From: a virus
DNA: 56,809 nucleotides
Virus record (IMG/VR): IMGVR_UViG_3300046170_000220
Location: 1 to 56,809 of that record
Direction: 5' to 3' (one strand)
The stretch's first letter is position 1. Each line of letters begins with the position of its first letter. A program made the translations under genes and the position numbers. This document shows positions 1-56,809 of this stretch, piece by piece. The notes beneath the pieces are model-generated. The model was given only the letters and a program-made list of their open reading frames with translations, searched no databases and had not been told where the DNA came from.

Positions 1-564
1 CGGTGTACCTCTAACTGAAATGATGCCAGCATGATTTTCTCAGCCGTTCCTTCAGAGGCTATAAACCTAGTGTGGGAAGATGTCTTCCCCCTTTTGGGTC
101 CAGCTTTACGGACTGCTGAGGGGAAGTTCCACATTGATGATGTGTATAGAATGATACAGTCAGGACAATACACACTATGGGTTGTTGTCGAAGATGATAA
201 ATATATAGCAGCCCTCACAACTAGGGTTTTGGAATATCCATCACGCAGGGCCGTAGCTATTGATTGGCTTGGCGGAAAAAGAATGAATGAGTGGCTGCCT
301 ATAGCTATGGAAACCGTAAAGAAGTACGCAAAAGATATTAATTGCAAACACCTTGAGGGATATGGCCGTAAGGCTTGGGGCAGGGTATTGGAAAAGCACA
401 ACTGGGAGCCAGAATATATTGCTTATAGAATGGAGTTGAGCGATGGGTAAAGGCGGCGGATCACCACCCCCTAGCAGTTCTACAGTTACGCAGACTAATC
501 TGCCTGAATATGTAGAGCCGTATTTTAAAAGGCTTCTTGAGCGTACAGAATCAGAAAGCAAGCG
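1..564. repeat. 564-bp direct terminal repeat, left copy
   Basis: Bases 1-564 are identical to 56246-56809. The repeat holds the end of the Gly-rich internal protein gene, the whole GNAT-like gene and the first 122 bases of the Gln-rich protein gene. Both edges fall inside coding sequence, which suits an assembly overlap of a circular or circularly permuted molecule better than a physical T7-like terminal repeat. The unique genome is then about 56,245 bp. Confidence 0.97.
31..450 (+). CDS. GNAT-like small virion-region protein
   Basis: This 139-residue protein has a layout recalling a compact GNAT acetyltransferase fold: a beta strand with a WVVVE core, a central DWLGG turn, and a C-terminal region with WGRVLEKHNWEPEY like the last strands of the fold. 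Phages of the T7 and marine podovirus groups often carry such a protein (T7 gp13 is a distant analogue) beside internal virion proteins. Its start overlaps the stop of the Gly-rich gene (ATGA), and its end overlaps the next gene by 8 bases, so the three are translationally coupled. Enzyme activity is not assured. A role in virion or ejection-complex assembly is inferred from position. The identical copy at 56276-56695 is the same gene. Confidence 0.7.
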   Translation: MIFSAVPSEAINLVWEDVFPLLGPALRTAEGKFHIDDVYRMIQSGQYTLWVVVEDDKYIAALTTRVLEYPSRRAVAIDWLGGKRMNEWLPIAMETVKKYAKDINCKHLEGYGRKAWGRVLEKHNWEPEYIAYRMELSDG

Positions 565-1876
565 CGAATATACGCCTTATTCGGGCGATAGACTTGCTGG
601 CACATCCGCTGATATCAAAGCTGTTGAAGGACGCAACGAGAAGAATGGCTCAACAAGGGTACGCCCTATATTGGCGAAGCCTATGGACACCACTAGGGCT
701 GGCATTCAGGCCTGCCTATGGTGCTGCCGGATACCGCCCCGGTCAGTTTCACTATGCCGGGTCAAGGCATTACTCAGTTTACTGGCCCAGCGGGCGTCAC
801 CAGATTTACTGGCCCAAGCGGACCAGCAGGGCTTTCCGGATATCCGTTCTCAGGTTCAGCAATTTAGAGGCCCGTCTGCTGTTAGTCAGTTTAGTCAAGT
901 TGGCCCAAGTGGTGAGTTTGATGCTGCTGCCGCACAACAATATATGGATCCGTACATGCAACAAGTTGTTAATGTACAGAAAAGGGAAGCCATTCAAGAG
1001 GCGCAAAAAGCTAAAGCTGGAAGGGCTGCTCAAGCGATTGGTGCTGGTGCATTTGGCGGCTCAAGGGAAGGCATTGTTCGATCTGAGGCAGCGGAGAGCC
1101 TGCAAAAGCAACTAGGTGACATCCAAGCCATTGGCTCACAACAAGCATTCAAGCAGGCACAAGAACAGTTCGAGCGTGATCGAGCTGCGCAAGAATGGGG
1201 CAAGAGCAGCAAAGAGTTCCAAGTTGAACAGGCTCAAGAACAAGCTGTCCGCAGGTTTGAGGACATGGGATTCTCAAGAGAGCAAGCCCAAGAGCAGGCC
1301 TTCCGTCAGATGGAGCAGCAGAGGATGGCTCAGGAGCAAGCGCAAGCAGATCTTGTGTCTCGCTTTGAGGAGGCTGGATTTAGCCGCGAGCAGGCCCAAG
1401 AATCTGCACAGCGTCAGATGGAGCAGCAAAGGTTCGAGACAGAGAAGGCCAGAGAGTCTGCGATTCAAGCGCGTTACAACCAACTTCTGCAAGCGCAGCA
1501 GGCTCAGGAGCAAGCTCGTCTTGCTGGCGCACAGTTTGGCCTTGAGGGTCTAAAGACTGGTATGGCTGGCGCAGAGCAGCTTGCAGAGCTTGGAGCCAAA
1601 GGTCAGGGCTTAACGATAGAACAGCTTAGAAGTCTTGAGCAGGTCGGCAAGGCAGAGCAAGCCCGCCGTCAGCAGGCTTTGGATATGGCGTATCAGGACT
1701 ATATGCGTCAAAGAGATTATCCAAGAGAACAGCTACAGTTCTATTCATCAATCCTTCGCGGTGTTCCTGTGTCTCCGTCTCAGGAGCAAGCAACGTATCA
1801 ACAAGTCAATCCGTTACAACAACTTCTTGGCACGGGACTGGCAGGTCTATCTTTATATAAAGGTCTTGGAGGCTAA
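443..1876 (+). CDS. Gln-rich coiled-coil internal virion protein (frame-scrambled near 640-850)
   Basis: The open frame is 477 residues. The first 60 and the residues after about 130 look like one protein: a GKGGG-PPPSSS start, then long Gln/Ala/Glu-rich helices with two near-identical blocks (FSREQAQEQAFRQMEQQRM and FSREQAQESAQRQMEQQRF at roughly 273-345). The segment in between (about 640-850) is unnatural in this frame. The expected family sequence appears in successive other frames: MAQQ, GTPYIGEAYGH, TRAGIQA, AYGAAGYRPGQF, TMPGQGITQFTGPAG, then back. Six extra single bases explain this and cancel out in total. The repaired protein would be about 475 residues. It sits between the GNAT-like and transglycosylase genes, as expected for an ejection protein. 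Its exact function is unknown. Confidence 0.75.
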   Translation: MGKGGGSPPPSSSTVTQTNLPEYVEPYFKRLLERTESESKREYTPYSGDRLAGTSADIKAVEGRNEKNGSTRVRPILAKPMDTTRAGIQACLWCCRIPPRSVSLCRVKALLSLLAQRASPDLLAQADQQGFPDIRSQVQQFRGPSAVSQFSQVGPSGEFDAAAAQQYMDPYMQQVVNVQKREAIQEAQKAKAGRAAQAIGAGAFGGSREGIVRSEAAESLQKQLGDIQAIGSQQAFKQAQEQFERDRAAQEWGKSSKEFQVEQAQEQAVRRFEDMGFSREQAQEQAFRQMEQQRMAQEQAQADLVSRFEEAGFSREQAQESAQRQMEQQRFETEKARESAIQARYNQLLQAQQAQEQARLAGAQFGLEGLKTGMAGAEQLAELGAKGQGLTIEQLRSLEQVGKAEQARRQQALDMAYQDYMRQRDYPREQLQFYSSILRGVPVSPSQEQATYQQVNPLQQLLGTGLAGLSLYKGLGG

Positions 1877-1879
1877 TCA

Positions 1880-3967
1880 ATGAACATTCTCGATATCCAA
1901 GACAACCTAAAGAACTTTTCTGAAGATCAGCTAATTAATGAGATGCAGATGCCGTCAGGCACAGCCCCTCAGTTCCTTGTTCTTGGAGAGATCAAGCGCC
2001 GCAAGAAGATGCGTGATGAGCTGTCGGCTCGTCAGGCTCAGAACATGCCCACTGTTGCAGAAGAAGCAATATATGCTGCGGGTATGCCACAAGAGGGTTT
2101 GGCTCAGATGGCTCAGGCCATGGCACCCCAAAGTTCAATTGCACAAAATACAGGTATAGGATCATTGCCACAGGCCGCACCGCAAGCTCCACCGGCAGGT
2201 GCAGAGATGGGTATGGCAGAGATCATGCCTGAGATGATGCCTCAAGGTATGCCACAGGGCATGCCGCCAGCTATGCCTATGGCTAGTGGTGGCCTTCTTG
2301 AGTCTCTGTTTGCCACAAAAAGCAGCGACTCAGAGAGTGGAAGGCCAGAAATACGCACCACCAAGAGTGGTCGCAAGGCCATGTACAAACCGGGAACAAA
2401 CATCTTCCTTGGATTTGTAGAAGAGGACAAGGGCATGGCGGCTGGTGGCGTTCTACGCGCACAGCAGGGCATGTATATGCCAGAAGACCCACGCCTTCGC
2501 GCCCTAATGATGCAGGAAAGCCGTGGAGATCCAATGGCTACTGGCTCAGTGGGTGAGATCGGTGCATTCCAAATCCGTCCTGAGACGGCGCTAATGCCGG
2601 GGTATGGTATCAAGAGTTTATTCCCAGAGATCTCTTCTGAGATTGGCGCTGGCAAGAAGTACAGAACACCAGCCGAAGCATATGAAGCCAACAAAGACCT
2701 CATTGACTCAACGCTAAGGAACACCCAGAAGGCAGAAGGTTTTGCCAGTGACTATCTAACAAGAGCAGAAGAGCGCCTTGGGTCACCTGAGGCTGCGTTA
2801 CTGTCATACAACCGTGGCATATCTGGCGCGGGTAAAGTAGATGACCCAACACAAGACCCATACTATCAGGGTGTCATGAGTTTCATGGGTGATGATGGCT
2901 TGCCTAGCGTTCTTGCTGATCGCGGTGTAACTGCTGCCGATCTGGCGCAACCTGATGCTGATGCTGGCTTGTTCTCTGCTATGGCGGCAACTCCTAGTGT
3001 AGCTACGCAAACGCCCGACATACCACCAAACATTATTAAAGATGAGTCTGGTCGTGCAATTGGGGATGCTTCTTACGGCCCAAGAATAAGAGCGGCTATG
3101 GAGGCTGGCGATGAGGAATTAGCTAATCAGCTAGTTGCTCAGGGACTGAACGAAGCAAACTTCTTTGAACAAATGTACAGAAACATTGACCCTGATGATT
3201 TAGGCAATGTTGGTCAGGATGCTGTCACCTCTGGAATTGGCTCAATAACAACGCCTGTTGGAACCGGAACCATAGATCCGGGACAAATGACGCAAGTCCT
3301 TCCGCTAGACCCAACACAAAAAACAATCAGCGGCGAGACCGTTGAAGAAGATGTTGCAGAATCTGAAACAGTTGAGCCGACAACAAGCGCAACACCTCCA
3401 GCAGCGGACGCTCCGGCGCAATCTTCTGGTGATGATATTGCAGCAGAGATAGCTAAACTGATGACGTTCAGCGGTAGTGGCTCAACATCTGGAGTCGAGC
3501 AAGAGATCATTGACCTGCAAAAAGATCTCGCTAAGTCACGCGAACAGGACAAGTGGCTAGCTCTTGGGCAGGCTGGGCTTGCGTTGATGTCGTCAACCAA
3601 CCCAACATTGCTTGGCGCTGTTGGTGAGGCTGGCCTTGCTGGTGTTAAATCACTCAAGGATGCTGACGAGAGTTACAGAGAGGGAGTCATTGACTTGATC
3701 AATGCTAGGTCTAAACTCAGTAAGGGCGCTTTAACTGCTGAGGAGGCGGCTCCTCTTCTGTCTGATGTACTTGAAACACTAGGGGAGACAGTGGAAGATA
3801 AGAACCCAGCCTCCCCAACATTTGGTGAGATGATTCCGAAGGTTACAGGAACATCACGGTTGGAGCTGGAAAACTTGAGAGATTACCTGATGCCTAAAGT
3901 TGGCTACCCATCTGCTACCCAAAGAGGTATACAAGCAGCTATATCCGCAACAAATAATGCGAGCTAA
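1880..3967 (+). CDS. Internal virion lytic transglycosylase
   Basis: This 695-residue protein carries an SLT-type lysozyme-like domain at about residues 205-330. The catalytic Glu is in QESRGDPMATGS (E213), followed by GEIGAFQIRP and later YNRG, the classic ES / GAxGxxQ / YNxG motifs. Residues 60-160 are Met/Gln/Pro-rich low complexity with the GG motif seen in other virion proteins here. The C-terminal half (about 500-600) has Ala/Ser/Thr-rich linker and helices. Such proteins travel in the virion and open peptidoglycan for DNA entry. It starts 3 bases after the previous stop and ends 2 bases before the giant protein, in one ejection operon. Confidence 0.88.
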   Translation: MNILDIQDNLKNFSEDQLINEMQMPSGTAPQFLVLGEIKRRKKMRDELSARQAQNMPTVAEEAIYAAGMPQEGLAQMAQAMAPQSSIAQNTGIGSLPQAAPQAPPAGAEMGMAEIMPEMMPQGMPQGMPPAMPMASGGLLESLFATKSSDSESGRPEIRTTKSGRKAMYKPGTNIFLGFVEEDKGMAAGGVLRAQQGMYMPEDPRLRALMMQESRGDPMATGSVGEIGAFQIRPETALMPGYGIKSLFPEISSEIGAGKKYRTPAEAYEANKDLIDSTLRNTQKAEGFASDYLTRAEERLGSPEAALLSYNRGISGAGKVDDPTQDPYYQGVMSFMGDDGLPSVLADRGVTAADLAQPDADAGLFSAMAATPSVATQTPDIPPNIIKDESGRAIGDASYGPRIRAAMEAGDEELANQLVAQGLNEANFFEQMYRNIDPDDLGNVGQDAVTSGIGSITTPVGTGTIDPGQMTQVLPLDPTQKTISGETVEEDVAESETVEPTTSATPPAADAPAQSSGDDIAAEIAKLMTFSGSGSTSGVEQEIIDLQKDLAKSREQDKWLALGQAGLALMSSTNPTLLGAVGEAGLAGVKSLKDADESYREGVIDLINARSKLSKGALTAEEAAPLLSDVLETLGETVEDKNPASPTFGEMIPKVTGTSRLELENLRDYLMPKVGYPSATQRGIQAAISATNNAS

Positions 3968-3969
3968 TT

Positions 3970-4536
3970 ATGGGACAGGTAACAACCCGCAGTCCCCTCA
4001 CTGGTAGACTCTACACCTTCAATGTAGCTGGAGATCAGCCGACAGAGCAGGAGCGTTTAGCTGTTGCTCAATATCTCATTGCGACTGAAGGTCAGACACA
4101 ACAGCCCCAGACATCTGAGCTAATAGAGCAAGAAGAGAGAGAATCCAATGCTCTTATTGATGCGCCTAGGGAGTTCACTAGGGGATTAGCAAAAGGTTTT
4201 GCCGACATCCCCGGAGGCCTAGCATCATTAGCCACTGCTATATCCCCATTAGATAGGTTTGGCCTTGGCTACGTTGAGGATTATGTTGAATCTGCCGGTC
4301 AGGGTGTAACGAAAGCTGCAAGAGAAGGCATCGACAATTTATTAGGTGAGCCTGTTGACACGCCTGTTGGAAAGTTTGCTGGCGCTCTTGGATCTATATC
4401 ATCTTACTTTGTGCCAGTTGGCGCAGCCGCCAAGGTTGCGTCTGGTTTGGGCAAGGGCGCTAAGGCCGTAACAGCAGCGGGTACTGGAACGGCTGCCGCT
4501 ATGGGTGTTCGCTCAAGGCTCGCAACAGCAGGTTGA
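3970..4536 (+). CDS. Giant polyvalent internal protein, N-terminal fragment
   Basis: This is the first 188 residues of a protein that continues in other frames to 13138. It opens with TRSPLTGRLYTFNVAGDQP, a short N-terminal module common in phage internal proteins, then Ala/Gly-rich amphipathic segments (about 60-185) that may contact membrane. The frame closes after LATAG. Removing one G from the GGG at 4503-4505 joins AAAM directly to VFAQGSQQQVDRIA of the next frame. The break is therefore best read as an extra base, not as the natural end of the gene. Confidence 0.75.
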   Translation: MGQVTTRSPLTGRLYTFNVAGDQPTEQERLAVAQYLIATEGQTQQPQTSELIEQEERESNALIDAPREFTRGLAKGFADIPGGLASLATAISPLDRFGLGYVEDYVESAGQGVTKAAREGIDNLLGEPVDTPVGKFAGALGSISSYFVPVGAAAKVASGLGKGAKAVTAAGTGTAAAMGVRSRLATAG

Positions 4537-4852
4537 CAGAATTGCCAGACAGATAGAGCTGGGGCAAGAGGTAGACAACAAAGACCTAGCAGTTGCACTG
4601 GGTGGCCTAATTGGTGCCGGTGAATTTTTCCCACTGCAAAAAGCATTCAAAACATTTACAAGAACATTAAAGGGCGTCCCAAAGGATGCTAAGAAAGATG
4701 CTATCGAGGCATGGCTAAGTAAGGTAAACCTTAAAGCCAGAGCAAAGAGTGCTGGAAAGACAGGCTTGTTTGAGGCCGCTCAGGAAGCCACTGCTGGGAT
4801 GGGCGCAAGATCTCGTAGAAAAGAACCTGTACAACCCAGAGCCTTGATATAA
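4505..4852 (+). CDS. Giant polyvalent internal protein, second fragment
   Basis: This is a continuation of the giant protein in the +1 frame (FAQGSQQQVDRIARQIELG and onward), with a Gly/Ala-rich helical stretch. The frame decays after about 4800, and coherent sequence resumes in other frames: MAQDLVEKNLYNPE, LDISLSSYQDDAIYGGG, AGAAFNFFVDTIAGRK. Four extra single bases near 4804, 4839, 4893 and 4957 restore one frame through to 4986. The stretch 4853-4985 is therefore coding sequence that no single open frame covers. It has no separate gene of its own. Confidence 0.55.
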   Translation: MFAQGSQQQVDRIARQIELGQEVDNKDLAVALGGLIGAGEFFPLQKAFKTFTRTLKGVPKDAKKDAIEAWLSKVNLKARAKSAGKTGLFEAAQEATAGMGARSRRKEPVQPRALI

Positions 4853-4985
4853 GTTTAAGTTCATATCAGGATGACGCTATCTATGGTGGTGGCTGCTGGT
4901 GCTGCATTCAACTTCTTTGTTGATACCATAGCTGGCAGAAAGCTAAAGAAGTCTCTCTAACTCAAGGAATCAGCTTCAGCAGGAT

Positions 4986-5489
4986 ATGGATGAAGAGGGG
5001 CAGGCTAACAGGTCTCTGTTAGATAACGCAGAGACATCCCTTGGTACAGCCATGACCTTTGATGCAGAGGGAAATGAAGTCCCAAAGGGCGGCAGGCCAT
5101 TAATAGCTGCCCCCAAAGCAGAGCCTGTTGATGCTTTAGAAGGACAGGTGCCAAGCCCCACTCAAGACGCCGAGCCTACAGCAGAGCAGATCGCAGCGTC
5201 TGCGAATGTAAAGCAACTTGCGCTAGAGCCTAACAAAGAGGCGGAGCTTCAGAGCCGTAAAGCAAAAGAAATTCTGCTGGCAAACCCAACAGAGATAGAA
5301 GTAAAAGACCTGCCCGAAGATGAACAGGCCGCCGTGCGCCAGTACCGAATGAGAGCAGGGCTTCAAGATATTGAGGCACCACTCACAAGAGACGAACTTG
5401 AGGAAGCTGTGTCATCTACCCTTGGTGAGGACAGGGGCATTGAGGCTGCGAATCGTGAGGGATCGAAGAGGTTTCCCAGAAACCTTTGA
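4986..5489 (+). CDS. Giant polyvalent internal protein, third fragment
   Basis: This 167-residue open segment is hydrophilic and rich in Glu/Ala, with the look of a linker and coiled coil (KEAELQSRKAKEILLANP). It ends with an unnatural SKRFPRNL. Dropping one C from the CCC at about 5476-5478 turns this into RFPETFEPKLTEKKAAERKA, which is the next frame. I read it as an internal piece of the 3970-13138 protein with no function of its own. Confidence 0.55.
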   Translation: MDEEGQANRSLLDNAETSLGTAMTFDAEGNEVPKGGRPLIAAPKAEPVDALEGQVPSPTQDAEPTAEQIAASANVKQLALEPNKEAELQSRKAKEILLANPTEIEVKDLPEDEQAAVRQYRMRAGLQDIEAPLTRDELEEAVSSTLGEDRGIEAANREGSKRFPRNL

Positions 5490-6315
5490 GCCTAAGCTAA
5501 CAGAGAAAAAAGCAGCAGAAAGAAAAGCTGAAGCTGTTGTGCAGGCAAGGGTAGCTGAGGTTATTGAGGATGCCAAAGCTGGTCTTAAAAACGGAGAACT
5601 TCTCAAGAAGAACGGAACCATATCTCTTGGCAAGGTTAAGTCTAGGCTAAAGCTAAACCAGAATGAGGCCGTTGCCGTTGTCGATAAGCTCAAAGCTATT
5701 GGCTATGCCACACCTATTTCCCCGACAGAACTAAAGCCAATTCTACCAGAAGCCCGCCTCGAACCTGCAAACTTTACTAAAGTTCGCATGCTGCAAGACG
5801 GTGTGGCTAACAATAAAGATTATCTGGCTGGCGCAGAAGTCAGTGTAACTGACACGGAAGCATTAGTGTTGCAGCAAACAGGCGTTGCTGAACCCATCTC
5901 TGAAGGCCCGTCACCAGAGCAGGAAGCCCTAAGAGAGTTTCAGGTGGCTATGCAGGAGCTACAGTTCGACAGAGCAGAGCAGCAAAGACGCCTAGACAAA
6001 ATGAAAGAGGCTGGCGCTCAGGATCAGACTCAACAAATCATGCTGGAAAACCAGCAGCGCGTAGTCGATGAGGCAAACGCAAGGCTTCAGGCAGCCCTCA
6101 ACAAAGAGCAAGAGCTGCTAGCTAAGGCCAACCTCTCCAACCCTCAGAACTCTGATGGACTGCCAGCAGATCAGGTGCTAGCAAACGAAGCTCGACAGGC
6201 AGCGGAAGAGTCAACCGCATCTCAGCCAACTGAAGAGTACAAGCGGAAGATAAACACCGTAGCCAACCTGCTGCGTAAGTACATGTTTAAAGAGCTTGGC
6301 ATCAAGGGACGTTGA
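5371..6315 (+). CDS. Giant polyvalent internal protein, fourth fragment
   Basis: The meaningful part begins at about 5478 (ETFEPKLTEKK); earlier codons are out of frame with the real protein. It includes a small winged-helix-like region (LGKVKSRLKLNQNEAVAVVDKL at about 90-115), then long Gln/Glu-rich coiled coil. It closes with LGIKGR. Removing one G from the GGG at 6307-6309 gives LGIKDVDIVTENVL and joins the intact 6296-13138 frame. The fragment belongs to the giant internal protein. Confidence 0.6.
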   Translation: MRHHSQETNLRKLCHLPLVRTGALRLRIVRDRRGFPETFEPKLTEKKAAERKAEAVVQARVAEVIEDAKAGLKNGELLKKNGTISLGKVKSRLKLNQNEAVAVVDKLKAIGYATPISPTELKPILPEARLEPANFTKVRMLQDGVANNKDYLAGAEVSVTDTEALVLQQTGVAEPISEGPSPEQEALREFQVAMQELQFDRAEQQRRLDKMKEAGAQDQTQQIMLENQQRVVDEANARLQAALNKEQELLAKANLSNPQNSDGLPADQVLANEARQAAEESTASQPTEEYKRKINTVANLLRKYMFKELGIKGR

Positions 6316-9300
6316 CATTGTAACTGAGAATGTTCTTGAGCCTGACAAGATCAAAGACGGCTTTATTGTCGAGGGTTACTATGACGGTAGCGGCGAAGGC
6401 AGGAAGATCATCGCCCTTGCCATGGAGATATACGACCCGAACCTGACTGAAGCACAATTGTTCCAGCGTCTGCGTGGCGTCCTTAACCATGAGGTCATCC
6501 ACGCCCTGCGTGGCCTTGGCGTACTGACTGAGCAGGAGTTCGCCACTCTTGTTAAGGCAGCGTCTAAGCGTAAGTTTGTCAAGAAGGTTGGTGGTAGATT
6601 AGTCGAAAGAGACTACACATTCCTTGACCGCGCTGTAGCCATGAACGAAGGCCAGAGCATTGAGTATCAGCAAGAGGAAGCTGTTGCTGAAATGTTTAGG
6701 TCTTATGCTGATGGCAAGATCAAGGTTGCTGGCAAGCCTAGAACAATCTTCCAGAAGATAGGCAGGTTCTTCAAGTCTATATTCAACGCCCATAGGGATG
6801 CTGGCTTCACTGATGCGGCCTCTATCTTTGACAACATCCAATCAGGCAAGATTGGCAGAAGAGAGAGAAGCCTACAAAAAGCAGCGGCAGTACCAGCAGG
6901 AACAAAGTATTCCACCGCCGGTATCAGGGCCGGATTCCACGCGCCTGACATCGACAAGAAAGCTGCTGAACGCATAGGCATGTCCTTTAAGGATGTGACC
7001 AAGCGTGTAGAGGAGTTAACAAAAAGTGCAAATGAACTTTCTGATGGCGAAATAACCTACGATGAGTACGACAAAAGAGTTAATAAGTTCAAGCCGATCA
7101 TTCCGTACCAGACCGTACCAGCGCCAGCTACGACAAAAGAAATGGTCTCCGCTTTATCCGAAGGGAAAAAGGCTAAAGTGGGAAAAGCGTCAGAGATACA
7201 AGACAACACCCCTGTCAAACTAAGACTGGACATACCATCATACACACAGAAGGGTGTGTGGGTTCCCACCATCCACGGTCAAGACAACAGAACAATTGCC
7301 CACGAAAGCACAGCCATTGTTACCAATGCTAAGTTTTCTGCAAGCGACAGGACAGCTTTAAGAATAGCTAAGGGCGCTGCCAAAGGACCGTTTGCTACAA
7401 TTGATGGCATGTTTAAATATGCAACGCCAGACAATGCCTTTGCCGTAGCGCAAGAAATGTTGGCTGACCCAACAGTTGTTCAGGTTGGCTTTGATCCTGA
7501 GCGTCATTCATACTTCTATGACCGCACCACGACAGAGCCTGTTGTTTCAGCCGACTTAGTTGTACAGGTTGGCCCTCTTGTGCTGGCAAAGAACCCACAG
7601 TTTGCGCCTAAGTCTGACTTCAAGTATTCGGTGGCAAGGACTCAGGGATTAAACACAATAAGAGAGTTTATTAAAAACAACCCAGACGGATTTACCATAA
7701 CATCTCAGGGCGTTTCTGTCCCGATAGGAACCCCCGATAGTGGTATCGTAGTCGCTCCAATTAAGGACGCGGAACTTATTGTAGGTGGTGATATACCAAT
7801 CAATGTTCTTAGGGAGTATATCGAAAACGCTAAGGCTATGTCAGGAATATTTAACAGAGAGGTTTTCCTTGGAGGCTGGCTCAACAATGACAATGGCAAG
7901 TATTACCTTGACAACACACTCATAGTAAACGATAAGGCAGAGGCACTCTATTTTGCTCAGGCGGCGAAGCAAATAGCTGTTTATGATTTGAGAGTGCCGC
8001 CGTATGGACAGGAGATAGTTACAGATGAAGGAATCAAACAACTCCAAGAAGCCGGTATTTATAGGAGTGACACCGCAGAGCAATACAGAAGAAGTATTGA
8101 GCGAGCTAGTGGCCTCTTTAGAGCGGCAAGGATTGAAAATCAAAGACAAAGAGAAGCCGAGGCAAGCCTAGCTGCCAGAGCTTACTCGGTAGCCATTACC
8201 CCAAAGGCAGACCCTAACGGCAACGTGCGCCTTACTCACTACTCTCCTATGACAGACCTTGAGGTTGTTAACCCTGAAGAGCAAGGCTCTAACTACAGGA
8301 TGCGTGGAGAAGAGAGGAAGAGGCAGGCATCAGCTTGGCGGCAGGACTACCCAGCAAGAAGTTACTATGGCCTTAATGTTGGCGAAGAGGGTGGTTACTC
8401 TAAAGAGTATTCTGTCGGAGAAAATGTATATGTTGCCGATGTTCCTCTTGCAGACCTATATAACTTTGAAGAAGACCCAGAGGGATTCAAATCTAAAGCT
8501 GATGGCATGATAACCGATAGGGTTATGGAGCTTTCTTGGGGTGACCCTCAAGGATTCATCCTGACTCAGGCCGAGAAGATGGTTGCTGATGCTGGTTACT
8601 CTGGGTACTACACCAACACCCCAATGGGCTTGGTTGCTGCGATGTTTAACCCAATTAAAGTTAGGCCTAATATTGCTGACGCAAAGAAGTTTTCTATTGC
8701 GAGGCTGTCTCCAGCAGAGATAGGCCTGACATCAATCAACAATGTTAACACCGAGCTTGGCGACCCAGTAAACAATTACTATGTACAGCAAGCCCCATAT
8801 GGCAGCGTTGCTATGCAGACTGCTGTGCTAAAGATGCAACAAGATCGCGGTAACGTGGTTCTGAACTGGGACAACCCAGATAACTGGGAAACATTAGCAC
8901 GGCTTATGGCGGCAGAGGCTGAGGTTGCCCTGTCGCGAGATAAGAATGCTCTTGGTTGGTACGACAGAACACTCGATACCGCCAAGCGTGTCACATCTAT
9001 ATTGTTCCCAGACATCAAGCCAAATACAGATGCTGAAAGCGCATTCATATTTGCTACTGCCGTTACATCAAACGGTGTTCCTGTTATTGGTAACTGGCAA
9101 GCAGCAGCAGAGCAGTACAAAAACTGGAAAGAAACAGGACGGTTTATTGAGAAGGGTTATGGAGACCAAGGCTCCAGCATGATCCCAGCATTCCAGCTCT
9201 ACAATGCAATGAAGGATCTAAACTACACAGACCTTGAGATTAAAGACTTCCTGAATCAGAAGATGACTGTAAGTGAGTTACGGCAAAATAATCTCTTGAA

Positions 9301-12300
9301 AGAGCTGGGCTACAAAGACAGTGGAGCTGAATCGGCAGACACTGAAGTTTTTGTATCATACATTCTGGGACCAAAAATCGGTCAAGGTTTTTACCAGAAC
9401 CTAGTTGGCAACTTTAACACACTCACCATGGATCGATGGTGGATGCGGATGTTTAACCGTATAAGTGGTCAGCCTTTCGTTAACCCAGAGCGTCCTGAGA
9501 CATTCGATAAGCGTGTATCTGAGATCATTGAGTTTTCAAACAACCCTGTATCTGATGCAGAGTCCACGATTATTAACGTGGCAAAGGCTGAAATTAATGC
9601 TGACATCATCACGCCTGAAAATGTTGATGAGTTTTCGTATGCGGTTAATAGATATTTTCAGAGGGTCTATAAGCGCCTGACACAAAGTATTAATACAGCA
9701 AAGGAATCTCTGGCTATTGCAGAGCAGTCTGGAGATTCTGCCGCAATACAGAAGGCAACGGATGATCTTCTCAACGCCGAGAAGAACAGGAATAGAGACC
9801 CCAACAAAATATTCCTGCCATTCAAGTCACGTTTGTTCCAGCGTGTAAGTGGACACGTTAAGAAGCTGGAAGATGCCCGCAAAGGCGGAGCCATGCAGGA
9901 AGACCCGCGCTCTCCAAAGCAGCGTCAAGCCATGAGGGCAATAGCTAATCGAGCAAGAGAGATAGTCCAAGAGGATCTTGGCACCTCAATGTCTAACGCA
10001 GATTTTCAAGCGCTGATGTGGTATCCTGAGAAAAATCTCTTTTACTCTTATGGGGTAAAGAAGGGTCAGGGTGACGACAATGATTACATAGATGGGGCAA
10101 TAGCACTATTAGAAAAGGAAGGTTACAATGTTGACACCATCGCGCAAGCACTCCCCGAATCAGACGCAAGGATCGTCAATGATAGAAAGGGTGCCGCAGA
10201 ATCGTATGAGAGAACTGGTATTGAGCTTACAGAACCAGATAGACCAGAAGAAGGCGCAGTCGGTGATGCTGGAGGAAGAAAGCGAAGCGTAGCTCGCGTA
10301 GCTCCTGAACGTGATTATTCTATGCCAACTCAGGTTCTGTCTGACAGGATAGACCAACAGGCAAAGAACCACACATATGATAACGCATCTCGCATTCTTG
10401 CCAAGGTTATCCGTGGCGCTACATTCGGTAATGTCAGTAAGCAGAAAGCCCAAGGATTATCTGAAAGGTTCCTGACCAAGTATCAGGACTCTATGCTGCC
10501 GCTTGGCAAAATGCTAGACGAGATACGCGCCAACCCAGACAACGATATGGTCGATGCCTTTGATGCGTATATGCAGGAAGAGCTTTCTCAGGGCGTAGCC
10601 GGTGCCAGAATAGCGAACAACACTCAAGATTTCTTTGAGCCTATTGCGGAGGCTATGAAGAACATTGATGTGTCAGAAGTTCAATTGAACTCTATTGGCT
10701 CCAAGTATATTAGAGACTACCTAGCAACAGAGGCAGACCCACGGCAGGTGATTGCTGACGCTTACCTATATGCCAGACACGCCAAGGAAAGAAATAAGTA
10801 CATCCTAGATAGGTACAAGCGCGGTAATGGATCGGGTATGTCTGATGCTGAGGCAGATACCATACTGTCTTGGGTGAACGGTCAGCCAGTTGACATAAAG
10901 GCAAGCCTTGATGAGGTTGCATCCATAGCTGACCAGATTATTGAAAGCACAAACGCCTTCCGTAAAGAGGGTGATCTTATACCTGACTTTGCACAAGTAG
11001 CCGCCGACCCTGAGTCTAAATGGCAGCCAACAAACTTCAGCTTCTATGTCCCGTTACGAGGAACCTTAACCCCTGAAGAGGAATCAGTAGACGACTTTGG
11101 TAATGTGCCAAGGAGAACGCCCAATCTATATGGCGCTAGAGGGCGCAACGATGCTCGCATGCAGGGTCGCGGCAACGAGTACGCCACTGACATCGTGTCT
11201 CACTTGATGGCGCAGAACATGCTGACTATCCAGAGGGCTGAGAAGAACAAGGTTGGCAAAGCTTTCTATGACATGGTTGCCAGTGATCAGGTTGACACTG
11301 CCGACTATGCAGAGATTGTTAATAAGGTTGCTGACCCTGACAACACATTGACTGTGAAGATCAATGGTGAGGACAAGTATGTTGAGATCTTTGACGACCG
11401 TATAGCAAGAGCAATGAAGGGGGCGATGACACCACAAAGTCAGAGCGGCCTTGTCAAGTTCATGGCTGGTCTGAATCGGCTACTGTCAAACATGAATACA
11501 TCATGGAACCCTGAATTTGTTCTATCGAACTTTCCAAGAGACTTGGAGGCAGCGGGTGTAAACCTAGGCCAGTATGATGAGAAGGGTCTAACAAAGGATG
11601 TGATAGCCGGAGCCTTTCCAGCAGTTAAAGGTATAGGTGACTTCCTTAGAACAGGGAACATATCAAGCGAGTGGTCTGGATGGTACAAAGAGTTTGTTGA
11701 CAACGGGGGCAAGAACGCAACAAACCAGATGTCTGACTTACAGGACAGCATGAACAGCATCAAGTCAGTTCTTAACGACATATCAAACGATGGTCTGTCT
11801 AAGAAGTTTGGTGCCATGAAAAACAAGTTCACTCAGAGCGGCATCATTAAATTCCTAGATGACTGGAACACAGCAGTTGAGAATGGTGTCCGTGTTTCCC
11901 TTTATAAACAACTAGTTGAGAGGGGTTACTCGCCAAAGAGAGCGGCGCAAGCAGCGAGAAACATCACCGTTAACTTTGCTAAGGGTGGTGAGGAAAGAGC
12001 CTTCATGAATGCTTGGTTCCTTTTCTACAACGCATCACTGCAAGGCACGATGGCATTAACTAACGCAGCAGTTCGCTCGCCTAAAGTCAGGAAGCTTTGG
12101 ATTGGCCTGTTGATGTATGGATTCATGCAAGACATGATCCTTGGATCAATGTCAGGTGATGAGGACGAGGATGGCAAGAGTGACTATGACGAGATTGGTG
12201 ATTACGAGTTAGAGCATAACTTTATATTGCCAACATTCGGACTAGCTGACGAAAAGTATATTGCGATTCCGCTTTCATATGGACTCAACATGGCGGTAAA

Positions 12301-13138
12301 CACTGGAAGGTCTGTAAGCAGATTAGCCAGAGGTGAGTACACTCCAAGCCAAGCCGCCGGTTCCATCACCGGCACAGTCCTTGAGACACTTAACCCGCTC
12401 GGCTCTGGAATAGATGATTACGAAAACATCCTTGCCCCAACTGTGGTTGATCCGTTCCTTTCAGTGGCAATCAACAAGGACTACAAGGGCGCACCGATTT
12501 ACAAGGAAGGCTCACCATTTGGTTTGGCAAAGCCAGACAGTCAAATGTACTGGAACAACACTGGGCCTATACCAAAGTTTATTGCTGATCAGGTTAACAA
12601 ACTAACAGGAGGCAGCCGCGTGACTCCGGGGTATGTTGATATGTCTCCAGATGTTTTGGAGTTCTGGTTCAACTACCTAACAGGAGCAACTGGTGCGTTT
12701 GTTAAGCGTTCCATTGAAGCGCCTGTAAATATATATGATGCAATACAGGGCGACTTTGAAGGCACTCTTGTTGAGACCATTCCATTTGTTAGAAAAGTTG
12801 TAGCCACTCCCACCGAAATACAGGACATGGGTACTTACATTGAGAATAAGGACAAGGTTCTTAGAGCGCGTAAGGAACTTGAGACAGCAATCGCATATGG
12901 GGAAGTCGAACAAGCAAACGAAATCAGAAAAGAATATGCAAAGCTTCTGAAAATTTATGGGCTGATCAAAGGATTTGAGAACGCTAGGAACAGACTGATC
13001 AGGAAGAAGAACGAGATCAAGAACAGTCCACGCATACCAGAAGAGCGCAAATCTAACTTGATCCAGAAGATCAACGAGAGGATCAAGGAGATAGTCACAA
13101 GATCAAACAAGGTCATGTATGATGTTGGGATACGGTAA
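6296..13138 (+). CDS. Giant polyvalent internal virion protein, main open frame
   Basis: This frame alone encodes 2280 residues; with upstream fragments repaired the protein is about 3053. Visible modules: an HExxH zinc-protease-like motif (LNHEVIHALRG, residues 65-69); a region at about 318-440 with IAHEST, GPFATIDGMF and HSYFYDR, known from phage polyvalent proteins; a segment from about 645 (RLTHYSPMTDLEV) resembling ADP-ribosyltransferase/toxin-like modules; and a long C-terminal region from about 1720 (LLSNMNTSWNPEFVLSNFPR) of the LPD38-like polyvalent-associated type. It ends in basic coiled coil. Such proteins are packaged and ejected with the DNA. The protease and transferase roles are inferred from motifs only. 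Confidence 0.85.
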   Translation: MASRDVDIVTENVLEPDKIKDGFIVEGYYDGSGEGRKIIALAMEIYDPNLTEAQLFQRLRGVLNHEVIHALRGLGVLTEQEFATLVKAASKRKFVKKVGGRLVERDYTFLDRAVAMNEGQSIEYQQEEAVAEMFRSYADGKIKVAGKPRTIFQKIGRFFKSIFNAHRDAGFTDAASIFDNIQSGKIGRRERSLQKAAAVPAGTKYSTAGIRAGFHAPDIDKKAAERIGMSFKDVTKRVEELTKSANELSDGEITYDEYDKRVNKFKPIIPYQTVPAPATTKEMVSALSEGKKAKVGKASEIQDNTPVKLRLDIPSYTQKGVWVPTIHGQDNRTIAHESTAIVTNAKFSASDRTALRIAKGAAKGPFATIDGMFKYATPDNAFAVAQEMLADPTVVQVGFDPERHSYFYDRTTTEPVVSADLVVQVGPLVLAKNPQFAPKSDFKYSVARTQGLNTIREFIKNNPDGFTITSQGVSVPIGTPDSGIVVAPIKDAELIVGGDIPINVLREYIENAKAMSGIFNREVFLGGWLNNDNGKYYLDNTLIVNDKAEALYFAQAAKQIAVYDLRVPPYGQEIVTDEGIKQLQEAGIYRSDTAEQYRRSIERASGLFRAARIENQRQREAEASLAARAYSVAITPKADPNGNVRLTHYSPMTDLEVVNPEEQGSNYRMRGEERKRQASAWRQDYPARSYYGLNVGEEGGYSKEYSVGENVYVADVPLADLYNFEEDPEGFKSKADGMITDRVMELSWGDPQGFILTQAEKMVADAGYSGYYTNTPMGLVAAMFNPIKVRPNIADAKKFSIARLSPAEIGLTSINNVNTELGDPVNNYYVQQAPYGSVAMQTAVLKMQQDRGNVVLNWDNPDNWETLARLMAAEAEVALSRDKNALGWYDRTLDTAKRVTSILFPDIKPNTDAESAFIFATAVTSNGVPVIGNWQAAAEQYKNWKETGRFIEKGYGDQGSSMIPAFQLYNAMKDLNYTDLEIKDFLNQKMTVSELRQNNLLKELGYKDSGAESADTEVFVSYILGPKIGQGFYQNLVGNFNTLTMDRWWMRMFNRISGQPFVNPERPETFDKRVSEIIEFSNNPVSDAESTIINVAKAEINADIITPENVDEFSYAVNRYFQRVYKRLTQSINTAKESLAIAEQSGDSAAIQKATDDLLNAEKNRNRDPNKIFLPFKSRLFQRVSGHVKKLEDARKGGAMQEDPRSPKQRQAMRAIANRAREIVQEDLGTSMSNADFQALMWYPEKNLFYSYGVKKGQGDDNDYIDGAIALLEKEGYNVDTIAQALPESDARIVNDRKGAAESYERTGIELTEPDRPEEGAVGDAGGRKRSVARVAPERDYSMPTQVLSDRIDQQAKNHTYDNASRILAKVIRGATFGNVSKQKAQGLSERFLTKYQDSMLPLGKMLDEIRANPDNDMVDAFDAYMQEELSQGVAGARIANNTQDFFEPIAEAMKNIDVSEVQLNSIGSKYIRDYLATEADPRQVIADAYLYARHAKERNKYILDRYKRGNGSGMSDAEADTILSWVNGQPVDIKASLDEVASIADQIIESTNAFRKEGDLIPDFAQVAADPESKWQPTNFSFYVPLRGTLTPEEESVDDFGNVPRRTPNLYGARGRNDARMQGRGNEYATDIVSHLMAQNMLTIQRAEKNKVGKAFYDMVASDQVDTADYAEIVNKVADPDNTLTVKINGEDKYVEIFDDRIARAMKGAMTPQSQSGLVKFMAGLNRLLSNMNTSWNPEFVLSNFPRDLEAAGVNLGQYDEKGLTKDVIAGAFPAVKGIGDFLRTGNISSEWSGWYKEFVDNGGKNATNQMSDLQDSMNSIKSVLNDISNDGLSKKFGAMKNKFTQSGIIKFLDDWNTAVENGVRVSLYKQLVERGYSPKRAAQAARNITVNFAKGGEERAFMNAWFLFYNASLQGTMALTNAAVRSPKVRKLWIGLLMYGFMQDMILGSMSGDEDEDGKSDYDEIGDYELEHNFILPTFGLADEKYIAIPLSYGLNMAVNTGRSVSRLARGEYTPSQAAGSITGTVLETLNPLGSGIDDYENILAPTVVDPFLSVAINKDYKGAPIYKEGSPFGLAKPDSQMYWNNTGPIPKFIADQVNKLTGGSRVTPGYVDMSPDVLEFWFNYLTGATGAFVKRSIEAPVNIYDAIQGDFEGTLVETIPFVRKVVATPTEIQDMGTYIENKDKVLRARKELETAIAYGEVEQANEIRKEYAKLLKIYGLIKGFENARNRLIRKKNEIKNSPRIPEERKSNLIQKINERIKEIVTRSNKVMYDVGIR

Positions 13139-13146
13139 CCAACCGC

Positions 13147-13198
13147 AGTGTTATGTGTTCCAGTGGTGTTTAAACACTAAGCTTAATATAATTTTTTT
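13147..13198 (+). terminator. Weak terminator after the ejection operon
   Basis: Arms AGTGTT (13147-13152) and AACACT (13173-13178) can pair. They overlap a perfect 12-bp palindrome GTGTTTAAACAC (13166-13177) and are followed by a T run at 13192-13198. The stem is short, so this is a modest candidate for ending plus-strand transcription from the giant gene. Confidence 0.45.
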
Positions 13199-13240
13199 AA
13201 AAAAAATGGGCAGTGGCAATCCAGTGGATATACCCTGCCC
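13192..13240 (-). terminator. Rho-independent terminator of the minus-strand recombination block
   Basis: On the minus strand GGGCAG and CTGCCC (13235-13240 and 13208-13213) pair, with an inner ATCC/GGAT helix. An uninterrupted T run follows at once (the A run at about 13199-13206 on the plus strand). It lies just past the last gene of the block (stop at 13259). Together with the plus-strand element it separates two convergent operons. Confidence 0.75.
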
Positions 13241-13258
13241 ATCATAGTGGTAAAGATC

Positions 13259-13687
13259 TTATATTTCAGTGAATGCCGCCATAGGTATGGACGCCACAGG
13301 CTCAATGTCCTGCCAATCCTCACGATCCTTTCTTCCCCCTATAACATATTTGAATTGTTGGCATATGTTTGTCCAAGCAGTTGCATCAACCCACCTCACC
13401 GCCAGTATAACAGGGATGCCTGTCACGGCCTGTAGGTTGCATGCCGACATTACCTTACCCAAAGACAAAATATAACTTGAGTAAGTGTCCTTGCTTACTG
13501 ATCGGCACTTCACTTCAACAAACGCTACGATGACACCATCCCTTACAGCGGCAAAGTCTACACCGTATTTGACTGGCAGCTTGTAATAAGTGCAATCGAA
13601 CTTCTTTGATAGTTCTTCCATGACCGCGACCTCATTAGTCAGGTCAGCCTTCTTCTCGTAACGTGGGCGCAATCTTCTTCTCCTCAA
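13259..13687 (-). CDS. PD-(D/E)XK nuclease-like protein
   Basis: This 142-residue protein has a compact PD-(D/E)XK core: E at NEVAVMEEL, D in KYGVDFAAVRDG, and the E-x-K pair in VAFVEVKCRS. The spacing matches small resolvase-like, VRR-NUC-like or restriction-endonuclease-like folds. An Arg-rich N-terminus (MRRRRLRPR) may bind DNA. It is the last gene of the minus-strand recombination block, overlaps the AlpA-like gene by 44 bases and is followed by a strong terminator. A role in trimming or resolving replication and recombination intermediates is inferred. The start is uncertain because of the overlap. Confidence 0.65.
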   Translation of the reverse strand: MRRRRLRPRYEKKADLTNEVAVMEELSKKFDCTYYKLPVKYGVDFAAVRDGVIVAFVEVKCRSVSKDTYSSYILSLGKVMSACNLQAVTGIPVILAVRWVDATAWTNICQQFKYVIGGRKDREDWQDIEPVASIPMAAFTEI

Positions 13688-13853
13688 TCCAATTTAGAAT
13701 GTCATCCTTAGCCCACCTGCTGGTGCGCTCGCCAAACTGGTATGGCTTTGGAAATGTTTTGTCACCATCTATTATACGATAGACAGTAGTCCTGCTAACA
13801 GCAAGAAGCTTTGCCACATCTACTAGCTTTAGTAGATCATTGTTATCTGTCAT
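13644..13853 (-). CDS. AlpA/excisionase-like MerR-type DNA-binding protein
   Basis: A 69-residue protein with the AlpA-like layout: LLKLVDVAKLLAVSRTTVYR forms the helix-turn-helix, then FPKPYQFGERTSRWAKDDI and a wing-like end NWIEEKK. I chose ATG at 13853 because it overlaps the upstream stop (ATGA); a longer frame runs to 13874. Known relatives are excisionases and small transcription regulators. No integrase is present in the genome, so a regulatory role is more likely than excision. Confidence 0.8.
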   Translation of the reverse strand: MTDNNDLLKLVDVAKLLAVSRTTVYRIIDGDKTFPKPYQFGERTSRWAKDDILNWIEEKKIAPTLREEG

Positions 13854-14332
13854 TTTTGATACCCCTGTTTCCATCTTGAGAACTCCTCCGTTAGTTCTTT
13901 AAATTTTTCCCTAGCTTCAGAGTTTGTTTTCAAGTCTGCCCGACTGCCTATGCCAAGGGTTGACCGCAAGGTATCGGCAACAGCCGCATCCCTCTCACCA
14001 AAGCTGCTTTCAATGTAGTCCTTGTCTAACATGTAGCCTCTTTCAAAAAGAAACTCAGCAAACTCATCATTCCGACAAAGCATGCCAGCACTAGCAACCA
14101 TTTTATCAACATCTCTTTGTTGGTCGCTGATCTCCGGCTTGTCCTCATCGTTTAGCTTGACCATTGCCACCATGTAGCGAGAGCCAACCCAATCAGTGTG
14201 AAGGCTAGGCGGCACTTCGTTTGGGTGCAAGGCAAGGCGTAGTATGGTTCCTTGCTTGCTCTGAGACATTGATGTCTTGACAGCCTCAAAGTTTACCGCA
14301 GCACTCCTTACATCAACGTCATCACTTTCCAT
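13850..14332 (-). CDS. Conserved phage protein in recombination block
   Basis: A 160-residue protein with a central conserved-looking stretch (LRLALHPNEVPPSLHTDWVG followed by RYMVAMVKL) that I associate with a family found beside annealing proteins in many phages; its function is unknown to me. The second half is acidic and helical (FAEFLFERGYMLD, ADTLRSTLGI). It lies between a small unknown gene (overlap 11 bases) and the AlpA-like gene (ATGA overlap), so it belongs to the same transcript. A part in DNA metabolism is inferred from the neighbours only. Confidence 0.7.
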   Translation of the reverse strand: MESDDVDVRSAAVNFEAVKTSMSQSKQGTILRLALHPNEVPPSLHTDWVGSRYMVAMVKLNDEDKPEISDQQRDVDKMVASAGMLCRNDEFAEFLFERGYMLDKDYIESSFGERDAAVADTLRSTLGIGSRADLKTNSEAREKFKELTEEFSRWKQGYQK

Positions 14333-14573
14333 ATGGACTCTCCGTTAAAAAGATCTCTGACTTTCTTTCATCGTAATGATCTCTGTCAGTAAAGTTTCTG
14401 ACATGTGTGACACGCTTTATACCCTGATCGGTGCGCTCCCAAGTAACCATCTCCTGACGAAATACATTCTCAGGATTGTCGGGGAAAAACTTTTCGGGCA
14501 GCGTCTTAGACAAACCACACAAACCCTTTGTCGGAAAATAACAAAGGTCTTTTTCTTTTCTTAATTGTTTCAT
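14322..14573 (-). CDS. Small hypothetical protein
   Basis: An 83-residue charged protein I do not recognise. It has two Cys near the N-terminus (LCYFPTKGLCGL) and an acidic-basic C-terminal part (ERTDQGIKRVTHVRNFTD). Its ATG overlaps the upstream stop by four bases and its end overlaps the next gene by 11 bases. That tight packing is the main evidence that it is real. Confidence 0.55.
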   Translation of the reverse strand: MKQLRKEKDLCYFPTKGLCGLSKTLPEKFFPDNPENVFRQEMVTWERTDQGIKRVTHVRNFTDRDHYDERKSEIFLTESPYGK

Positions 14574-14881
14574 CTTTCTATCCTCGAAATGTTTTGCTTA
14601 GAACCAGTGTCAACACTGTTCCTGAGTTCGTTCAAACCATTTACGGCTTGCCTTACCATTGAGTTCTTTGAACTGTGCATAGATGGGTTTAAGGTTAGCC
14701 AGTTACTGCTGCCTTGGAAGTTTCCACGTTTGGCATTTTGATAGTGCCTTGTGCTTCTTGGAAACTTTCTTTTGTCCACCTTTCCATTTTCAAACTGAGC
14801 CTTGTAGTCGAGAACTTTTTTGCTCAAGGTCTTCAACTCAAGGGCAAACTCTTCGACAGTCATGTTAACCGCGTTCTTCAT
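14570..14881 (-). CDS. Small basic hypothetical protein
   Basis: A 103-residue protein with an amphipathic helical N-terminus (MTVEEFALELKTLSKKVLDY) and a basic, Ser/Asn-rich second half (RSTRHYQNAKRGNFQG). No family is recognised. It sits in frame-overlapping succession with neighbours on both sides (17 bases with the upstream gene, 4 with the downstream gene). An internal Met at NMTVEE is an alternative start. Confidence 0.55.
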   Translation of the reverse strand: MKNAVNMTVEEFALELKTLSKKVLDYKAQFENGKVDKRKFPRSTRHYQNAKRGNFQGSSNWLTLNPSMHSSKNSMVRQAVNGLNELRNSVDTGSKQNISRIER

Positions 14882-15116
14882 CTAGCGTCTCCTCAACAAC
14901 TTTAATTCTGCCCAAGGCCACATCAATCATGGCACACCACATATCAAGTCTGTTGTGATGCTGAGGTAATGCAGCAAACACCTGCATCATCTCATCTGTT
15001 GGGTTTCTCATAGCCAGTATGGCTCTTTCAGCAAGAAACCTTGATGGAACAGACTGCCCCATCTTCGATCTCGCACACTCTATGGCGTCACCCACAGTAT
15101 CAATTGCTCCTGTCAT
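14865..15116 (-). CDS. Small helical hypothetical protein
   Basis: An 83-residue protein predicted mostly helical, with a conserved-looking core (FLAERAILAMRNPTDEMMQV and WCAMIDVALGRIKVVEETL). I do not recognise a family with confidence. It overlaps the Ref-like HNH gene at its start and the next small gene at its end, as part of the recombination operon. Confidence 0.6.
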   Translation of the reverse strand: MTGAIDTVGDAIECARSKMGQSVPSRFLAERAILAMRNPTDEMMQVFAALPQHHNRLDMWCAMIDVALGRIKVVEETLDEERG

Positions 15117-15390
15117 TAAACTTCTCCCAATTCAATCTAGCCCACTCTTTAGGATCGACTCCCTGTAGATCCCACCAAGTTCTCTCATCACCAAAAGCAT
15201 GTAGTTTCATATGACAAGAGTGGCACAGAGGCACACACCAGTTGTCTCCAACCTTCATTCCCATAGCGTTAGGCTCTGCGAACATAATGTGATGCGCCTC
15301 TGCGCCATACCCACAGACCAAACACGGTCTCCCTCGCAGGGTCTGTAGATATTTCTTTGACCTCACACGTTTAGAACGGAATGTTGTCAT
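15100..15390 (-). CDS. Ref-like/HNH recombination nuclease
   Basis: A 96-residue protein with a clear zinc-bound HNH core: CLVCG, then AHHIMF, then WCVPLCHSCHMKLHAF. This arrangement is that of the P1 Ref and DUF968 group, small nucleases that act with recombinases on single-stranded or displaced DNA. I chose ATG at 15390 (TTFRSKRVRSKKYL), which overlaps the last 20 bases of the SSB-like gene; the longer frame to 15450 would run far into that gene. Position directly after the annealing protein and SSB supports a recombination role. Confidence 0.8.
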   Translation of the reverse strand: MTTFRSKRVRSKKYLQTLRGRPCLVCGYGAEAHHIMFAEPNAMGMKVGDNWCVPLCHSCHMKLHAFGDERTWWDLQGVDPKEWARLNWEKFNDRSN

Positions 15391-15661
15391 CGAGTTTCTG
15401 TGGCTGCTGTTGAGCGGCACCATTAGGGCGCTCCTCATATGCATTGCCAAGCAATGAAAGGAATGGCTTGCCAGTCTTTTGGCTAACCTTCTTCCATCCG
15501 ATCAGTGAAACCTTAGGCTTTGTTACACCTCTGCTCATCTGATCAACGAGGTCATTCACGACCTCATCCGATAGCTCAATCTGTCCTGTGTAGTCTGGAC
15601 TTTTTTCGCTTTTCTTTCTGTCGTTCTGAAATAGAACGCCTGATGGTGGGTAGTCATTCAT
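15371..15661 (-). CDS. SSB-like protein with acidic interaction tail
   Basis: A 96-residue protein that ends in KLDDNIPF, the acidic, Phe-terminated tail by which single-stranded DNA-binding proteins recruit partners. The core (KPKVSLIGWKKVSQKTGKPF and LSLLGNAYEE) is short for a full OB fold but fits reduced phage SSB-like proteins. AGGAGAAG precedes the ATG, which overlaps the stop of the annealing-protein gene (ATGA). It probably coats single strands during annealing and replication. A copy of the dispersed palindrome lies about 45 bases upstream, inside the preceding gene. Confidence 0.75.
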   Translation of the reverse strand: MNDYPPSGVLFQNDRKKSEKSPDYTGQIELSDEVVNDLVDQMSRGVTKPKVSLIGWKKVSQKTGKPFLSLLGNAYEERPNGAAQQQPQKLDDNIPF

Positions 15662-16302
15662 GCCGCTTCTCCTTTTGTTTCTAGCGAGTCCGCATGTTTC
15701 TTAAAGTTCAATAGAACTTCTTCGTAAAGTTTTTTATCCCCCTTCTCCAAGGCGGATCTTGCACTCTGGTTTTCTGACCAGAATTTTCTTAGCGCTGGCA
15801 CTGTCTGGCAATCAGGGATGAATGTGTTGAACACCTCAGCCACAAGCTTCACACCCTCAACCTCTTCCTTCTTTCCGTCAGAAGAAGTGATGGTGTGCTT
15901 TGGTTCAGCCCCACTCGGCAGGTCTTCGCCAGCATAGATGTAGTGTCCAAGTCCGTGCATGGCGCAGCACTTAGCTAGGCAACGCTGTAAGGCGGTGTTG
16001 ACTTGGAAGCTGTCTGGATTTGCGACAGCTTTGTTGGCATGGTTTAGGACAGGCAAGACCTCAGTCTGACTATGCCCCTCGATGTCAACCGATACAGTAA
16101 CAAAGGCGTATCCATTTTCATCGAGCATGTATGGGCGCGAACTATTCGCCCCAACATGTAGGTGCTTGGTGTACTTCGCAGAGGGATAATGATCTTTCAC
16201 TATGCCCCAAGCCCAAGCCCAACTCAGATATGTTAGACCATTCTTTTCTTCGGTATGATCAGACACATCGATCAGTGAAAGGGTTTTCCAAACTTCGCTC
16301 AT
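15658..16302 (-). CDS. DUF1071/Sak-type single-strand annealing protein
   Basis: A 214-residue protein with the DUF1071 signature: LTYLSWAWAWGIVKDHYPSA near residue 25 and, at about 95-125, NPDSFQVNTALQRCLAKCCA followed by HGLGHYIYAGEDLP. This family comprises single-strand annealing proteins of Rad52-like fold that pair complementary strands with help of an SSB and an exonuclease. All three partners are encoded here in a row. TAATG joins it to the upstream gene. Its C-terminus is helical and charged. Confidence 0.88.
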   Translation of the reverse strand: MSEVWKTLSLIDVSDHTEEKNGLTYLSWAWAWGIVKDHYPSAKYTKHLHVGANSSRPYMLDENGYAFVTVSVDIEGHSQTEVLPVLNHANKAVANPDSFQVNTALQRCLAKCCAMHGLGHYIYAGEDLPSGAEPKHTITSSDGKKEEVEGVKLVAEVFNTFIPDCQTVPALRKFWSENQSARSALEKGDKKLYEEVLLNFKKHADSLETKGEAA

Positions 16303-16568
16303 TATTTTTTACCTCTTTGCTTCCAAACACGGAGAGACACTTCACCAGTATCTCTTGTTTCTACTGTCCTTGTTACGCAAGAAAAGCCACACTTGATTAT
16401 GGCGTTACGCAAAGCCCTCATCCTTATATAAACAGCAGCCTTTTCACCAGAGATAACAACAGAGTCTCCGTGTTTCATTTTTGCAGCCATGTCTAGCCAC
16501 TTACCGCCCTTACGCGAGCGCGGTGGCATCTCTACATTAGACTCAATATTTCCAATTTTAAATGTCAC
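16302..16568 (-). CDS. Small basic hypothetical protein, GTG start
   Basis: An 88-residue protein starting at GTG 16568, just after the upstream stop (16570), with GGGAG seven bases ahead. A longer frame to 16610 lacks such a site. It has a short N-terminal strand region (FKIGNIESNVEMPPRSRKGG) then KMKHGDSVVI and a helix (YIRMRALRNAIIKCGF). This layout resembles short phage proteins of the DUF7303 type, which is a tentative match. It lies between the exonuclease and the annealing protein. Confidence 0.6.
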   Translation of the reverse strand: MTFKIGNIESNVEMPPRSRKGGKWLDMAAKMKHGDSVVISGEKAAVYIRMRALRNAIIKCGFSCVTRTVETRDTGEVSLRVWKQRGKK

Positions 16569-16569
16569 T

Positions 16570-17433
16570 TTATTCTCCCTTGAATTGTGAACAAAAATCA
16601 GCAACTCCACAGTAGTTGCCCTTACACCTTACCGCTTCTCCGGCTCGGTATTCTATCTCCGTTGCAACGCTCTGTGCTTCGGAAAAATCTTTAGCTTCTG
16701 CCTCGCTATTGAATACACGCATGGCTCGCTTCAATCCCTTCTTCTTTACCGCCCAAGCATCATCTCTTTTCCATGTCTCTTCATCTGAGCATGGCGGGAA
16801 CATCTGCACCAAATCGTAATTCATCTGTGCATCTTGATGCAATTGCACCCGCTCTTTCATGTAGCTGATGCGGTCTTCCTCTGACCAGATAGGTATGTTG
16901 ACCAACACAACAGGAGCCTTTGGGTAGTCAGGCTTGAACTTTGCGTCACGGTTATTCCAGTCTCTGAGTATGGCGCAGATCTGTATCTTGCTAACCCTCA
17001 ATCCTTTGTTCTTTTGAACGAGGTAAGCGTATACGTTAAGCTGGTTCTCCCACTCAGGCTTGCCATGTATGACAGACCAAACGCTAGTGCATTTGTAATC
17101 TGTAATCTCAACAGATGTCCTGCCAATTTTTTGATGATCAATCGCACCTGATATAGTCCAGTCATTTACAGTGGCATACAACCTTTCCTCAAGGATCACA
17201 TCGTCAGACTTATCGCTCTCCAGTATGTGGTGAACAGCAGTGCCGAACAAAGGCCAGATCATATCCGCTACATCAACCTGTCTATCACTCGCGTGATGAT
17301 CACGCATAAGCCTAACCCTTGGGCTATCAATTAATGTTGTCGCTGATATATCAGCTTTGCCTTTACTGTATTTGTCATTTCTGGCAAACTCAACGAATGC
17401 ATTTGGTAGATTGTGTGTGTTAGTTATTTTCAT
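16570..17433 (-). CDS. Cas4/RecB-like PD-(D/E)XK exonuclease with Cys cluster
   Basis: A 287-residue protein with the RecB-family nuclease order: H in FGTAVHHILE (about 82-91), D in ISGAIDHQK, E/D-x-K in ITDYKCTS, and Q/Y in NQLNVYAYL. Three or four Cys near the C-terminus (RCKGNYCGVADFC) suggest an Fe-S cluster as in Cas4 and AddB. Such phage exonucleases resect double-stranded ends to feed annealing proteins. It is the first gene of the minus-strand recombination block, with AGGAGGA ahead of the ATG and a divergent gap of 66 bases to the RusA gene. Confidence 0.85.
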   Translation of the reverse strand: MKITNTHNLPNAFVEFARNDKYSKGKADISATTLIDSPRVRLMRDHHASDRQVDVADMIWPLFGTAVHHILESDKSDDVILEERLYATVNDWTISGAIDHQKIGRTSVEITDYKCTSVWSVIHGKPEWENQLNVYAYLVQKNKGLRVSKIQICAILRDWNNRDAKFKPDYPKAPVVLVNIPIWSEEDRISYMKERVQLHQDAQMNYDLVQMFPPCSDEETWKRDDAWAVKKKGLKRAMRVFNSEAEAKDFSEAQSVATEIEYRAGEAVRCKGNYCGVADFCSQFKGE

Positions 17434-17499
17434 AACGTCCTCCTAGACCATAAGATACCACGGCTAACCATACAGTCAACTACTTTTTTTGAGGGTGCT
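17434..17499. promoter_or_regulatory. Divergent intergenic region between exonuclease and RusA genes
   Basis: This 66-base gap separates the minus-strand recombination block from the plus-strand replication genes and must hold both starts of transcription unless messages begin further inside. It includes an AGGAGGA ribosome site for the minus gene and GAGGGTG for the plus gene, with a T run (17484-17490) between. I cannot assign clear -35 and -10 boxes. Confidence 0.4.
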
Positions 17500-17910
17500 A
17501 TGACAAGGCCGACACATCTATTCACAATCGTTGGTGAGCCAGCATCTAAAGCCAATAGCAGGAAGTTTGTAGTCATACGAGGTAGGCCAGCCTCGATCAA
17601 GTCAGACAAGGCCAGAAACTATGTTAAGATGTTTGATGCTCAGTGCGTCAGGCTAGAAAAACTTTTTACATGTGATGTATGTGTGGAGATGTTGATTTAC
17701 TATTCAACCAGAAGACCTGATCTGGATGAGAGTTTGATACTCGACTGCATGCAAGGAAAGATTTACGAGAATGACAGACAGGTCAAAGAGAAGCATATAT
17801 ACTGGGGATTGGATCGGGGGAACCCAAGAACAATCATCAGAGTGTCGCCTTTGGAGACAGGTAATATCCCAAGCTATTTCGGATGCGTATCTGGACGATC
17901 AGAAGAATAA
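17500..17910 (+). CDS. rusA: RusA-like Holliday junction resolvase
   Basis: A 136-residue protein with the RusA core: an N-terminal FTIVGEPASKANSRKFV strand, then RRPDLDESLILDCMQGKIY with conserved Asp residues, then ENDRQVKEKHIYWGLDRGNP (family pattern D-D-x-x-K and Y-x-DD-x-Q). RusA resolves four-way DNA junctions left by recombination and replication. ATG 17500 follows GAGGGTG; an earlier in-frame start at 17413 would run antisense into the exonuclease gene and is unlikely. The last 18 residues look unlike RusA and overlap the next gene. Confidence 0.85.
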   Translation: MTRPTHLFTIVGEPASKANSRKFVVIRGRPASIKSDKARNYVKMFDAQCVRLEKLFTCDVCVEMLIYYSTRRPDLDESLILDCMQGKIYENDRQVKEKHIYWGLDRGNPRTIIRVSPLETGNIPSYFGCVSGRSEE

Positions 17911-18085
17911 GATTGCTGTCATAACATGGCTTGAAACACCAGACTTCGATGATGTCTGTGACTTCGCAGCACTACACCCTGAGCAAACAAAGAAACATTT
18001 CTACAAGATACTTGAAAGCAAGCCAGCCATCGCAAGATTTATTGGAAGAAAACTTAAAGATGCTATTGAGCGACAAGGCAACTAG
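17771..18085 (+). CDS. Small hypothetical protein overlapping RusA
   Basis: The open frame gives 104 residues, but only the part after about 17860 (QVISQAISDAYLDD, VITWLETPDFDDVCDFAALH, FIGRKLKDAI) looks like real protein. That part resembles short phage proteins with a W-DF-VC-AGLDP-type core found near replication genes. The first 30 codons lie fully inside the RusA gene and no other ATG, GTG or TTG start is available, so the true start is unclear; a lost or gained base at the junction is possible. The stop TAG is part of the first ACTAGT of the downstream array. Confidence 0.6.
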   Translation: MTDRSKRSIYTGDWIGGTQEQSSECRLWRQVISQAISDAYLDDQKNKIAVITWLETPDFDDVCDFAALHPEQTKKHFYKILESKPAIARFIGRKLKDAIERQGN

Positions 18086-18153
18086 TTATAAACTACTAGT
18101 GTAACTAGCTACTAGTTATAAGTTACTAGTATAATATTATATATATAACTAGT
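18081..18153. repeat. ACTAGT iteron array 1
   Basis: Five copies of the palindrome ACTAGT begin at 18081, 18095, 18111, 18125 and 18148, each in an AT-rich TATAA/TTA context, plus a near copy AACTAGCT. Spacings of 14, 16, 14 and 23 bases are near one and a half to two helical turns. A second array with 13-14 base spacing lies at 29168-29214. The array sits directly upstream of the primase-helicase gene. Candidate roles are an origin iteron, an operator or a host-factor site. Confidence 0.75.
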
Positions 18154-18182
18154 AACCTTCCGACAGGCTAAAAATTTCAGTG

Positions 18183-18239
18183 TTGACAATGCTCACTGTT
18201 TAACATAGTGGTGTGTATTGTACATCATAGGGAGGCACT
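18183..18239 (+). promoter_or_regulatory. Candidate promoter and leader of primase-helicase
   Basis: TTGACA at 18183-18188 is a perfect -35 box. The -10 is unclear (TAGTGG at 17 bases is poor). GGGAGG at about 18229-18234 is the ribosome site for ATG 18240. Nothing else is coded between 18086 and 18239 besides the ACTAGT array. Confidence 0.45.
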
Positions 18240-20003
18240 ATGGACAAGTTATCACTGAGGAATGCAGCCATAAAGCTTGGCGGTGGGCAGCACAAGATTA
18301 ACTGCCCAAGCTGCGAGTCTGAACGCAAGAAGAAAAATCAGAAGACACTATCAATCAAGATCGAAATGGATAGCATCATGTACCAGTGTTGGCATTGCCA
18401 GCAATCTGGCGTGATCTCTATTGAGGATCGCATACAGCCAATAAAAAAGGAGAAGGCCATGCCGCTTGCCGTAAAGAGAGATTGGGACACATTGTCCAAG
18501 GGCGCAGTTGACTATCTCTCTGAACGCGGCATATCAAAAGCAACAGCGGATTTGGCTGGTCTAAAATCCACAACCCACTACATCAATGCTGTTGGCAGAG
18601 AGGTTGAGTGTCTTGTTTTTCCCTACACAAATCAGGGGCAGAACTACGCGGCAAAGATTAGATCATTGAGCGAGAAGGGGTTCGCCTGTAGTGGCAGCCC
18701 TCAATCATTTTTTAATATCGATAATGTTGACCGCAACGACTGGCTGATAATCTGTGAAGGCGAGATGGATGTCCTTTCATTCTTGGAGTGCGGCTACAAA
18801 AGCGTTGTGTCAGTACCGAATGGCGCTGTCATGAAGGTTGTTGATGGCAAGATAGACCCACATGAGGACAACAAGTTTCAGTTCCTCTGGAATGCCAAGA
18901 AGCAAATAGACAAAGCCGACAGGGTTGTTATCGCTACAGACGCAGACAGTGCTGGTCAGGCAATGGCAGAGGAGATGGCGCGGCGTATTGGCAAAGACAG
19001 ATGTTGGAAGGTTGAATGGCCTGATGATTGCAAGGATGCCAACGATGTGCTGACTAAGCACGGCAAGAAAAAGCTGGATGATCTTGCGGCATTCTGTAAG
19101 CCTTGGCCTGTCTCCGGCCTGTATGATGCGGAGCATTTCTATGAAGAGGTTGATGAGATCTTTGAAAAGGGAATGGGCAGGGGCGAAAGCACTGGGTATC
19201 CAAACGTGGATGAACTTTACACTGTCGTTGATGGTCAGCTTACTGTTGTCACTGGTCACCCATCATCCGGCAAGTCTGAGTTTATAGATCAGATACTGGT
19301 TAACCTTGCGGAATCAAAGGGTTGGAAGTTTGCGCTGTGTTCTTTTGAGAACGAGCCGCGTTTGCACATTGCAAAGATGGCAAGTAAGCATATCAGGAAA
19401 CCATTCTTCACTGGGCTTACACCAAGAATGACAACTGAGGAGCTGAAGAGAGGAAAGGAATTTGTTCAAGCGCACTTTTCTTTTTTGTACCAAGCTGACG
19501 GATCGCAGTCTACCATTGAGAGTATAGTCGAGCGTTTAAAGATTGCTGTCCTTAGGCACGGCATTAGGGGTGCGGTCATTGATCCGTACAACTACATTGC
19601 CAAGACCAAGGGTGATCAAAGCGAGACAGACTGGATCTCAGACATGCTGACGCAGCTTCGCGTGTTTGCTCAGGCGCATGGCATTCACCTATGGTTTGTG
19701 GCGCACCCGACCAAGATGTTGCGCGGTCAGGATGGCAAGGTTCCTGTTCCAAAGGGCTATGATATATCTGGCTCCGCTGCTTGGTTTGCTAAGGCAGATG
19801 TTGGCCTGTCAGTTCATAGGCCACAACCAGAAACATCTGGGTCAGAGATCCACATATGGAAGTGCAGGTTTAGCTGGGTAGGAAAGCAAGGACAAACAGA
19901 ATTGTTTTTCGACAGAACAACATCAACATATCATACAGGATATCACGATGAGATGCTGTCTCCCGCTACCTACGCTGAGGCAAGTGAGGGGGTTCCGTTT
20001 TGA
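18240..20003 (+). CDS. T7-type DNA primase-helicase
   Basis: A 587-residue bifunctional replication protein. The zinc finger uses CPSC (22-25) and CWHC (50-53). The TOPRIM primase core has EGEMD (about 173). The DnaB/gp4-like RecA helicase domain has Walker A GHPSSGKS (339-346), FENEP, Walker B AVIDPYNY (about 446) and FVAHPTK. Length matches T7 gp4 (566). It should unwind DNA and prime lagging strands. Unusually, no DNA polymerase gene accompanies it. GGGAGG precedes the ATG, and the stop overlaps the TTG start of the next gene. Confidence 0.95.
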   Translation: MDKLSLRNAAIKLGGGQHKINCPSCESERKKKNQKTLSIKIEMDSIMYQCWHCQQSGVISIEDRIQPIKKEKAMPLAVKRDWDTLSKGAVDYLSERGISKATADLAGLKSTTHYINAVGREVECLVFPYTNQGQNYAAKIRSLSEKGFACSGSPQSFFNIDNVDRNDWLIICEGEMDVLSFLECGYKSVVSVPNGAVMKVVDGKIDPHEDNKFQFLWNAKKQIDKADRVVIATDADSAGQAMAEEMARRIGKDRCWKVEWPDDCKDANDVLTKHGKKKLDDLAAFCKPWPVSGLYDAEHFYEEVDEIFEKGMGRGESTGYPNVDELYTVVDGQLTVVTGHPSSGKSEFIDQILVNLAESKGWKFALCSFENEPRLHIAKMASKHIRKPFFTGLTPRMTTEELKRGKEFVQAHFSFLYQADGSQSTIESIVERLKIAVLRHGIRGAVIDPYNYIAKTKGDQSETDWISDMLTQLRVFAQAHGIHLWFVAHPTKMLRGQDGKVPVPKGYDISGSAAWFAKADVGLSVHRPQPETSGSEIHIWKCRFSWVGKQGQTELFFDRTTSTYHTGYHDEMLSPATYAEASEGVPF

Positions 20004-20473
20004 GCAATTCAAAGCCTGACCTCGGATCACCCAACCTGTCTAACCACTGCACACTGAGGCCGGAGTTCCTTGGCAAAGGCCACTCCCTACGATTGAAAGT
20101 GATTGATCAAAACATATTGGACAAGCTTTTAAACGATGAGGTTGTGTCCATTGATCAGTACATGGTGATAGACAGACTGGCATCTGATTACTACAAAGCC
20201 AATCTCTCTGGCGTGAAGGCATCTTCATACACCCCAAGGGCTACAACCGCAGCAAAGACAGAGCCAACAAACAAAGAGTTTATGCAGCGAAAAAAAATTA
20301 GTGGGTGTTTGTATGAGGTAAAAGATAGCGCCGGAGAAAAACTTTTAAAAGTTCTAATGAACATTTTGGATGACAAGCCGTTGAGCAAAGATCAAATGAA
20401 AGATTTGTGGGATGACGGTGTGGAAAAAATAGTGGCGAGTATCAATAAATTTTATAAGGAATGGGAACGATGA
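20000..20473 (+). CDS. Hypothetical protein coupled to primase-helicase
   Basis: A 157-residue protein starting at TTG, whose bases overlap the primase stop (TTGA). The N-terminus has LRPEFLGKGHSLRL and LDKLLNDEVVSIDQYMVIDR, which recurs in phage proteins next to primases; the function is unknown to me. The C-terminal half is helical and charged. It contains a degenerate copy of the dispersed palindrome (AGTTCTAATGAACA at about 20350). Confidence 0.65.
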   Translation: MSNSKPDLGSPNLSNHCTLRPEFLGKGHSLRLKVIDQNILDKLLNDEVVSIDQYMVIDRLASDYYKANLSGVKASSYTPRATTAAKTEPTNKEFMQRKKISGCLYEVKDSAGEKLLKVLMNILDDKPLSKDQMKDLWDDGVEKIVASINKFYKEWER

Positions 20474-20739
20474 GGAAGGGAAAGCTATTGCTTCAAGAGG
20501 CAGCACAGATCATTGACGCAAGGGGGGATCATTACGGCTCGCCTCTTGATAACTTTACTAGGATCGCAAAGTTGTGGTCAGTTATATTAGACAGAGAGGT
20601 CACGCCTATAGAGGTGGGGCTTTGTATGGATGCAGTAAAAACTGCTAGGCTTGTGGAAACGCCAGAGCATTACGACAGCTTCTTGGATAAGGCTGGTTAT
20701 GCAGCAGCCACTGTCGAGTGTTTAGCAAAACAAGAATAA
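20470..20739 (+). CDS. DUF6378-type phage protein
   Basis: An 89-residue protein with the pattern ARGDHYGSPLDNFTRIAKLW, VGLCMDAVKTARL, then YDSFLDKAGYAAATVE. This matches the DUF6378 group, common in phages and loosely similar to all-alpha NTP pyrophosphohydrolases; activity is not shown. ATG 20470 overlaps the upstream stop (ATGA) with AAGGA nine bases ahead. A start at 20461 would place that site too close. A strong hairpin follows the stop. Confidence 0.75.
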   Translation: MRKGKLLLQEAAQIIDARGDHYGSPLDNFTRIAKLWSVILDREVTPIEVGLCMDAVKTARLVETPEHYDSFLDKAGYAAATVECLAKQE

Positions 20740-20740
20740 A

Positions 20741-20780
20741 AAAAGGGGGCAGCACCTGCAAGTGCCACCCCCTAAGTTTT
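20741..20780. terminator. Bidirectional rho-independent terminator
   Basis: GGGGG (20745-20749) pairs with CCCCC (20768-20772) and GCAC (20752-20755) with GTGC (20762-20765) around a small internal loop. The plus strand is followed by TAAGTTTT and the minus strand by a seven-T run. It ends both the plus-strand replication genes and the convergent minus-strand early operon. Confidence 0.85.
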
Positions 20781-20810
20781 ACAGGATATCCAAGACCCAG
20801 AGAGGAGAAT

Positions 20811-20869
20811 GGGTGTAGCTGATCTTGGACTTAACGGCGTCCTGCGCCTACCGTTAACCCGCTACACCC
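20811..20869. ncRNA. Nested hairpin between convergent operons
   Basis: GGGTGTAGC (20811-20819) pairs perfectly with GCTACACCC (20861-20869), and inside it TTAACGG (20831-20837) pairs with CCGTTAA (20851-20857). A competing helix is possible between TCCAAGA (about 20790) and TCTTGGA (about 20824). The element touches the stop of the last minus-strand gene. It could be a 3-prime stability structure, a processing site or a small RNA; direction is not evident. Confidence 0.5.
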
Positions 20870-21063
20870 TAGCTGGTAATGTTCCAGTGCATACGCAGGA
20901 CTTTCCCGCCAGCATCAAGGTCAGCAAAGTCACCATCCTTTGAATTGGATAATGTGTATTGTTCACTGATCCTGTCATAAGACATTGATGCCACAAGCAG
21001 GGGAACCTTTCCTAACTTGTGACACTCTAAATTGTAAGCCGTTCTAGCCTCATCTAAATTCAT
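20869..21063 (-). CDS. Small hypothetical protein, end of early operon
   Basis: A 64-residue protein: MNLDEARTAYNLECHKLGKV, then LLVASMSYDRISEQYTLS and LRMHWNITS. It is not recognised. A longer frame reaches 21267, but ATG 21063 follows GGAGAGG at good distance and overlaps the stop of a small membrane-protein gene (ATGA), so I prefer it. Confidence 0.6.
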   Translation of the reverse strand: MNLDEARTAYNLECHKLGKVPLLVASMSYDRISEQYTLSNSKDGDFADLDAGGKVLRMHWNITS

Positions 21064-21224
21064 GATCCTCTCCGCGCTAGAATTACAGTTGCATAACATA
21101 ACCATATCGTTCCGCCATATAGAAGTAAAGTGCCAATCAAAATACTTGATCCGGCGGTCTCTAAAGTTCCGGCACCTATCGCCATCAGCATAAGTGCAGC
21201 GGTAAACTGAATGTAATCTTTCAT
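21060..21224 (-). CDS. Small two-helix membrane protein
   Basis: A 54-residue frame starting at 21224 after GGAGGTGATC, one of the best ribosome sites in the genome. It reads MKDYIQFTAALMLMAIGAGT, then a polar turn, then SSILIGTLLLYGGTIWLCYA and VILARRGS. Two hydrophobic segments (about 8-20 and 27-48) and a basic tail predict a small inner-membrane protein. Its stop overlaps the next start by ATGA. It may alter the host membrane or assist superinfection control; this is only a suggestion from its early position. Confidence 0.7.
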   Translation of the reverse strand: MKDYIQFTAALMLMAIGAGTLETAGSSILIGTLLLYGGTIWLCYATVILARRGS

Positions 21225-21233
21225 GATCACCTC

Positions 21234-21512
21234 CTATTTGATTGAACTTCTGCCGCAGTGAGGGCATTCATGCAGCATCATGTCAACATGATACTGAAAC
21301 TCATCCTCACTCATAAACTTGTACGGCGAATGATCGGCAGAGAATATCGGGCTAACAACCCCGTAATCCCCAGCCACTTTTGTTTCATCATAGATGTCAT
21401 GGAAAACTTTCCGAACATCCAGCGAGCCATCCTCATTGTGCTGCTCGTCAACATGAGGCATGTAAACCACGCCACGATACCTGTACTCAGGTGCAGTATG
21501 CCAGCTAATCAT
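21234..21512 (-). CDS. Small hypothetical protein with C-terminal CPHCG
   Basis: A 92-residue acidic protein of unknown family. It has an aromatic N-terminus (WHTAPEYRYRGVVYMPHVDE) and ends with HECPHCGRSS, half a zinc ribbon that may bind metal alone or as a dimer. It lies between two unknown genes of the minus-strand operon with short overlap upstream. Confidence 0.65.
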   Translation of the reverse strand: MISWHTAPEYRYRGVVYMPHVDEQHNEDGSLDVRKVFHDIYDETKVAGDYGVVSPIFSADHSPYKFMSEDEFQYHVDMMLHECPHCGRSSIK

Positions 21513-21801
21513 TAATGCGCTCCTCTATCTTGCTCAATCTTTCATAGTCAACTGATGCATCTTTAATCCCTAAGATGTTCATGATATCTACTCCAACTCC
21601 AGTAATTAACTCGTACATATCATCGGCATTGACATATCTAAATGGGTGCAAAGCCTCTTCCAAAAGGAAACGGTCTATCACCTCGCTTTCCCATTCATGC
21701 CAATGATCGGGAAGGCTTTGCCTTAAGAAGCGTTCCGATATCTTGACAACAACCTCTGCGAACTTTGCATCATACTCTTCCGGTGTTAATTCAATACTCA
21801 T
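21505..21801 (-). CDS. Small acidic hypothetical protein
   Basis: A 98-residue acidic, helical protein (LTPEEYDAKFAEVVVKISER, DDMYELITGVGVDIMNIL). No family is recognised. GGGAGAA lies ahead of the ATG, and it is packed between two genes of the same operon, two bases after one and overlapping the other by eight. Confidence 0.65.
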   Translation of the reverse strand: MSIELTPEEYDAKFAEVVVKISERFLRQSLPDHWHEWESEVIDRFLLEEALHPFRYVNADDMYELITGVGVDIMNILGIKDASVDYERLSKIEERIND

Positions 21802-21803
21802 CT

Positions 21804-22133
21804 TTATTCTCCCTTAGCTTTGGTTAACTCGTCAATAAACTCGCACAACATCTTACGCATAATCATGCTGTCGAATGTGCTGTTAGGCTGTATGTTGACG
21901 CTCATAATCTCTGAGCATCTAGCGATAGCGTAACCGATATCAACACGCCCATCGGCATAGTCTTCTAAGCTGTCCTCAACAGCAGTCTCTATTGCCGATT
22001 GCGCTGACAAAGACCACTGCAACTTATCGCGGTTGTCCTTGCTGTATGGATCGGTTAGCTGTTCGATCAGGTTGTCGAGCGCAACATCAATGGCGTTGCA
22101 CTCAAACTTAGTCAGGTTCGGTTTGATAATCAT
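21804..22133 (-). CDS. Small acidic hypothetical protein
   Basis: A 109-residue acidic helical protein (CNAIDVALDNLIEQLTDPYS, GRVDIGYAIARCSEIM) of unknown family. Its ATG overlaps the upstream HNH gene stop (ATGA). Like its neighbour it looks like an early accessory protein, for which negatively charged small proteins are typical; no target can be named. Confidence 0.65.
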   Translation of the reverse strand: MIIKPNLTKFECNAIDVALDNLIEQLTDPYSKDNRDKLQWSLSAQSAIETAVEDSLEDYADGRVDIGYAIARCSEIMSVNIQPNSTFDSMIMRKMLCEFIDELTKAKGE

Positions 22134-22966
22134 CGATCTACTCTCCTATTAGATTTCTTCTGGTTGTCTTTCCCCAAGATTATTTTCAGGTTTTGATGGA
22201 TGTGTAGGCCGGAGCCTTCCGATCCATCCTTGCCCCGATAGACTAATGGGAACTTGTGATCAACATGCCACACGCCCCTGCCATCACGATAATGTGAGCA
22301 TCGCTCTTGACGACAGTGCGCGTTGAACCTTCTCATCTCTGAATAGATTATGTTGATAGCCCTATGATCAGCCCATCTTGGCGTTGCCCTTTTGATAAGC
22401 TTGTGCCGATCATATTTTCTTTTAGAAGCCCTCTCTGCTTTCTGCCTGATCCTATCAAGCTTGTAGAAGTGATCAATGCTTGAGCGGGTTGTCATCAGGA
22501 AAAGCCGAGTGTTGGCATCAGCTTCCGGCTTGCCCTTTTTTATTTTATGCACAAGGTCATAATACTCTGGCTGAACCTTCAGCTTCAGCTTGAATACGCG
22601 CTTATACAATTGCTTGTGATCCGTCCTAACAAAGAGCATCTTGCAGCTTATGTCGTGTGTATTTCCATACAACGCACTGGCATTCTGATGTGTTTTCTTT
22701 GCTAACATTTTGTAGAAAACATCAGGCTCATTACGACCTATTTTACTGGCATCAACAAGACCACCCACAACTGGGATATATTCTTCATTTAAATTCTTAT
22801 TGATGTTGGAGCCTAACTTCTTATGCGTTTTGTAGTTCGCATAATAGCTGTCGTCAGTGATGACATATTGCTCAGGCAATCCAGATATAAAATCAGTTTG
22901 CTCGAACTCATCAACAAACCTTTCATGACCCTCGATGTTTCCGGCCTTTGTAAATCTCTCACTCAT
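22130..22966 (-). CDS. HNH endonuclease-domain protein
   Basis: A 278-residue protein whose C-terminus has the HNH pattern: VWHVDHKFPLVYRGKDG, then GLHIHQNLKIILGKDNQKKS, with RAINIIYSEMRRFN just before. The N-terminal 150 residues are unlike typical HNH proteins and hold no motif I know. ATG 22966 (after GTG 22969) follows GGGGG six bases away. A dispersed palindrome lies at 22980-22997, just ahead of that site. It may be a free-standing homing-type nuclease or an early nicking enzyme. Confidence 0.75.
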   Translation of the reverse strand: MSERFTKAGNIEGHERFVDEFEQTDFISGLPEQYVITDDSYYANYKTHKKLGSNINKNLNEEYIPVVGGLVDASKIGRNEPDVFYKMLAKKTHQNASALYGNTHDISCKMLFVRTDHKQLYKRVFKLKLKVQPEYYDLVHKIKKGKPEADANTRLFLMTTRSSIDHFYKLDRIRQKAERASKRKYDRHKLIKRATPRWADHRAINIIYSEMRRFNAHCRQERCSHYRDGRGVWHVDHKFPLVYRGKDGSEGSGLHIHQNLKIILGKDNQKKSNRRVDR

Positions 22967-22979
22967 CACGAACCCCCAT

Positions 22980-22997
22980 AAGTTCTATTGAACTTTT
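22980..22997. promoter_or_regulatory. Dispersed AGTKC-N4-GAACT palindrome, HNH gene leader
   Basis: AAGTTCTATTGAACTT fills most of the 32-base gap before the HNH gene and lies directly upstream of its ribosome site. It matches the twelve-member near-palindrome family described in the findings. An operator role is inferred. Confidence 0.6.
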
Positions 22998-23001
22998 AAA
23001 G

Positions 23002-23736
23002 TTAGATGTCACCCAAAAGCTGATCGAGTATCTCAGCTTTTACTCTGCGCTTGAGAAGGCTATGAGCCTTGGCAACATCATTGCCGACAGCATGGACGCG
23101 CTTCTCGTACCCCTCTTGAACCAGCAACCAGCGGTCTTCGGTAAAGGCTATGCCATCCTTGGTTCCTACAAGCACAACGCGATAGGCATCTATGTTGTCC
23201 TGCTTGAGGAACTTGATGTCTCTCTTCTTCGCACTGAGCGTAAACCTCATGCCCTCTGGAGCCTTAACAGCATACAAATCTTTTTCGAAAACAGATTTGA
23301 ACCAGCTTATCGGTACTGTTAAATCATTACTGCGCCGGTATGATGGTGTGTTTTTGTCCGCTGGATCTAGTTGTGCTGTACCTGCGTCAACATCGAACCT
23401 AGACCGCTGGAACAGATCAGATAAAACTCTATCAGCATACACTTTTGACTTTGCTTTTTGCTCGATGACAGGGTGGTAAGGTTGCCTGTCTTTCCTGTCC
23501 CTTCTCATCTGCATGACTGCTGAAGCCAAGCGTTCAAAGTATTCAAAGGCTGCTCTGGCACCTGTTCCTTGCAGATCATCAAGGCTGTCTTGAAAAGCTT
23601 CTGCCTCACCACTCATTCCATGTCGGTGATGAGTGCGAACCTGTTTCCTCCACTCATTTGGTGCGCCCCAGCTTTCAACAAAGCGATCTATCTCTGTCAG
23701 TAAAAACTGCATGTGTTTATATTGTTCTATATTCAT
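23002..23736 (-). CDS. Hypothetical protein downstream of VWA gene
   Basis: A 244-residue protein. The N-terminal half is helical (YKHMQFLLTEIDRFVESWGA, AAFEYFERLASAVMQMRRDR). The second half looks like a small beta-rich domain (AYRVVLVGTKDGIAFTEDRW, LVQEGYEKRVHAVG). I do not recognise it. It lies directly after the VWA gene in the operon, so it could be a partner or substrate of the AAA-VWA pair. Confidence 0.7.
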   Translation of the reverse strand: MNIEQYKHMQFLLTEIDRFVESWGAPNEWRKQVRTHHRHGMSGEAEAFQDSLDDLQGTGARAAFEYFERLASAVMQMRRDRKDRQPYHPVIEQKAKSKVYADRVLSDLFQRSRFDVDAGTAQLDPADKNTPSYRRSNDLTVPISWFKSVFEKDLYAVKAPEGMRFTLSAKKRDIKFLKQDNIDAYRVVLVGTKDGIAFTEDRWLLVQEGYEKRVHAVGNDVAKAHSLLKRRVKAEILDQLLGDI

Positions 23737-23763
23737 AACTGTCTCCTAGGTTAGAGGTGAGGC

Positions 23764-24885
23764 TTACGCCTCAACCTCAATGCGGGTGGTCTGACCGAAT
23801 GGCGCATCATCGCAGTCAGGATAGGTTGAAACCCAAAGCACTGGGTAATCAGGGGCATTATCAGGGTAATCCCAAATGCCCATGTCAGTCAGGTAAACCA
23901 TGTTATCAACAGGCAAACCCTGATCTTCGATGTAGTCAAAGACAGGCTGCACTCGCGTACCGCCGCGCCCCTTCGCACTGATCTTGTCAATGACCTCACC
24001 CTCACAGTAGTGCCTCACATTCTGTACACGGCTGTCGCATGTGATCACTGTGACAGAGCGGGGCTTGTGTTCTTCGGTGATGGCGTTAAGCTCACCAACG
24101 AATTGCTCAAGTTCAAACTGATTGACTGAGCCGCTGGTATCGACAGCAACAACCACATCACCGACACCGATCTTGTCTATGGCTGGCATATAAATACCCT
24201 GCGTATAGTAGACCTTGCGATTGCAACGCCGGAACGTGTAGTCATCAGGCTGGTCACCGCCTACGAAACGGTGGAACACATCGCGCCAGTCAACCTTAGA
24301 CCTACGCATCTTGTTGACCATGCCCTCAATCGCCGCAGGAAGCTTGCCAGCGGCCTTTGCAGCATTAGCAGCCATGAAGACACGCTGATCAATCTCAGCT
24401 TCCATCTGCTTGGCCTCAGCGGGTGATGGGTCTTTACCATCCTTGCCCTTGGCATCCATAACCGCGCCCCATTCGGGTTGTTTGTTCTGATCTTCGGGCA
24501 GTTGCTCGTAAACCTTTTCTGCTGTCATCCCCTTATACTGATCATCAAACAGACCGTTTTCTGGCAGGGTAAAACCAGCATCGATCAGTATGTCATTGAT
24601 CACATAGTCTGCGGCAATGTTCCACCGCTCAGGGTTACGCTCACCGCGCCGCAACATGTGCTTCATGGCAACATGCATGACCTCATGGGCAATGACACCT
24701 GTCACCTCATCCTCACTACAGCGATCTACAAAATCCTCAGACCAGAGAATTTTTGTGCCATCAGTTGCCATGGTCTGACCATCAGGCTGCTGCACAAAGT
24801 GCAATGACAGTGCGAGTGATCCAAAGAATGGATGCTTGATTAAGAGTTTTGTTTTAGATCGTGCGATCTTCTGGGTTGCTTCCAT
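23764..24885 (-). CDS. Metallopeptidase-like/VWA protein, MoxR partner
   Basis: A 373-residue protein of the DUF2201 type. Residues 1-200 hold a zinc-peptidase-like region with HEVMH (67-71) and NIAADYVINDILIDAG. Residues 240-373 form a VWA domain with the MIDAS motif DTSGS (249-253) and later CDSR, GRGGT and YLTDM. VWA proteins work with MoxR AAA+ ATPases to insert metals or remodel target proteins, and the ATPase gene is next door. ATG 24885 follows GGAGA; an upstream in-frame start at 24930 would include the dispersed palindrome at 24897-24916. Confidence 0.88.
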   Translation of the reverse strand: MEATQKIARSKTKLLIKHPFFGSLALSLHFVQQPDGQTMATDGTKILWSEDFVDRCSEDEVTGVIAHEVMHVAMKHMLRRGERNPERWNIAADYVINDILIDAGFTLPENGLFDDQYKGMTAEKVYEQLPEDQNKQPEWGAVMDAKGKDGKDPSPAEAKQMEAEIDQRVFMAANAAKAAGKLPAAIEGMVNKMRRSKVDWRDVFHRFVGGDQPDDYTFRRCNRKVYYTQGIYMPAIDKIGVGDVVVAVDTSGSVNQFELEQFVGELNAITEEHKPRSVTVITCDSRVQNVRHYCEGEVIDKISAKGRGGTRVQPVFDYIEDQGLPVDNMVYLTDMGIWDYPDNAPDYPVLWVSTYPDCDDAPFGQTTRIEVEA

Positions 24886-24896
24886 GATTGTCTCCG

Positions 24897-24916
24897 AAAA
24901 GTGCAGTTGAACTTTT
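24897..24916. promoter_or_regulatory. Dispersed palindrome ahead of VWA gene
   Basis: AAAAGTGCAGTTGAACTTTT lies directly upstream of the GGAGA ribosome site of the VWA gene and downstream of a GC hairpin. It belongs to the AGTKC-N4-GAACT family. It could control transcription starting between the AAA and VWA genes. Confidence 0.6.
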
Positions 24917-24920
24917 GGAA

Positions 24921-24938
24921 GGGGGCGCAACCGCCCCC
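24921..24938 (-). promoter_or_regulatory. GC-rich hairpin between AAA and VWA genes
   Basis: GGGGGCG (24921-24927) pairs with CGCCCCC (24932-24938) around a four-base loop, eight bases after the AAA stop in the minus direction. No T run follows, so it is more likely an mRNA stabiliser, attenuator or processing site than a full terminator. Confidence 0.6.
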
Positions 24939-24945
24939 CTCAAAT

Positions 24946-25959
24946 TTACAGGATAAGATGCTTGCCATCTGACAAGATCCACTGGCGAACCGCCTCAACA
25001 TTTTTTAGATCACGATCACGCGCCAGCGCATCTTTGATAACGAAAGCTGCGAACTCTTGTTGCGGTAACCGCTTGAGGTATCGGATCACATTGCCAGCGT
25101 TGGCCTTGCTCATTTTGTAGGCCAGTGCTGACGACACCGCATAGAGTACAGCCGGATCATCAGGCAGCACCGCGCTATCAGGGTTAGCAATAAGCTGATC
25201 CATATCAGGCACTGCTTCGTACACACGCAGGAAGCCGATAAAATCAGCAGCGGCTGGGCGTCCAACCTGACCGGCGATTGCTTCGGTCTGGCAGACTGCA
25301 TCTAATCCCCATGACAAAATGCTCGACACCCGATCCCATGATCTTGGTGATGGGCATGCGCTGGCGTCACGCTCAAACTTGTGCAAGAACTCAGGCCGGA
25401 ACCTGATAAAAGCACAGACCTGCTGGGCAACGCCTTTGGCATTGTAATATTTGATAGTGTCATCGAGGTCTGCCTCAACTTCCAAAAACATCAGGCGGTC
25501 ACGCAGATGCGTTGGCATGTTGTTGGTGCCAGCCCTGTCACTGGTGCGGTTGCCAGCGGCAACGATAGACCAGCCATCAGGCAAGCGGTGATCACCGACA
25601 CGCCGCTCATTAACAATCTGGGCAGCAATGTTCTGATTAGACACTGGTGCTTGTGGCAGTTCATCCAAGAACAGAATGCCCTCACCATCCTTGGGCATCC
25701 AATCAGGGCGAAGCCGTTTCATTCCATCGCCATCATTGACAAGCCAGCCAGCCAGTTCACCGGCATCATATTGGGCAAGGCTCACGATCTTACAATCGAG
25801 GTCGCGCTGTTCTGCAATCTCTTGAATGATTGAGGTTTTACCAAGACCAGCACCGCCGACAAGGTATGGCACGACACGACAAGCGTCACGCCCTGTTGAT
25901 TGATTTACTTGGCTGTCGATTGAAGCCTCGACAATAGCTTTTGCTTGCGACAGTTTCAT
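24946..25959 (-). CDS. MoxR-like AAA+ ATPase
   Basis: A 337-residue AAA+ protein with Walker A GGAGLGKT (35-42), Walker B ILFLDELPQAP (about 91), a sensor-1 stretch WSIVAAGNRTSDRAGT and an arginine region HLRDRLMFLEV. The order matches the MoxR/RavA group, hexameric ATPases that act with VWA-domain partners. The next gene encodes such a partner. ATG 25959 follows GGGAG at good spacing. The C-terminal third (190-337) is helical lid sequence. Confidence 0.9.
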   Translation of the reverse strand: MKLSQAKAIVEASIDSQVNQSTGRDACRVVPYLVGGAGLGKTSIIQEIAEQRDLDCKIVSLAQYDAGELAGWLVNDGDGMKRLRPDWMPKDGEGILFLDELPQAPVSNQNIAAQIVNERRVGDHRLPDGWSIVAAGNRTSDRAGTNNMPTHLRDRLMFLEVEADLDDTIKYYNAKGVAQQVCAFIRFRPEFLHKFERDASACPSPRSWDRVSSILSWGLDAVCQTEAIAGQVGRPAAADFIGFLRVYEAVPDMDQLIANPDSAVLPDDPAVLYAVSSALAYKMSKANAGNVIRYLKRLPQQEFAAFVIKDALARDRDLKNVEAVRQWILSDGKHLIL

Positions 25960-25983
25960 CACTATCTCCCATTTGGTTAAATA

Positions 25984-26038
25984 CAGCGAGACGCTGCGAC
26001 ACTGCCGGAGCAGTGTTTCGGGGGTGTCTCACGCCCCC
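25984..26038 (-). promoter_or_regulatory. Triple hairpin region between early genes
   Basis: Three adjacent stems fill this gap: CAGCG/CGCTG (25984-25996), ACACTGC/GCAGTGT with tetraloop (25999-26016), and GGGGG/CCCCC (26020-26038). They lie between the unknown 216-residue gene and the MoxR-like gene. The region may uncouple or protect parts of the message. No T run follows. Confidence 0.6.
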
Positions 26039-26051
26039 ATCTTCAGGCAGC

Positions 26052-26702
26052 TTAGGCAGCTTCAAATGCGGCAATGACATCATCAACATCATTATTTTCT
26101 GCTTCGACAGAAGCCTTGGCAGCAGCGGCAGCCTCATCAGCAGCCAGCCTTGCAGCCTTATATTCGCGATAGAAGTTGTCGAACTCATCCCAGTCTGACT
26201 GGTCAAACTTGGAAGCTTTGAAGTTGCCAGCCACTGTGGTTTTACCGAACAGTTTTTGAGCCAGCTTTTCCATTTCGCTTGCTGCATCAGCGTCTTTGAC
26301 AAACGCCGCCAGCTTGGCCTCCGAGGTAATGCCCTCATCAGTGAAAAGCTGAAAGACATATGAAGGGGTGCAATTTGCTGAAGGGATATCCAACTTGCGG
26401 AATGCACCAGCCGAATTTTCGACATACCGCTTTGTGGTTGCATCAGAGCAGCCGCCATCAGTGCTGAGGTCTTCCCGAATGCGCTTTGAAACAGCGCGGG
26501 GGAAGTGTTTATTCTTGCCGTTGCCGGTCAGCTTCACACCAGCATTTGCAATCGCGCTGATCAGTTCAGCGTAGGCCGTGATCTTTGCAGCATTGACCTG
26601 CTCAGAGTTGGCCTTGTTTGTGGCCTTCAATGCGCCAATCTCGCCCTCAGTGTTTGCGATAGTGTCTAGGGTATTCTGTGAAAGTTCAAAAGTGCTTTGC
26701 AT
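26052..26702 (-). CDS. Unknown protein upstream of the MoxR-like ATPase
   Basis: A 216-residue protein of unknown family: helical N-terminus with a coiled-coil look (TIANTEGEIGALKATNKANS), a basic centre (KHFPRAVSKRIREDLSTDGG), and an Ala/Glu/Asp-rich tail ending VDDVIAAFEAA. ATG 26702 has GGGAGA eight bases ahead. A degenerate palindrome (26681-26698) overlaps the first codons. It is separated from the ATPase gene by a hairpin gap and could be its adaptor or target. Confidence 0.7.
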   Translation of the reverse strand: MQSTFELSQNTLDTIANTEGEIGALKATNKANSEQVNAAKITAYAELISAIANAGVKLTGNGKNKHFPRAVSKRIREDLSTDGGCSDATTKRYVENSAGAFRKLDIPSANCTPSYVFQLFTDEGITSEAKLAAFVKDADAASEMEKLAQKLFGKTTVAGNFKASKFDQSDWDEFDNFYREYKAARLAADEAAAAAKASVEAENNDVDDVIAAFEAA

Positions 26703-26733
26703 GTCATGTCTCCCATGCTTCAAGGTTAATAGC

Positions 26734-26776
26734 AGGACGCTATGACCCAGCGGGTGCTGGGTTTCGCCAGTGTCCT
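26734..26776 (-). promoter_or_regulatory. Hairpin between two early minus-strand genes
   Basis: ACCCAGC (26745-26751) pairs with GCTGGGT (26756-26762), and AGGAC (26734-26738) with GTCCT (26772-26776) encloses it. It lies between the 76-residue gene and the 216-residue gene. It resembles the hairpins in the next two gaps and has no T run. Confidence 0.55.
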
Positions 26777-26795
26777 AAGCTGGCTCATCAGATAG

Positions 26796-27026
26796 CTAAA
26801 TGGCGATGTATTCGGTCAGGCGTAAAGTGCCTTGCTTTACCAGCTTGCCGTTTTGCATTAGGTAATAGGCGTGAAAGCGGCGGTTCTTGTAGACCGCAAT
26901 CATCTCAGGCTGTTCACCAAATGCCTTGTTGCAGCGTTCAATGTATGCACCCAAAGCCTTGATAGTTGGCTTGAGCGGATAAAGAGTTGTCTTGCCATTA
27001 TCGTTTAGTTGATTAGCTGAATACAT
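26796..27026 (-). CDS. Small hypothetical protein, first gene of early operon
   Basis: A 76-residue protein (MYSANQLNDNGKTTLYPLKP, LGAYIERCNKAFGEQPEMIA, HAYYLMQNGKLVKQGTLRL) of unknown family. ATG 27026 stands seven bases after GGGAG; the longer frame to 27158 would place the start inside what looks like leader. It is the promoter-proximal gene of the minus-strand operon. Confidence 0.65.
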   Translation of the reverse strand: MYSANQLNDNGKTTLYPLKPTIKALGAYIERCNKAFGEQPEMIAVYKNRRFHAYYLMQNGKLVKQGTLRLTEYIAI

Positions 27027-27397
27027 ATTCATTCTCCCTGTTTCGCGTGTCTCTTCAATAACTGGGTTACGATCCCCAGCGACAGGGTTATTCATCTGGT
27101 GCGCTCTAAACCGGCGCATTATGGGATGGGTGCTAAACCAAGCCCTCAGTCTTACCACCGCATCAATTATCCTAGTGTCAGGCCTAATCGATTTTTGCTT
27201 GGGCGTAGGCGTATTCAGATGCCATCAGAGCCGTAGTGCGGTGGTGTCCAGTTCGGGGGTGCTAGCCCCTGCCCCAGTGGGCGTTTGATCTTTAGCGGTG
27301 GCCTCCTCAAAAATTTTCAAAATCAAAATTATTCCTTGTCGTATCATGCGGGGAATATATCTGTCAAACAGAAAAATGCACATAGAGTAATTTTATT

Positions 27398-27417
27398 TTT
27401 CATAGTGTTTCATAGTG
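27398..27417. repeat. Tandem TTTCATAGTG repeat
   Basis: Two perfect adjacent 10-base copies (27398-27407 and 27408-27417). One helical turn apart, they could be a tandem protein-binding site. They lie inside the divergent control region. Confidence 0.6.
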
Positions 27418-27455
27418 TCTCACATAGCAGACGATCCAACCCATAAAATTATTGT

Positions 27456-27472
27456 AGTGCTAGTGAACTTTT
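27456..27472. promoter_or_regulatory. Dispersed palindrome in control region, weaker copy
   Basis: AGTGCTAGTGAACTTTT matches the core AGTKC-N4-GAACT but not the left A run. It lies in the divergent gene-free region and is a member of the dispersed operator-like family. Confidence 0.5.
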
Positions 27473-27548
27473 TTATTTTTTACCTGATGCTGTTTGGGCT
27501 GGTCTGAGGCGGGTATATATATAGGTGTAGCGGTAACCCCTAAAATTC

Positions 27549-27564
27549 GTTTGTACACAAACAA
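27549..27564. repeat. GTACACAAACAA element, copy 1
   Basis: GTTTGTACACAAACAA has inverted arms GTTTGT and ACAAAC two bases apart. A related copy at 27769-27784 shares GTACACAAACAA. Pairs of such sites in a control region suggest a regulator's operators. Confidence 0.55.
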
Positions 27565-27768
27565 GTTTGTTCATGTTCTGTTCATGGCGTGGAACAAACC
27601 GTGAAAACGAGCGAGGTTCACTTGTGAGGGGGGTCTGGAATTTTCCGTGTGGGATTGTGACCAAAAACACCTAAAAACGCTCAGTGAGCTTCTATGGGCG
27701 ATTAAACGGCATGAACAAAAGGTGAACATTGCCATTTTGGCTGTTTTGGGGGTATCTCAGAAAAACTT

Positions 27769-27784
27769 GTTAGTACACAAACAA
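27769..27784. repeat. GTACACAAACAA element, copy 2
   Basis: GTTAGTACACAAACAA shares twelve 3-prime bases with the copy at 27549. It lies nine bases before a strong member of the dispersed palindrome (27793-27810), so several factors could bind side by side. Confidence 0.55.
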
Positions 27785-27792
27785 TATGGGTG

Positions 27793-27810
27793 AAAGTTCA
27801 ATAGAACTTT
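27793..27810. promoter_or_regulatory. Dispersed palindrome in control region, strong copy
   Basis: AAAGTTCAATAGAACTTT is almost perfectly symmetric and one of the best members of the family. It lies about 120 bases upstream of the small terminase gene. Confidence 0.65.
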
Positions 27811-27928
27811 GGTGAGTTGGGGTTCTGGTGAGGGCCGTGCAGCATGTACGATATGGACAGGACAAAAGCCCGCCAAGCGTTAGCGCATTGGTGCGGCACA
27901 TAGGGGATAAGACATAAAGGATAGTGAA

Positions 27929-28399
27929 ATGCCCAAGAAGAAAACACCTGATCATTTACGGCTAGTGGGTGCTGATAAAGATAAGCTAACAGCCAAGCAA
28001 GAAGGCTTTGCCCAAAAGGTAGCAAAAGGTGCAGTTCTCAGTGATGCATACAGGGAATGCTATTCGGCTGATACCATGAAAGATAGCACAGTCTGGACAG
28101 AGGCTTGCAAGCTTGCACAACACCCAAAGGTGTCCAAAAGGATTAAAGACCTACAGGATCAAATAGAGCAGGATCGCCGCACGATAGAGCGCAGGCGAGA
28201 AGAGTGGGTTTTGAAAAGGCTTCAAGAAGAGGCTGATCAGGCAGACAATGCATCATCACGCATTCGGGCATTGGAATTGGTGGGCAAGACCATCGGCATG
28301 TTTACTGATCGGATAGAACAGGCTGACGAGACACAACGCACTGCGTCTGAGATTGAAAAAGAACTCGAAGCGAAACTGGCGCGCCTGCTTGGCGGTTGA
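27929..28399 (+). CDS. Terminase small subunit
   Basis: A 156-residue protein with the small-terminase start LTAKQEGFAQKVAKGAVLSD followed by AYRECY, a helix-turn-helix DNA-recognition region, then a coiled-coil stretch (RRTIERRREEWVLKRLQEEA) for ring assembly and a helical tail. It would bind the packaging site and hand DNA to the large subunit encoded at 29776. AAAGGA lies ahead of the ATG. The separation of the two terminase genes by about 1.4 kb with small inserts is uncommon. Confidence 0.85.
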   Translation: MPKKKTPDHLRLVGADKDKLTAKQEGFAQKVAKGAVLSDAYRECYSADTMKDSTVWTEACKLAQHPKVSKRIKDLQDQIEQDRRTIERRREEWVLKRLQEEADQADNASSRIRALELVGKTIGMFTDRIEQADETQRTASEIEKELEAKLARLLGG

Positions 28400-28511
28400 T
28401 CGATGCCCCGCCCATGACGCAATCCACGATGTCCTGACCCCCACCTACCCCCCACCCCCCTGTGCAGAGGTGGCGCTACGGACTGACTATATACTGGGTT
28501 TCACACAAACA

Positions 28512-28730
28512 ATGACCAAGAAAATTAAAAAACCAACCCCTTGTACCGGTATGTGTACCCTAGATGAAGATCTTGAGATATGCATGTCTTGCAGTAGGAC
28601 CATTCATGAGATAGCCGTTTGGGGCGATTTAACGGTCGCTGAGGCCACTCAAATGATGGAGGTGGTAAAAGCTAGGCAAAAATTGTTATGGGCGCTCTGG
28701 GACGATCCTGAGGGGTTTACGGTACATTAA
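28512..28730 (+). CDS. DUF1289 small Cys-rich protein
   Basis: A 72-residue protein with four conserved Cys in PCTGMCTLDEDLEICMSCSR followed by TIHEIAVWGDLT. This is the DUF1289 domain, mostly known from proteobacterial proteins and possibly an Fe-S or zinc binder. A phage copy suggests capture from a host. ATG 28512 is preferred to the longer frame, which overlaps the small terminase. The C-terminus is Trp-rich (LLWALWDDPEG). It overlaps a minus-strand gene end by 14 bases. Confidence 0.75.
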   Translation: MTKKIKKPTPCTGMCTLDEDLEICMSCSRTIHEIAVWGDLTVAEATQMMEVVKARQKLLWALWDDPEGFTVH

Positions 28731-28860
28731 GTGTAAAACCACACATAGCAGCGATGTGCCGAATAATTTCACTATTACGCAACACAAATGGTAGTGCTGC
28801 CACTGCTAGTAGTGTTAACACTAGCCAGATCATCCATACTGAGTAATCAGTATTACGCAT
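28717..28860 (-). CDS. Very small single-helix membrane protein
   Basis: A 47-residue frame: MRNTDYSVWMIWLVLTLLAV, then AALPFVLRNSEIIRHIAAMC and GFTLNVP. One strong hydrophobic helix (about 8-26) is followed by a short basic/amphipathic tail. Its ATG lies inside the last codons of the upstream minus-strand gene (ATGCGTAA), suggesting coupling. It could be a holin helper, spanin-like or superinfection protein. The case rests on the hydrophobic pattern and coupling only. Confidence 0.5.
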   Translation of the reverse strand: MRNTDYSVWMIWLVLTLLAVAALPFVLRNSEIIRHIAAMCGFTLNVP

Positions 28861-29029
28861 TTGATTTCAGGTACTCCTCGATAGAAACGCTTCTCCCTTT
28901 GTTGGCTGCCCCGAACTTTTGTTTAGTGCCGAAGGATCTTGTATAGACGGTCTCCTCTTTCCTCTTTCGACCTTCCTTTGTTTCCCTGTCGGGATTTGTT
29001 CTCTGTCTATTCCTGTACTTTGTTTGCAT
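28853..29029 (-). CDS. Small very basic hypothetical protein
   Basis: A 58-residue Arg/Lys-rich protein (QTKYRNRQRTNPDRETKEGR, GTKQKFGAANKGRSVSIEEY) on the strand opposite its neighbours. ATG 29029 follows a G-run that can serve as ribosome site. A dispersed palindrome (29060-29078) and the second ACTAGT array lie upstream. With the coupled membrane-protein gene it forms a minus-strand cassette within the packaging genes. Function unknown; nucleic-acid binding is likely from charge. Confidence 0.55.
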   Translation of the reverse strand: MQTKYRNRQRTNPDRETKEGRKRKEETVYTRSFGTKQKFGAANKGRSVSIEEYLKSNA

Positions 29030-29059
29030 ACCCCCCCCCTTGTTTTTTCTGTGTCGGAT

Positions 29060-29078
29060 AAAGTTCAATTGCACTTTT
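29060..29078. promoter_or_regulatory. Dispersed palindrome ahead of minus-strand cassette
   Basis: AAAGTTCAATTGCACTTTT is the G/T-variant form on this strand. It lies about 30 bases upstream of the start of the small basic minus-strand gene, where a promoter or operator for the cassette would sit. Confidence 0.6.
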
Positions 29079-29167
29079 CTGGAAATCTTAGAAAATGCCG
29101 TAGGATTCCTAGCCCCATCAAAAAATTTAAAAAAATTATCGTATACAGTCTATATTAGTTATATATA

Positions 29168-29214
29168 ACTAGTAGTCTATACTAGTATGTTATAACTAGT
29201 ATTATATAACTAGT
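29168..29214. repeat. ACTAGT iteron array 2
   Basis: Four copies of ACTAGT begin at 29168, 29181, 29195 and 29209 with 13-14 base spacing, most as TATAACTAGTA. The array matches that at 18081-18153 in sequence and spacing. The two lie about 11 kb apart at the edges of the early half of the genome. Confidence 0.75.
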
Positions 29215-29246
29215 AGGGTGGCCGATCAACTAAAAATCGTATATAG

Positions 29247-29330
29247 TTGACTTGTCCGCTAGTCTCCCAGCGGACGGGTGGGGTTGAGCGGTTTCCTCCC
29301 TGCGCTCCCCCACCCTCATTTCTTTGGGAG
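29247..29330 (+). promoter_or_regulatory. Two strong hairpins before the late packaging genes
   Basis: GTCCGCT (29254-29260) pairs with AGCGGAC (29269-29275), then GGGTGGGG (29276-29283) pairs with CCCCACCC (29308-29315), with AGCG/CGCT inside. TCATTTCTTT follows the second. A TTGACT -35-like box (29247-29252) stands just before. This may be a terminator for upstream reads, or a structured leader of the late message. Confidence 0.55.
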
Positions 29331-29346
29331 TTTGAAGGGAGAAGCT

Positions 29347-29589
29347 ATGTCTGGCAACATCATTAAGTTTCCTAACAAGGAAACCTTGGACAATGATTTT
29401 GAAATCGATCCTAGTGAAATGCTAGAAGCTATTAGACAGGATGTTCCTATGAAGGAAGCCTTGGTTGTGGGTTGGACCGAAGAAGAGAAGTTGTTTATCG
29501 GCACCTCTCATGGGAAAGCGGCCGATATGGTGTTCCTTATGGAGTTGGCAAAGTCCGTTTTAATGAGTAGGTGTGTTGGTGAAGAGTGA
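29347..29589 (+). CDS. Small hypothetical protein before terminase
   Basis: An 80-residue acidic protein (IIKFPNKETLDNDFEIDPSE, MKEALVVGWTEEEKLFIGTS, MVFLMELAKSVLMS). The centre resembles short phage proteins with a W-x-x-x-x-x-L-x-x-G-S/T strand pair, but I cannot name a family. AAGGGAG precedes ATG 29347, and the stop overlaps the next start (TGATG). Confidence 0.65.
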   Translation: MSGNIIKFPNKETLDNDFEIDPSEMLEAIRQDVPMKEALVVGWTEEEKLFIGTSHGKAADMVFLMELAKSVLMSRCVGEE

Positions 29590-29825
29590 TGTTTTTAGCC
29601 TCGCTATATGTTTGCGTAGCAATGAATATGCAGGAATGCCTTGTTCTTGAGGATATGCGCGGTCCATATGAAACAATCGAGCTTTGTCAGGACAGGGTGC
29701 ATGAGATGGCGGCAGTCGCTCTCTCTGTCGGGCATATCCCAATAAGATTTAGATGTTCTGTCGCAGAGGAAAAAGATGATCCATCTAAAGGACGTAAAAA
29801 ACAAGCTGTCAACTTTATCTCCTGA
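29589..29825 (+). CDS. Small Cys-containing protein with hydrophobic N-terminus
   Basis: A 78-residue protein: a short hydrophobic start (MFLASLYVCVAMNM), then CLVLEDMRGPYETIELCQDR and a late Cys (IRFRCSV). Similar short exported-looking proteins recur in marine phages next to terminase or lysis genes; a relative of the same style is at 42047 here. It could be exported and disulfide-bonded. Its 3-prime 50 bases overlap the large terminase start. Confidence 0.65.
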   Translation: MFLASLYVCVAMNMQECLVLEDMRGPYETIELCQDRVHEMAAVALSVGHIPIRFRCSVAEEKDDPSKGRKKQAVNFIS

Positions 29826-31284
29826 GAAGCAGGCGGAGATACTTGAGCTTCTTGAGCTGTATGAAAACGCAAAGGACAAGGAGGATTGTAGAGAATCATT
29901 CCTGTCTTTCGTGAAAAGGGTATGGCCTGCTTTCATTGCCGGGAGGCACCATGAAATCATGGCCAATGCCTTTGAGCGCGTAGCACGGGGAGAGCTAAAG
30001 CGATTAATTGTTAACATGCCGCCCCGTCACACCAAGTCAGAGTTTGCTTCTTATCTTTTCCCGGCATGGTTTCTTGGGCAATACCCAGAAAAAAAGATCA
30101 TCCAGACAGCCCACACAGCAGAACTTGCTGTAGGATTTGGACGTAAGGTTAGAAACCTGATCAATCAGGAAGACTTCCAAGAGATCTTTCCCGGCATATC
30201 CCTGTCTTCTGACTCGAAAGCAGCGGGAAGATGGAACACAAACAAGCGAGGTGACTATTTTGCTATTGGTGTTGGTGGTGCAGTTACTGGTAAGGGCGCT
30301 GATGTCCTCATTATCGATGACCCGCACTCGGAGCAGGAGGCGGCACTGGGGGCTTACAACCCAGAAGTCTACGACAAAGTATACGAATGGTACACATCAG
30401 GCCCAAGACAGCGTTTGCAACCGGGTGGAGCGATCATAATTGTCATGACTCGATGGTCCGTCAGAGATTTGACGGGGCAAATCGTGAAGTCATACACCCA
30501 AAGAGAGGGTGCGGATGAGTGGGAAGTCATAGAACTCCCTGCAATCATGCCATCCGGTGATCCATTGTGGCCTGAGTTCTGGCCAATAGACCAATTAGAG
30601 GCGCTAAAAGCAGAACTTCCCATTTCAAAATGGTCTGCTCAGTACCAACAGGACCCAACATCAGAGGAAGGCGCACTAATCAAGCGCGAATGGTGGCAGG
30701 AATGGGACAAAAGTTCCTTCCCGCCTTGTGAAGCTATCATTCAAAGCTGGGATACGGCGTTTTTGAAGACGCAACGTGCTGATTACAGTGCATGCACAAC
30801 ATGGGGTGTGTTTAACTGGCCAGATGAAAGCGGTGTATCCCACCCAAACCTGATATTGCTGGACGCATACAAAGAAAAGCTGGAGTTTCCAGAGCTAAAA
30901 CGTGCAGCCTATGACAAATACTGGGAATGGGAGCCGGATCAGATGATTGTCGAGGCAAAAGCTGCCGGGTCTCCGCTGATATTTGAGCTTAGAGCTATGG
31001 GAATCCCGGTAACAGAGTTCACCCCATCGCGTGGGCAAGATAAAATAGCTCGCGTTAATGCAGTGACAGACCTGTTTGCTAGTGGTAGAATATGGTGTCC
31101 GCCTACAAGGTGGGCAGAAGAGGTAGTTGAGGAGTGCGCTGCTTTCCCTGCTGGAGAGCATGACGATTTGGTTGACTCTACAACTCAAGCCCTTTTAAGA
31201 TTCAGGCAGGGTGGCTGGATCAGATCTTCAATGGACGACTGGGATGACGAACCTAAATACAGAAGACCAACAGAATACTATTAA
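29776..31284 (+). CDS. terL: Terminase large subunit
   Basis: A 502-residue packaging motor. The ATPase half has a Walker A-like MPPRHTKS (81-88) and Walker B VLIIDDPHS (about 176). The RNase H-like nuclease half has SWDTAF (about 323) and later acidic positions at VEAKAAGSP and EHDDLVDST (about 461). It pumps DNA into the prohead and cuts it. The type resembles large terminases of headful and T7-like marine phages; the packaging mode cannot be fixed from motifs. It overlaps small genes at both ends. Confidence 0.95.
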   Translation: MIHLKDVKNKLSTLSPEKQAEILELLELYENAKDKEDCRESFLSFVKRVWPAFIAGRHHEIMANAFERVARGELKRLIVNMPPRHTKSEFASYLFPAWFLGQYPEKKIIQTAHTAELAVGFGRKVRNLINQEDFQEIFPGISLSSDSKAAGRWNTNKRGDYFAIGVGGAVTGKGADVLIIDDPHSEQEAALGAYNPEVYDKVYEWYTSGPRQRLQPGGAIIIVMTRWSVRDLTGQIVKSYTQREGADEWEVIELPAIMPSGDPLWPEFWPIDQLEALKAELPISKWSAQYQQDPTSEEGALIKREWWQEWDKSSFPPCEAIIQSWDTAFLKTQRADYSACTTWGVFNWPDESGVSHPNLILLDAYKEKLEFPELKRAAYDKYWEWEPDQMIVEAKAAGSPLIFELRAMGIPVTEFTPSRGQDKIARVNAVTDLFASGRIWCPPTRWAEEVVEECAAFPAGEHDDLVDSTTQALLRFRQGGWIRSSMDDWDDEPKYRRPTEYY

Positions 31285-31435
31285 AAGTAATAATAGCGGC
31301 ACATATCGCTTTGTGCCTCATAGTGAAATAAAAATTTTTGAAGATACAGGCTGGAAAGTGGTCAGTCGAATGGAAGGCTCCCACCACGCCCAGTATTCTG
31401 TTATCATGAAAAAGCAATGCAACCCACAGGATTAA
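31244..31435 (+). CDS. Small hypothetical protein between terminase and portal
   Basis: A 63-residue protein (TYRFVPHSEIKIFEDTGWKV, VSRMEGSHHAQYSVIMKK) beginning within the last 41 bases of the terminase gene. The core looks like a two-to-three-strand beta unit and recurs between terL and portal in related phages by my recollection; the function is unknown. The start could also be 31211. Confidence 0.6.
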   Translation: MTNLNTEDQQNTIKSNNSGTYRFVPHSEIKIFEDTGWKVVSRMEGSHHAQYSVIMKKQCNPQD

Positions 31436-31439
31436 TTAA

Positions 31440-33890
31440 ATGGCTGTAGAAAAGCAAATGACCCCAATGGAAATTGAGGGTATTGAAGAAGAGCAATCCG
31501 ATATCGATATTGAGATTGTAAACCCAGATGCTGTTTCAATTGAAACAGAAGAAGGGGGGATGGTTATTGATTTCACCGGGGAGGCAGCAGAAGATATATT
31601 GGGGCCGGAACATGATGGGAATATTGCTGAGTTTTTGGAAGACGCCGAACTACAATCCTTGGCGTCCGAGTTGGTTTCAGATTTTAATTCGGACCGTCAG
31701 AGCCGGAAAGACTGGGCGAGATCATATGTCAAAGGACTAGACCTTCTTGGTATGAAGATCGAAGAACGTCAGCAGCCTTGGGCTGGCGCATGCGGTGTGT
31801 TCCACCCAGTTCTCACAGAATCAGTTGTCCGCTTTCAGGCACAGGCTATGGGAGAGATATTCCCAGCCTCTGGACCAGCTCGCACTAAAATCATGGGCAA
31901 GATGACCCCTGAAAAGTTTGAGCAGTCACAGCGCGTTGAGAATGAGATGAATTATCTCCTGACTGAGGAGATGACGGAATACCGTGATGAGACAGAGCAG
32001 ATGCTGTTTAAGCTGCCGCTTGCAGGTTCAGCCTTTAAAAAGGTTTACTATGATCCATTGATGGAGCGCCCATGTGCAATGTTCGTTCCAGCAGAAGACT
32101 TTGTTGTTTCATATGGTGCTTCCGATCTTATGACATGCCCTCGCTACACGCATGTCATGAAGAAAACGCCTAATGAAATCGTTGAGCTAATGGTTAATGG
32201 TTTCTATCGTGACATTGACCTTCCAGATCCTGAGCCTGACTACTCTGATATTCAGGAAAAATATGACGAGCTTGATGGTGACGAGGCGATCATTGAGGAC
32301 GATGATCGTTACACCCTTCTGGAGATGCATGTAGATGTTGACCTTCCAGAGCCGTTTGATGACCCAGACGGAATCGCTCGCCCATATGTTATCACCATCG
32401 ATAAGTCATCAAGAGAAATTCTCGCCATCAGGAGGAACTGGTATGAGGACGATCAAAAGAAAAAGAAACGCCAGCACTTTGTTCACTACCGCTATCTACC
32501 GGGTCTTGGCTTTTATGGGACGGGCCTTATCCACCTTATCGGTGGGTTGGCTAAATCCGCAACATCAATCCTGCGCCAGTTGGTGGATGCGGGTACGCTG
32601 TCTAACCTACCCGCTGGTCTTAAAGCTCGGGGTCTTCGCATCAAGGGTGATGATTCGCCTCTCATGCCGGGTGAGTTCCGTGACGTTGACGTACCGGGTG
32701 GTGCAATACGCGACAGCATTACTTTCATTCCTTACAAAGAACCGTCCTCAGTCTTGTACCAACTGCTCGGCAACATTGTCGAAGAGGGCCGGAGAATAGG
32801 TTCTGTTGCTGATATCCAAATCGGGGACATGAATAACCAAGCGCCAGTAGGTACAACACTTGCCTTACTTGAGCGTAGCATGAAAGTAATGTCTGGTGTT
32901 CAGGCTAGACTGCATGCGGCTATGAAGAATGAGCTGCGTATTCTAGCGAAGATCATTCATGACTACATGCCTGAAGAATATGCTTATGAGATGGATGGAG
33001 ACTTTGACCGTAAAGAAGATTTTGATGGTCGTATTGATGTCATCCCCGTTTCAGATCCTAATGCTTCAACCATGTCTCAGCGCGTTATGCAGTATCAGGC
33101 GGCGCTTCAGTTAGCGCAGCAGGCACCGCAGCTTTATGACATGGGCAAGCTCCATCGCCAAATGCTAGAGGTTCTTGGCATTCAGGATGCGGCGGATATT
33201 GTTAAGCTTCCAGATGAAATCAAGCCAGCAGATCCTGTAACAGAAAACATGTCGATCCTAAAACAAGAGCCAATCAAAGCGTTCATGTATCAGGATCATG
33301 CGGCCCACATTGGCGTTCATATGTCAGCAATGCAAGATCCAAAGATGCAGGAACTTGTTGGTCAGTCACCTTTCGCCAGTGCAATTCAGAGCGCCTTCGC
33401 CTCTCATATTACTGAGCATGTGGCCATGCAGTACCGTGTTGAAATCCAGAAGATGCTTGGTGTGGAGCTTCCAGATCCAGAAGCGCCATTGCCAGAAGAC
33501 ATTGAGCTTCAGGTAAGCCGTATGGCAGCAGAAGCAGCGGCCAAGCTTCTCCAGAAGGATCAGGCAGAAGTGCAGCAAAAGAAGGCTCAAGAGCAGCAGC
33601 AAGATCCTCTAACTCAAATCCAGCAACGTGAACTTGCTATCAAAGAACAAGAGCTACAGCACAAGATCCAAATGGATATGGCCAAGCTTCAGATTGATGG
33701 TCAGGTTAAAATGGAAAACATTGAGATTCAAAAAGATCGTCTTGAGTCTGAAGAGAAGCGAGATGGTGCAAGACTTGGCGTTAAGATCGCTCAAGAGCTT
33801 GACAAAAACAAAGAGAAGGCAATATCAGAAGGAACTAAAATTGGACTTCAAATGGCAAGGGAGCTGACAAATGGCGGAGACAATTTATAA
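31440..33890 (+). CDS. Portal protein
   Basis: An 816-residue protein of P22-portal-like length and order. After an acidic start come VSDFNSDRQSRKDWARSYVK, QPWAGACGVFHPVLTESVV, then LPLAGSAFKKVYYD in the clip/stem half. A long C-terminal Gln/Glu-rich helical tail (about 700-816) could form the barrel or a scaffold contact. Portals form the dodecameric DNA gate and bind terminase and neck proteins. It is placed right after terL, as usual. A perfect CTGTTTCAATTGAAACAG palindrome occurs in its 5-prime coding part. Confidence 0.92.
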   Translation: MAVEKQMTPMEIEGIEEEQSDIDIEIVNPDAVSIETEEGGMVIDFTGEAAEDILGPEHDGNIAEFLEDAELQSLASELVSDFNSDRQSRKDWARSYVKGLDLLGMKIEERQQPWAGACGVFHPVLTESVVRFQAQAMGEIFPASGPARTKIMGKMTPEKFEQSQRVENEMNYLLTEEMTEYRDETEQMLFKLPLAGSAFKKVYYDPLMERPCAMFVPAEDFVVSYGASDLMTCPRYTHVMKKTPNEIVELMVNGFYRDIDLPDPEPDYSDIQEKYDELDGDEAIIEDDDRYTLLEMHVDVDLPEPFDDPDGIARPYVITIDKSSREILAIRRNWYEDDQKKKKRQHFVHYRYLPGLGFYGTGLIHLIGGLAKSATSILRQLVDAGTLSNLPAGLKARGLRIKGDDSPLMPGEFRDVDVPGGAIRDSITFIPYKEPSSVLYQLLGNIVEEGRRIGSVADIQIGDMNNQAPVGTTLALLERSMKVMSGVQARLHAAMKNELRILAKIIHDYMPEEYAYEMDGDFDRKEDFDGRIDVIPVSDPNASTMSQRVMQYQAALQLAQQAPQLYDMGKLHRQMLEVLGIQDAADIVKLPDEIKPADPVTENMSILKQEPIKAFMYQDHAAHIGVHMSAMQDPKMQELVGQSPFASAIQSAFASHITEHVAMQYRVEIQKMLGVELPDPEAPLPEDIELQVSRMAAEAAAKLLQKDQAEVQQKKAQEQQQDPLTQIQQRELAIKEQELQHKIQMDMAKLQIDGQVKMENIEIQKDRLESEEKRDGARLGVKIAQELDKNKEKAISEGTKIGLQMARELTNGGDNL

Positions 33891-34059
33891 ACCCCTGAAG
33901 GATAAACTCAGGGACTACATGAATAGCGCGGCAGATCATCTAGCATGTGGTGGCGCAACAAACTTTGATGAGTATCAAAGAATGGTGGGTAAGATAGAAG
34001 CTTTGGCCCTAGTGGAAAGAGACATCTTGGACATCGAAAAGCATTATGAGGAAGAATAG
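33871..34059 (+). CDS. Small protein after portal
   Basis: A 62-residue protein (AETIYKPLKDKLRDYMNSAA, YQRMVGKIEALALVERDILD) of all-helical character. It overlaps the portal end by 20 bases. Similar short helical genes follow the portal in many podoviruses; no function is known to me. Confidence 0.7.
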   Translation: MAETIYKPLKDKLRDYMNSAADHLACGGATNFDEYQRMVGKIEALALVERDILDIEKHYEEE

Positions 34060-34169
34060 CCCCCAAGGACTTCCGGGAGCGTCAACCCTAGTGTATATTG
34101 TAAACGTGGAGACTTACGGGTAGGACCCGCTAGGTAACTGTGAGCCTATAATCACTGCAAGGAAATCAG
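34060..34169 (+). other. Intergenic stretch with possible RNA structure
   Basis: No gene fits here. Short stems are possible: GGG/CCC within CGGGTAGGACCCG, and TAGG/CCTA around GGTAACTGTGAG. TATATT or TATTGT near 34097 could be a -10 box for the GroES-like gene. None of this is strong. Confidence 0.3.
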
Positions 34170-34538
34170 ATGTATTCTGCAAACAAAGAAGTCGGCCAAG
34201 AGGTCGCATCCAAAATACCAGAACCTTCTGGCTACAAACTCTTAATTAAACCATTGGAAGTTAAGGAAAAAACTGATTCAGGAATCTATATGCCTGACGC
34301 TCTAAAGAATGCAGAGCAAACAGCATCCCTGATTGGTTTTGTTGTAAAAGCTGGGCCTGACGCTTACGGCGATCAGGACAAGTTTCCCAACGGTCCTTAC
34401 TGCAAAGAGGGCGATTTTGTTATTTTTAGATCTTATTCCGGCACACGGTTCAAGGTTGAAAAGCAAGAATTTCGCTTGATTAACGATGACACCGTTGAAG
34501 CGGTTGTCTCTGATCCGAGAGGTTATGCAAGAGCATGA
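34170..34538 (+). CDS. GroES-like co-chaperonin
   Basis: A 122-residue protein with the Cpn10 fold pattern: PSGYKLLIKPLEVKEKTDSG then IYMPDALKNAE (mobile-loop position), GFVVKAGPDAYGD and CKEGDFVIFRSYSGTRFKV. Phage GroES homologues (such as T4 gp31) replace host GroES so that GroEL folds the capsid protein. Placement between the portal and scaffold supports help in head assembly. The mobile loop is short and Lys/Asp-rich compared with host GroES. AAGGAAA precedes the ATG. Confidence 0.85.
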   Translation: MYSANKEVGQEVASKIPEPSGYKLLIKPLEVKEKTDSGIYMPDALKNAEQTASLIGFVVKAGPDAYGDQDKFPNGPYCKEGDFVIFRSYSGTRFKVEKQEFRLINDDTVEAVVSDPRGYARA

Positions 34539-35461
34539 ATGAGCCAGAAGAAAAAATGGAAATAGATTTAGATACTTCAGAAGATCTTGAACTGGAGATT
34601 GTAGACGACACTCCAGAAGAGGATAAGGGAAAGGCGCGGAGACCAAAGGACGCCGACCCACAAATCCCTGAAGACGATGAGGTAGCAAACTACAGCGAAA
34701 ACGTACAGAAGCGCTTCAAGCAAATGAAGTGGGAGTACCATGAAGAGCGCCGCGCAAAGGAAGAGGCGGCTCGTCTTCGGGAAGAAGCTGTAAAATATGC
34801 CCAAAGCGTTTACGCAGAAAATCAAAAGCTACGGCAAACATTGTCTCAAGGAGAGGATGTGTTGCAAGACCAAGCCAAGCGCAGGGTCGATGCTGAGATA
34901 GAGCGGGCAAGATTTAATTATAAAACTGCTTATGAGTCAGGTGATCCAGATGAGATCGTAAAGGCTCAGGAATTATTAACTCAAGCTCAAGCTGAAAAAA
35001 TGAAGCTTGAAAGTTATGTTCCAATGCATCATTACGATCCGCAAAAGGAACAGGCCGCCTACATTCCGCCGCAGCAGCCGCAGCAACCAAAGGTTAAAAA
35101 ACCTGATGCAGCAGCACTGGATTGGCAAAATGAAAACCAGTGGTTTGGCAGTGATGATGAAATGACAGGTTACGCCTTGGGCTTGCATGAAAGCCTAGTT
35201 AAGAATGGCGTTAACCCTAACAGCCCAGATTATTATGACCGCATTGACGAATCAGTTCGCAAGCGGTTCCCAGACAAGTTTGACGGACAAGACATTGAGG
35301 TGGCACGGTCTCGTCAAACTGGTTCCGTGGTTGCCCCCGCAAAACGGAGTGCAAAAAAACCACGCAGAGTGCAGCTTACCTCAACGCAGGTCGCCCTCGC
35401 CAAGCGGCTTGGCCTGAGTCCAGAACAATATGCGGCGCAACTCTTGAAGGAGGCATCTTAA
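34535..35461 (+). CDS. Scaffolding protein
   Basis: A 308-residue protein with an acidic N-terminus (IDLDTSEDLELEIVDDTPEE), a long coiled coil (about 70-165, HEERRAKEEAARLREEAVKY), a Pro/Gln-rich linker and a basic helical C-terminus (RSAKKPRRVQLTSTQVALAK). This order is typical of phage scaffolds, whose basic tail binds the capsid protein. It begins four bases inside the GroES-like gene and abuts the next head gene. Confidence 0.8.
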   Translation: MNEPEEKMEIDLDTSEDLELEIVDDTPEEDKGKARRPKDADPQIPEDDEVANYSENVQKRFKQMKWEYHEERRAKEEAARLREEAVKYAQSVYAENQKLRQTLSQGEDVLQDQAKRRVDAEIERARFNYKTAYESGDPDEIVKAQELLTQAQAEKMKLESYVPMHHYDPQKEQAAYIPPQQPQQPKVKKPDAAALDWQNENQWFGSDDEMTGYALGLHESLVKNGVNPNSPDYYDRIDESVRKRFPDKFDGQDIEVARSRQTGSVVAPAKRSAKKPRRVQLTSTQVALAKRLGLSPEQYAAQLLKEAS

Positions 35462-35895
35462 TGTCTGATAGAACCCCACGCACAAATGACTCCCGTGAAA
35501 AAACGGAGCGTAAAAAATCTTGGCAAAGACCAACAATGTTGCCTGATCCCGAACCACGCGATGGTGTAAGTTACCGCTGGGTTCGCACATCTACTTTGGG
35601 TCAGAGCGATAACACCAATGTTTCGTCTAAATTTCGTGAGGGTTGGACGCCAGTCAAGGCAGATGACCATCCAGAATTACAAGTGTTGCCTGATATCGAT
35701 TCCCGATTTGAAGGTAATGTTGAGGTTGGAGGATTGCTACTTTGCGAGAACTCAACCGAATATGTCGAAAGTCGTAGAGACGCCCATAATGAGATGAACA
35801 AAACTCAAATGGACTCTGTTGATAACAACTATCTACGTCAATCCGATCCCCGGATGCCAGTTCTAAAACCAGAACGAAGCACCAAAATATCGTAG
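35461..35895 (+). CDS. Head-region hypothetical protein
   Basis: A 144-residue hydrophilic protein (DGVSYRWVRTSTLGQSDNTN, SSKFREGWTPVKADDHPELQ, GLLLCENSTEYVESRRDAHN). The same pattern is common just before the capsid genes in marine podoviruses. The function is unknown; a minor head or assembly role is inferred. Confidence 0.75.
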   Translation: MSDRTPRTNDSREKTERKKSWQRPTMLPDPEPRDGVSYRWVRTSTLGQSDNTNVSSKFREGWTPVKADDHPELQVLPDIDSRFEGNVEVGGLLLCENSTEYVESRRDAHNEMNKTQMDSVDNNYLRQSDPRMPVLKPERSTKIS

Positions 35896-35952
35896 TATGC
35901 ACCATTTGGCGCATACTGAAATAAAATCGAGTAGAATAGAAGGAGAGACAAA

Positions 35953-36555
35953 ATGTCTTCAGTAGCTGCTCCCTTCGGTCTGCGCCCGATTGGTCGTTTG
36001 GATAATGGTTCACAGGAAGTTTTCCGCCAGTATCCTATCGCTTCTGCCTACAACACAAATATTGCCATGGGTGATATTGTTCAGCTTGTAGACGGTGGCA
36101 CTGCAACGACCATCGAAAAGCAGTCCGCAACTGGTGACGACACCACAGCCATCGATATGGTTGGTGTTTTCATGGGTTGTAAATACACAGACCCAAATAC
36201 TGGGCAACTTACATTTAGCCAGCTTTGGCCTGCAAACCTTGTTGCGTCAGATGCAATGGCATATGTAGTTGATGACCCTAGCGTTCTTTTCGCCATTCAG
36301 GCAGATGGCGCACCAACCAACATTGGTGACATCTATGGAAAGAACTCAGTTCTCATTCAAACTGCGCCAAATACATCGCTGAAAATCAGCCGTGTGGCTT
36401 TGGACATCTCTGAGATCGGTACAGATCCTGAGAACCCAATCCGCATCATTGATTATCTCGGTGGCGATCAGGGCGATGAGAAGGGTACATCTTTCCCGAT
36501 TCTGGTGTGTAAGTTTAATTACCATCAGCACACATCAACAACTGGTTCAGCATAA
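35953..36555 (+). CDS. Capsid-associated structural protein
   Basis: A 200-residue beta-rich protein starting SSVAAPFGLRPIGRLDNGSQ, with YPIASAYNTNIAMGDIVQLV and MVGVFMGCKYTDPNTGQLTF. Proteins of this type sit immediately before the major capsid gene in many marine phages. It is probably a decoration or minor capsid protein. AAGGAGAG precedes the ATG, a strong site that suits high expression. Confidence 0.78.
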   Translation: MSSVAAPFGLRPIGRLDNGSQEVFRQYPIASAYNTNIAMGDIVQLVDGGTATTIEKQSATGDDTTAIDMVGVFMGCKYTDPNTGQLTFSQLWPANLVASDAMAYVVDDPSVLFAIQADGAPTNIGDIYGKNSVLIQTAPNTSLKISRVALDISEIGTDPENPIRIIDYLGGDQGDEKGTSFPILVCKFNYHQHTSTTGSA

Positions 36556-36567
36556 GGAGTGTAACTG

Positions 36568-37473
36568 ATGGCTATTTCACGCGCACAACTTCTGAAGGAA
36601 CTGTTGCCCGGTCTTAATGCGTTGTTCGGTCTTGAGTACCAAAAGTACGAAAACGAGCATGCAGAAATTTACGAAACTGAAACTTCAGAGCGTAGCTTTG
36701 AAGAGGAAGTGAAACTGTCAGGTTTTGGCGCTGCGCCAGTCAAGCCTGAAGGTTCAGCGATTTCTTACGACAATGCACAGGAATCCTTCACTGCTCGTTA
36801 CAACCACGAAACGGTTGCAATGGGTTTCTCAGTGACAGAAGAAGCCATGGAGGACAACCTCTATGACGCTCTATCTGCTCGCTACACAAAAGCTCTGGCT
36901 CGCGCCATGGCATACACCAAGCAGGTTAAAGCTGCGTCTTTGTTGAACACAGGTTTTACAACCTTCACCTCTGGTGATGGTGTTACTCTGTTTAACACAG
37001 CGCACCCAACTGTTGCTGGCGGTAACAACTCAAACCGCCCCGCAGTAGCAGTTGACCTGAACGAGACTTCATTGGAAGATGCGGTCATCAACATTGCAGC
37101 GTTCACTGACGAGCGTGGCCTGTTGATTGCAGCTCGCCCACGCAAGCTGATCGTTCCACCTGCATTGATGTTCGTTGCAACTCGCCTGTTACAGACAGAG
37201 CTGCGTGTCGGCACAGCCGATAACGATCTCAACGCCCTGCGTTCAAACGGTTCGATTCCAGAAGGCTATCGTGTCAATCACTACCTGACTGACAATGATG
37301 CGTTCTTCCTGACAACCGATGTTCCAAACGGCATGAAGCACTTTGTCCGTACTCCAATGTCAACATCTATGGATGGCGACTTCGATACAGGCAACGTCCG
37401 CTACAAAGCCCGTGAGCGTTACAGCTTCGGCGTTTCAGATCCTCTTGGGGTCTACGGTTCTCCGGGCGCTTAA
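36568..37473 (+). CDS. Major capsid protein
   Basis: A 301-residue protein of HK97-fold, Mu gpT-like style. It has a helical N-arm (QLLKELLPGLNALFGLEYQK), an E-loop region, ETVAMGFSVTEEAMEDNLYD, TLFNTAHPTVAGG, then RPRKLIVPPALMFVATRLLQ and a C-terminal FLTTDVPNG / YSFGVSDPLGVYGSPG. Codon use is strong and AAGGAGTG precedes the ATG. A clear terminator follows. It would form the icosahedral head with the preceding structural protein. Confidence 0.92.
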   Translation: MAISRAQLLKELLPGLNALFGLEYQKYENEHAEIYETETSERSFEEEVKLSGFGAAPVKPEGSAISYDNAQESFTARYNHETVAMGFSVTEEAMEDNLYDALSARYTKALARAMAYTKQVKAASLLNTGFTTFTSGDGVTLFNTAHPTVAGGNNSNRPAVAVDLNETSLEDAVINIAAFTDERGLLIAARPRKLIVPPALMFVATRLLQTELRVGTADNDLNALRSNGSIPEGYRVNHYLTDNDAFFLTTDVPNGMKHFVRTPMSTSMDGDFDTGNVRYKARERYSFGVSDPLGVYGSPGA

Positions 37474-37498
37474 TTGCTTTGAGACAGAACTTTTGACT

Positions 37499-37526
37499 GG
37501 GCGGCTTTCGGGCCGCCCTTTCTTTG
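37499..37526 (+). terminator. Rho-independent terminator after capsid gene
   Basis: GGGCGGC (37499-37505) pairs with GCCGCCC (37512-37518) around TTTCGG, followed by TTTCTTTGT. This is the clearest terminator of the late region and would keep capsid message abundant relative to tail genes. Confidence 0.88.
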
Positions 37527-37545
37527 TGTATAATGAATATGAACC

Positions 37546-37590
37546 TTGACAGTAAAGTTCACTTGAACTTTCTGACATTAGCCAAGACAA
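37546..37590 (+). promoter_or_regulatory. Candidate promoter with palindrome in the spacer
   Basis: A perfect TTGACA (37546-37551) is followed two bases later by AAAGTTCACTTGAACTTT (37554-37571), a strong member of the dispersed palindrome. The palindrome fills the usual -35/-10 spacer. A -10 box is not clear. Alternatively TATAAT at about 37530-37535 serves a promoter further upstream. Either way the palindrome could block or recruit polymerase for the tail genes. Confidence 0.55.
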
Positions 37591-37600
37591 GGAGTTCCTA

Positions 37601-37810
37601 ATGGCTTTATCTACTTTTTCAGGACCAGTCCGTTCAAACGCTGGATTCCAAATTCCCGTTGTAACCACTGCAAACCTCCCAGCTTTTGGCGATGTTGCTG
37701 TTGGTACTGTCTACATGGTCAGCGACAACGGCGCTGGCGACAACGAGTATTGCATTGTGATCAACACAGGCGCTGCATGGGTAACTGCCGTTGGTGCTGC
37801 TCTTACATAA
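37601..37810 (+). CDS. Small structural protein
   Basis: A 69-residue beta-rich protein (STFSGPVRSNAGFQIPVVTT, FGDVAVGTVYMVSDNGAGDN). The SGPVRSxNGF start recurs in marine phage head decoration or structural genes located after the capsid gene. AAGGAG precedes the ATG. Confidence 0.72.
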   Translation: MALSTFSGPVRSNAGFQIPVVTTANLPAFGDVAVGTVYMVSDNGAGDNEYCIVINTGAAWVTAVGAALT

Positions 37811-37822
37811 TAGGAGTACACA

Positions 37823-38101
37823 ATGTCCCAATCTGATGTATTTGCGGTAACTAAAGCAGCAGACGCTACAGTGTTTGCTAGCCGCGCCCGTGTGCGTCAG
37901 ATTCAAGTAAAGACAGCTACATCAGGATCCCCACAAATTGTTTTGAAAGATGGCGGCGCAAGCGGTACAGCACTGCTTGACCTTTCATTTGGCACAACCG
38001 ATACGTTCTCGGTTAACATTCCTGATAATGGGATTCTGTTTGGTACAGATGTTTACTTGGATTTGACAGACTGTTTAAGCGTGACAGTATTCCTGTCATA
38101 A
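37823..38101 (+). CDS. Small beta-rich structural protein
   Basis: A 92-residue protein (SQSDVFAVTKAADATVFASR, QIVLKDGGASGTALLDLSFG, LDLTDCLSVTVFLS) that looks like a beta sandwich. It lies between two structural genes, and AGGAG precedes the ATG. It could be a decoration protein; the family is not recognised. Confidence 0.7.
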   Translation: MSQSDVFAVTKAADATVFASRARVRQIQVKTATSGSPQIVLKDGGASGTALLDLSFGTTDTFSVNIPDNGILFGTDVYLDLTDCLSVTVFLS

Positions 38102-38113
38102 AGGAGTTATTGA

Positions 38114-38854
38114 ATGGCTCAGATTAGCTCTATATCTCGCGTAGGCACTACTGAGCCATTCGAGCTTCAAATTTCCCGTGGTCAAATATCTGGCCACTCT
38201 GTTATTAATATATTTGGTTTTGCCACAGCTATTGGGACATCGTTTACCACACCTTGGGAACTAGCCAATACAAATGCATTGCCTTTAATTAGTGCTGCGT
38301 CTCAATTAGATGTTGCAAGTAGTGATGCAGGAGACACAACTCAGATTGTTCAATTGCAAGGGCTTGATGCTGACTACAATTTAATTACAGAGAACGTCTC
38401 TTTAAACGGTACAACAACTGTTACGACATCAAGCAGCTTTAAAGCAATAAATGGATTTATAACTATTTCTGGGAATTGTGCTGGGAATGTTACTGCAAAA
38501 ATTAGTACAGTTGTTTACGCTCAAATAACCGCTGGAACTGGACGCAACCAAGCTGCAATTTACACAGTCCCGGCTGGACATTCATTTTATTTATCTAGGA
38601 TTGATGCATTTTCTGCAACAGCTACTGGCGCAAGCAAGTATGTTACATTCTTAAATAAAAACACATTTAGTGATGGCCGTGTATTTAATGTAGCTGAAAC
38701 AACATTTGCCCAGCGTATGGATATAATGCGGGTGCTACCATTTAAAGTATCGGAAAAAACAACCGTTGAGTTTCAGGCAAAGCTTAACAGCACTACAGGT
38801 GAAGTTGGTATTTTTGGGGAGGGGTTTTTGGTTAAAGAGGAAGGGCCGCTTTAA
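38114..38854 (+). CDS. Beta-rich structural protein
   Basis: A 246-residue protein: ISRVGTTEPFELQISRGQIS, TPWELANTNALPLISAASQL, GLDADYNLITENVSLNGTTT and YTVPAGHSFYLSRIDAFSA. This order is typical of a structural family widespread in marine phages after the capsid gene. It may be a head spike or decoration protein. AAGGAG precedes the ATG. Confidence 0.78.
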   Translation: MAQISSISRVGTTEPFELQISRGQISGHSVINIFGFATAIGTSFTTPWELANTNALPLISAASQLDVASSDAGDTTQIVQLQGLDADYNLITENVSLNGTTTVTTSSSFKAINGFITISGNCAGNVTAKISTVVYAQITAGTGRNQAAIYTVPAGHSFYLSRIDAFSATATGASKYVTFLNKNTFSDGRVFNVAETTFAQRMDIMRVLPFKVSEKTTVEFQAKLNSTTGEVGIFGEGFLVKEEGPL

Positions 38855-39204
38855 TGACTAGTAAGTATCCCGGCGTAAAGCGCATTACCGGAGGTGGCAT
38901 TGAGTATAGAGGGAAGAAGTTCGCGGGGTTTAATAAGCCGCGCAAGTCGGACCGCGCAGGCAAGAAGGGCATGGTCCTCGCCAAAGAAGGAGAGAAGATC
39001 AAGCTCATCCATTACGGCGATTCCTCAATGGGACACAACTACTCTCCAGCGGCAAGAAAGAGTTTCAAAGCAAGACACGCCAAGAATATCGCCAAAGGAA
39101 AAATGAGTGCTGCTTATTGGGCAGACAAGAAACTATGGGCTGGTCCGGGTGGATCCAAGAAGTCACCGCCCAAATCACAGAAGCATGTAAAGAAGGGAAA
39201 GTAA
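38854..39204 (+). CDS. DUF6321-type basic phage protein
   Basis: A 116-residue Lys-rich protein: YPGVKRITGGGIEYRGKKFA, KEGEKIKLIHYGDSSMGHNY, then RKSFKARHAKNIAKGKMSAA with YWADKKLW. The last stretch is the hallmark of DUF6321, frequent in marine phages. Its high charge suggests contact with DNA or an acidic partner inside the head. It abuts its neighbours with one-base overlap and one-base gap. Confidence 0.82.
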   Translation: MTSKYPGVKRITGGGIEYRGKKFAGFNKPRKSDRAGKKGMVLAKEGEKIKLIHYGDSSMGHNYSPAARKSFKARHAKNIAKGKMSAAYWADKKLWAGPGGSKKSPPKSQKHVKKGK

Positions 39205-39205
39205 A

Positions 39206-39880
39206 ATGGGCGCAGGTGGCGGATACCAACAGCCTATGGGCAAGGGCGGTGGATACCAGCAGCCGATGAGCTATGGGCAGCCTTACGGCGGCAAAGGTGG
39301 TCAGCGTTTCCCTCAGCAGGGGCCGACTGGCCCATACGTTACTGATGGTCAGTATAGGCCATCTATGCCTAATAGCGGTCAATCCCCTTATGGTCCATTT
39401 GGTGGCCCTCTGCCGGGTGGCATGAATTTTGGCAGACCGAGTGGCGGGATGTTTGAAGGCATCCGTGAGCGACCTGAATTTCAACCCGTGGCACAACCTG
39501 CGTTTCCTATGTTCCCAAGCGCGTATGACAGGGACCCAGCCAGCAATGCTAATATCGGTGTTCCTGCGTTTAGGGATATACCTGAATATAAAGCACTTCA
39601 GGATGCCAGACGCAGGCAAAGAGAGGAGATGCAGGGCTTAGAAAATGCCTTTAGGCAAACTGGTCAGTATCAGGATTATATGAGGGAACTCCCTCCAATG
39701 CGCGCCCAAAAAACTTCTTTTAATCAAGATCCGCGAGGAATGCCTTATTTTAATACTGTGGAGCTTGAGGGCTTTATGCCTCCGCGTAGAGGAGGTGATT
39801 TTGTTAAGAGGGCAAGGCCTCAGCCGATTGCAGACCCAGTAAAGGGTGGTATTCAACCAGCCCTTTTAACAAGGGGTTAG
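39206..39880 (+). CDS. Gly/Gln/Pro-rich low-complexity protein
   Basis: A 224-residue protein. The first 90 residues are GGGYQQPM and GGKGGQ repeats, followed by a helical middle (EYKALQDARRRQREEMQGLE) and a basic end. No known domain is visible. Together with the next gene it forms a pair of flexible, probably disordered proteins within the virion-gene cluster. Confidence 0.7.
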   Translation: MGAGGGYQQPMGKGGGYQQPMSYGQPYGGKGGQRFPQQGPTGPYVTDGQYRPSMPNSGQSPYGPFGGPLPGGMNFGRPSGGMFEGIRERPEFQPVAQPAFPMFPSAYDRDPASNANIGVPAFRDIPEYKALQDARRRQREEMQGLENAFRQTGQYQDYMRELPPMRAQKTSFNQDPRGMPYFNTVELEGFMPPRRGGDFVKRARPQPIADPVKGGIQPALLTRG

Positions 39881-39882
39881 TC

Positions 39883-40455
39883 ATGGGTATGGGTAGTGGA
39901 AACTTTGGCACCCTTATAGGTAATGTTGCTAACAAGGGCGGTGCTACTGGCGCTCCTGCTTATACTCCACTTCCATTTGGTGGTAAAGGCGCTCCAGCAA
40001 CATACGATAATTACAGGCCAAATTATTCATATGCGGCTGGCCCAAGCTATGGGAACACCCAGCTACCTTATAGCTCAGGGCCGTATGGGTCTAATTATAT
40101 CCCAACACCGGGCGGTGTATCATTTGGTCAAAAAGGCGGAACAATGAGTCCCGGATTTGCGCCACCATCTTATCGCCCAATGATGAGTACGCTTAAGTAT
40201 GGGCGCTACCCCGGATCTGGTGTTGGATATTATGACCCAACCCCGGAACCAAATTATAACCCAAGAGAACCAGTTTACTCTAACCCAAATCCAGTAATGC
40301 CAAATCCAGTAATGCCGAGTCCGGTAATGCCGAGTCCTTCGGTTAAAGGTGGGTCTGACATTCCGTATGTTGGTATTCCGACACCGCAGACTCCAAAAAT
40401 TTACTCGCCATACGAGCCATATCCGGGTTTCATACCCCATGAAAGTGACAACTAA
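39883..40455 (+). CDS. Pro/Gly/Tyr-rich repeat protein
   Basis: A 190-residue disordered protein rich in Pro, Gly, Tyr and Ser. A short tandem repeat NPVMPNPVMPSPVMPSP lies near residues 140-157. No known domain. Its composition recalls the neighbouring 224-residue protein. A structural linker or phase-separating role can only be guessed. Confidence 0.68.
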   Translation: MGMGSGNFGTLIGNVANKGGATGAPAYTPLPFGGKGAPATYDNYRPNYSYAAGPSYGNTQLPYSSGPYGSNYIPTPGGVSFGQKGGTMSPGFAPPSYRPMMSTLKYGRYPGSGVGYYDPTPEPNYNPREPVYSNPNPVMPNPVMPSPVMPSPSVKGGSDIPYVGIPTPQTPKIYSPYEPYPGFIPHESDN

Positions 40456-40655
40456 TGACTGAAAAAGTGGCAGTGACATTGGCTAGGTTAGAGGAGCGCA
40501 TAGGGCAGCTACAGGATGAGGTGCGCCATGTGCATAAAGAGGTGTCAGATCTAAAGGCTCAGGCGAATAGATGGAAGGGTGCCTTCTGGGTAATGATAGC
40601 TATTGGCGGCATAGCTGGAACGATAGCTCATTTGTTTATTGGGTGGATTAAGTGA
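40455..40655 (+). CDS. Coiled coil plus one membrane helix, XhlA-like
   Basis: A 66-residue protein with a coiled coil (LARLEERIGQLQDEVRHVHK) and one C-terminal membrane helix (FWVMIAIGGIAGTIAHLFIG) ending WIK. The layout is that of XhlA-like lysis helpers and some holin-associated proteins. It lies far from the endolysin, so a lysis role is uncertain. Its start overlaps the upstream stop. Confidence 0.72.
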   Translation: MTEKVAVTLARLEERIGQLQDEVRHVHKEVSDLKAQANRWKGAFWVMIAIGGIAGTIAHLFIGWIK

Positions 40656-40699
40656 CTATATCTCGGTCGGGTATGGGCAGTCAGTTATGGGGTAATAAA

Positions 40700-41131
40700 A
40701 TGCCGTTAACTAAAAAAGGCAAGAAGGTCATGAAGTCCATGAAAGGGCAGTATGGCGAAAAGAAAGGTGAGCAAGTTTTTTATGCCACCAAAAACAAAGG
40801 CAAACTTAAAGGTGTCGATATGAAAAAAGCAAAGAAGTATAAAGGTGGCGGTGACCTGCTTGCCAACTTGTCCCCAGCCTACAGTCTGATGAAGGGCAAG
40901 GGCGTGTTTAATGACATGATCAAAGGTGGGGGCATTGCTGGCGTGTTAGCAAAGCAACTTGGCAAAGATGACAAAGATGATGCCGTGGCTTCAGCGGCAG
41001 CCCCTTCCGCAGGAAAACCTGCCGGGATGGCCGAGGCACCAAAGATGATGTATGGCGGCGGTGCTGTAAAGCGAAGCCGACCTATTGATGGCATTGCTAC
41101 CAAAGGCAAAACAAAAGGTCGTATGTGCTAA
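40700..41131 (+). CDS. Basic phage protein with C-terminal ATKGK tag
   Basis: A 143-residue Lys/Gly-rich protein starting PLTKKGKKVMKSMKGQYGEK followed by KGEQVFYATKNKGKLKGV, a conserved unit seen in many marine phage proteins, then a Gly/Ala-rich middle and the end IDGIATKGKTKGRMC. I start at ATG 40700, where the conserved unit begins; GTG 40652 would overlap the upstream stop. The C-terminal tag resembles that of the LysM protein at 43990. Confidence 0.72.
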   Translation: MPLTKKGKKVMKSMKGQYGEKKGEQVFYATKNKGKLKGVDMKKAKKYKGGGDLLANLSPAYSLMKGKGVFNDMIKGGGIAGVLAKQLGKDDKDDAVASAAAPSAGKPAGMAEAPKMMYGGGAVKRSRPIDGIATKGKTKGRMC

Positions 41132-41283
41132 TGAAGCGTAAGTCAGTGACAGCCCCTAAAGGTTTTCATTGGATGAAGTCTGGCAGCGGGTTAAAGTTAA
41201 TGAAAAACCCAAGCGGTGGCTTTAAGCCTCACAAGGGCGCTTCCCTTAAGGCAGTCTTCCCCTTGCAAAAGGTTCATAAATAG
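41131..41283 (+). CDS. Very small basic protein
   Basis: A 50-residue protein (MKRKSVTAPKGFHWMKSGSG, LKLMKNPSGGFKPHKGASLK). Its ATG overlaps the upstream stop (TAATG). The APKGFH-W-M / KPHKGAS pattern is typical of tiny phage proteins in this genomic position. It is basic and may bind nucleic acid or virion components. Confidence 0.7.
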   Translation: MKRKSVTAPKGFHWMKSGSGLKLMKNPSGGFKPHKGASLKAVFPLQKVHK

Positions 41284-41394
41284 ATGGCAAAGCAGGTAGC
41301 AAATGTTCGTATCCAACGGAAGCGGATTCGCCGTCCCGGTCAGCACAAAAAAAATGTCAATAAGCGAAACAAAGTTAAGCAATTCTTCGGTTAG
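41284..41394 (+). CDS. Tiny Arg/Lys-rich peptide gene
   Basis: A 36-residue peptide (RIQRKRIRRPGQHKKNVNKR, NKVKQFFG) that starts directly after the previous stop (TAGATG). RRPG-HKKN-NKRNK resembles tiny basic proteins encoded at this position in marine podoviruses. A protamine-like DNA contact is conceivable. Confidence 0.6.
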   Translation: MAKQVANVRIQRKRIRRPGQHKKNVNKRNKVKQFFG

Positions 41395-41533
41395 AGTTCA
41401 TTGCAAAAAATGTAACCGTTGCGGTCAGGAACTAAAGAGTGTGTTTGTCCACGGGCATGAGCAATGCGTGTCTTGTGGACAAGTTGTGTATGATTGTTGT
41501 CAAGGAGAGGTTTCATGCGAGCAGCAAAAATGA
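41354..41533 (+). CDS. Small zinc-ribbon protein
   Basis: A 59-residue protein with paired Cys: CKKCNRCG and, after a short loop, CVSCGQVVYDCC. These form a likely zinc ribbon. ATG 41354 lies inside the preceding tiny gene; a longer frame begins at 41303. Possible roles are protein-protein or DNA contact. Confidence 0.6.
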   Translation: MSISETKLSNSSVRVHCKKCNRCGQELKSVFVHGHEQCVSCGQVVYDCCQGEVSCEQQK

Positions 41534-41862
41534 TGTGCGCTAGAAACAGGAAGAAGCCAATCGCAATGAAAGCTGGCGGCAATCCTGTAGCTAAGAGCTT
41601 ATCAAGTCCAGCGTTAAAGCCAAAGGTGATCAAGCCAAAGAAAGGTAAGGGGTCTTACGACAGGAAGGCCTCTTCCTTTAAATCTGGCGGCAAGTCAACA
41701 GTCAACAAGGCTGGCAATTACACAAAGCCAACTATGCGTAAAAGTTTATTCAACAAGATTAAGGCCGGTGGCAAAGGTGGTTCGCCCGGACAATGGTCTG
41801 CAAGAAAGGCCCAAATGTTAGCCAAACAATACAAGGCTGCTGGTGGTGGGTATAAAGACTAA
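41515..41862 (+). CDS. Basic conserved phage protein
   Basis: A 115-residue Lys/Gly-rich protein with the pattern STVNKAGNYTKPTMRKSLFN, then KAGGKGGSPGQWSARKAQML and AKQYKAAGGGYKD. This ending is strongly conserved in marine phage proteins; the function is unknown. AAGGAGAGG precedes ATG 41515, and it ends on the next start. Confidence 0.78.
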   Translation: MRAAKMMCARNRKKPIAMKAGGNPVAKSLSSPALKPKVIKPKKGKGSYDRKASSFKSGGKSTVNKAGNYTKPTMRKSLFNKIKAGGKGGSPGQWSARKAQMLAKQYKAAGGGYKD

Positions 41863-42050
41863 TGGAAAAGCAAATTATAGCTGGATTGATGGCCGTGATG
41901 ATTGGTCTCGCGGGGTGGAACCTCAAGACAACACATGATTTAACCATTACTGTTAGCAACATGAAGGTAAGTCACGCGGACAAAAACGCCATCCAAGACA
42001 TGAAGATGGCAATTCAAAGGCTAGAATTACTTCTTTTGCAGGACCAATGA
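41862..42050 (+). CDS. Small N-anchored membrane protein
   Basis: A 62-residue protein with one N-terminal helix (IIAGLMAVMIGLAGWNLKTT) and a soluble helical tail (MKMAIQRLELLLLQDQ). It may be an inner-membrane accessory of lysis or entry. Start and end overlap its neighbours by one and four bases. Confidence 0.65.
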   Translation: MEKQIIAGLMAVMIGLAGWNLKTTHDLTITVSNMKVSHADKNAIQDMKMAIQRLELLLLQDQ

Positions 42051-42223
42051 TTGAGTTTCTTCTTGTTGTTTATATGGGTCAGGGGATTATTAGCCAGACT
42101 CAAACATTTGAAGATCTGGACAGATGCTTATATTTTGCAAAGAGATTATCGGATCAAAAGCCAATTAAAGTAGAGGGGAGATCAGTGAAGATGATGGCAC
42201 TGTGCAAACCAGTGCCAAGATAG
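42047..42223 (+). CDS. Small Cys-containing exported-like protein
   Basis: A 58-residue protein: MIEFLLVVYMGQGIISQTQT, FEDLDRCLYFAKRLSDQKPI, VKMMALCKPVPR. A short hydrophobic start, two spaced Cys and a CKPV end recall the protein at 29589. Such proteins recur in marine phages. ATGA joins it to the upstream gene. Confidence 0.7.
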   Translation: MIEFLLVVYMGQGIISQTQTFEDLDRCLYFAKRLSDQKPIKVEGRSVKMMALCKPVPR

Positions 42224-42231
42224 GAAAAAAC

Positions 42232-42726
42232 ATGATTGCTGAAACGTTAGCAGGTATCGCACTTTTTAAAAGTGCTGTCAGCGGAATCAAAAGCGCTATA
42301 GGCACAGCTAATGATATTGGGGATATTGCTAGCTTTATAGACAATTTGTTTGAGGGTGAAAAACAGGTACAGCAAGAAAGAAGTAAAAAATCTGGTGTCG
42401 GTAGTGTAGGTGATCAATTTGGTGTAAAATCAGTAGCAACTGAAGTTATTAACGCAAAGATTGCACAAGAGCAAATGCGCGAGATAGCTTCGATGGTTGA
42501 CATGAGATTTGGCCATGGTACTTGGAAGGGCATAACAGAAGAGAGAGCAAAAAGAATAAGGGAAGCAAAGGAAGCTGAGGCCGCTGCCCGAAAAGAAATG
42601 ATTAGAAAAGCTAAAGAAACAGAAGAAACTATAAAGATGGTAGTCGGTACGCTTGCTATTGTATCTACCATAATCGGACTGTTTATATTTTTAATGATTT
42701 CAGTAGCCAAAGCAATTGTATTATAG
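42232..42726 (+). CDS. Helical protein with C-terminal membrane segment
   Basis: A 164-residue protein: an N-terminal amphipathic region (LAGIALFKSAVSGIKSAIGT), a charged coiled coil (KRIREAKEAEAAARKEMIRK), and a C-terminal membrane helix (GTLAIVSTIIGLFIFLMISV). It may be a virion membrane-contact protein or lysis accessory. ATG 42232 follows AGGA. Confidence 0.65.
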   Translation: MIAETLAGIALFKSAVSGIKSAIGTANDIGDIASFIDNLFEGEKQVQQERSKKSGVGSVGDQFGVKSVATEVINAKIAQEQMREIASMVDMRFGHGTWKGITEERAKRIREAKEAEAAARKEMIRKAKETEETIKMVVGTLAIVSTIIGLFIFLMISVAKAIVL

Positions 42727-42734
42727 GGAAGGTC

Positions 42735-42995
42735 ATGCCGTTAAAAAAATCTCAGAAAAGCCTGAAGGCTTGGACAAAGCAGAAGTGGACAACGAAGAGT
42801 GGGAAGCCCTCCACACAAGGGTCAAAAGCAACCGGAGAGCGTTATCTTCCGGCATCAGCTATTAAAGCCCTCTCACCAAAGGAATACGCGGCCACCACGG
42901 CTGCTAAAAGAAAAGGAACTAAAGCTGGTAAGCAATTCGTCCAGCAGCCTAAAAAGATACAGGCTAAAGTAAAGAAACATAGAAAGGTTAAGTAA
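42735..42995 (+). CDS. Basic conserved phage protein
   Basis: An 86-residue Lys-rich protein: LKAWTKQKWTTKSGKPSTQG, then GERYLPASAIKALSPKEYAA and KQFVQQPKKIQAKVKKHRK. The GERYLP-AIKALS-EYAAT pattern is widespread in phages of several types; the function is unknown. It ends on the next start codon. Confidence 0.8.
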   Translation: MPLKKSQKSLKAWTKQKWTTKSGKPSTQGSKATGERYLPASAIKALSPKEYAATTAAKRKGTKAGKQFVQQPKKIQAKVKKHRKVK

Positions 42996-43675
42996 TGGCT
43001 GTCGTTACACCAGATCTGCCAGAAATATTTGAGGAAGCGTTTGAACGCGCTGGTCTGGAGTTGCGGTCTGGTTACGACTTGAAGACTGCTAGGCGAAGCC
43101 TTAACCTATTAACATTGGAGTGGCAAAACCGTGGACTTAATTTGTGGACTATCGATGCTGGCACACAAGCTCTTACAGCAGGCACAGCAAGCTATACAAT
43201 GCCTTCGGACACTATTGACCTCATTGAGCATCAAGTCCGTCAAGGTACTGGAACGAATCAAATCGATACTAGCCTTGAGCGCATCAGCGTTTCTACATAC
43301 GCTCAACAAACTAACAAAAACACTGAAGGACGCCCTACTCAAATTTTTGTCGAGCGCTTGGCGACTTCTACGCAAGTTACTCTGTGGCCTGTGCCAGACA
43401 GTAGCAGCTATACTCTCGCGTATTACCGCCTTCGTGGAATCGATGGCCTCGCGTCTGGGGTAACAGGCACGGCTGATATGCCGCCAAGGTTCGTGCCTTG
43501 CTTGGCTGCTGGTCTTGCATACTACATTGCAAGCAAGAAGCCTGAGTCAACTGGCCGGGTACCAGCGTTAAAGCAAGAGTATGAGTTTCAGTTTGAGCTA
43601 GCGGCAGGGGAGGATCGTGACAGCTCATCTATTAAGTTTGTCCCTTATGATACATTCTACCTTGGTGGTGCTTAA
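42995..43675 (+). CDS. Head-tail adaptor-like protein
   Basis: A 226-residue protein with a helical N-terminus (FEEAFERAGLELRSGYDLKT, ARRSLNLLTLEWQNRGLNLW), a beta core (SYTMPSDTIDLIEH, PTQIFVERL) and helices (PCLAAGLAYYIASKKPE). This is typical of the adaptor/connector family between portal and tail in marine podoviruses. Confidence 0.78.
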   Translation: MAVVTPDLPEIFEEAFERAGLELRSGYDLKTARRSLNLLTLEWQNRGLNLWTIDAGTQALTAGTASYTMPSDTIDLIEHQVRQGTGTNQIDTSLERISVSTYAQQTNKNTEGRPTQIFVERLATSTQVTLWPVPDSSSYTLAYYRLRGIDGLASGVTGTADMPPRFVPCLAAGLAYYIASKKPESTGRVPALKQEYEFQFELAAGEDRDSSSIKFVPYDTFYLGGA

Positions 43676-43980
43676 TGTCTTACGCAAGGGGTAAGTACGC
43701 TTTTGGATTCTGCGACAAGACTGGGTTTAGATACCCATTAAGAGATCTTGTTGATGAATATAATAACGGAACAAGGACAGGATTCCGGGTGGGCAGAGAT
43801 GTTGTTGACCCGGATCAACCGCAAAACTTTTTAGGCAGGGTTAAGATTTATGATCCACAGGCTCTGCAAAATCCAAGGCCAGACACATCACATGATAGTC
43901 TGTTTGGCTTTAATCCTGTGGGCAACCCAGCCCAATACTTAATAGGACAGGTTGGAACTGTCCTAGTAACAACGAACTAG
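43675..43980 (+). CDS. Small structural protein
   Basis: A 101-residue protein with GKYAFGFCDKTGFRYPLRDL then DEYNNGTRTGFRVGRDVVDP, a pattern common beside adaptor genes in marine phages, and a hydrophobic end. It may be a neck component. The two halves show no catalytic motif. Confidence 0.75.
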   Translation: MSYARGKYAFGFCDKTGFRYPLRDLVDEYNNGTRTGFRVGRDVVDPDQPQNFLGRVKIYDPQALQNPRPDTSHDSLFGFNPVGNPAQYLIGQVGTVLVTTN

Positions 43981-43989
43981 AGGTGCGTT

Positions 43990-44853
43990 ATGCCAGTTAA
44001 AATTAAAGAGCTAGACCCCAAAACAGGAAAGCCAAAAAAGAAAATGCCTTTGCCGAAGTCAAAGCCACGCTATGCTAACCCAAAGCATCCAATGAATACA
44101 GAACGTACCGGGCCGCTTCGCAAGGCTAAAGGTGGTAAACTTGAAATGGTAGAAAAGGGCGGAAAGAAAGTCCCATTCTTCGCCGCAGATGGAGTGGGTA
44201 AAATGGCAAAAGGCGGGTCTATGAAAATTAAATCAGGAGACACCCTATCTCAAATCGCTAAGTCAAAAGGCATCAGCCTGAAGTCTTTGCTTGCGGCTAA
44301 TCCAAGCATCAAGAACGCTAATAAGATTCGTGTTGGCCAGAGCATTAAGATTCCGGGTGCTGAGGCCGGTAAAGCAGCCAAGACCAGCAACCCATACAAA
44401 GGCATGAGCCGTGTGCAGATGGCCGATATGGATGTGAAGAACAAATCTGAAAAGCGTCAGCGCACAGCGACTCGCTCTATGCAGGCTCAAGCTAAGATGG
44501 GTGCTGGAATGACACCAACCCCAAGCAAGGCGGCGGCCACCAAGGAAAAGAAGTCAGGCCGTGAGGCAATGATGTCTAAGGCGCGTAAATTGCGTGATAG
44601 TAAAAAGGCTTCAAACACTCAGGTTGAAGTGTCTAAAGGCACCCCGGCCATGAACAAGACGGCTTCCCTAAAGAATGTGGCGTCATCAGAAAACAAGCGC
44701 CTTGAAGCTCTTCGACAAAAAGCTCGCAGCAGGGCTGACCGCAGAATGGGTGGCGGTACTATGAAGAAAAAAGTCATGGCTTACAATAAAGGCGGCGTGA
44801 TGCGCGGCACGGGCGCTGCCACCAAAGGCAAAGGCTTTTCTGGCTGCTATTAA
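43990..44853 (+). CDS. LysM-domain basic protein with ATKGK tag
   Basis: A 287-residue protein with a LysM domain at about residues 77-120 (MKIKSGDTLSQIAKSKGIS then LLAANPSIKNANKIRVGQSI). LysM binds peptidoglycan. Flanks are Lys/Gly-rich, and the C-terminus reads GGVMRGTGAATKGKGFSGCY. The tag resembles that of the 40700 protein. Probably virion-borne and in contact with the cell wall during entry. Confidence 0.8.
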   Translation: MPVKIKELDPKTGKPKKKMPLPKSKPRYANPKHPMNTERTGPLRKAKGGKLEMVEKGGKKVPFFAADGVGKMAKGGSMKIKSGDTLSQIAKSKGISLKSLLAANPSIKNANKIRVGQSIKIPGAEAGKAAKTSNPYKGMSRVQMADMDVKNKSEKRQRTATRSMQAQAKMGAGMTPTPSKAAATKEKKSGREAMMSKARKLRDSKKASNTQVEVSKGTPAMNKTASLKNVASSENKRLEALRQKARSRADRRMGGGTMKKKVMAYNKGGVMRGTGAATKGKGFSGCY

Positions 44854-44860
44854 TAGGAAG

Positions 44861-44875
44861 AAGTTCAAATGAACT
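44861..44875. promoter_or_regulatory. Dispersed palindrome spanning a start codon
   Basis: AAGTTCAAATGAACT covers ATG 44869 of the next gene. A bound protein, or the short hairpin the message could form, would interfere with its expression. Confidence 0.5.
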
Positions 44876-45501
44876 ATTCACAACTTGTACAGGCTATTCA
44901 GGACTACACGGAAAATGACGAGACAACATTTGTCTCTCAGATACCAACGTTTGTCCAGCAGGCAGAGCAGCGTATTAATAGATCGGTAATGATACCGGAT
45001 CTAAGGAAGAACGTTGCTGGTGTTTTGACAAGCGGTAATAGGTTTTTGGCAACGCCCTCTGATTTCTTGGCTGTGTTTTCTCTTGCGGTTATTGATGCCA
45101 GTAATGATTACCATTTTCTTTTGCATAAGGATTTGAACTTTATCAGGGAAGCTTATCCAGCTACGGCAACGCAAGGGCTTCCTGTGCATTACAGCATATG
45201 GGACGACACATCTTTTGTTGTGGGGCCAACGCCTGATATAGACTATAATGTGCAGCTTCATTACTACTATGACCCGCAGTCTATAGTTACAGCATCGACA
45301 AGTTGGATAGGGGACAACGCTGATACAGTCCTTCTTTATGGTAGCTTGATCGAGGCATACACCTTCATGAAAGGTGACCCTGATATTCTCACACTGTACA
45401 CAACGCGCTATAATGAAGCATTGCAACAACTTGGGCAGTTGGGCGATGGAAGAAATAAACGCGATAACTATAGAGACGGAACGCCAAGGATTGAGATGTA
45501 A
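44869..45501 (+). CDS. Neck/adaptor protein
   Basis: A 210-residue protein starting YSQLVQAIQDYTENDETTFV, with QIPTFVQQAEQRINRSVMIP, ATPSDFLAVFSLAV and LPVHYSIWDDTSFVVGPTPD. This is the adaptor (gp6-like) family common in marine phages that links portal to tail. Its gene follows a LysM gene and starts inside a dispersed palindrome. Confidence 0.8.
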   Translation: MNYSQLVQAIQDYTENDETTFVSQIPTFVQQAEQRINRSVMIPDLRKNVAGVLTSGNRFLATPSDFLAVFSLAVIDASNDYHFLLHKDLNFIREAYPATATQGLPVHYSIWDDTSFVVGPTPDIDYNVQLHYYYDPQSIVTASTSWIGDNADTVLLYGSLIEAYTFMKGDPDILTLYTTRYNEALQQLGQLGDGRNKRDNYRDGTPRIEM

Positions 45502-45797
45502 TGTTTGAAGCCATAACAATGGACGTTCCTGAAAGCCCTATAGTAAGCGTTGGAACCACAAGCAATAGGGGTATGTCCCCAGAAGAGGTTGCGCGTTTAT
45601 GCGTTGACAAGCTGATGTCTGTGTCTGAAACGGCACCACCAGCAATTAAGGATCAGGCTCAAGCCTTTAAGTCTGATATGGAAAAGGTGGTAGCCTATTA
45701 TATGCGGCAAGCTATCAAGAGCGACAGAACTACCATTTACAACAAACTGATGGATGCTGGTCATCCTGAACTTGCCGAAGCGATAAGGAGACTTTGA
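45501..45797 (+). CDS. Small helical protein in the neck cluster
   Basis: A 98-residue protein with GMSPEEVARLCVDKLMSVSE and KVVAYYMRQAIKSDRTTIYN. The family is frequent next to adaptor genes; the function is unknown. It overlaps the previous stop (TAATG). Confidence 0.72.
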   Translation: MFEAITMDVPESPIVSVGTTSNRGMSPEEVARLCVDKLMSVSETAPPAIKDQAQAFKSDMEKVVAYYMRQAIKSDRTTIYNKLMDAGHPELAEAIRRL

Positions 45798-45798
45798 C

Positions 45799-46230
45799 AT
45801 GGCAATCACACAAGCAATGTGTACTTCCTTCAAAAAAGAACTGATGGAAGCAAAGCACAATTTTTTAGCCTCTGGCGGCAATACATTTAAGTTAGCTCTG
45901 TACACTAGCAGCGCTACCCTAGACGCCACCACAACGGCTTATACAGCGACTAACGAGGCAACCGGCACGGGTTATACTGCGACTGGTGCCGCGTTAACTA
46001 ACATTGACCCAACAACATCAGGAACAACAGCGTTTACTGACTTTGCTGACCTCACATTTAGCACAGCAACGATTACCGCTCGCGGCGCATTGATTTACAA
46101 TGACACCGCTGCTGGCGACCCATCTGTTATTGTGCTGGACTTTGGTGCAGACAAGACATCAACTGCTGGTGATTTTACAATTTCGTTCCCAACTGCTGAC
46201 GCATCTAACGCAATCATTCGTATTGCCTAA
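45799..46230 (+). CDS. Beta-rich tail/neck structural protein
   Basis: A 143-residue protein: MCTSFKKELMEAKHNFLASG, FKLALYTSSATLDATTTAYT, LTFSTATITARGALIYNDTA. This pattern is a widespread marine phage structural family. It lies directly before the fibre genes. Confidence 0.78.
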   Translation: MAITQAMCTSFKKELMEAKHNFLASGGNTFKLALYTSSATLDATTTAYTATNEATGTGYTATGAALTNIDPTTSGTTAFTDFADLTFSTATITARGALIYNDTAAGDPSVIVLDFGADKTSTAGDFTISFPTADASNAIIRIA

Positions 46231-46242
46231 TAGGTATTAGGC

Positions 46243-47139
46243 ATGTCTAGCATTACCGGATGGGGTAGAGGCACTTGGGGTGAAGGCCCGTGGGGTGAAG
46301 CTGCCCCCGTAGTCGTAACTGGTGAATCTGCCACTGGTGCCGTAGGTAGCGTATCCGTATCTGGTGATGCTAACTCATCGGTTACTGGCGATTCAGCTAC
46401 AGGCGCTGTTGGGTCTGTAGTTGTATCTGCTGATGCTAATGTTTCGGTAACTGGCGAGCAGGCTGTATCTGGTATTGGGTCAGTTACTGTTACTGGCATT
46501 GCCAATGTAACCGTCACTGGTGAAAGCGCCACTGGCAATGTCGGCTCTGTAACTGTGGCGGCCAATGCCAATGTTCCTGTTACTGGGCTATCGGCAACGG
46601 GTAATGTTGGATCGGTAACGGTCACCGGAGCGGCGAATGTTTCGCTAACAGGAATATCCGCAACTGGCGCGGTTGGTTCTGTAACAGTTTCCGCCGATAG
46701 TAACGTAAGCGTTACTGGAGAGGTGGGTACATCTGCTGTTGGAAGCGTATCAGTAACAGCAGATTCAAATGTTTCAGTTACTGGTTTAGAGGCGACATCC
46801 TCTATTGGATCTGTGACGGTTACCGGTGACGCAATTGTTTCCCCAACTGGGCTGTCTGCTACTGGCGCTGTAGGAACTGTAACAGTTAAGTTTGGCGTTA
46901 TAGTTCTGCCAACAGGCGTTTCTGCCACTGGGGCTGTAGGCACAGTTTCAACATCTGCTGGTGCTGTTGTTAGTGTCACTGGCGTTTCTGCTACAGGAAG
47001 TGTTGGTGTGGTATTGGTGTGGGGTGAGATTGTGCCAAACCAAAATCCATCGTATAATACAATCAATAGCAGCCAGTCTCCGGGGTGGTCAGATGTTAAT
47101 AGCTCTCAATCCCCTACTTGGAACACAATAGCTGCATAG
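46243..47139 (+). CDS. Tail fibre-like protein of eleven 22-residue repeats
   Basis: A 298-residue protein. Residues 5-19 are a W-G motif (GWGRGTWGEGPWGEA). Then eleven repeats of 22 residues follow the pattern VTGxSATGxVGSVTVxxxANV (about 25-265). A polar tail (NSSQSPGWSDVNSSQSPTWN) closes it. The repeats probably form a stacked beta structure. A W-G motif and a single repeat-like end also occur in the tail hub (50785) and in the protein at 52713. Confidence 0.8.
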   Translation: MSSITGWGRGTWGEGPWGEAAPVVVTGESATGAVGSVSVSGDANSSVTGDSATGAVGSVVVSADANVSVTGEQAVSGIGSVTVTGIANVTVTGESATGNVGSVTVAANANVPVTGLSATGNVGSVTVTGAANVSLTGISATGAVGSVTVSADSNVSVTGEVGTSAVGSVSVTADSNVSVTGLEATSSIGSVTVTGDAIVSPTGLSATGAVGTVTVKFGVIVLPTGVSATGAVGTVSTSAGAVVSVTGVSATGSVGVVLVWGEIVPNQNPSYNTINSSQSPGWSDVNSSQSPTWNTIAA

Positions 47140-47148
47140 GAAAAAATT

Positions 47149-49653
47149 ATGGCAAGTACATATACAACTAATATTGGAATTGAAAAACCAGCTACCGGAG
47201 ATCAGTCGGGTACTTGGGGAGATACCACTAACACAAATTTTGATATTATTGACCAAGGGACAAACGGTGTAGCTGTTGTTACATTGGCTTCTGCTGGAAC
47301 TTCCGGCTCTCCTAACAGTTTAGCTATTTCAAACGGTGCGCTCTCAGATGGGCGCAATCGCTTTATTGAATTTAATGATGGCGCAGATCTAGGCGCAACA
47401 GCATATGTTCAGCTTGATCCAAACGATGCTGAAAAGATTGTACATGTCCGCAACAGCCTTTCTGGCTCACGCAGCCTTATTCTTTTCCAAGGAACTTACA
47501 ACGCCTCTAACGACTTTGAAGTAGAAAACGGACATGATGTTCTCGTAAAGTTTGATGGCGGCGGAACAGGCGCTACCGTAACTCAAGTCCTGTCTCAAGT
47601 TCAGATGGGCGGTATTACTTCTGACGGCGGCACAATCAAGCTGGACGGTAACTATCCTGTTGGCGCAACCAACGTGGCGTTGGGTGATACTGCGCTGGAC
47701 AGCCTGACATCTGGCAATCAAAATACTGCTGTTGGTAATGTTGCTTTAACTGCAAACACTACTGGCGTAAGAAACACCGCAGTGGGAAGTAACGCCCTTG
47801 AAACAAATGTAAGTTCTGAAGGCAATACTGCACTAGGTTATGCTGCCCTTTATTTGAATACTGGCGCGAGCAATGTAGCTGTGGGTCGTTCTGCCCTAGA
47901 AAACAACACCACCGCATCCCAAAACACGGCTTTGGGTTACCAGTCTTTGTATACTAATTCCACTGGCGCAGAAAACACCGCAGTCGGTTACAATACCCTT
48001 TACGCAAACACCACTGGTAACTACAACACGGCAATGGGTAAAGTTGCTTTAGACGCAAACACCACTGGCTCTTTAAATTCTAGTTTAGGTTACAGGTCAT
48101 TAAGCGCTAACACCACCGCATCTAACAACAATGCGTTTGGTGCATACGCACTTTTTACAAACACCACAGGCTCTGAAAACATAGCTATCGGCAGGTCAGC
48201 CCTAGAAGCAAACACAACTGGCACAGGCAACGTGGCGATTGGTCACTCTGCTTTGGATGAAAATACCACCACATCCAGCAACACGGCGGTAGGATACCAA
48301 GCATTATATACAAATGCACAAAACTTCAATGTTGGTTTGGGTCACGTTGCGGGATATGCAAACACAACAGGTTATATAACCGCAATAGGTTCTGCTGCAT
48401 TGCAGAATAATACCACTGGTACAAATAACGTAGCAGTTGGTGGATACAATAACGCATCAGCAGCTTTACGAAATAATACTACTGGAAGCCAGAATACTGG
48501 CATTGGTTATGGCGCATTGGTAAACAACACCACCGCAAACAACAACACAGTGGTTGGTTCAGATGCTGCGTATGCTAATACTACTGGTTCAGAACTTACG
48601 GCTATTGGCAAGGATGCACTTGCGTCCAACACCACTGGTGTAGAAAGCGTTGCCGTTGGGTATCAAGCTGGCTTTTTAAACACCACCGGTCGCATTGTTG
48701 CAGTTGGTAGACACGCTCTTAGAAGCAATACTACTGCTGCAGAAAACACTGGTATTGGCTATCGTGCTTTGCGTGATACTACGACAGGTGCTAAGAACAC
48801 GGCGGTAGGTGGTGACACACTTCTTTTAAACACCACTGGATACAATAATTCGGCTGTTGGTTATGCCTCTTTATATAACAATACAACGGGTTATCACAAC
48901 ACGGCTCTTGGTTATTATTCTTTGTTAACTAACTCAACAGGCCTAGTTAACACTGCGGTTGGTGTTGCGGCTTTGCAAACAAACTCCACTGGTAGTAGCA
49001 ATGTGGCTGTAGGTGCGGATGCTTTAATTGCCAACACCACCGCAAACAACAACACTGCCGTTGGTTATCAAGCTGCATATTCTACCACAATAGGCAGCAA
49101 CAATATCGCAATGGGCAAGCAAGCCTTGTTCTACAACACCACCGGAGGCAGCAATACAGCGGTGGGGCATAACGCACTAATCAACAATACCACCGCAACC
49201 TACAACACGGCTGTTGGTTATCAGGCTAGCTACAACAACACTACGGGCGTAGAAAACACCTCCATTGGTACTAATGCATTAAGACAATGCACCGTAGGAA
49301 ATTATAACGTAGCAGTTGGTCATGCTTCAAGCTATAACTTAACAACAGGTGAAAGAAATGTATACGTAGGCCGCAGCGCAGGTGAAGCAACAACAACAGG
49401 TTATTATAATACTGGTGTTGGCATGTATGCTCTTCTTGCTGCACAAACAACATCTGGCAACACGGCAGTTGGCTATCAAGCTGGGTCGGCTGTAACTACT
49501 GGACAAAACAATACTTTTATCGGCAGAGATAGTGGAAATACTATAACCTCTGGTGGAAACAACACCATTCTTGGACGCTACAACGGCAACCAAGGCAGGC
49601 CTAGACATCCGCACATCCAGCAACAACATCGTGCTGGCAGATGGCGATGGTAA
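47149..49653 (+). CDS. Tail fibre with about 35 copies of a 17-residue repeat
   Basis: The open frame is 834 residues. It begins with a short fibre start (GIEKPATGDQSGTWGDTTNT), then a beta domain (about 20-180). About 35 repeats of 17 residues (51 bases) follow from about 185, pattern NTAVGYxALxxNTTGxx, similar to the head repeats of YadA-like adhesins and many phage fibres. It ends at an apparent frame break at about 49600: removing one C gives NQGGLDIRTSSNNIVL and joins the next frame. The repaired fibre is about 952 residues. It probably binds host surface glycans. Confidence 0.88.
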   Translation: MASTYTTNIGIEKPATGDQSGTWGDTTNTNFDIIDQGTNGVAVVTLASAGTSGSPNSLAISNGALSDGRNRFIEFNDGADLGATAYVQLDPNDAEKIVHVRNSLSGSRSLILFQGTYNASNDFEVENGHDVLVKFDGGGTGATVTQVLSQVQMGGITSDGGTIKLDGNYPVGATNVALGDTALDSLTSGNQNTAVGNVALTANTTGVRNTAVGSNALETNVSSEGNTALGYAALYLNTGASNVAVGRSALENNTTASQNTALGYQSLYTNSTGAENTAVGYNTLYANTTGNYNTAMGKVALDANTTGSLNSSLGYRSLSANTTASNNNAFGAYALFTNTTGSENIAIGRSALEANTTGTGNVAIGHSALDENTTTSSNTAVGYQALYTNAQNFNVGLGHVAGYANTTGYITAIGSAALQNNTTGTNNVAVGGYNNASAALRNNTTGSQNTGIGYGALVNNTTANNNTVVGSDAAYANTTGSELTAIGKDALASNTTGVESVAVGYQAGFLNTTGRIVAVGRHALRSNTTAAENTGIGYRALRDTTTGAKNTAVGGDTLLLNTTGYNNSAVGYASLYNNTTGYHNTALGYYSLLTNSTGLVNTAVGVAALQTNSTGSSNVAVGADALIANTTANNNTAVGYQAAYSTTIGSNNIAMGKQALFYNTTGGSNTAVGHNALINNTTATYNTAVGYQASYNNTTGVENTSIGTNALRQCTVGNYNVAVGHASSYNLTTGERNVYVGRSAGEATTTGYYNTGVGMYALLAAQTTSGNTAVGYQAGSAVTTGQNNTFIGRDSGNTITSGGNNTILGRYNGNQGRPRHPHIQQQHRAGRWRW

Positions 49654-50008
49654 TCCTAATTTTTATATTAACAGTTCTGGCTTGTTTAGAGGGAAAGAAC
49701 TGGTAAACGCAACGCCGACATTTGGTGCGCATAATACTTGGGTTTCGTCAGGATATTCTTTGTCTTCTTATACTAGTGGAGCCGTATTCTATATTTACGC
49801 AACAATGCAAAATTCAGGAGCGTATACTGCTGTAATGATTGTCTTTAAAACGCCAAACGACCAATATTTTGAAATGTCAAAACAAAACAGCTCCCTTTTA
49901 GATATTCGATTAAATGGGTCTACAATAGAATTAAAGCAATCTTCAGGAGCTAATCAAGCAGGGTCAACAGGGAATATAAGAATTTCGTCTGCAGGAGGAG
50001 TCCACTAA
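49553..50008 (+). CDS. Tail fibre C-terminal domain (continues 47149)
   Basis: The useful part begins at about 49600: GGLDIRTSSNNIVLADGDGN, FYINSSGLFRGKELVNATPT, and a beta-rich end NIRISSAGGVH. This is a C-terminal receptor-binding type domain and belongs to the preceding fibre, from which it is split by one extra base. The first residues of the open frame are out-of-frame repeat sequence. AGGAG follows just before the next gene. Confidence 0.75.
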   Translation: METTPFLDATTATKAGLDIRTSSNNIVLADGDGNPNFYINSSGLFRGKELVNATPTFGAHNTWVSSGYSLSSYTSGAVFYIYATMQNSGAYTAVMIVFKTPNDQYFEMSKQNSSLLDIRLNGSTIELKQSSGANQAGSTGNIRISSAGGVH

Positions 50009-50304
50009 TGGAAAATAACACAATACAAAATTGGTTAAGTGACCCATCTTCTGTTGACGAAAATTACGCTACTGCTTTAAGTGCAATAGCACCTGCGTTA
50101 CTTAGAAAGAAAAGAGATGAATTGTTGAACGAAAGTGATTGGGTTGTAATAAAAGAAATGGAACAATCAGGTTCTATTCCAAATTATACAGAGTGGAAAG
50201 TATATAGACAGTCATTAAGAGATTTGCCAGAAACTCAATCACCAACTATTAATGAGTTTGAACAACTGACTAATGTAACTTGGCCTACTAAGCCGTCTGA
50301 TTAA
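50008..50304 (+). CDS. Tail assembly chaperone (Phage_tail_APC-like)
   Basis: A 98-residue protein whose second half fits the tail-fibre assembly chaperone pattern: RDELLNESDWVV, WKVYRQSLRDLPETQ, NVTWPTKP. Such proteins fold or trimerise the fibre encoded just before. It starts at the fibre stop (TAATG). Confidence 0.78.
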   Translation: MENNTIQNWLSDPSSVDENYATALSAIAPALLRKKRDELLNESDWVVIKEMEQSGSIPNYTEWKVYRQSLRDLPETQSPTINEFEQLTNVTWPTKPSD

Positions 50305-50314
50305 GGAGTATAAA

Positions 50315-50557
50315 ATGGACGAACTAACAGCAGAACAAATCGCACAGCATTATACAGCAATGGGTCACAGCGTTGACCTCATCAATGCTATTATTGCTGG
50401 TGAGGCTATGGCAGACGATGATGCCGCAGATAAGCAAGATTGCGTTGACCGCAATGTTGAGCATCTTGAGATTATGGTTGCTAAAGATTTCTGGGGTTCT
50501 GAGGATATGACTGCGGCTAATGCCGCTATCACAGCAGGACAAGGTTATACAGCATGA
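50315..50557 (+). CDS. Small acidic protein in the fibre cluster
   Basis: An 80-residue protein (ELTAEQIAQHYTAMGHSVDL, VDRNVEHLEIMVAKDFWGSE). It is common after fibre chaperones in marine phages and of unknown function. AAGGAG precedes the ATG. Confidence 0.7.
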   Translation: MDELTAEQIAQHYTAMGHSVDLINAIIAGEAMADDDAADKQDCVDRNVEHLEIMVAKDFWGSEDMTAANAAITAGQGYTA

Positions 50558-50778
50558 GTGAGTCAAACGTAGTTACCATTGCGGGTAAAGAATACGAAGA
50601 GTCAAACCTTGACGATCAGCAAATGTATCTGATTAACCAGATTCGTGACCTGCAAGCCAAGGCGGCGTCCCTTCGTTTTCAGCTTGACCAAGTTCAAGCA
50701 GCGCAAGATGTCTTTACAAACGGTCTTATCGCATCAGTAGAAGAGAGCGATGAAGACGAAGTTGCTATAGCGAACTAA
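50554..50778 (+). CDS. DUF6447-type small coiled-coil protein
   Basis: A 74-residue protein: VTIAGKEYEESNLDDQQMYL, then INQIRDLQAKAASLRFQLDQ. The order matches DUF6447 of marine phages. Probably helical, associating with fibre or tail proteins. ATGA joins it to its neighbour. Confidence 0.72.
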   Translation: MSESNVVTIAGKEYEESNLDDQQMYLINQIRDLQAKAASLRFQLDQVQAAQDVFTNGLIASVEESDEDEVAIAN

Positions 50779-50784
50779 TGTCAT

Positions 50785-52713
50785 ATGCCATTCCAAAAGT
50801 TACAGTTCACACCCGGAGTCAATCGGGAAGTCACCTCATATAGTAATGAAGGTGGATGGTTCGATTGTGACAAGATCAGATTCCGTGCAGGGTTTCCAGA
50901 GAAGATAGGTGGTTGGGAAAAGCAATCCCAAACAAATAGCTTCCTTGGGACTTGCCGTGCGTTGCATCCTTTTGTAGCTTTGGATGGCACTGGCTACTTA
51001 GGCGTTGGTACAAACCTAAAATACTACATTGAAGAAGGCGGTGGCTTTAATGACATCACCCCCATCAGGCAAACTACAGCCGCTGGTGATGTAACATTTT
51101 CCGCAACGGATGGCTCTAGTGTAGTAACCGTAACGGACAGTAATCACGGCTGTTTCGTTAATGATTTTGTTACATTCAGCGGTGCTGCCACTCTTGGCGG
51201 CAATGTAACCAGTGCAGTCTTAAATCAGGAATATCAGATAACGTCTATAGTAGACGGCAACAATTACACTATTGAAGCAAGGGATGTTGCTAGTCTTGAT
51301 GCAATAACAATCGATGGGCAATACACCCCAACATTAATTGTTGCAAATGCATCTGACACTGGTAACGGCGGATCTTCAACTGTGGGAGCTTATCAAGTCA
51401 ACTCAGGACTTGACACCACTGTTCTTGGAACAGGGTGGGGTGCGGGGACATGGGGGCGTGGCACATGGGGTTCTGGTGCATCTCTAACTGTTACCGGAGA
51501 AATACTACGCATATGGAGCCATGATAACTTTGGTGAAGATTTAATCATCAATGTAAGAGACGGCGGAATTTTTTACTGGGATAAAAGCACAAGCTCGGCT
51601 CCTTTTGCCAGAGCTGTTGCTTTGTCCGATTTAGCGGGGGCTGATTCCGCCACCCCAACAATTGCTAAACAGGTGGTTGTTTCTGATAGGGACAGACATA
51701 TACTTGCTTTTGGGTGCGATCCAATCAATGACATTGGGACGCAAGATCCTTTGCTTATAAGATTTTCAAGTCAGGAAAGCCCAACGACTTGGCTGCCAAC
51801 GGTAACGAATACAGCGGGTGATTTGCGGGTAGGTTCTGGATCTCAGATTATAACAGCGGTTGAGACACGGCAGCAGATACTTGTCTTTACTGATGTGTCT
51901 ATACATTCTTTACAGTTCTTGGGGCCGCCATTCACATTTGGCATTAATCAGATTTCAGAGAACACAACAATCATGTCACCTCTTTCAGCTATCGCTGTTG
52001 ATGACATGGTATTCTGGATGGGTGCCGGAGAGTTTTATTCATACAATGGTCAGGTGCAAAAACTGCCATGCTCGGTAAAGTCATATGTGTTCAACGATTT
52101 TAACGAAGCGCAATCTGAAAAAGTTACAGCATCTATAAACTCTGCTTTTAACGAGGTTTGGTGGTTCTACCCAAGTGAATCATCTGACAATGTTGACAAG
52201 TATGTGGTGTTTAACTACGAGTTGAATGTCTGGTACTACGGATCATTGGCTCGCTCATGTTGGGTTGATAGGGGCATAACAAGAAACCCAATAGCCGCTG
52301 GCCTTGATGGTTATCTTTACCTGCATGAAACAGGCTATGACGATGGCAGCACAACTCCGGCCAGTGCGATATCAAGCTACATTGAATCAAGTCAGATGGA
52401 TGTTCAGGAAGGGGACAGCTTTGTCTTCATGAGCAGGCTCCTGCCAGATATCACATTTGACGCATCAACAGCGGCATCTCCGGTAGCAAACTTTACACTA
52501 AAGGCTAGAAACTACCCCGGTGGGAATTATCTTCAAACCTCATCCAACAACGTTACAAGAGCCGCTACTGTTCCAGTTGAGCAGTTTACTGAGCTTGTAA
52601 ATCTACGTCTTCGTGGCAGGTCGTTTGCCTTGAGGGTTGATTCTTCTGACATGGGAGTGTCTTGGCGATTGGGGTCTCCTAGGGTTGATATAAGGCCAGA
52701 CGGGAGGCGCTAA
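50785..52713 (+). CDS. P22 gp10-like tail hub/stabilisation protein
   Basis: A 642-residue protein of gp10-like beta-propeller style: FTPGVNREVTSYSNEGGWFD, CDKIRFRAGFPEKIGGW at the start, RIWSHDNFGEDLIINVRDG and YDPINDIG-like blades, then VDDMVFWMGAGEFYSYNGQV. An inserted W-G motif (GWGAGTWGRGTWG, about 217-230) resembles the start of the 46243 fibre and may dock it. It closes the portal channel and carries tail appendages. Confidence 0.85.
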   Translation: MPFQKLQFTPGVNREVTSYSNEGGWFDCDKIRFRAGFPEKIGGWEKQSQTNSFLGTCRALHPFVALDGTGYLGVGTNLKYYIEEGGGFNDITPIRQTTAAGDVTFSATDGSSVVTVTDSNHGCFVNDFVTFSGAATLGGNVTSAVLNQEYQITSIVDGNNYTIEARDVASLDAITIDGQYTPTLIVANASDTGNGGSSTVGAYQVNSGLDTTVLGTGWGAGTWGRGTWGSGASLTVTGEILRIWSHDNFGEDLIINVRDGGIFYWDKSTSSAPFARAVALSDLAGADSATPTIAKQVVVSDRDRHILAFGCDPINDIGTQDPLLIRFSSQESPTTWLPTVTNTAGDLRVGSGSQIITAVETRQQILVFTDVSIHSLQFLGPPFTFGINQISENTTIMSPLSAIAVDDMVFWMGAGEFYSYNGQVQKLPCSVKSYVFNDFNEAQSEKVTASINSAFNEVWWFYPSESSDNVDKYVVFNYELNVWYYGSLARSCWVDRGITRNPIAAGLDGYLYLHETGYDDGSTTPASAISSYIESSQMDVQEGDSFVFMSRLLPDITFDASTAASPVANFTLKARNYPGGNYLQTSSNNVTRAATVPVEQFTELVNLRLRGRSFALRVDSSDMGVSWRLGSPRVDIRPDGRR

Positions 52714-53009
52714 TGTCCAGAGGATTGGTAAGGCCGTTCTTCCCCAATGCGCCTGCTCAATACAATAGTGGGTACATGTCTGAGGTTGTCAGAGCTTTCT
52801 CTGTTTTTATCCAGCAGGTAAACAATCCGGGTGACTGGCGAGCAACGACACTAACGTTGACCAACCTACAGTCAGATGACTCTGGGCTTGAGGACGGAGC
52901 TGTGTTTGTGCATGGCGGAGTATTAAGAATACCATTGGCATATAACCCATATGTCAGAGGCGGGGAGGCAACTGGGAGCGTAGGAACCGTAACTGTCTCA
53001 ACCCCTTAA
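52713..53009 (+). CDS. Small tail protein with fibre-repeat end
   Basis: A 98-residue protein: RGLVRPFFPNAPAQYNSGYM, EVVRAFSVFIQQVNNPGDWR, VFVHGGVLRIP and the end GGEATGSVGTVTVSTP. That end is one partial copy of the 22-residue repeat of the 46243 fibre. It may cap or anchor that fibre at the tail hub. TAATG links it to the hub gene. Confidence 0.75.
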   Translation: MSRGLVRPFFPNAPAQYNSGYMSEVVRAFSVFIQQVNNPGDWRATTLTLTNLQSDDSGLEDGAVFVHGGVLRIPLAYNPYVRGGEATGSVGTVTVSTP

Positions 53010-53025
53010 AGTGCAATTGAACTTA
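53008..53025. promoter_or_regulatory. Dispersed palindrome abutting a start codon
   Basis: AAAGTGCAATTGAACTTA lies directly before ATG 53025 and replaces any ribosome site for the holin-like gene, so it may govern the onset of lysis genes. Confidence 0.6.
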
Positions 53026-53261
53026 TGTCATCTAAGAAAATACTAGAATGGAAGATATTACCAAGATTAATGATGCTCGTAATGACAATCATGAGCTGGC
53101 GCGTAGTAGAATGGTTCATGACCTTGCCCGATCCAACTGCACCACAGGCTGGTTTAGTATCTGTGGTAACCGGGGCAATGACAGGGGCATTCGCTGTGTG
53201 GGTAAACTCGGAGAACAAACATGATACAAGCTCTAATAGGCCCAGTAACGGGTCTTCTTGA
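53025..53261 (+). CDS. Small two-helix holin-like protein
   Basis: A 78-residue protein with two membrane helices (LPRLMMLVMTIMSWRVVEWF and GLVSVVTGAMTGAFAVWVNS), a basic N-terminus and a polar tail. Such layout fits class II holins of marine phages. No ribosome site is visible; the dispersed palindrome takes its place. It overlaps the next gene by 41 bases. Confidence 0.72.
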   Translation: MSSKKILEWKILPRLMMLVMTIMSWRVVEWFMTLPDPTAPQAGLVSVVTGAMTGAFAVWVNSENKHDTSSNRPSNGSS

Positions 53262-53616
53262 TAAATTTATAGAAGATAAAGACCAGAAAGCAAAGCTCGC
53301 CCATGAGATCGCCACTATGTCTGAGCGACATATGCAGGACCAGATCATGGGTCAGTTAGAAATTAATAAAGCTGAAGCCTCCCACAGATCTATATTCGTT
53401 GCGGGGTGGCGTCCATTTCTCGGCTGGTGCCTTTCTTTTGCCATGGCTTGGCATTTTGTTTTGGCTCCAATGGCAATCTTTATTGCCGGGTGGGTTGGGG
53501 CGGAGATACCTGAATTACCAACGTTTGACATGGACAGCTTGATGACCGTACTTCTAGGCATGCTTGGCCTAGGTGGTTTAAGAACAGTAGAAAAAGTGAA
53601 AAAGGTTACAAAATAA
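53221..53616 (+). CDS. Holin, GTA-type three-helix family
   Basis: A 131-residue protein matching the GTA_holin_3TM layout: IQALIGPVTGLLDKFIEDKD, a charged helix with INKAEASHRSIFVAGWRPFL, then helices GWCLSFAMAWHFVLAPMAIF and MTVLLGMLGLGGLRTVEKV. It would open the inner membrane for the amidase encoded at 54686. Confidence 0.85.
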   Translation: MIQALIGPVTGLLDKFIEDKDQKAKLAHEIATMSERHMQDQIMGQLEINKAEASHRSIFVAGWRPFLGWCLSFAMAWHFVLAPMAIFIAGWVGAEIPELPTFDMDSLMTVLLGMLGLGGLRTVEKVKKVTK

Positions 53617-53664
53617 AGGTTTAAGTGGTACAATCTCCCAACGCAAATATTTGGGAGGCTTGAA

Positions 53665-54030
53665 ATGCCGCAACCACCTTTGCCTGTATCGATATATGAA
53701 GAGACCGCAAGGCTCTTTTATGATTGTGATAAAAATGTAGCTAGGGCTGCAAGAGCAGCAGGAGTTCCATACAACACATTCTCTTCTAGGGTAAGGAAAG
53801 CCAGAGAGCTTGAATTAATTAGTGATTCAGCACACGTTAACGCAAGCAACAGCAAGGAAAAACCTGACACTACTGTTGTTGTAAAGCCTGTATACAGAAT
53901 ACAGCAGCGTAACTCCAAGCCGGAAGAGACAAAAAAAGTATTAGCCATAGGCGATTGTCACGATGGGCCAACGATGCCGGATAAGACAAGATTTTACGCT
54001 ATGGGTAGGTACGCAAGGACAACAGGTTGA
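53665..54030 (+). CDS. HTH-metallophosphoesterase, N-terminal part
   Basis: The first 121 residues read as an N-terminal helix-turn-helix (ETARLFYDCDKNVARAARAA then GVPYNTFSSRVRKA), a linker, and the first phosphoesterase motif GDCHDG (about 94). The frame then breaks. Later motifs GDF, GNHEDR, GHTHK appear downstream in other frames (see next feature). The gene is probably one protein of about 340 residues. Confidence 0.72.
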   Translation: MPQPPLPVSIYEETARLFYDCDKNVARAARAAGVPYNTFSSRVRKARELELISDSAHVNASNSKEKPDTTVVVKPVYRIQQRNSKPEETKKVLAIGDCHDGPTMPDKTRFYAMGRYARTTG

Positions 54031-54699
54031 CCAGAATTATTCAGATTGGTGACTTTGCAAGCGTTGACTCCCTCAATAGATTTGACGAAACGAACACTGA
54101 AAGGGCAAGCAAAAGCCCTCATTTGGGCAGGACATGAAAAGCTTCCAAGAGGCTATCAAGAGCATTCCACAAAGGGCTTAGACGGCTATGATGTGCCGAA
54201 GCATGTAACCCTTGGAAATCATGAAGACAGAATCTGGTCATATACCAACAAAAATCCTGAAATAGTTGACTATGCTTGATCAAATACTTGTTTGCTACCA
54301 TGGATGACTATAATTGGACTTACTCTCCATATGGTGAGTTTTATTTTATGGTGATGTTGGGTTTACTCATGCTCCCTTAAATCATGGGTAAGGCATATGG
54401 CGGAATGCATGCTCGAGAATCAAATAGCTAGAGACGCTCTGCATGATGTTGTCTTGGGCATACTCACAAAAGATTAGACAAGACCTTCCCAAAGATGGGT
54501 AATCAGTTCTGTAAACATAATCAATTTGGGTACTAGTCTACCGGAGGGACACATAGAAGAGTATGCTAAACATACATTAACTGGATGGTCATATGGGGTC
54601 TACGACATCCAGATAAAAGATGGTAAAATAGACGAAAGAACGTGGATACCAATGAACAATCTTATTGAACGTTATGGTGAAGGATATGCGGGAGATTAA
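54031..54699 (+). pseudogene. Metallophosphoesterase remainder, multiply frame-broken
   Basis: No single frame covers this stretch, but consecutive frames spell a calcineurin-like phosphoesterase: IIQIGDFASVDSLNRFDE, GYDVPKHVTLGNHEDRIW, YGDVGFTHAPL, GKAYGGMHA, ARDALHDVV, GHTHKRLDKTFPKMGNQF, then INLGTSLPEGHIEEYAKH and the end ERYGEGYAGD. Metal ligands of all five motifs are present. Roughly ten small insertions would repair it. It may cleave nucleotides or nucleic acid. It is either an uncorrected sequence region or a recent pseudogene. Confidence 0.7.
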
Positions 54700-55096
54700 C
54701 AAAATCATTATACACTGCGCTGACACTCCAGAAGGCAGGGATGTAAAAACCAAAGAGATCAAGCGCTGGCACACTGAAGAGCGTGGCTGGAGTGACATTG
54801 GATATCATTGGGTTATTGAGCTTGATGGCTCATTACATGAAGGCAGGCCTGAATCTGTTAGTGGCGCTCATTGTAAGGGGCATAACTCTACTAGCATTGG
54901 GGTGTGCTATGTTGGTGGTTCTGACACTGACGGAAATCCTAAAGACACACGCACGGAAGCGCAAACCGAGACGATGAATAAATTAATGAAAGACCTGTTG
55001 GACAGATATACTGAGGCCGAAGTATTCGGTCATAGGGACTTCTCTGAAAAAGCCTGTCCTTCTTTTGACGCTAAAACAGAATATGCAGGATATTAA
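54686..55096 (+). CDS. N-acetylmuramoyl-L-alanine amidase endolysin
   Basis: A 136-residue T7-lysozyme-like amidase: INKIIIHCADTPEGRDV with first zinc His, WSDIGYHWVIELDGSLHEGR, AHCKGHNSTSIGVCYVGG, and GHRDFSEKACPSFDAKTEY with the second His and the Cys. It cuts peptidoglycan amide bonds at lysis. ATG 54686 has AAGGAT close upstream; a longer frame starts at 54665. No signal peptide is seen, so a holin is needed. Confidence 0.9.
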   Translation: MREINKIIIHCADTPEGRDVKTKEIKRWHTEERGWSDIGYHWVIELDGSLHEGRPESVSGAHCKGHNSTSIGVCYVGGSDTDGNPKDTRTEAQTETMNKLMKDLLDRYTEAEVFGHRDFSEKACPSFDAKTEYAGY

Positions 55097-55106
55097 GGAG
55101 TAAGAC

Positions 55107-56279
55107 ATGCTGCCATTGTTATTAGGATTAGGCGGAAGCGCCATGGCTGGAGCTGGAATGCTTGGCGGCATGGGCGCTCTAACCGCTGGCGCTCTTGGCT
55201 CAGGCCTTGGCTCCTTTGTTGAAACTGGGGATCTTGGCAAAGGCATTGCCACAGGCCTTACATCCTACTTCGGTGGCAAGATGCTTGGCTCCGCCTTTGG
55301 TGGAGGAGCGGATCAAGCGGTAACAGGCCAAGCAACAACAACTCCGGGACTTCAACAGGGATTAGGTCCGCCAGCTTTAAATACAGGAACAATGACGGCG
55401 GCAGAATTAGCAAGTCCAGCATCATTGATGGATCAACAGTTAACCACAAGTGTTATAAACCCATCCAGTTCGGTCCTTCAAACACCACCTCCAGACAGTG
55501 CTGGATTTTTCACAAAGACAGCATTTGATCCCACCAAGGGTGCTGACCTAGGTGGCAGTATGACTGGCGCATTTACTAATTCACAGGTAATGCCGTACAC
55601 TCTTGGCGCTGCTGGTACTACAGCACTGTCAGATCCAAGCACAGCACAGGCATTAGGCCTTATGCCTAAGCCGTATGAGAAGCCAAAAGCTCCAGACATA
55701 CCAGAGTCTGACGCTCCAGAGGACAACATAAGATTCCCCGGATCTGATTATCGTCCGGGCCAGTCCCCAGAGTTTGACTACGGATTTAGCATGTCTAAAT
55801 CTGGTGGCTTGATGTCCCTTAAAGAAGGGGGCGAGACTAGTGAAGGAGAGGTCTCTGGGTTAAACGATAAAGAAATTATCTCAAAGGCCGTAGACGCGAT
55901 TCAGGGCGTCTCTGACAGCCCTCAAGAGGATCTTGGTATATTCCTAGCTAAATTTGGTGAAAGCGCTCTGAGAGACCTTGTAGACCGCGTATCGTCAGGA
56001 GAGCTTGGTGACACGGCGGCACGTTCAGAAGGCGCTGTGCGTGGCCCCGGAGATGGAATGAGTGACATGATCCCAGCAACACTAGAGGGTGAGCAGGATG
56101 TAGTCCTTTCTGATGGTGAGTTCATTGTGCCAGCAGACGTAGTGAGTGGGCTAGGTAACGGTTCATCAGACGCTGGCTCAAAAGCCCTGTATGAAATGAT
56201 GGACCGCGTAAGAGAGATGCGTACTGGAACAACTGAGCAGCCTGACGGTGTACCTCTAACTGAAATGATGCCAGCATGA
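55107..56279 (+). CDS. Gly-rich internal virion protein
   Basis: A 390-residue protein with a Gly/Ala/Leu-rich, membrane-prone N-terminus (LPLLLGLGGSAMAGAGMLGG), a Pro/Thr-rich middle, an acidic helical part, and the conserved end GPGDGMSDMIPA then LSDGEFIVPADVVSGLGNGS and SDAGSKALYEMMDR. That end is a hallmark of a marine phage virion family. It is probably part of the ejection complex. ATGA links it to the GNAT-like gene. Confidence 0.82.
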   Translation: MLPLLLGLGGSAMAGAGMLGGMGALTAGALGSGLGSFVETGDLGKGIATGLTSYFGGKMLGSAFGGGADQAVTGQATTTPGLQQGLGPPALNTGTMTAAELASPASLMDQQLTTSVINPSSSVLQTPPPDSAGFFTKTAFDPTKGADLGGSMTGAFTNSQVMPYTLGAAGTTALSDPSTAQALGLMPKPYEKPKAPDIPESDAPEDNIRFPGSDYRPGQSPEFDYGFSMSKSGGLMSLKEGGETSEGEVSGLNDKEIISKAVDAIQGVSDSPQEDLGIFLAKFGESALRDLVDRVSSGELGDTAARSEGAVRGPGDGMSDMIPATLEGEQDVVLSDGEFIVPADVVSGLGNGSSDAGSKALYEMMDRVREMRTGTTEQPDGVPLTEMMPA

Positions 56280-56695
56280 TTTTCTCAGCCGTTCCTTCAG
56301 AGGCTATAAACCTAGTGTGGGAAGATGTCTTCCCCCTTTTGGGTCCAGCTTTACGGACTGCTGAGGGGAAGTTCCACATTGATGATGTGTATAGAATGAT
56401 ACAGTCAGGACAATACACACTATGGGTTGTTGTCGAAGATGATAAATATATAGCAGCCCTCACAACTAGGGTTTTGGAATATCCATCACGCAGGGCCGTA
56501 GCTATTGATTGGCTTGGCGGAAAAAGAATGAATGAGTGGCTGCCTATAGCTATGGAAACCGTAAAGAAGTACGCAAAAGATATTAATTGCAAACACCTTG
56601 AGGGATATGGCCGTAAGGCTTGGGGCAGGGTATTGGAAAAGCACAACTGGGAGCCAGAATATATTGCTTATAGAATGGAGTTGAGCGATGGGTAA
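56276..56695 (+). CDS. GNAT-like protein, second copy by terminal overlap
   Basis: The same 139-residue gene as 31-450. Here its natural upstream neighbour is visible: ATG 56276 overlaps the stop of the Gly-rich gene (ATGA). It should be counted once. Confidence 0.7.
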   Translation: MIFSAVPSEAINLVWEDVFPLLGPALRTAEGKFHIDDVYRMIQSGQYTLWVVVEDDKYIAALTTRVLEYPSRRAVAIDWLGGKRMNEWLPIAMETVKKYAKDINCKHLEGYGRKAWGRVLEKHNWEPEYIAYRMELSDG

Positions 56696-56809
56696 AGGCG
56701 GCGGATCACCACCCCCTAGCAGTTCTACAGTTACGCAGACTAATCTGCCTGAATATGTAGAGCCGTATTTTAAAAGGCTTCTTGAGCGTACAGAATCAGA
56801 AAGCAAGCG
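56688..56809 (+). CDS. Gln-rich internal protein, cut by window end
   Basis: First 40 codons of the gene at 443-1876, truncated only by the end of the contig. Confidence 0.75.
   Translation, partial: MGKGGGSPPPSSSTVTQTNLPEYVEPYFKRLLERTESESK

Follow-up and report, generated by a model that had tools for sequence, protein, structure and literature searches.

Here, we describe a four-gene module of a marine virus that infects bacteria. In the 56,809-nt stretch of DNA that was analysed (the window), the minus strand carries the genes for P216, a MoxR-clade AAA+ ATPase, a metallopeptidase-VWA protein, and P244, in that order. The central ATPase/VWA pair is already known as the gp24/gp25 pair of phage N4 (phrog_1297/phrog_1314); the new part is the four-gene module, in which P216 and P244 are probably dedicated partners of the pair in its lineage. 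We consider it rather likely that the four genes constitute one ATP-driven protein-remodelling module of early/middle infection with P216 and P244 as lineage-specific partners. An initial sequence-only reading of this DNA had suggested a remodelling pair in an early-type operon together with tied, unrecognised genes, and this part of it stands; by contrast, the pair itself is already described, and its suggestion of a host target finds no direct support.

RESULTS

The central pair has intact catalytic and metal-site residues

All four genes are real and lie on the minus strand in the order predicted from the letters alone, while the starts of three of them had to be corrected. The ATPase gene (24946 to 25959, minus strand; phrog_1297, N4 gp24 family, E 3.8e-76) most likely starts with the ATG at 25959, and the mechanically called GTG at 25962 is one codon earlier. 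The top profile match of the ATPase is Midasin (E 3e-29), and CbbQ/NirQ/NorQ (5c3c) is also matched (E 4e-5). In an alignment of 48 ATPases, G41 and K42 of Walker A, D100 and E101 of Walker B, and the sensor residues N138 and R207 are invariant.

The metallopeptidase-VWA co-chaperone (23764 to 24885, minus strand; phrog_1314, N4 gp25 family, E 1.2e-106) contains a DUF2201_N domain (PF13203, E 8.1e-47) and a DUF2201 domain (PF09967, E 2.3e-25). Its most likely start is the ATG at 24885 behind GGAGA, which gives a protein of 373 residues, the form also given by close relatives; the mechanical list begins at the TTG at 24930 and has 388 residues. In the numbering of the 388-residue form, HEVMH occupies residues 82 to 86 (H82, E83, and H86), and the MIDAS consists of D264-x-S266-x-S268, T325, and D349. 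The defining residues of the HExxH motif and the MIDAS are invariant in 51 diverse phage homologues with identities down to 22%, so that the lack of conservation which the sequence-only reading had named as a refutation is not seen. The PHROG label of phrog_1314, HNH endonuclease, was rejected: the peptidase and VWA domains are present, and an HNH match is absent. Altogether, homology to the MoxR/Midasin/CbbQ and DUF2201 families supports the assignment as a MoxR/metallopeptidase-VWA remodelling pair.

P216 and P244 as new protein families

P216 (26052 to 26702, minus strand) starts with the ATG at 26702, which is preceded by a GGGAG ribosome site, and has 216 residues, while the mechanical list of open reading frames extends it to a TTG (223 residues). 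Its predicted fold is nearly all-helical with long helices at the N- and C-terminus (AF2 pLDDT 88.5). P244 (23002 to 23736, minus strand; 244 residues) is predicted to consist of N-terminal helices, a beta domain, and a C-terminal helix with an RR motif (AF2 pLDDT 91.7). P216 gave nothing above the cutoff in Pfam and had no relatives in PHROG or the PDB, and P244 had no relatives in any of the three. Compared with solved structures, neither predicted fold had a match with E < 0.4. Weak structure matches of P244 to cystatin/NTF2-like and dsRBD-like proteins were also obtained, and we do not claim either identity. A search for bacterial copies of P216 and P244 covered 289 genomes from the class to which the Kordiimonas record belongs and found neither; in the positive control, which covered only the P216 model, this model matched phage records. 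As judged by sequence and profile comparison, P216 and P244 are each a new protein family.

Hairpins had been reported to separate the genes, and on the minus strand they are indeed present before P216, the ATPase gene, the VWA gene, and P244. The gap that precedes the ATPase gene holds two hairpins (25999 to 26038; fold z −3.3), and a further hairpin lies over the VWA stop codon, before P244 (23758 to 23773; fold z −2.7); the folding at both places exceeds shuffles. The hairpin GGGGGGCGGTTGCGCCCCC between the ATPase and VWA genes (24921 to 24939) was read directly in the sequence, and the hairpin region before P216 (26734 to 26776; fold z −1.6) is weaker than those before the ATPase gene and P244.

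The four genes are conserved together

We examined a kin set of 84 related marine viral contigs. Order and strand of the four genes are constant across this set, with the ATPase present in 80 contigs, P216 in 78, and P244 in 72; in all 80 ATPase-bearing contigs, the ATPase gene precedes a co-oriented VWA gene. Nearly all absences fall at contig ends; one contig, L026, is without P244 despite 3.06 kb of room and no clear truncation. Scanning reciprocally from P216, we found the ATPase gene downstream in 64 of 80 contigs, and the remaining 16 end within 2.1 kb; from P244, the VWA gene was found upstream in 39 of 46 contigs, and the remaining seven end within 1.6 kb. Thus, the unrecognised flanking genes, which the sequence-only reading had considered possible adaptor and substrate, are conserved with the pair. 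Variable genes are often inserted between the four module genes. Of the remaining same-strand families in the interval from the terminase to the primase genes, each occurs in at most 18 contigs, so that only the four module genes resist turnover.

All kin contigs come from a single phage lineage, in which synteny is conserved, and in the VWA tree the phages with the quartet and the isolate CRP-7 form a separate clade (support 100/98). Co-inheritance therefore accounts for part of the linkage of the module. Mirror-tree partial correlations tie the module also to the terminase-like neighbour and are near zero for P216 and P244 (0.04); these values carry the caveat that the whole block co-inherits. 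In CRP-7, a relative of P244 is present and P216 is not detectable; the isolate MinM2 has P216 and no clear P244. MM2_64 fits by position as the P244 equivalent of MinM2; its profile support is only 9.8%, and we do not claim it.

The module is oriented with recombination genes

The PD-(D/E)XK exonuclease gene (16570 to 17433, minus strand; phrog_2139) shares the strand of the module in 50 of 50 copies, as does the gene for the Sak single-strand annealing protein (15658 to 16302, minus strand; PF06378, E 4.1e-47) in 43 of 43. The terminase large subunit gene (29776 to 31284, plus strand; phrog_38, E 3.8e-107) runs against the module in every one of 43 copies, and the small-terminase-like gene (27929 to 28399, plus strand), the identity of which is suggested by position and sequence, does so in 80 of 80. 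Because the module is always co-oriented with recombination genes and opposed to the terminase, it looks to be of the early/middle type, in agreement with the early-type operon that had been suspected. The pair sits in an early/middle-type region in N4, CRP-7, and MinM2, and N4 gp24 and gp25 are middle genes as well as core genes (PMC4193335).

DISCUSSION

The phrog_1297/phrog_1314 pair occurs in more than 600 sequenced phages on unrelated hosts, and it has been published both as the core gp24/gp25 pair of N4 (PMC4193335) and, for jumbo phages, as a chaperone pair made up of MoxR and peptidase-VWA proteins (PMC7824862); the pair itself is therefore not the undescribed system that had been envisaged. 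The Schitoviridae core pair comprises the same two families, adjacent and in an early/middle region as in the module; however, P216 and P244 are not detectable in N4, and N4-like VWA proteins branch apart from the quartet clade. The MoxR/N-terminal metallopeptidase-vWA pair of the group 2.2 jumbo phages matches the window pair in domain architecture; it has been proposed to act in virion assembly (PMC7824862), and by profile the PBECO4 locus is without P216 and P244. In MoxR-vWA ternary conflict systems, the third component is VMAP, iSTAND, FtsH, or similar, together with effectors (PMC7159879); in the general Pfam, PHROG, and PADLOC sets, P216 and P244 match no model.

Bacterial triads of MoxR, DUF3150-like, and DUF2201 VWA genes (Acidobacteriota and others) share the ATPase and VWA families, and their VWA proteins are among the nearest kin of the quartet clade in the tree. 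The DUF3150-like gene, carried as a third gene by many of the bacterial relatives, is absent from the quartet; among the phage loci, its profile matches MinM2 only. P216 and P244 were rejected as DUF3150 relatives (profile comparison probability < 1%), and MinM2 carries P216 beside the DUF3150-like gene. No mention of DUF3150 was found in the literature searched. In NorQ/NorD, CbbQ/CbbO, and RavA/ViaA, which act upon host enzymes, a MoxR ATPase works with a VWA partner like the pair in the window; however, these VWA partners are not known to carry a DUF2201_N peptidase domain.

We suggest that the MoxR-clade ATPase, most likely a hexamer, would use ATP hydrolysis to strain the grip that the VWA domain of its partner would have on a substrate or adaptor via the MIDAS metal site. 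The bound protein would thereby be remodelled and/or presented to the zinc-peptidase domain that forms part of the VWA protein, and the module possibly acts by proteolysis. For P216 with its long helices and P244 with its helical part and beta domain, the likeliest roles are those of an adaptor and of a client or regulator, and we infer that they bind the pair physically. As the target, we prefer a phage replication/transcription complex, or another pre-assembly phage protein, over host defence.

A role of the pair as a virion-assembly chaperone and maturation protease, which would remodel or cleave structural or ejected virion proteins with P216 and P244 as scaffold-like helpers, has been proposed for the jumbo-phage pair by analogy with p618/p892 of Acidianus two-tailed virus (PMC7824862). 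Consistently, the PBECO4 pair adjoins virion genes; N4-like RPP1 encodes four virion proteins near the pair, although the region is middle-class (PMC4193335); and very large proteins that might require unfolding or processing are encoded in the window (2,280 residues with LPD38), in MinM2 (a CDS of 2,803 residues), and in N4-like phages (the virion RNA polymerase). However, in this lineage the module is never on the terminase strand, and with the early/middle-type position of the pair in N4, CRP-7, and MinM2, we regard this role as unlikely. We give about the same low credence to the idea that the pair functions alone and that P216 and P244 are independent genes held nearby by the synteny of one lineage. 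While the single clade, CRP-7 and MinM2 with their missing partners, and the partial correlation between P216 and P244 all favour this idea, nearby small genes turn over and the four module genes persist, even with variable genes between them, and where contig room is ample neither P216 nor P244 is found apart from the pair.

Host takeover or counter-defence, in which P216 or P244 would serve as targeting adaptor and the machine would dismantle or degrade a defence complex or an enzyme of the host, appears to us still less probable. It would agree with the early-type position and with P216 and P244 being more divergent than the ATPase and VWA protein, since components that follow a target in the host should diverge in this way. 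However, accessory anti-defence genes behave differently from the pair, which hundreds of phages with unrelated hosts carry and which belongs to the core of N4-like phages (PMC4193335), and a PADLOC search gave no match. We found no indication of a host target, nothing pointing to the host polymerase or metalloenzyme offered as examples by the sequence-only reading, and no direct support for its proposed role against host defence.

Returning to the remodelling module of early/middle infection, a more specific version can be put forward tentatively, at somewhat less than even confidence: P216, the ATPase, the peptidase-VWA protein, and P244 may form a four-component early phage machine of a widespread marine lineage, with two new families of predicted folds unlike solved structures, in which phage-specific partners replaced the DUF3150-like partner of the bacterial relatives and MinM2 is a possible intermediate. 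The partner set of the pair may thus differ by lineage: many bacteria have a DUF3150-like protein, the marine phages described here have P216 and P244, and in N4-like phages no partner is recognised. The gp24/gp25 pair is core in N4-like phages and present in hundreds more, and two proteins tied to it, as putative adaptor and client, may provide handles on its target.

Results

The quartet lies on the minus strand of this 56.8-kb IMG/VR viral record, between terminase genes that point rightward and the region for replication and recombination. It consists of the genes for P216 (26702-26052), the ATPase (25959-24946; phrog_1297 match, E 3.8e-76), the metallopeptidase-VWA protein (24885-23764; DUF2201_N, DUF2201 and phrog_1314 matches) and P244 (23736-23002). 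Searches of Pfam, PHROGs, NCBIfam and PADLOC gave no notable match to P216 or P244. Directly 3' of P244 is an Endonuclease-VII/HNH-like gene (22130-22969, minus strand) that is present in no kin locus; in close kin, P109 is the gene immediately past P244, and the additional gene looks like a recent homing-endonuclease insertion.

A tblastn search of 50,697 phage records found relatives of the VWA protein in 709 and of the ATPase in 614, every one below 60% identity. The counterparts in phage N4 are gp25 and gp24, which are core genes of N4-like phages and are classed as middle genes; the function of gp24 is unknown, and gp25 is described as having a "vWFA domain" (PMC4193335). Similarly, group 2.2 jumbo phages encode a MoxR ATPase and a vWA protein with a fused N-terminal metallopeptidase, which were suggested to act in virion assembly and peptide processing (PMC7824862). 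Thus, the sequence-only reading of an undescribed system does not apply to the pair; it may apply to the conserved four-gene module. The HExxH motif, D108, N112 and all MIDAS (VWA metal site) residues are invariant in a set of 51 phage VWA proteins, and a set of 48 ATPases shows the same for the Walker residues, N138 and R207. Therefore, the catalytic parts of the pair are under selection. PHROGs names phrog_1314 "HNH endonuclease," as do many phage records for gp25-like proteins; because the protein is a metallopeptidase-VWA (DUF2201) protein without an HNH match, this label looks wrong and widely propagated.

A scan with the VWA alignment returned 80 kin contigs, and iterated profiles over the collected loci detected P216 at 79 loci and P244 at 73. 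With the window counted, there were 84 kin contigs, which are not independent (34 were left once near copies had been removed); 80 of them carry the ATPase, 78 carry P216 and 72 carry P244, with the quartet members on one strand and in one order wherever found. Contigs without the ATPase or P216 all have <1.3 kb upstream of the VWA gene, and most of those without P244 have <2 kb downstream; among the latter, one case (locus L026) is less clear. Because the kin contigs had been found via the VWA gene, we also searched from the flanking proteins. From P216, the ATPase was downstream in 64 of 80 contigs, and the remaining 16 end within 2.1 kb; from P244, the VWA gene was upstream in 39 of 46, and the remaining seven are cut within 1.6 kb. 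Synteny alone would be a poor explanation for this linkage because, between terminase and primase, only the quartet recurs, even with variable genes inserted among its members, while every other same-strand family occurs in at most 18 contigs. Altogether, the quartet is a genuine conserved module of four genes, whose core is an already known phage pair that is functionally unexplained.

The quartet was never on the strand of the two terminase genes (0/80 and 0/43) and always on that of the exonuclease (50/50) and the single-strand annealing protein Sak (43/43), in agreement with the early-type operon proposed previously. Because gp24 and gp25 are middle genes in N4, early or middle use is the better inference from gene orientation. 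In kin contigs, the 100-base stretches preceding the quartet genes have stronger predicted folding than shuffled sequence (mean z, −1.4 to −2.1), and 31-54% of them score below −2, compared with 6% in a control of coding sequence only; such folding may be general for the lineage.

The AlphaFold2 models of P244 (pLDDT 91.7) and P216 (pLDDT 88.5) are confident. The P244 model combines a beta domain with helices at the N terminus and one helix at the C terminus; P216 is predicted to be nearly all-helical, with end helices of 45 and 48 residues. No solved structure resembles either model (best E 0.4 for P244 and 1.3 for P216). In BFVD, the P244 model is structurally closest to A0A646QWM3 (321 residues, E 2e-9), which is likely gp16 of roseophage CRP-7, a protein of equal length.

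Discussion

Direct tblastn with P216 or P244 matched no isolate. By profile comparison, the CRP-7 isolate (58 kb), which falls within the quartet VWA clade, has a P244 relative (gp16, E 2e-5) and no P216 across its whole genome; the freshwater cyanophage MinM2 has P216 (probability 99.9%), no clear P244, and a DUF3150-like gene between the ATPase and VWA genes. Therefore, P216 and P244 are separable in evolution. MinM2 (loci L011 and L293) and the Planktothrix phages Pag-Yong1 and Pra-JY27 are represented by three 65,014-base cyanophage records (ATPase 34% identity); because MinM2 has a layout similar to that of the window, the three phages may be the closest P216-bearing isolates.

MoxR-VWA systems share a step in which the VWA domain captures a peptide and ATP drives a conformational change (review, PMC7159879; NorQD, PMC13036017). 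The quartet may work in a similar way. Because the VWA chain also carries a conserved zinc-peptidase motif, bound proteins may be cut by this part. P216 and P244 would be an adaptor and a client or regulator. Some pair-bearing phages also encode giant proteins, e.g., a 2,280-aa protein with the large polyvalent protein domain LPD38 in the window (6296-13138, plus strand) and a 2,803-aa CDS in the structural region of MinM2, which may be a coincidence or a client of the pair.

In GTDB genomes, the ATPase is near the VWA gene in 64 of 80 loci, a third gene of ~313 aa is present in 32, and P216 and P244 are in none. One member of this third-gene family matches PF11348 (DUF3150), of which we found no mention in the literature searched; the MinM2 gene with the DUF3150 annotation is matched by the family (probability 100%), and P216 and P244 are not. 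Bacterial ATPase-DUF3150-like-VWA triads (L172, L175-L185 and other genome loci) are common in Acidobacteriota. In a tree of 97 VWA proteins, the quartet contigs and CRP-7 form a single clade (100/98) nested in a larger group (97/95) with the DUF3150 triads and MinM2, the position of which is unsure due to its long branch; N4-like and jumbo-phage VWAs lie outside this group. It is reasonable to infer that the partners of the core pair change from one lineage to another.
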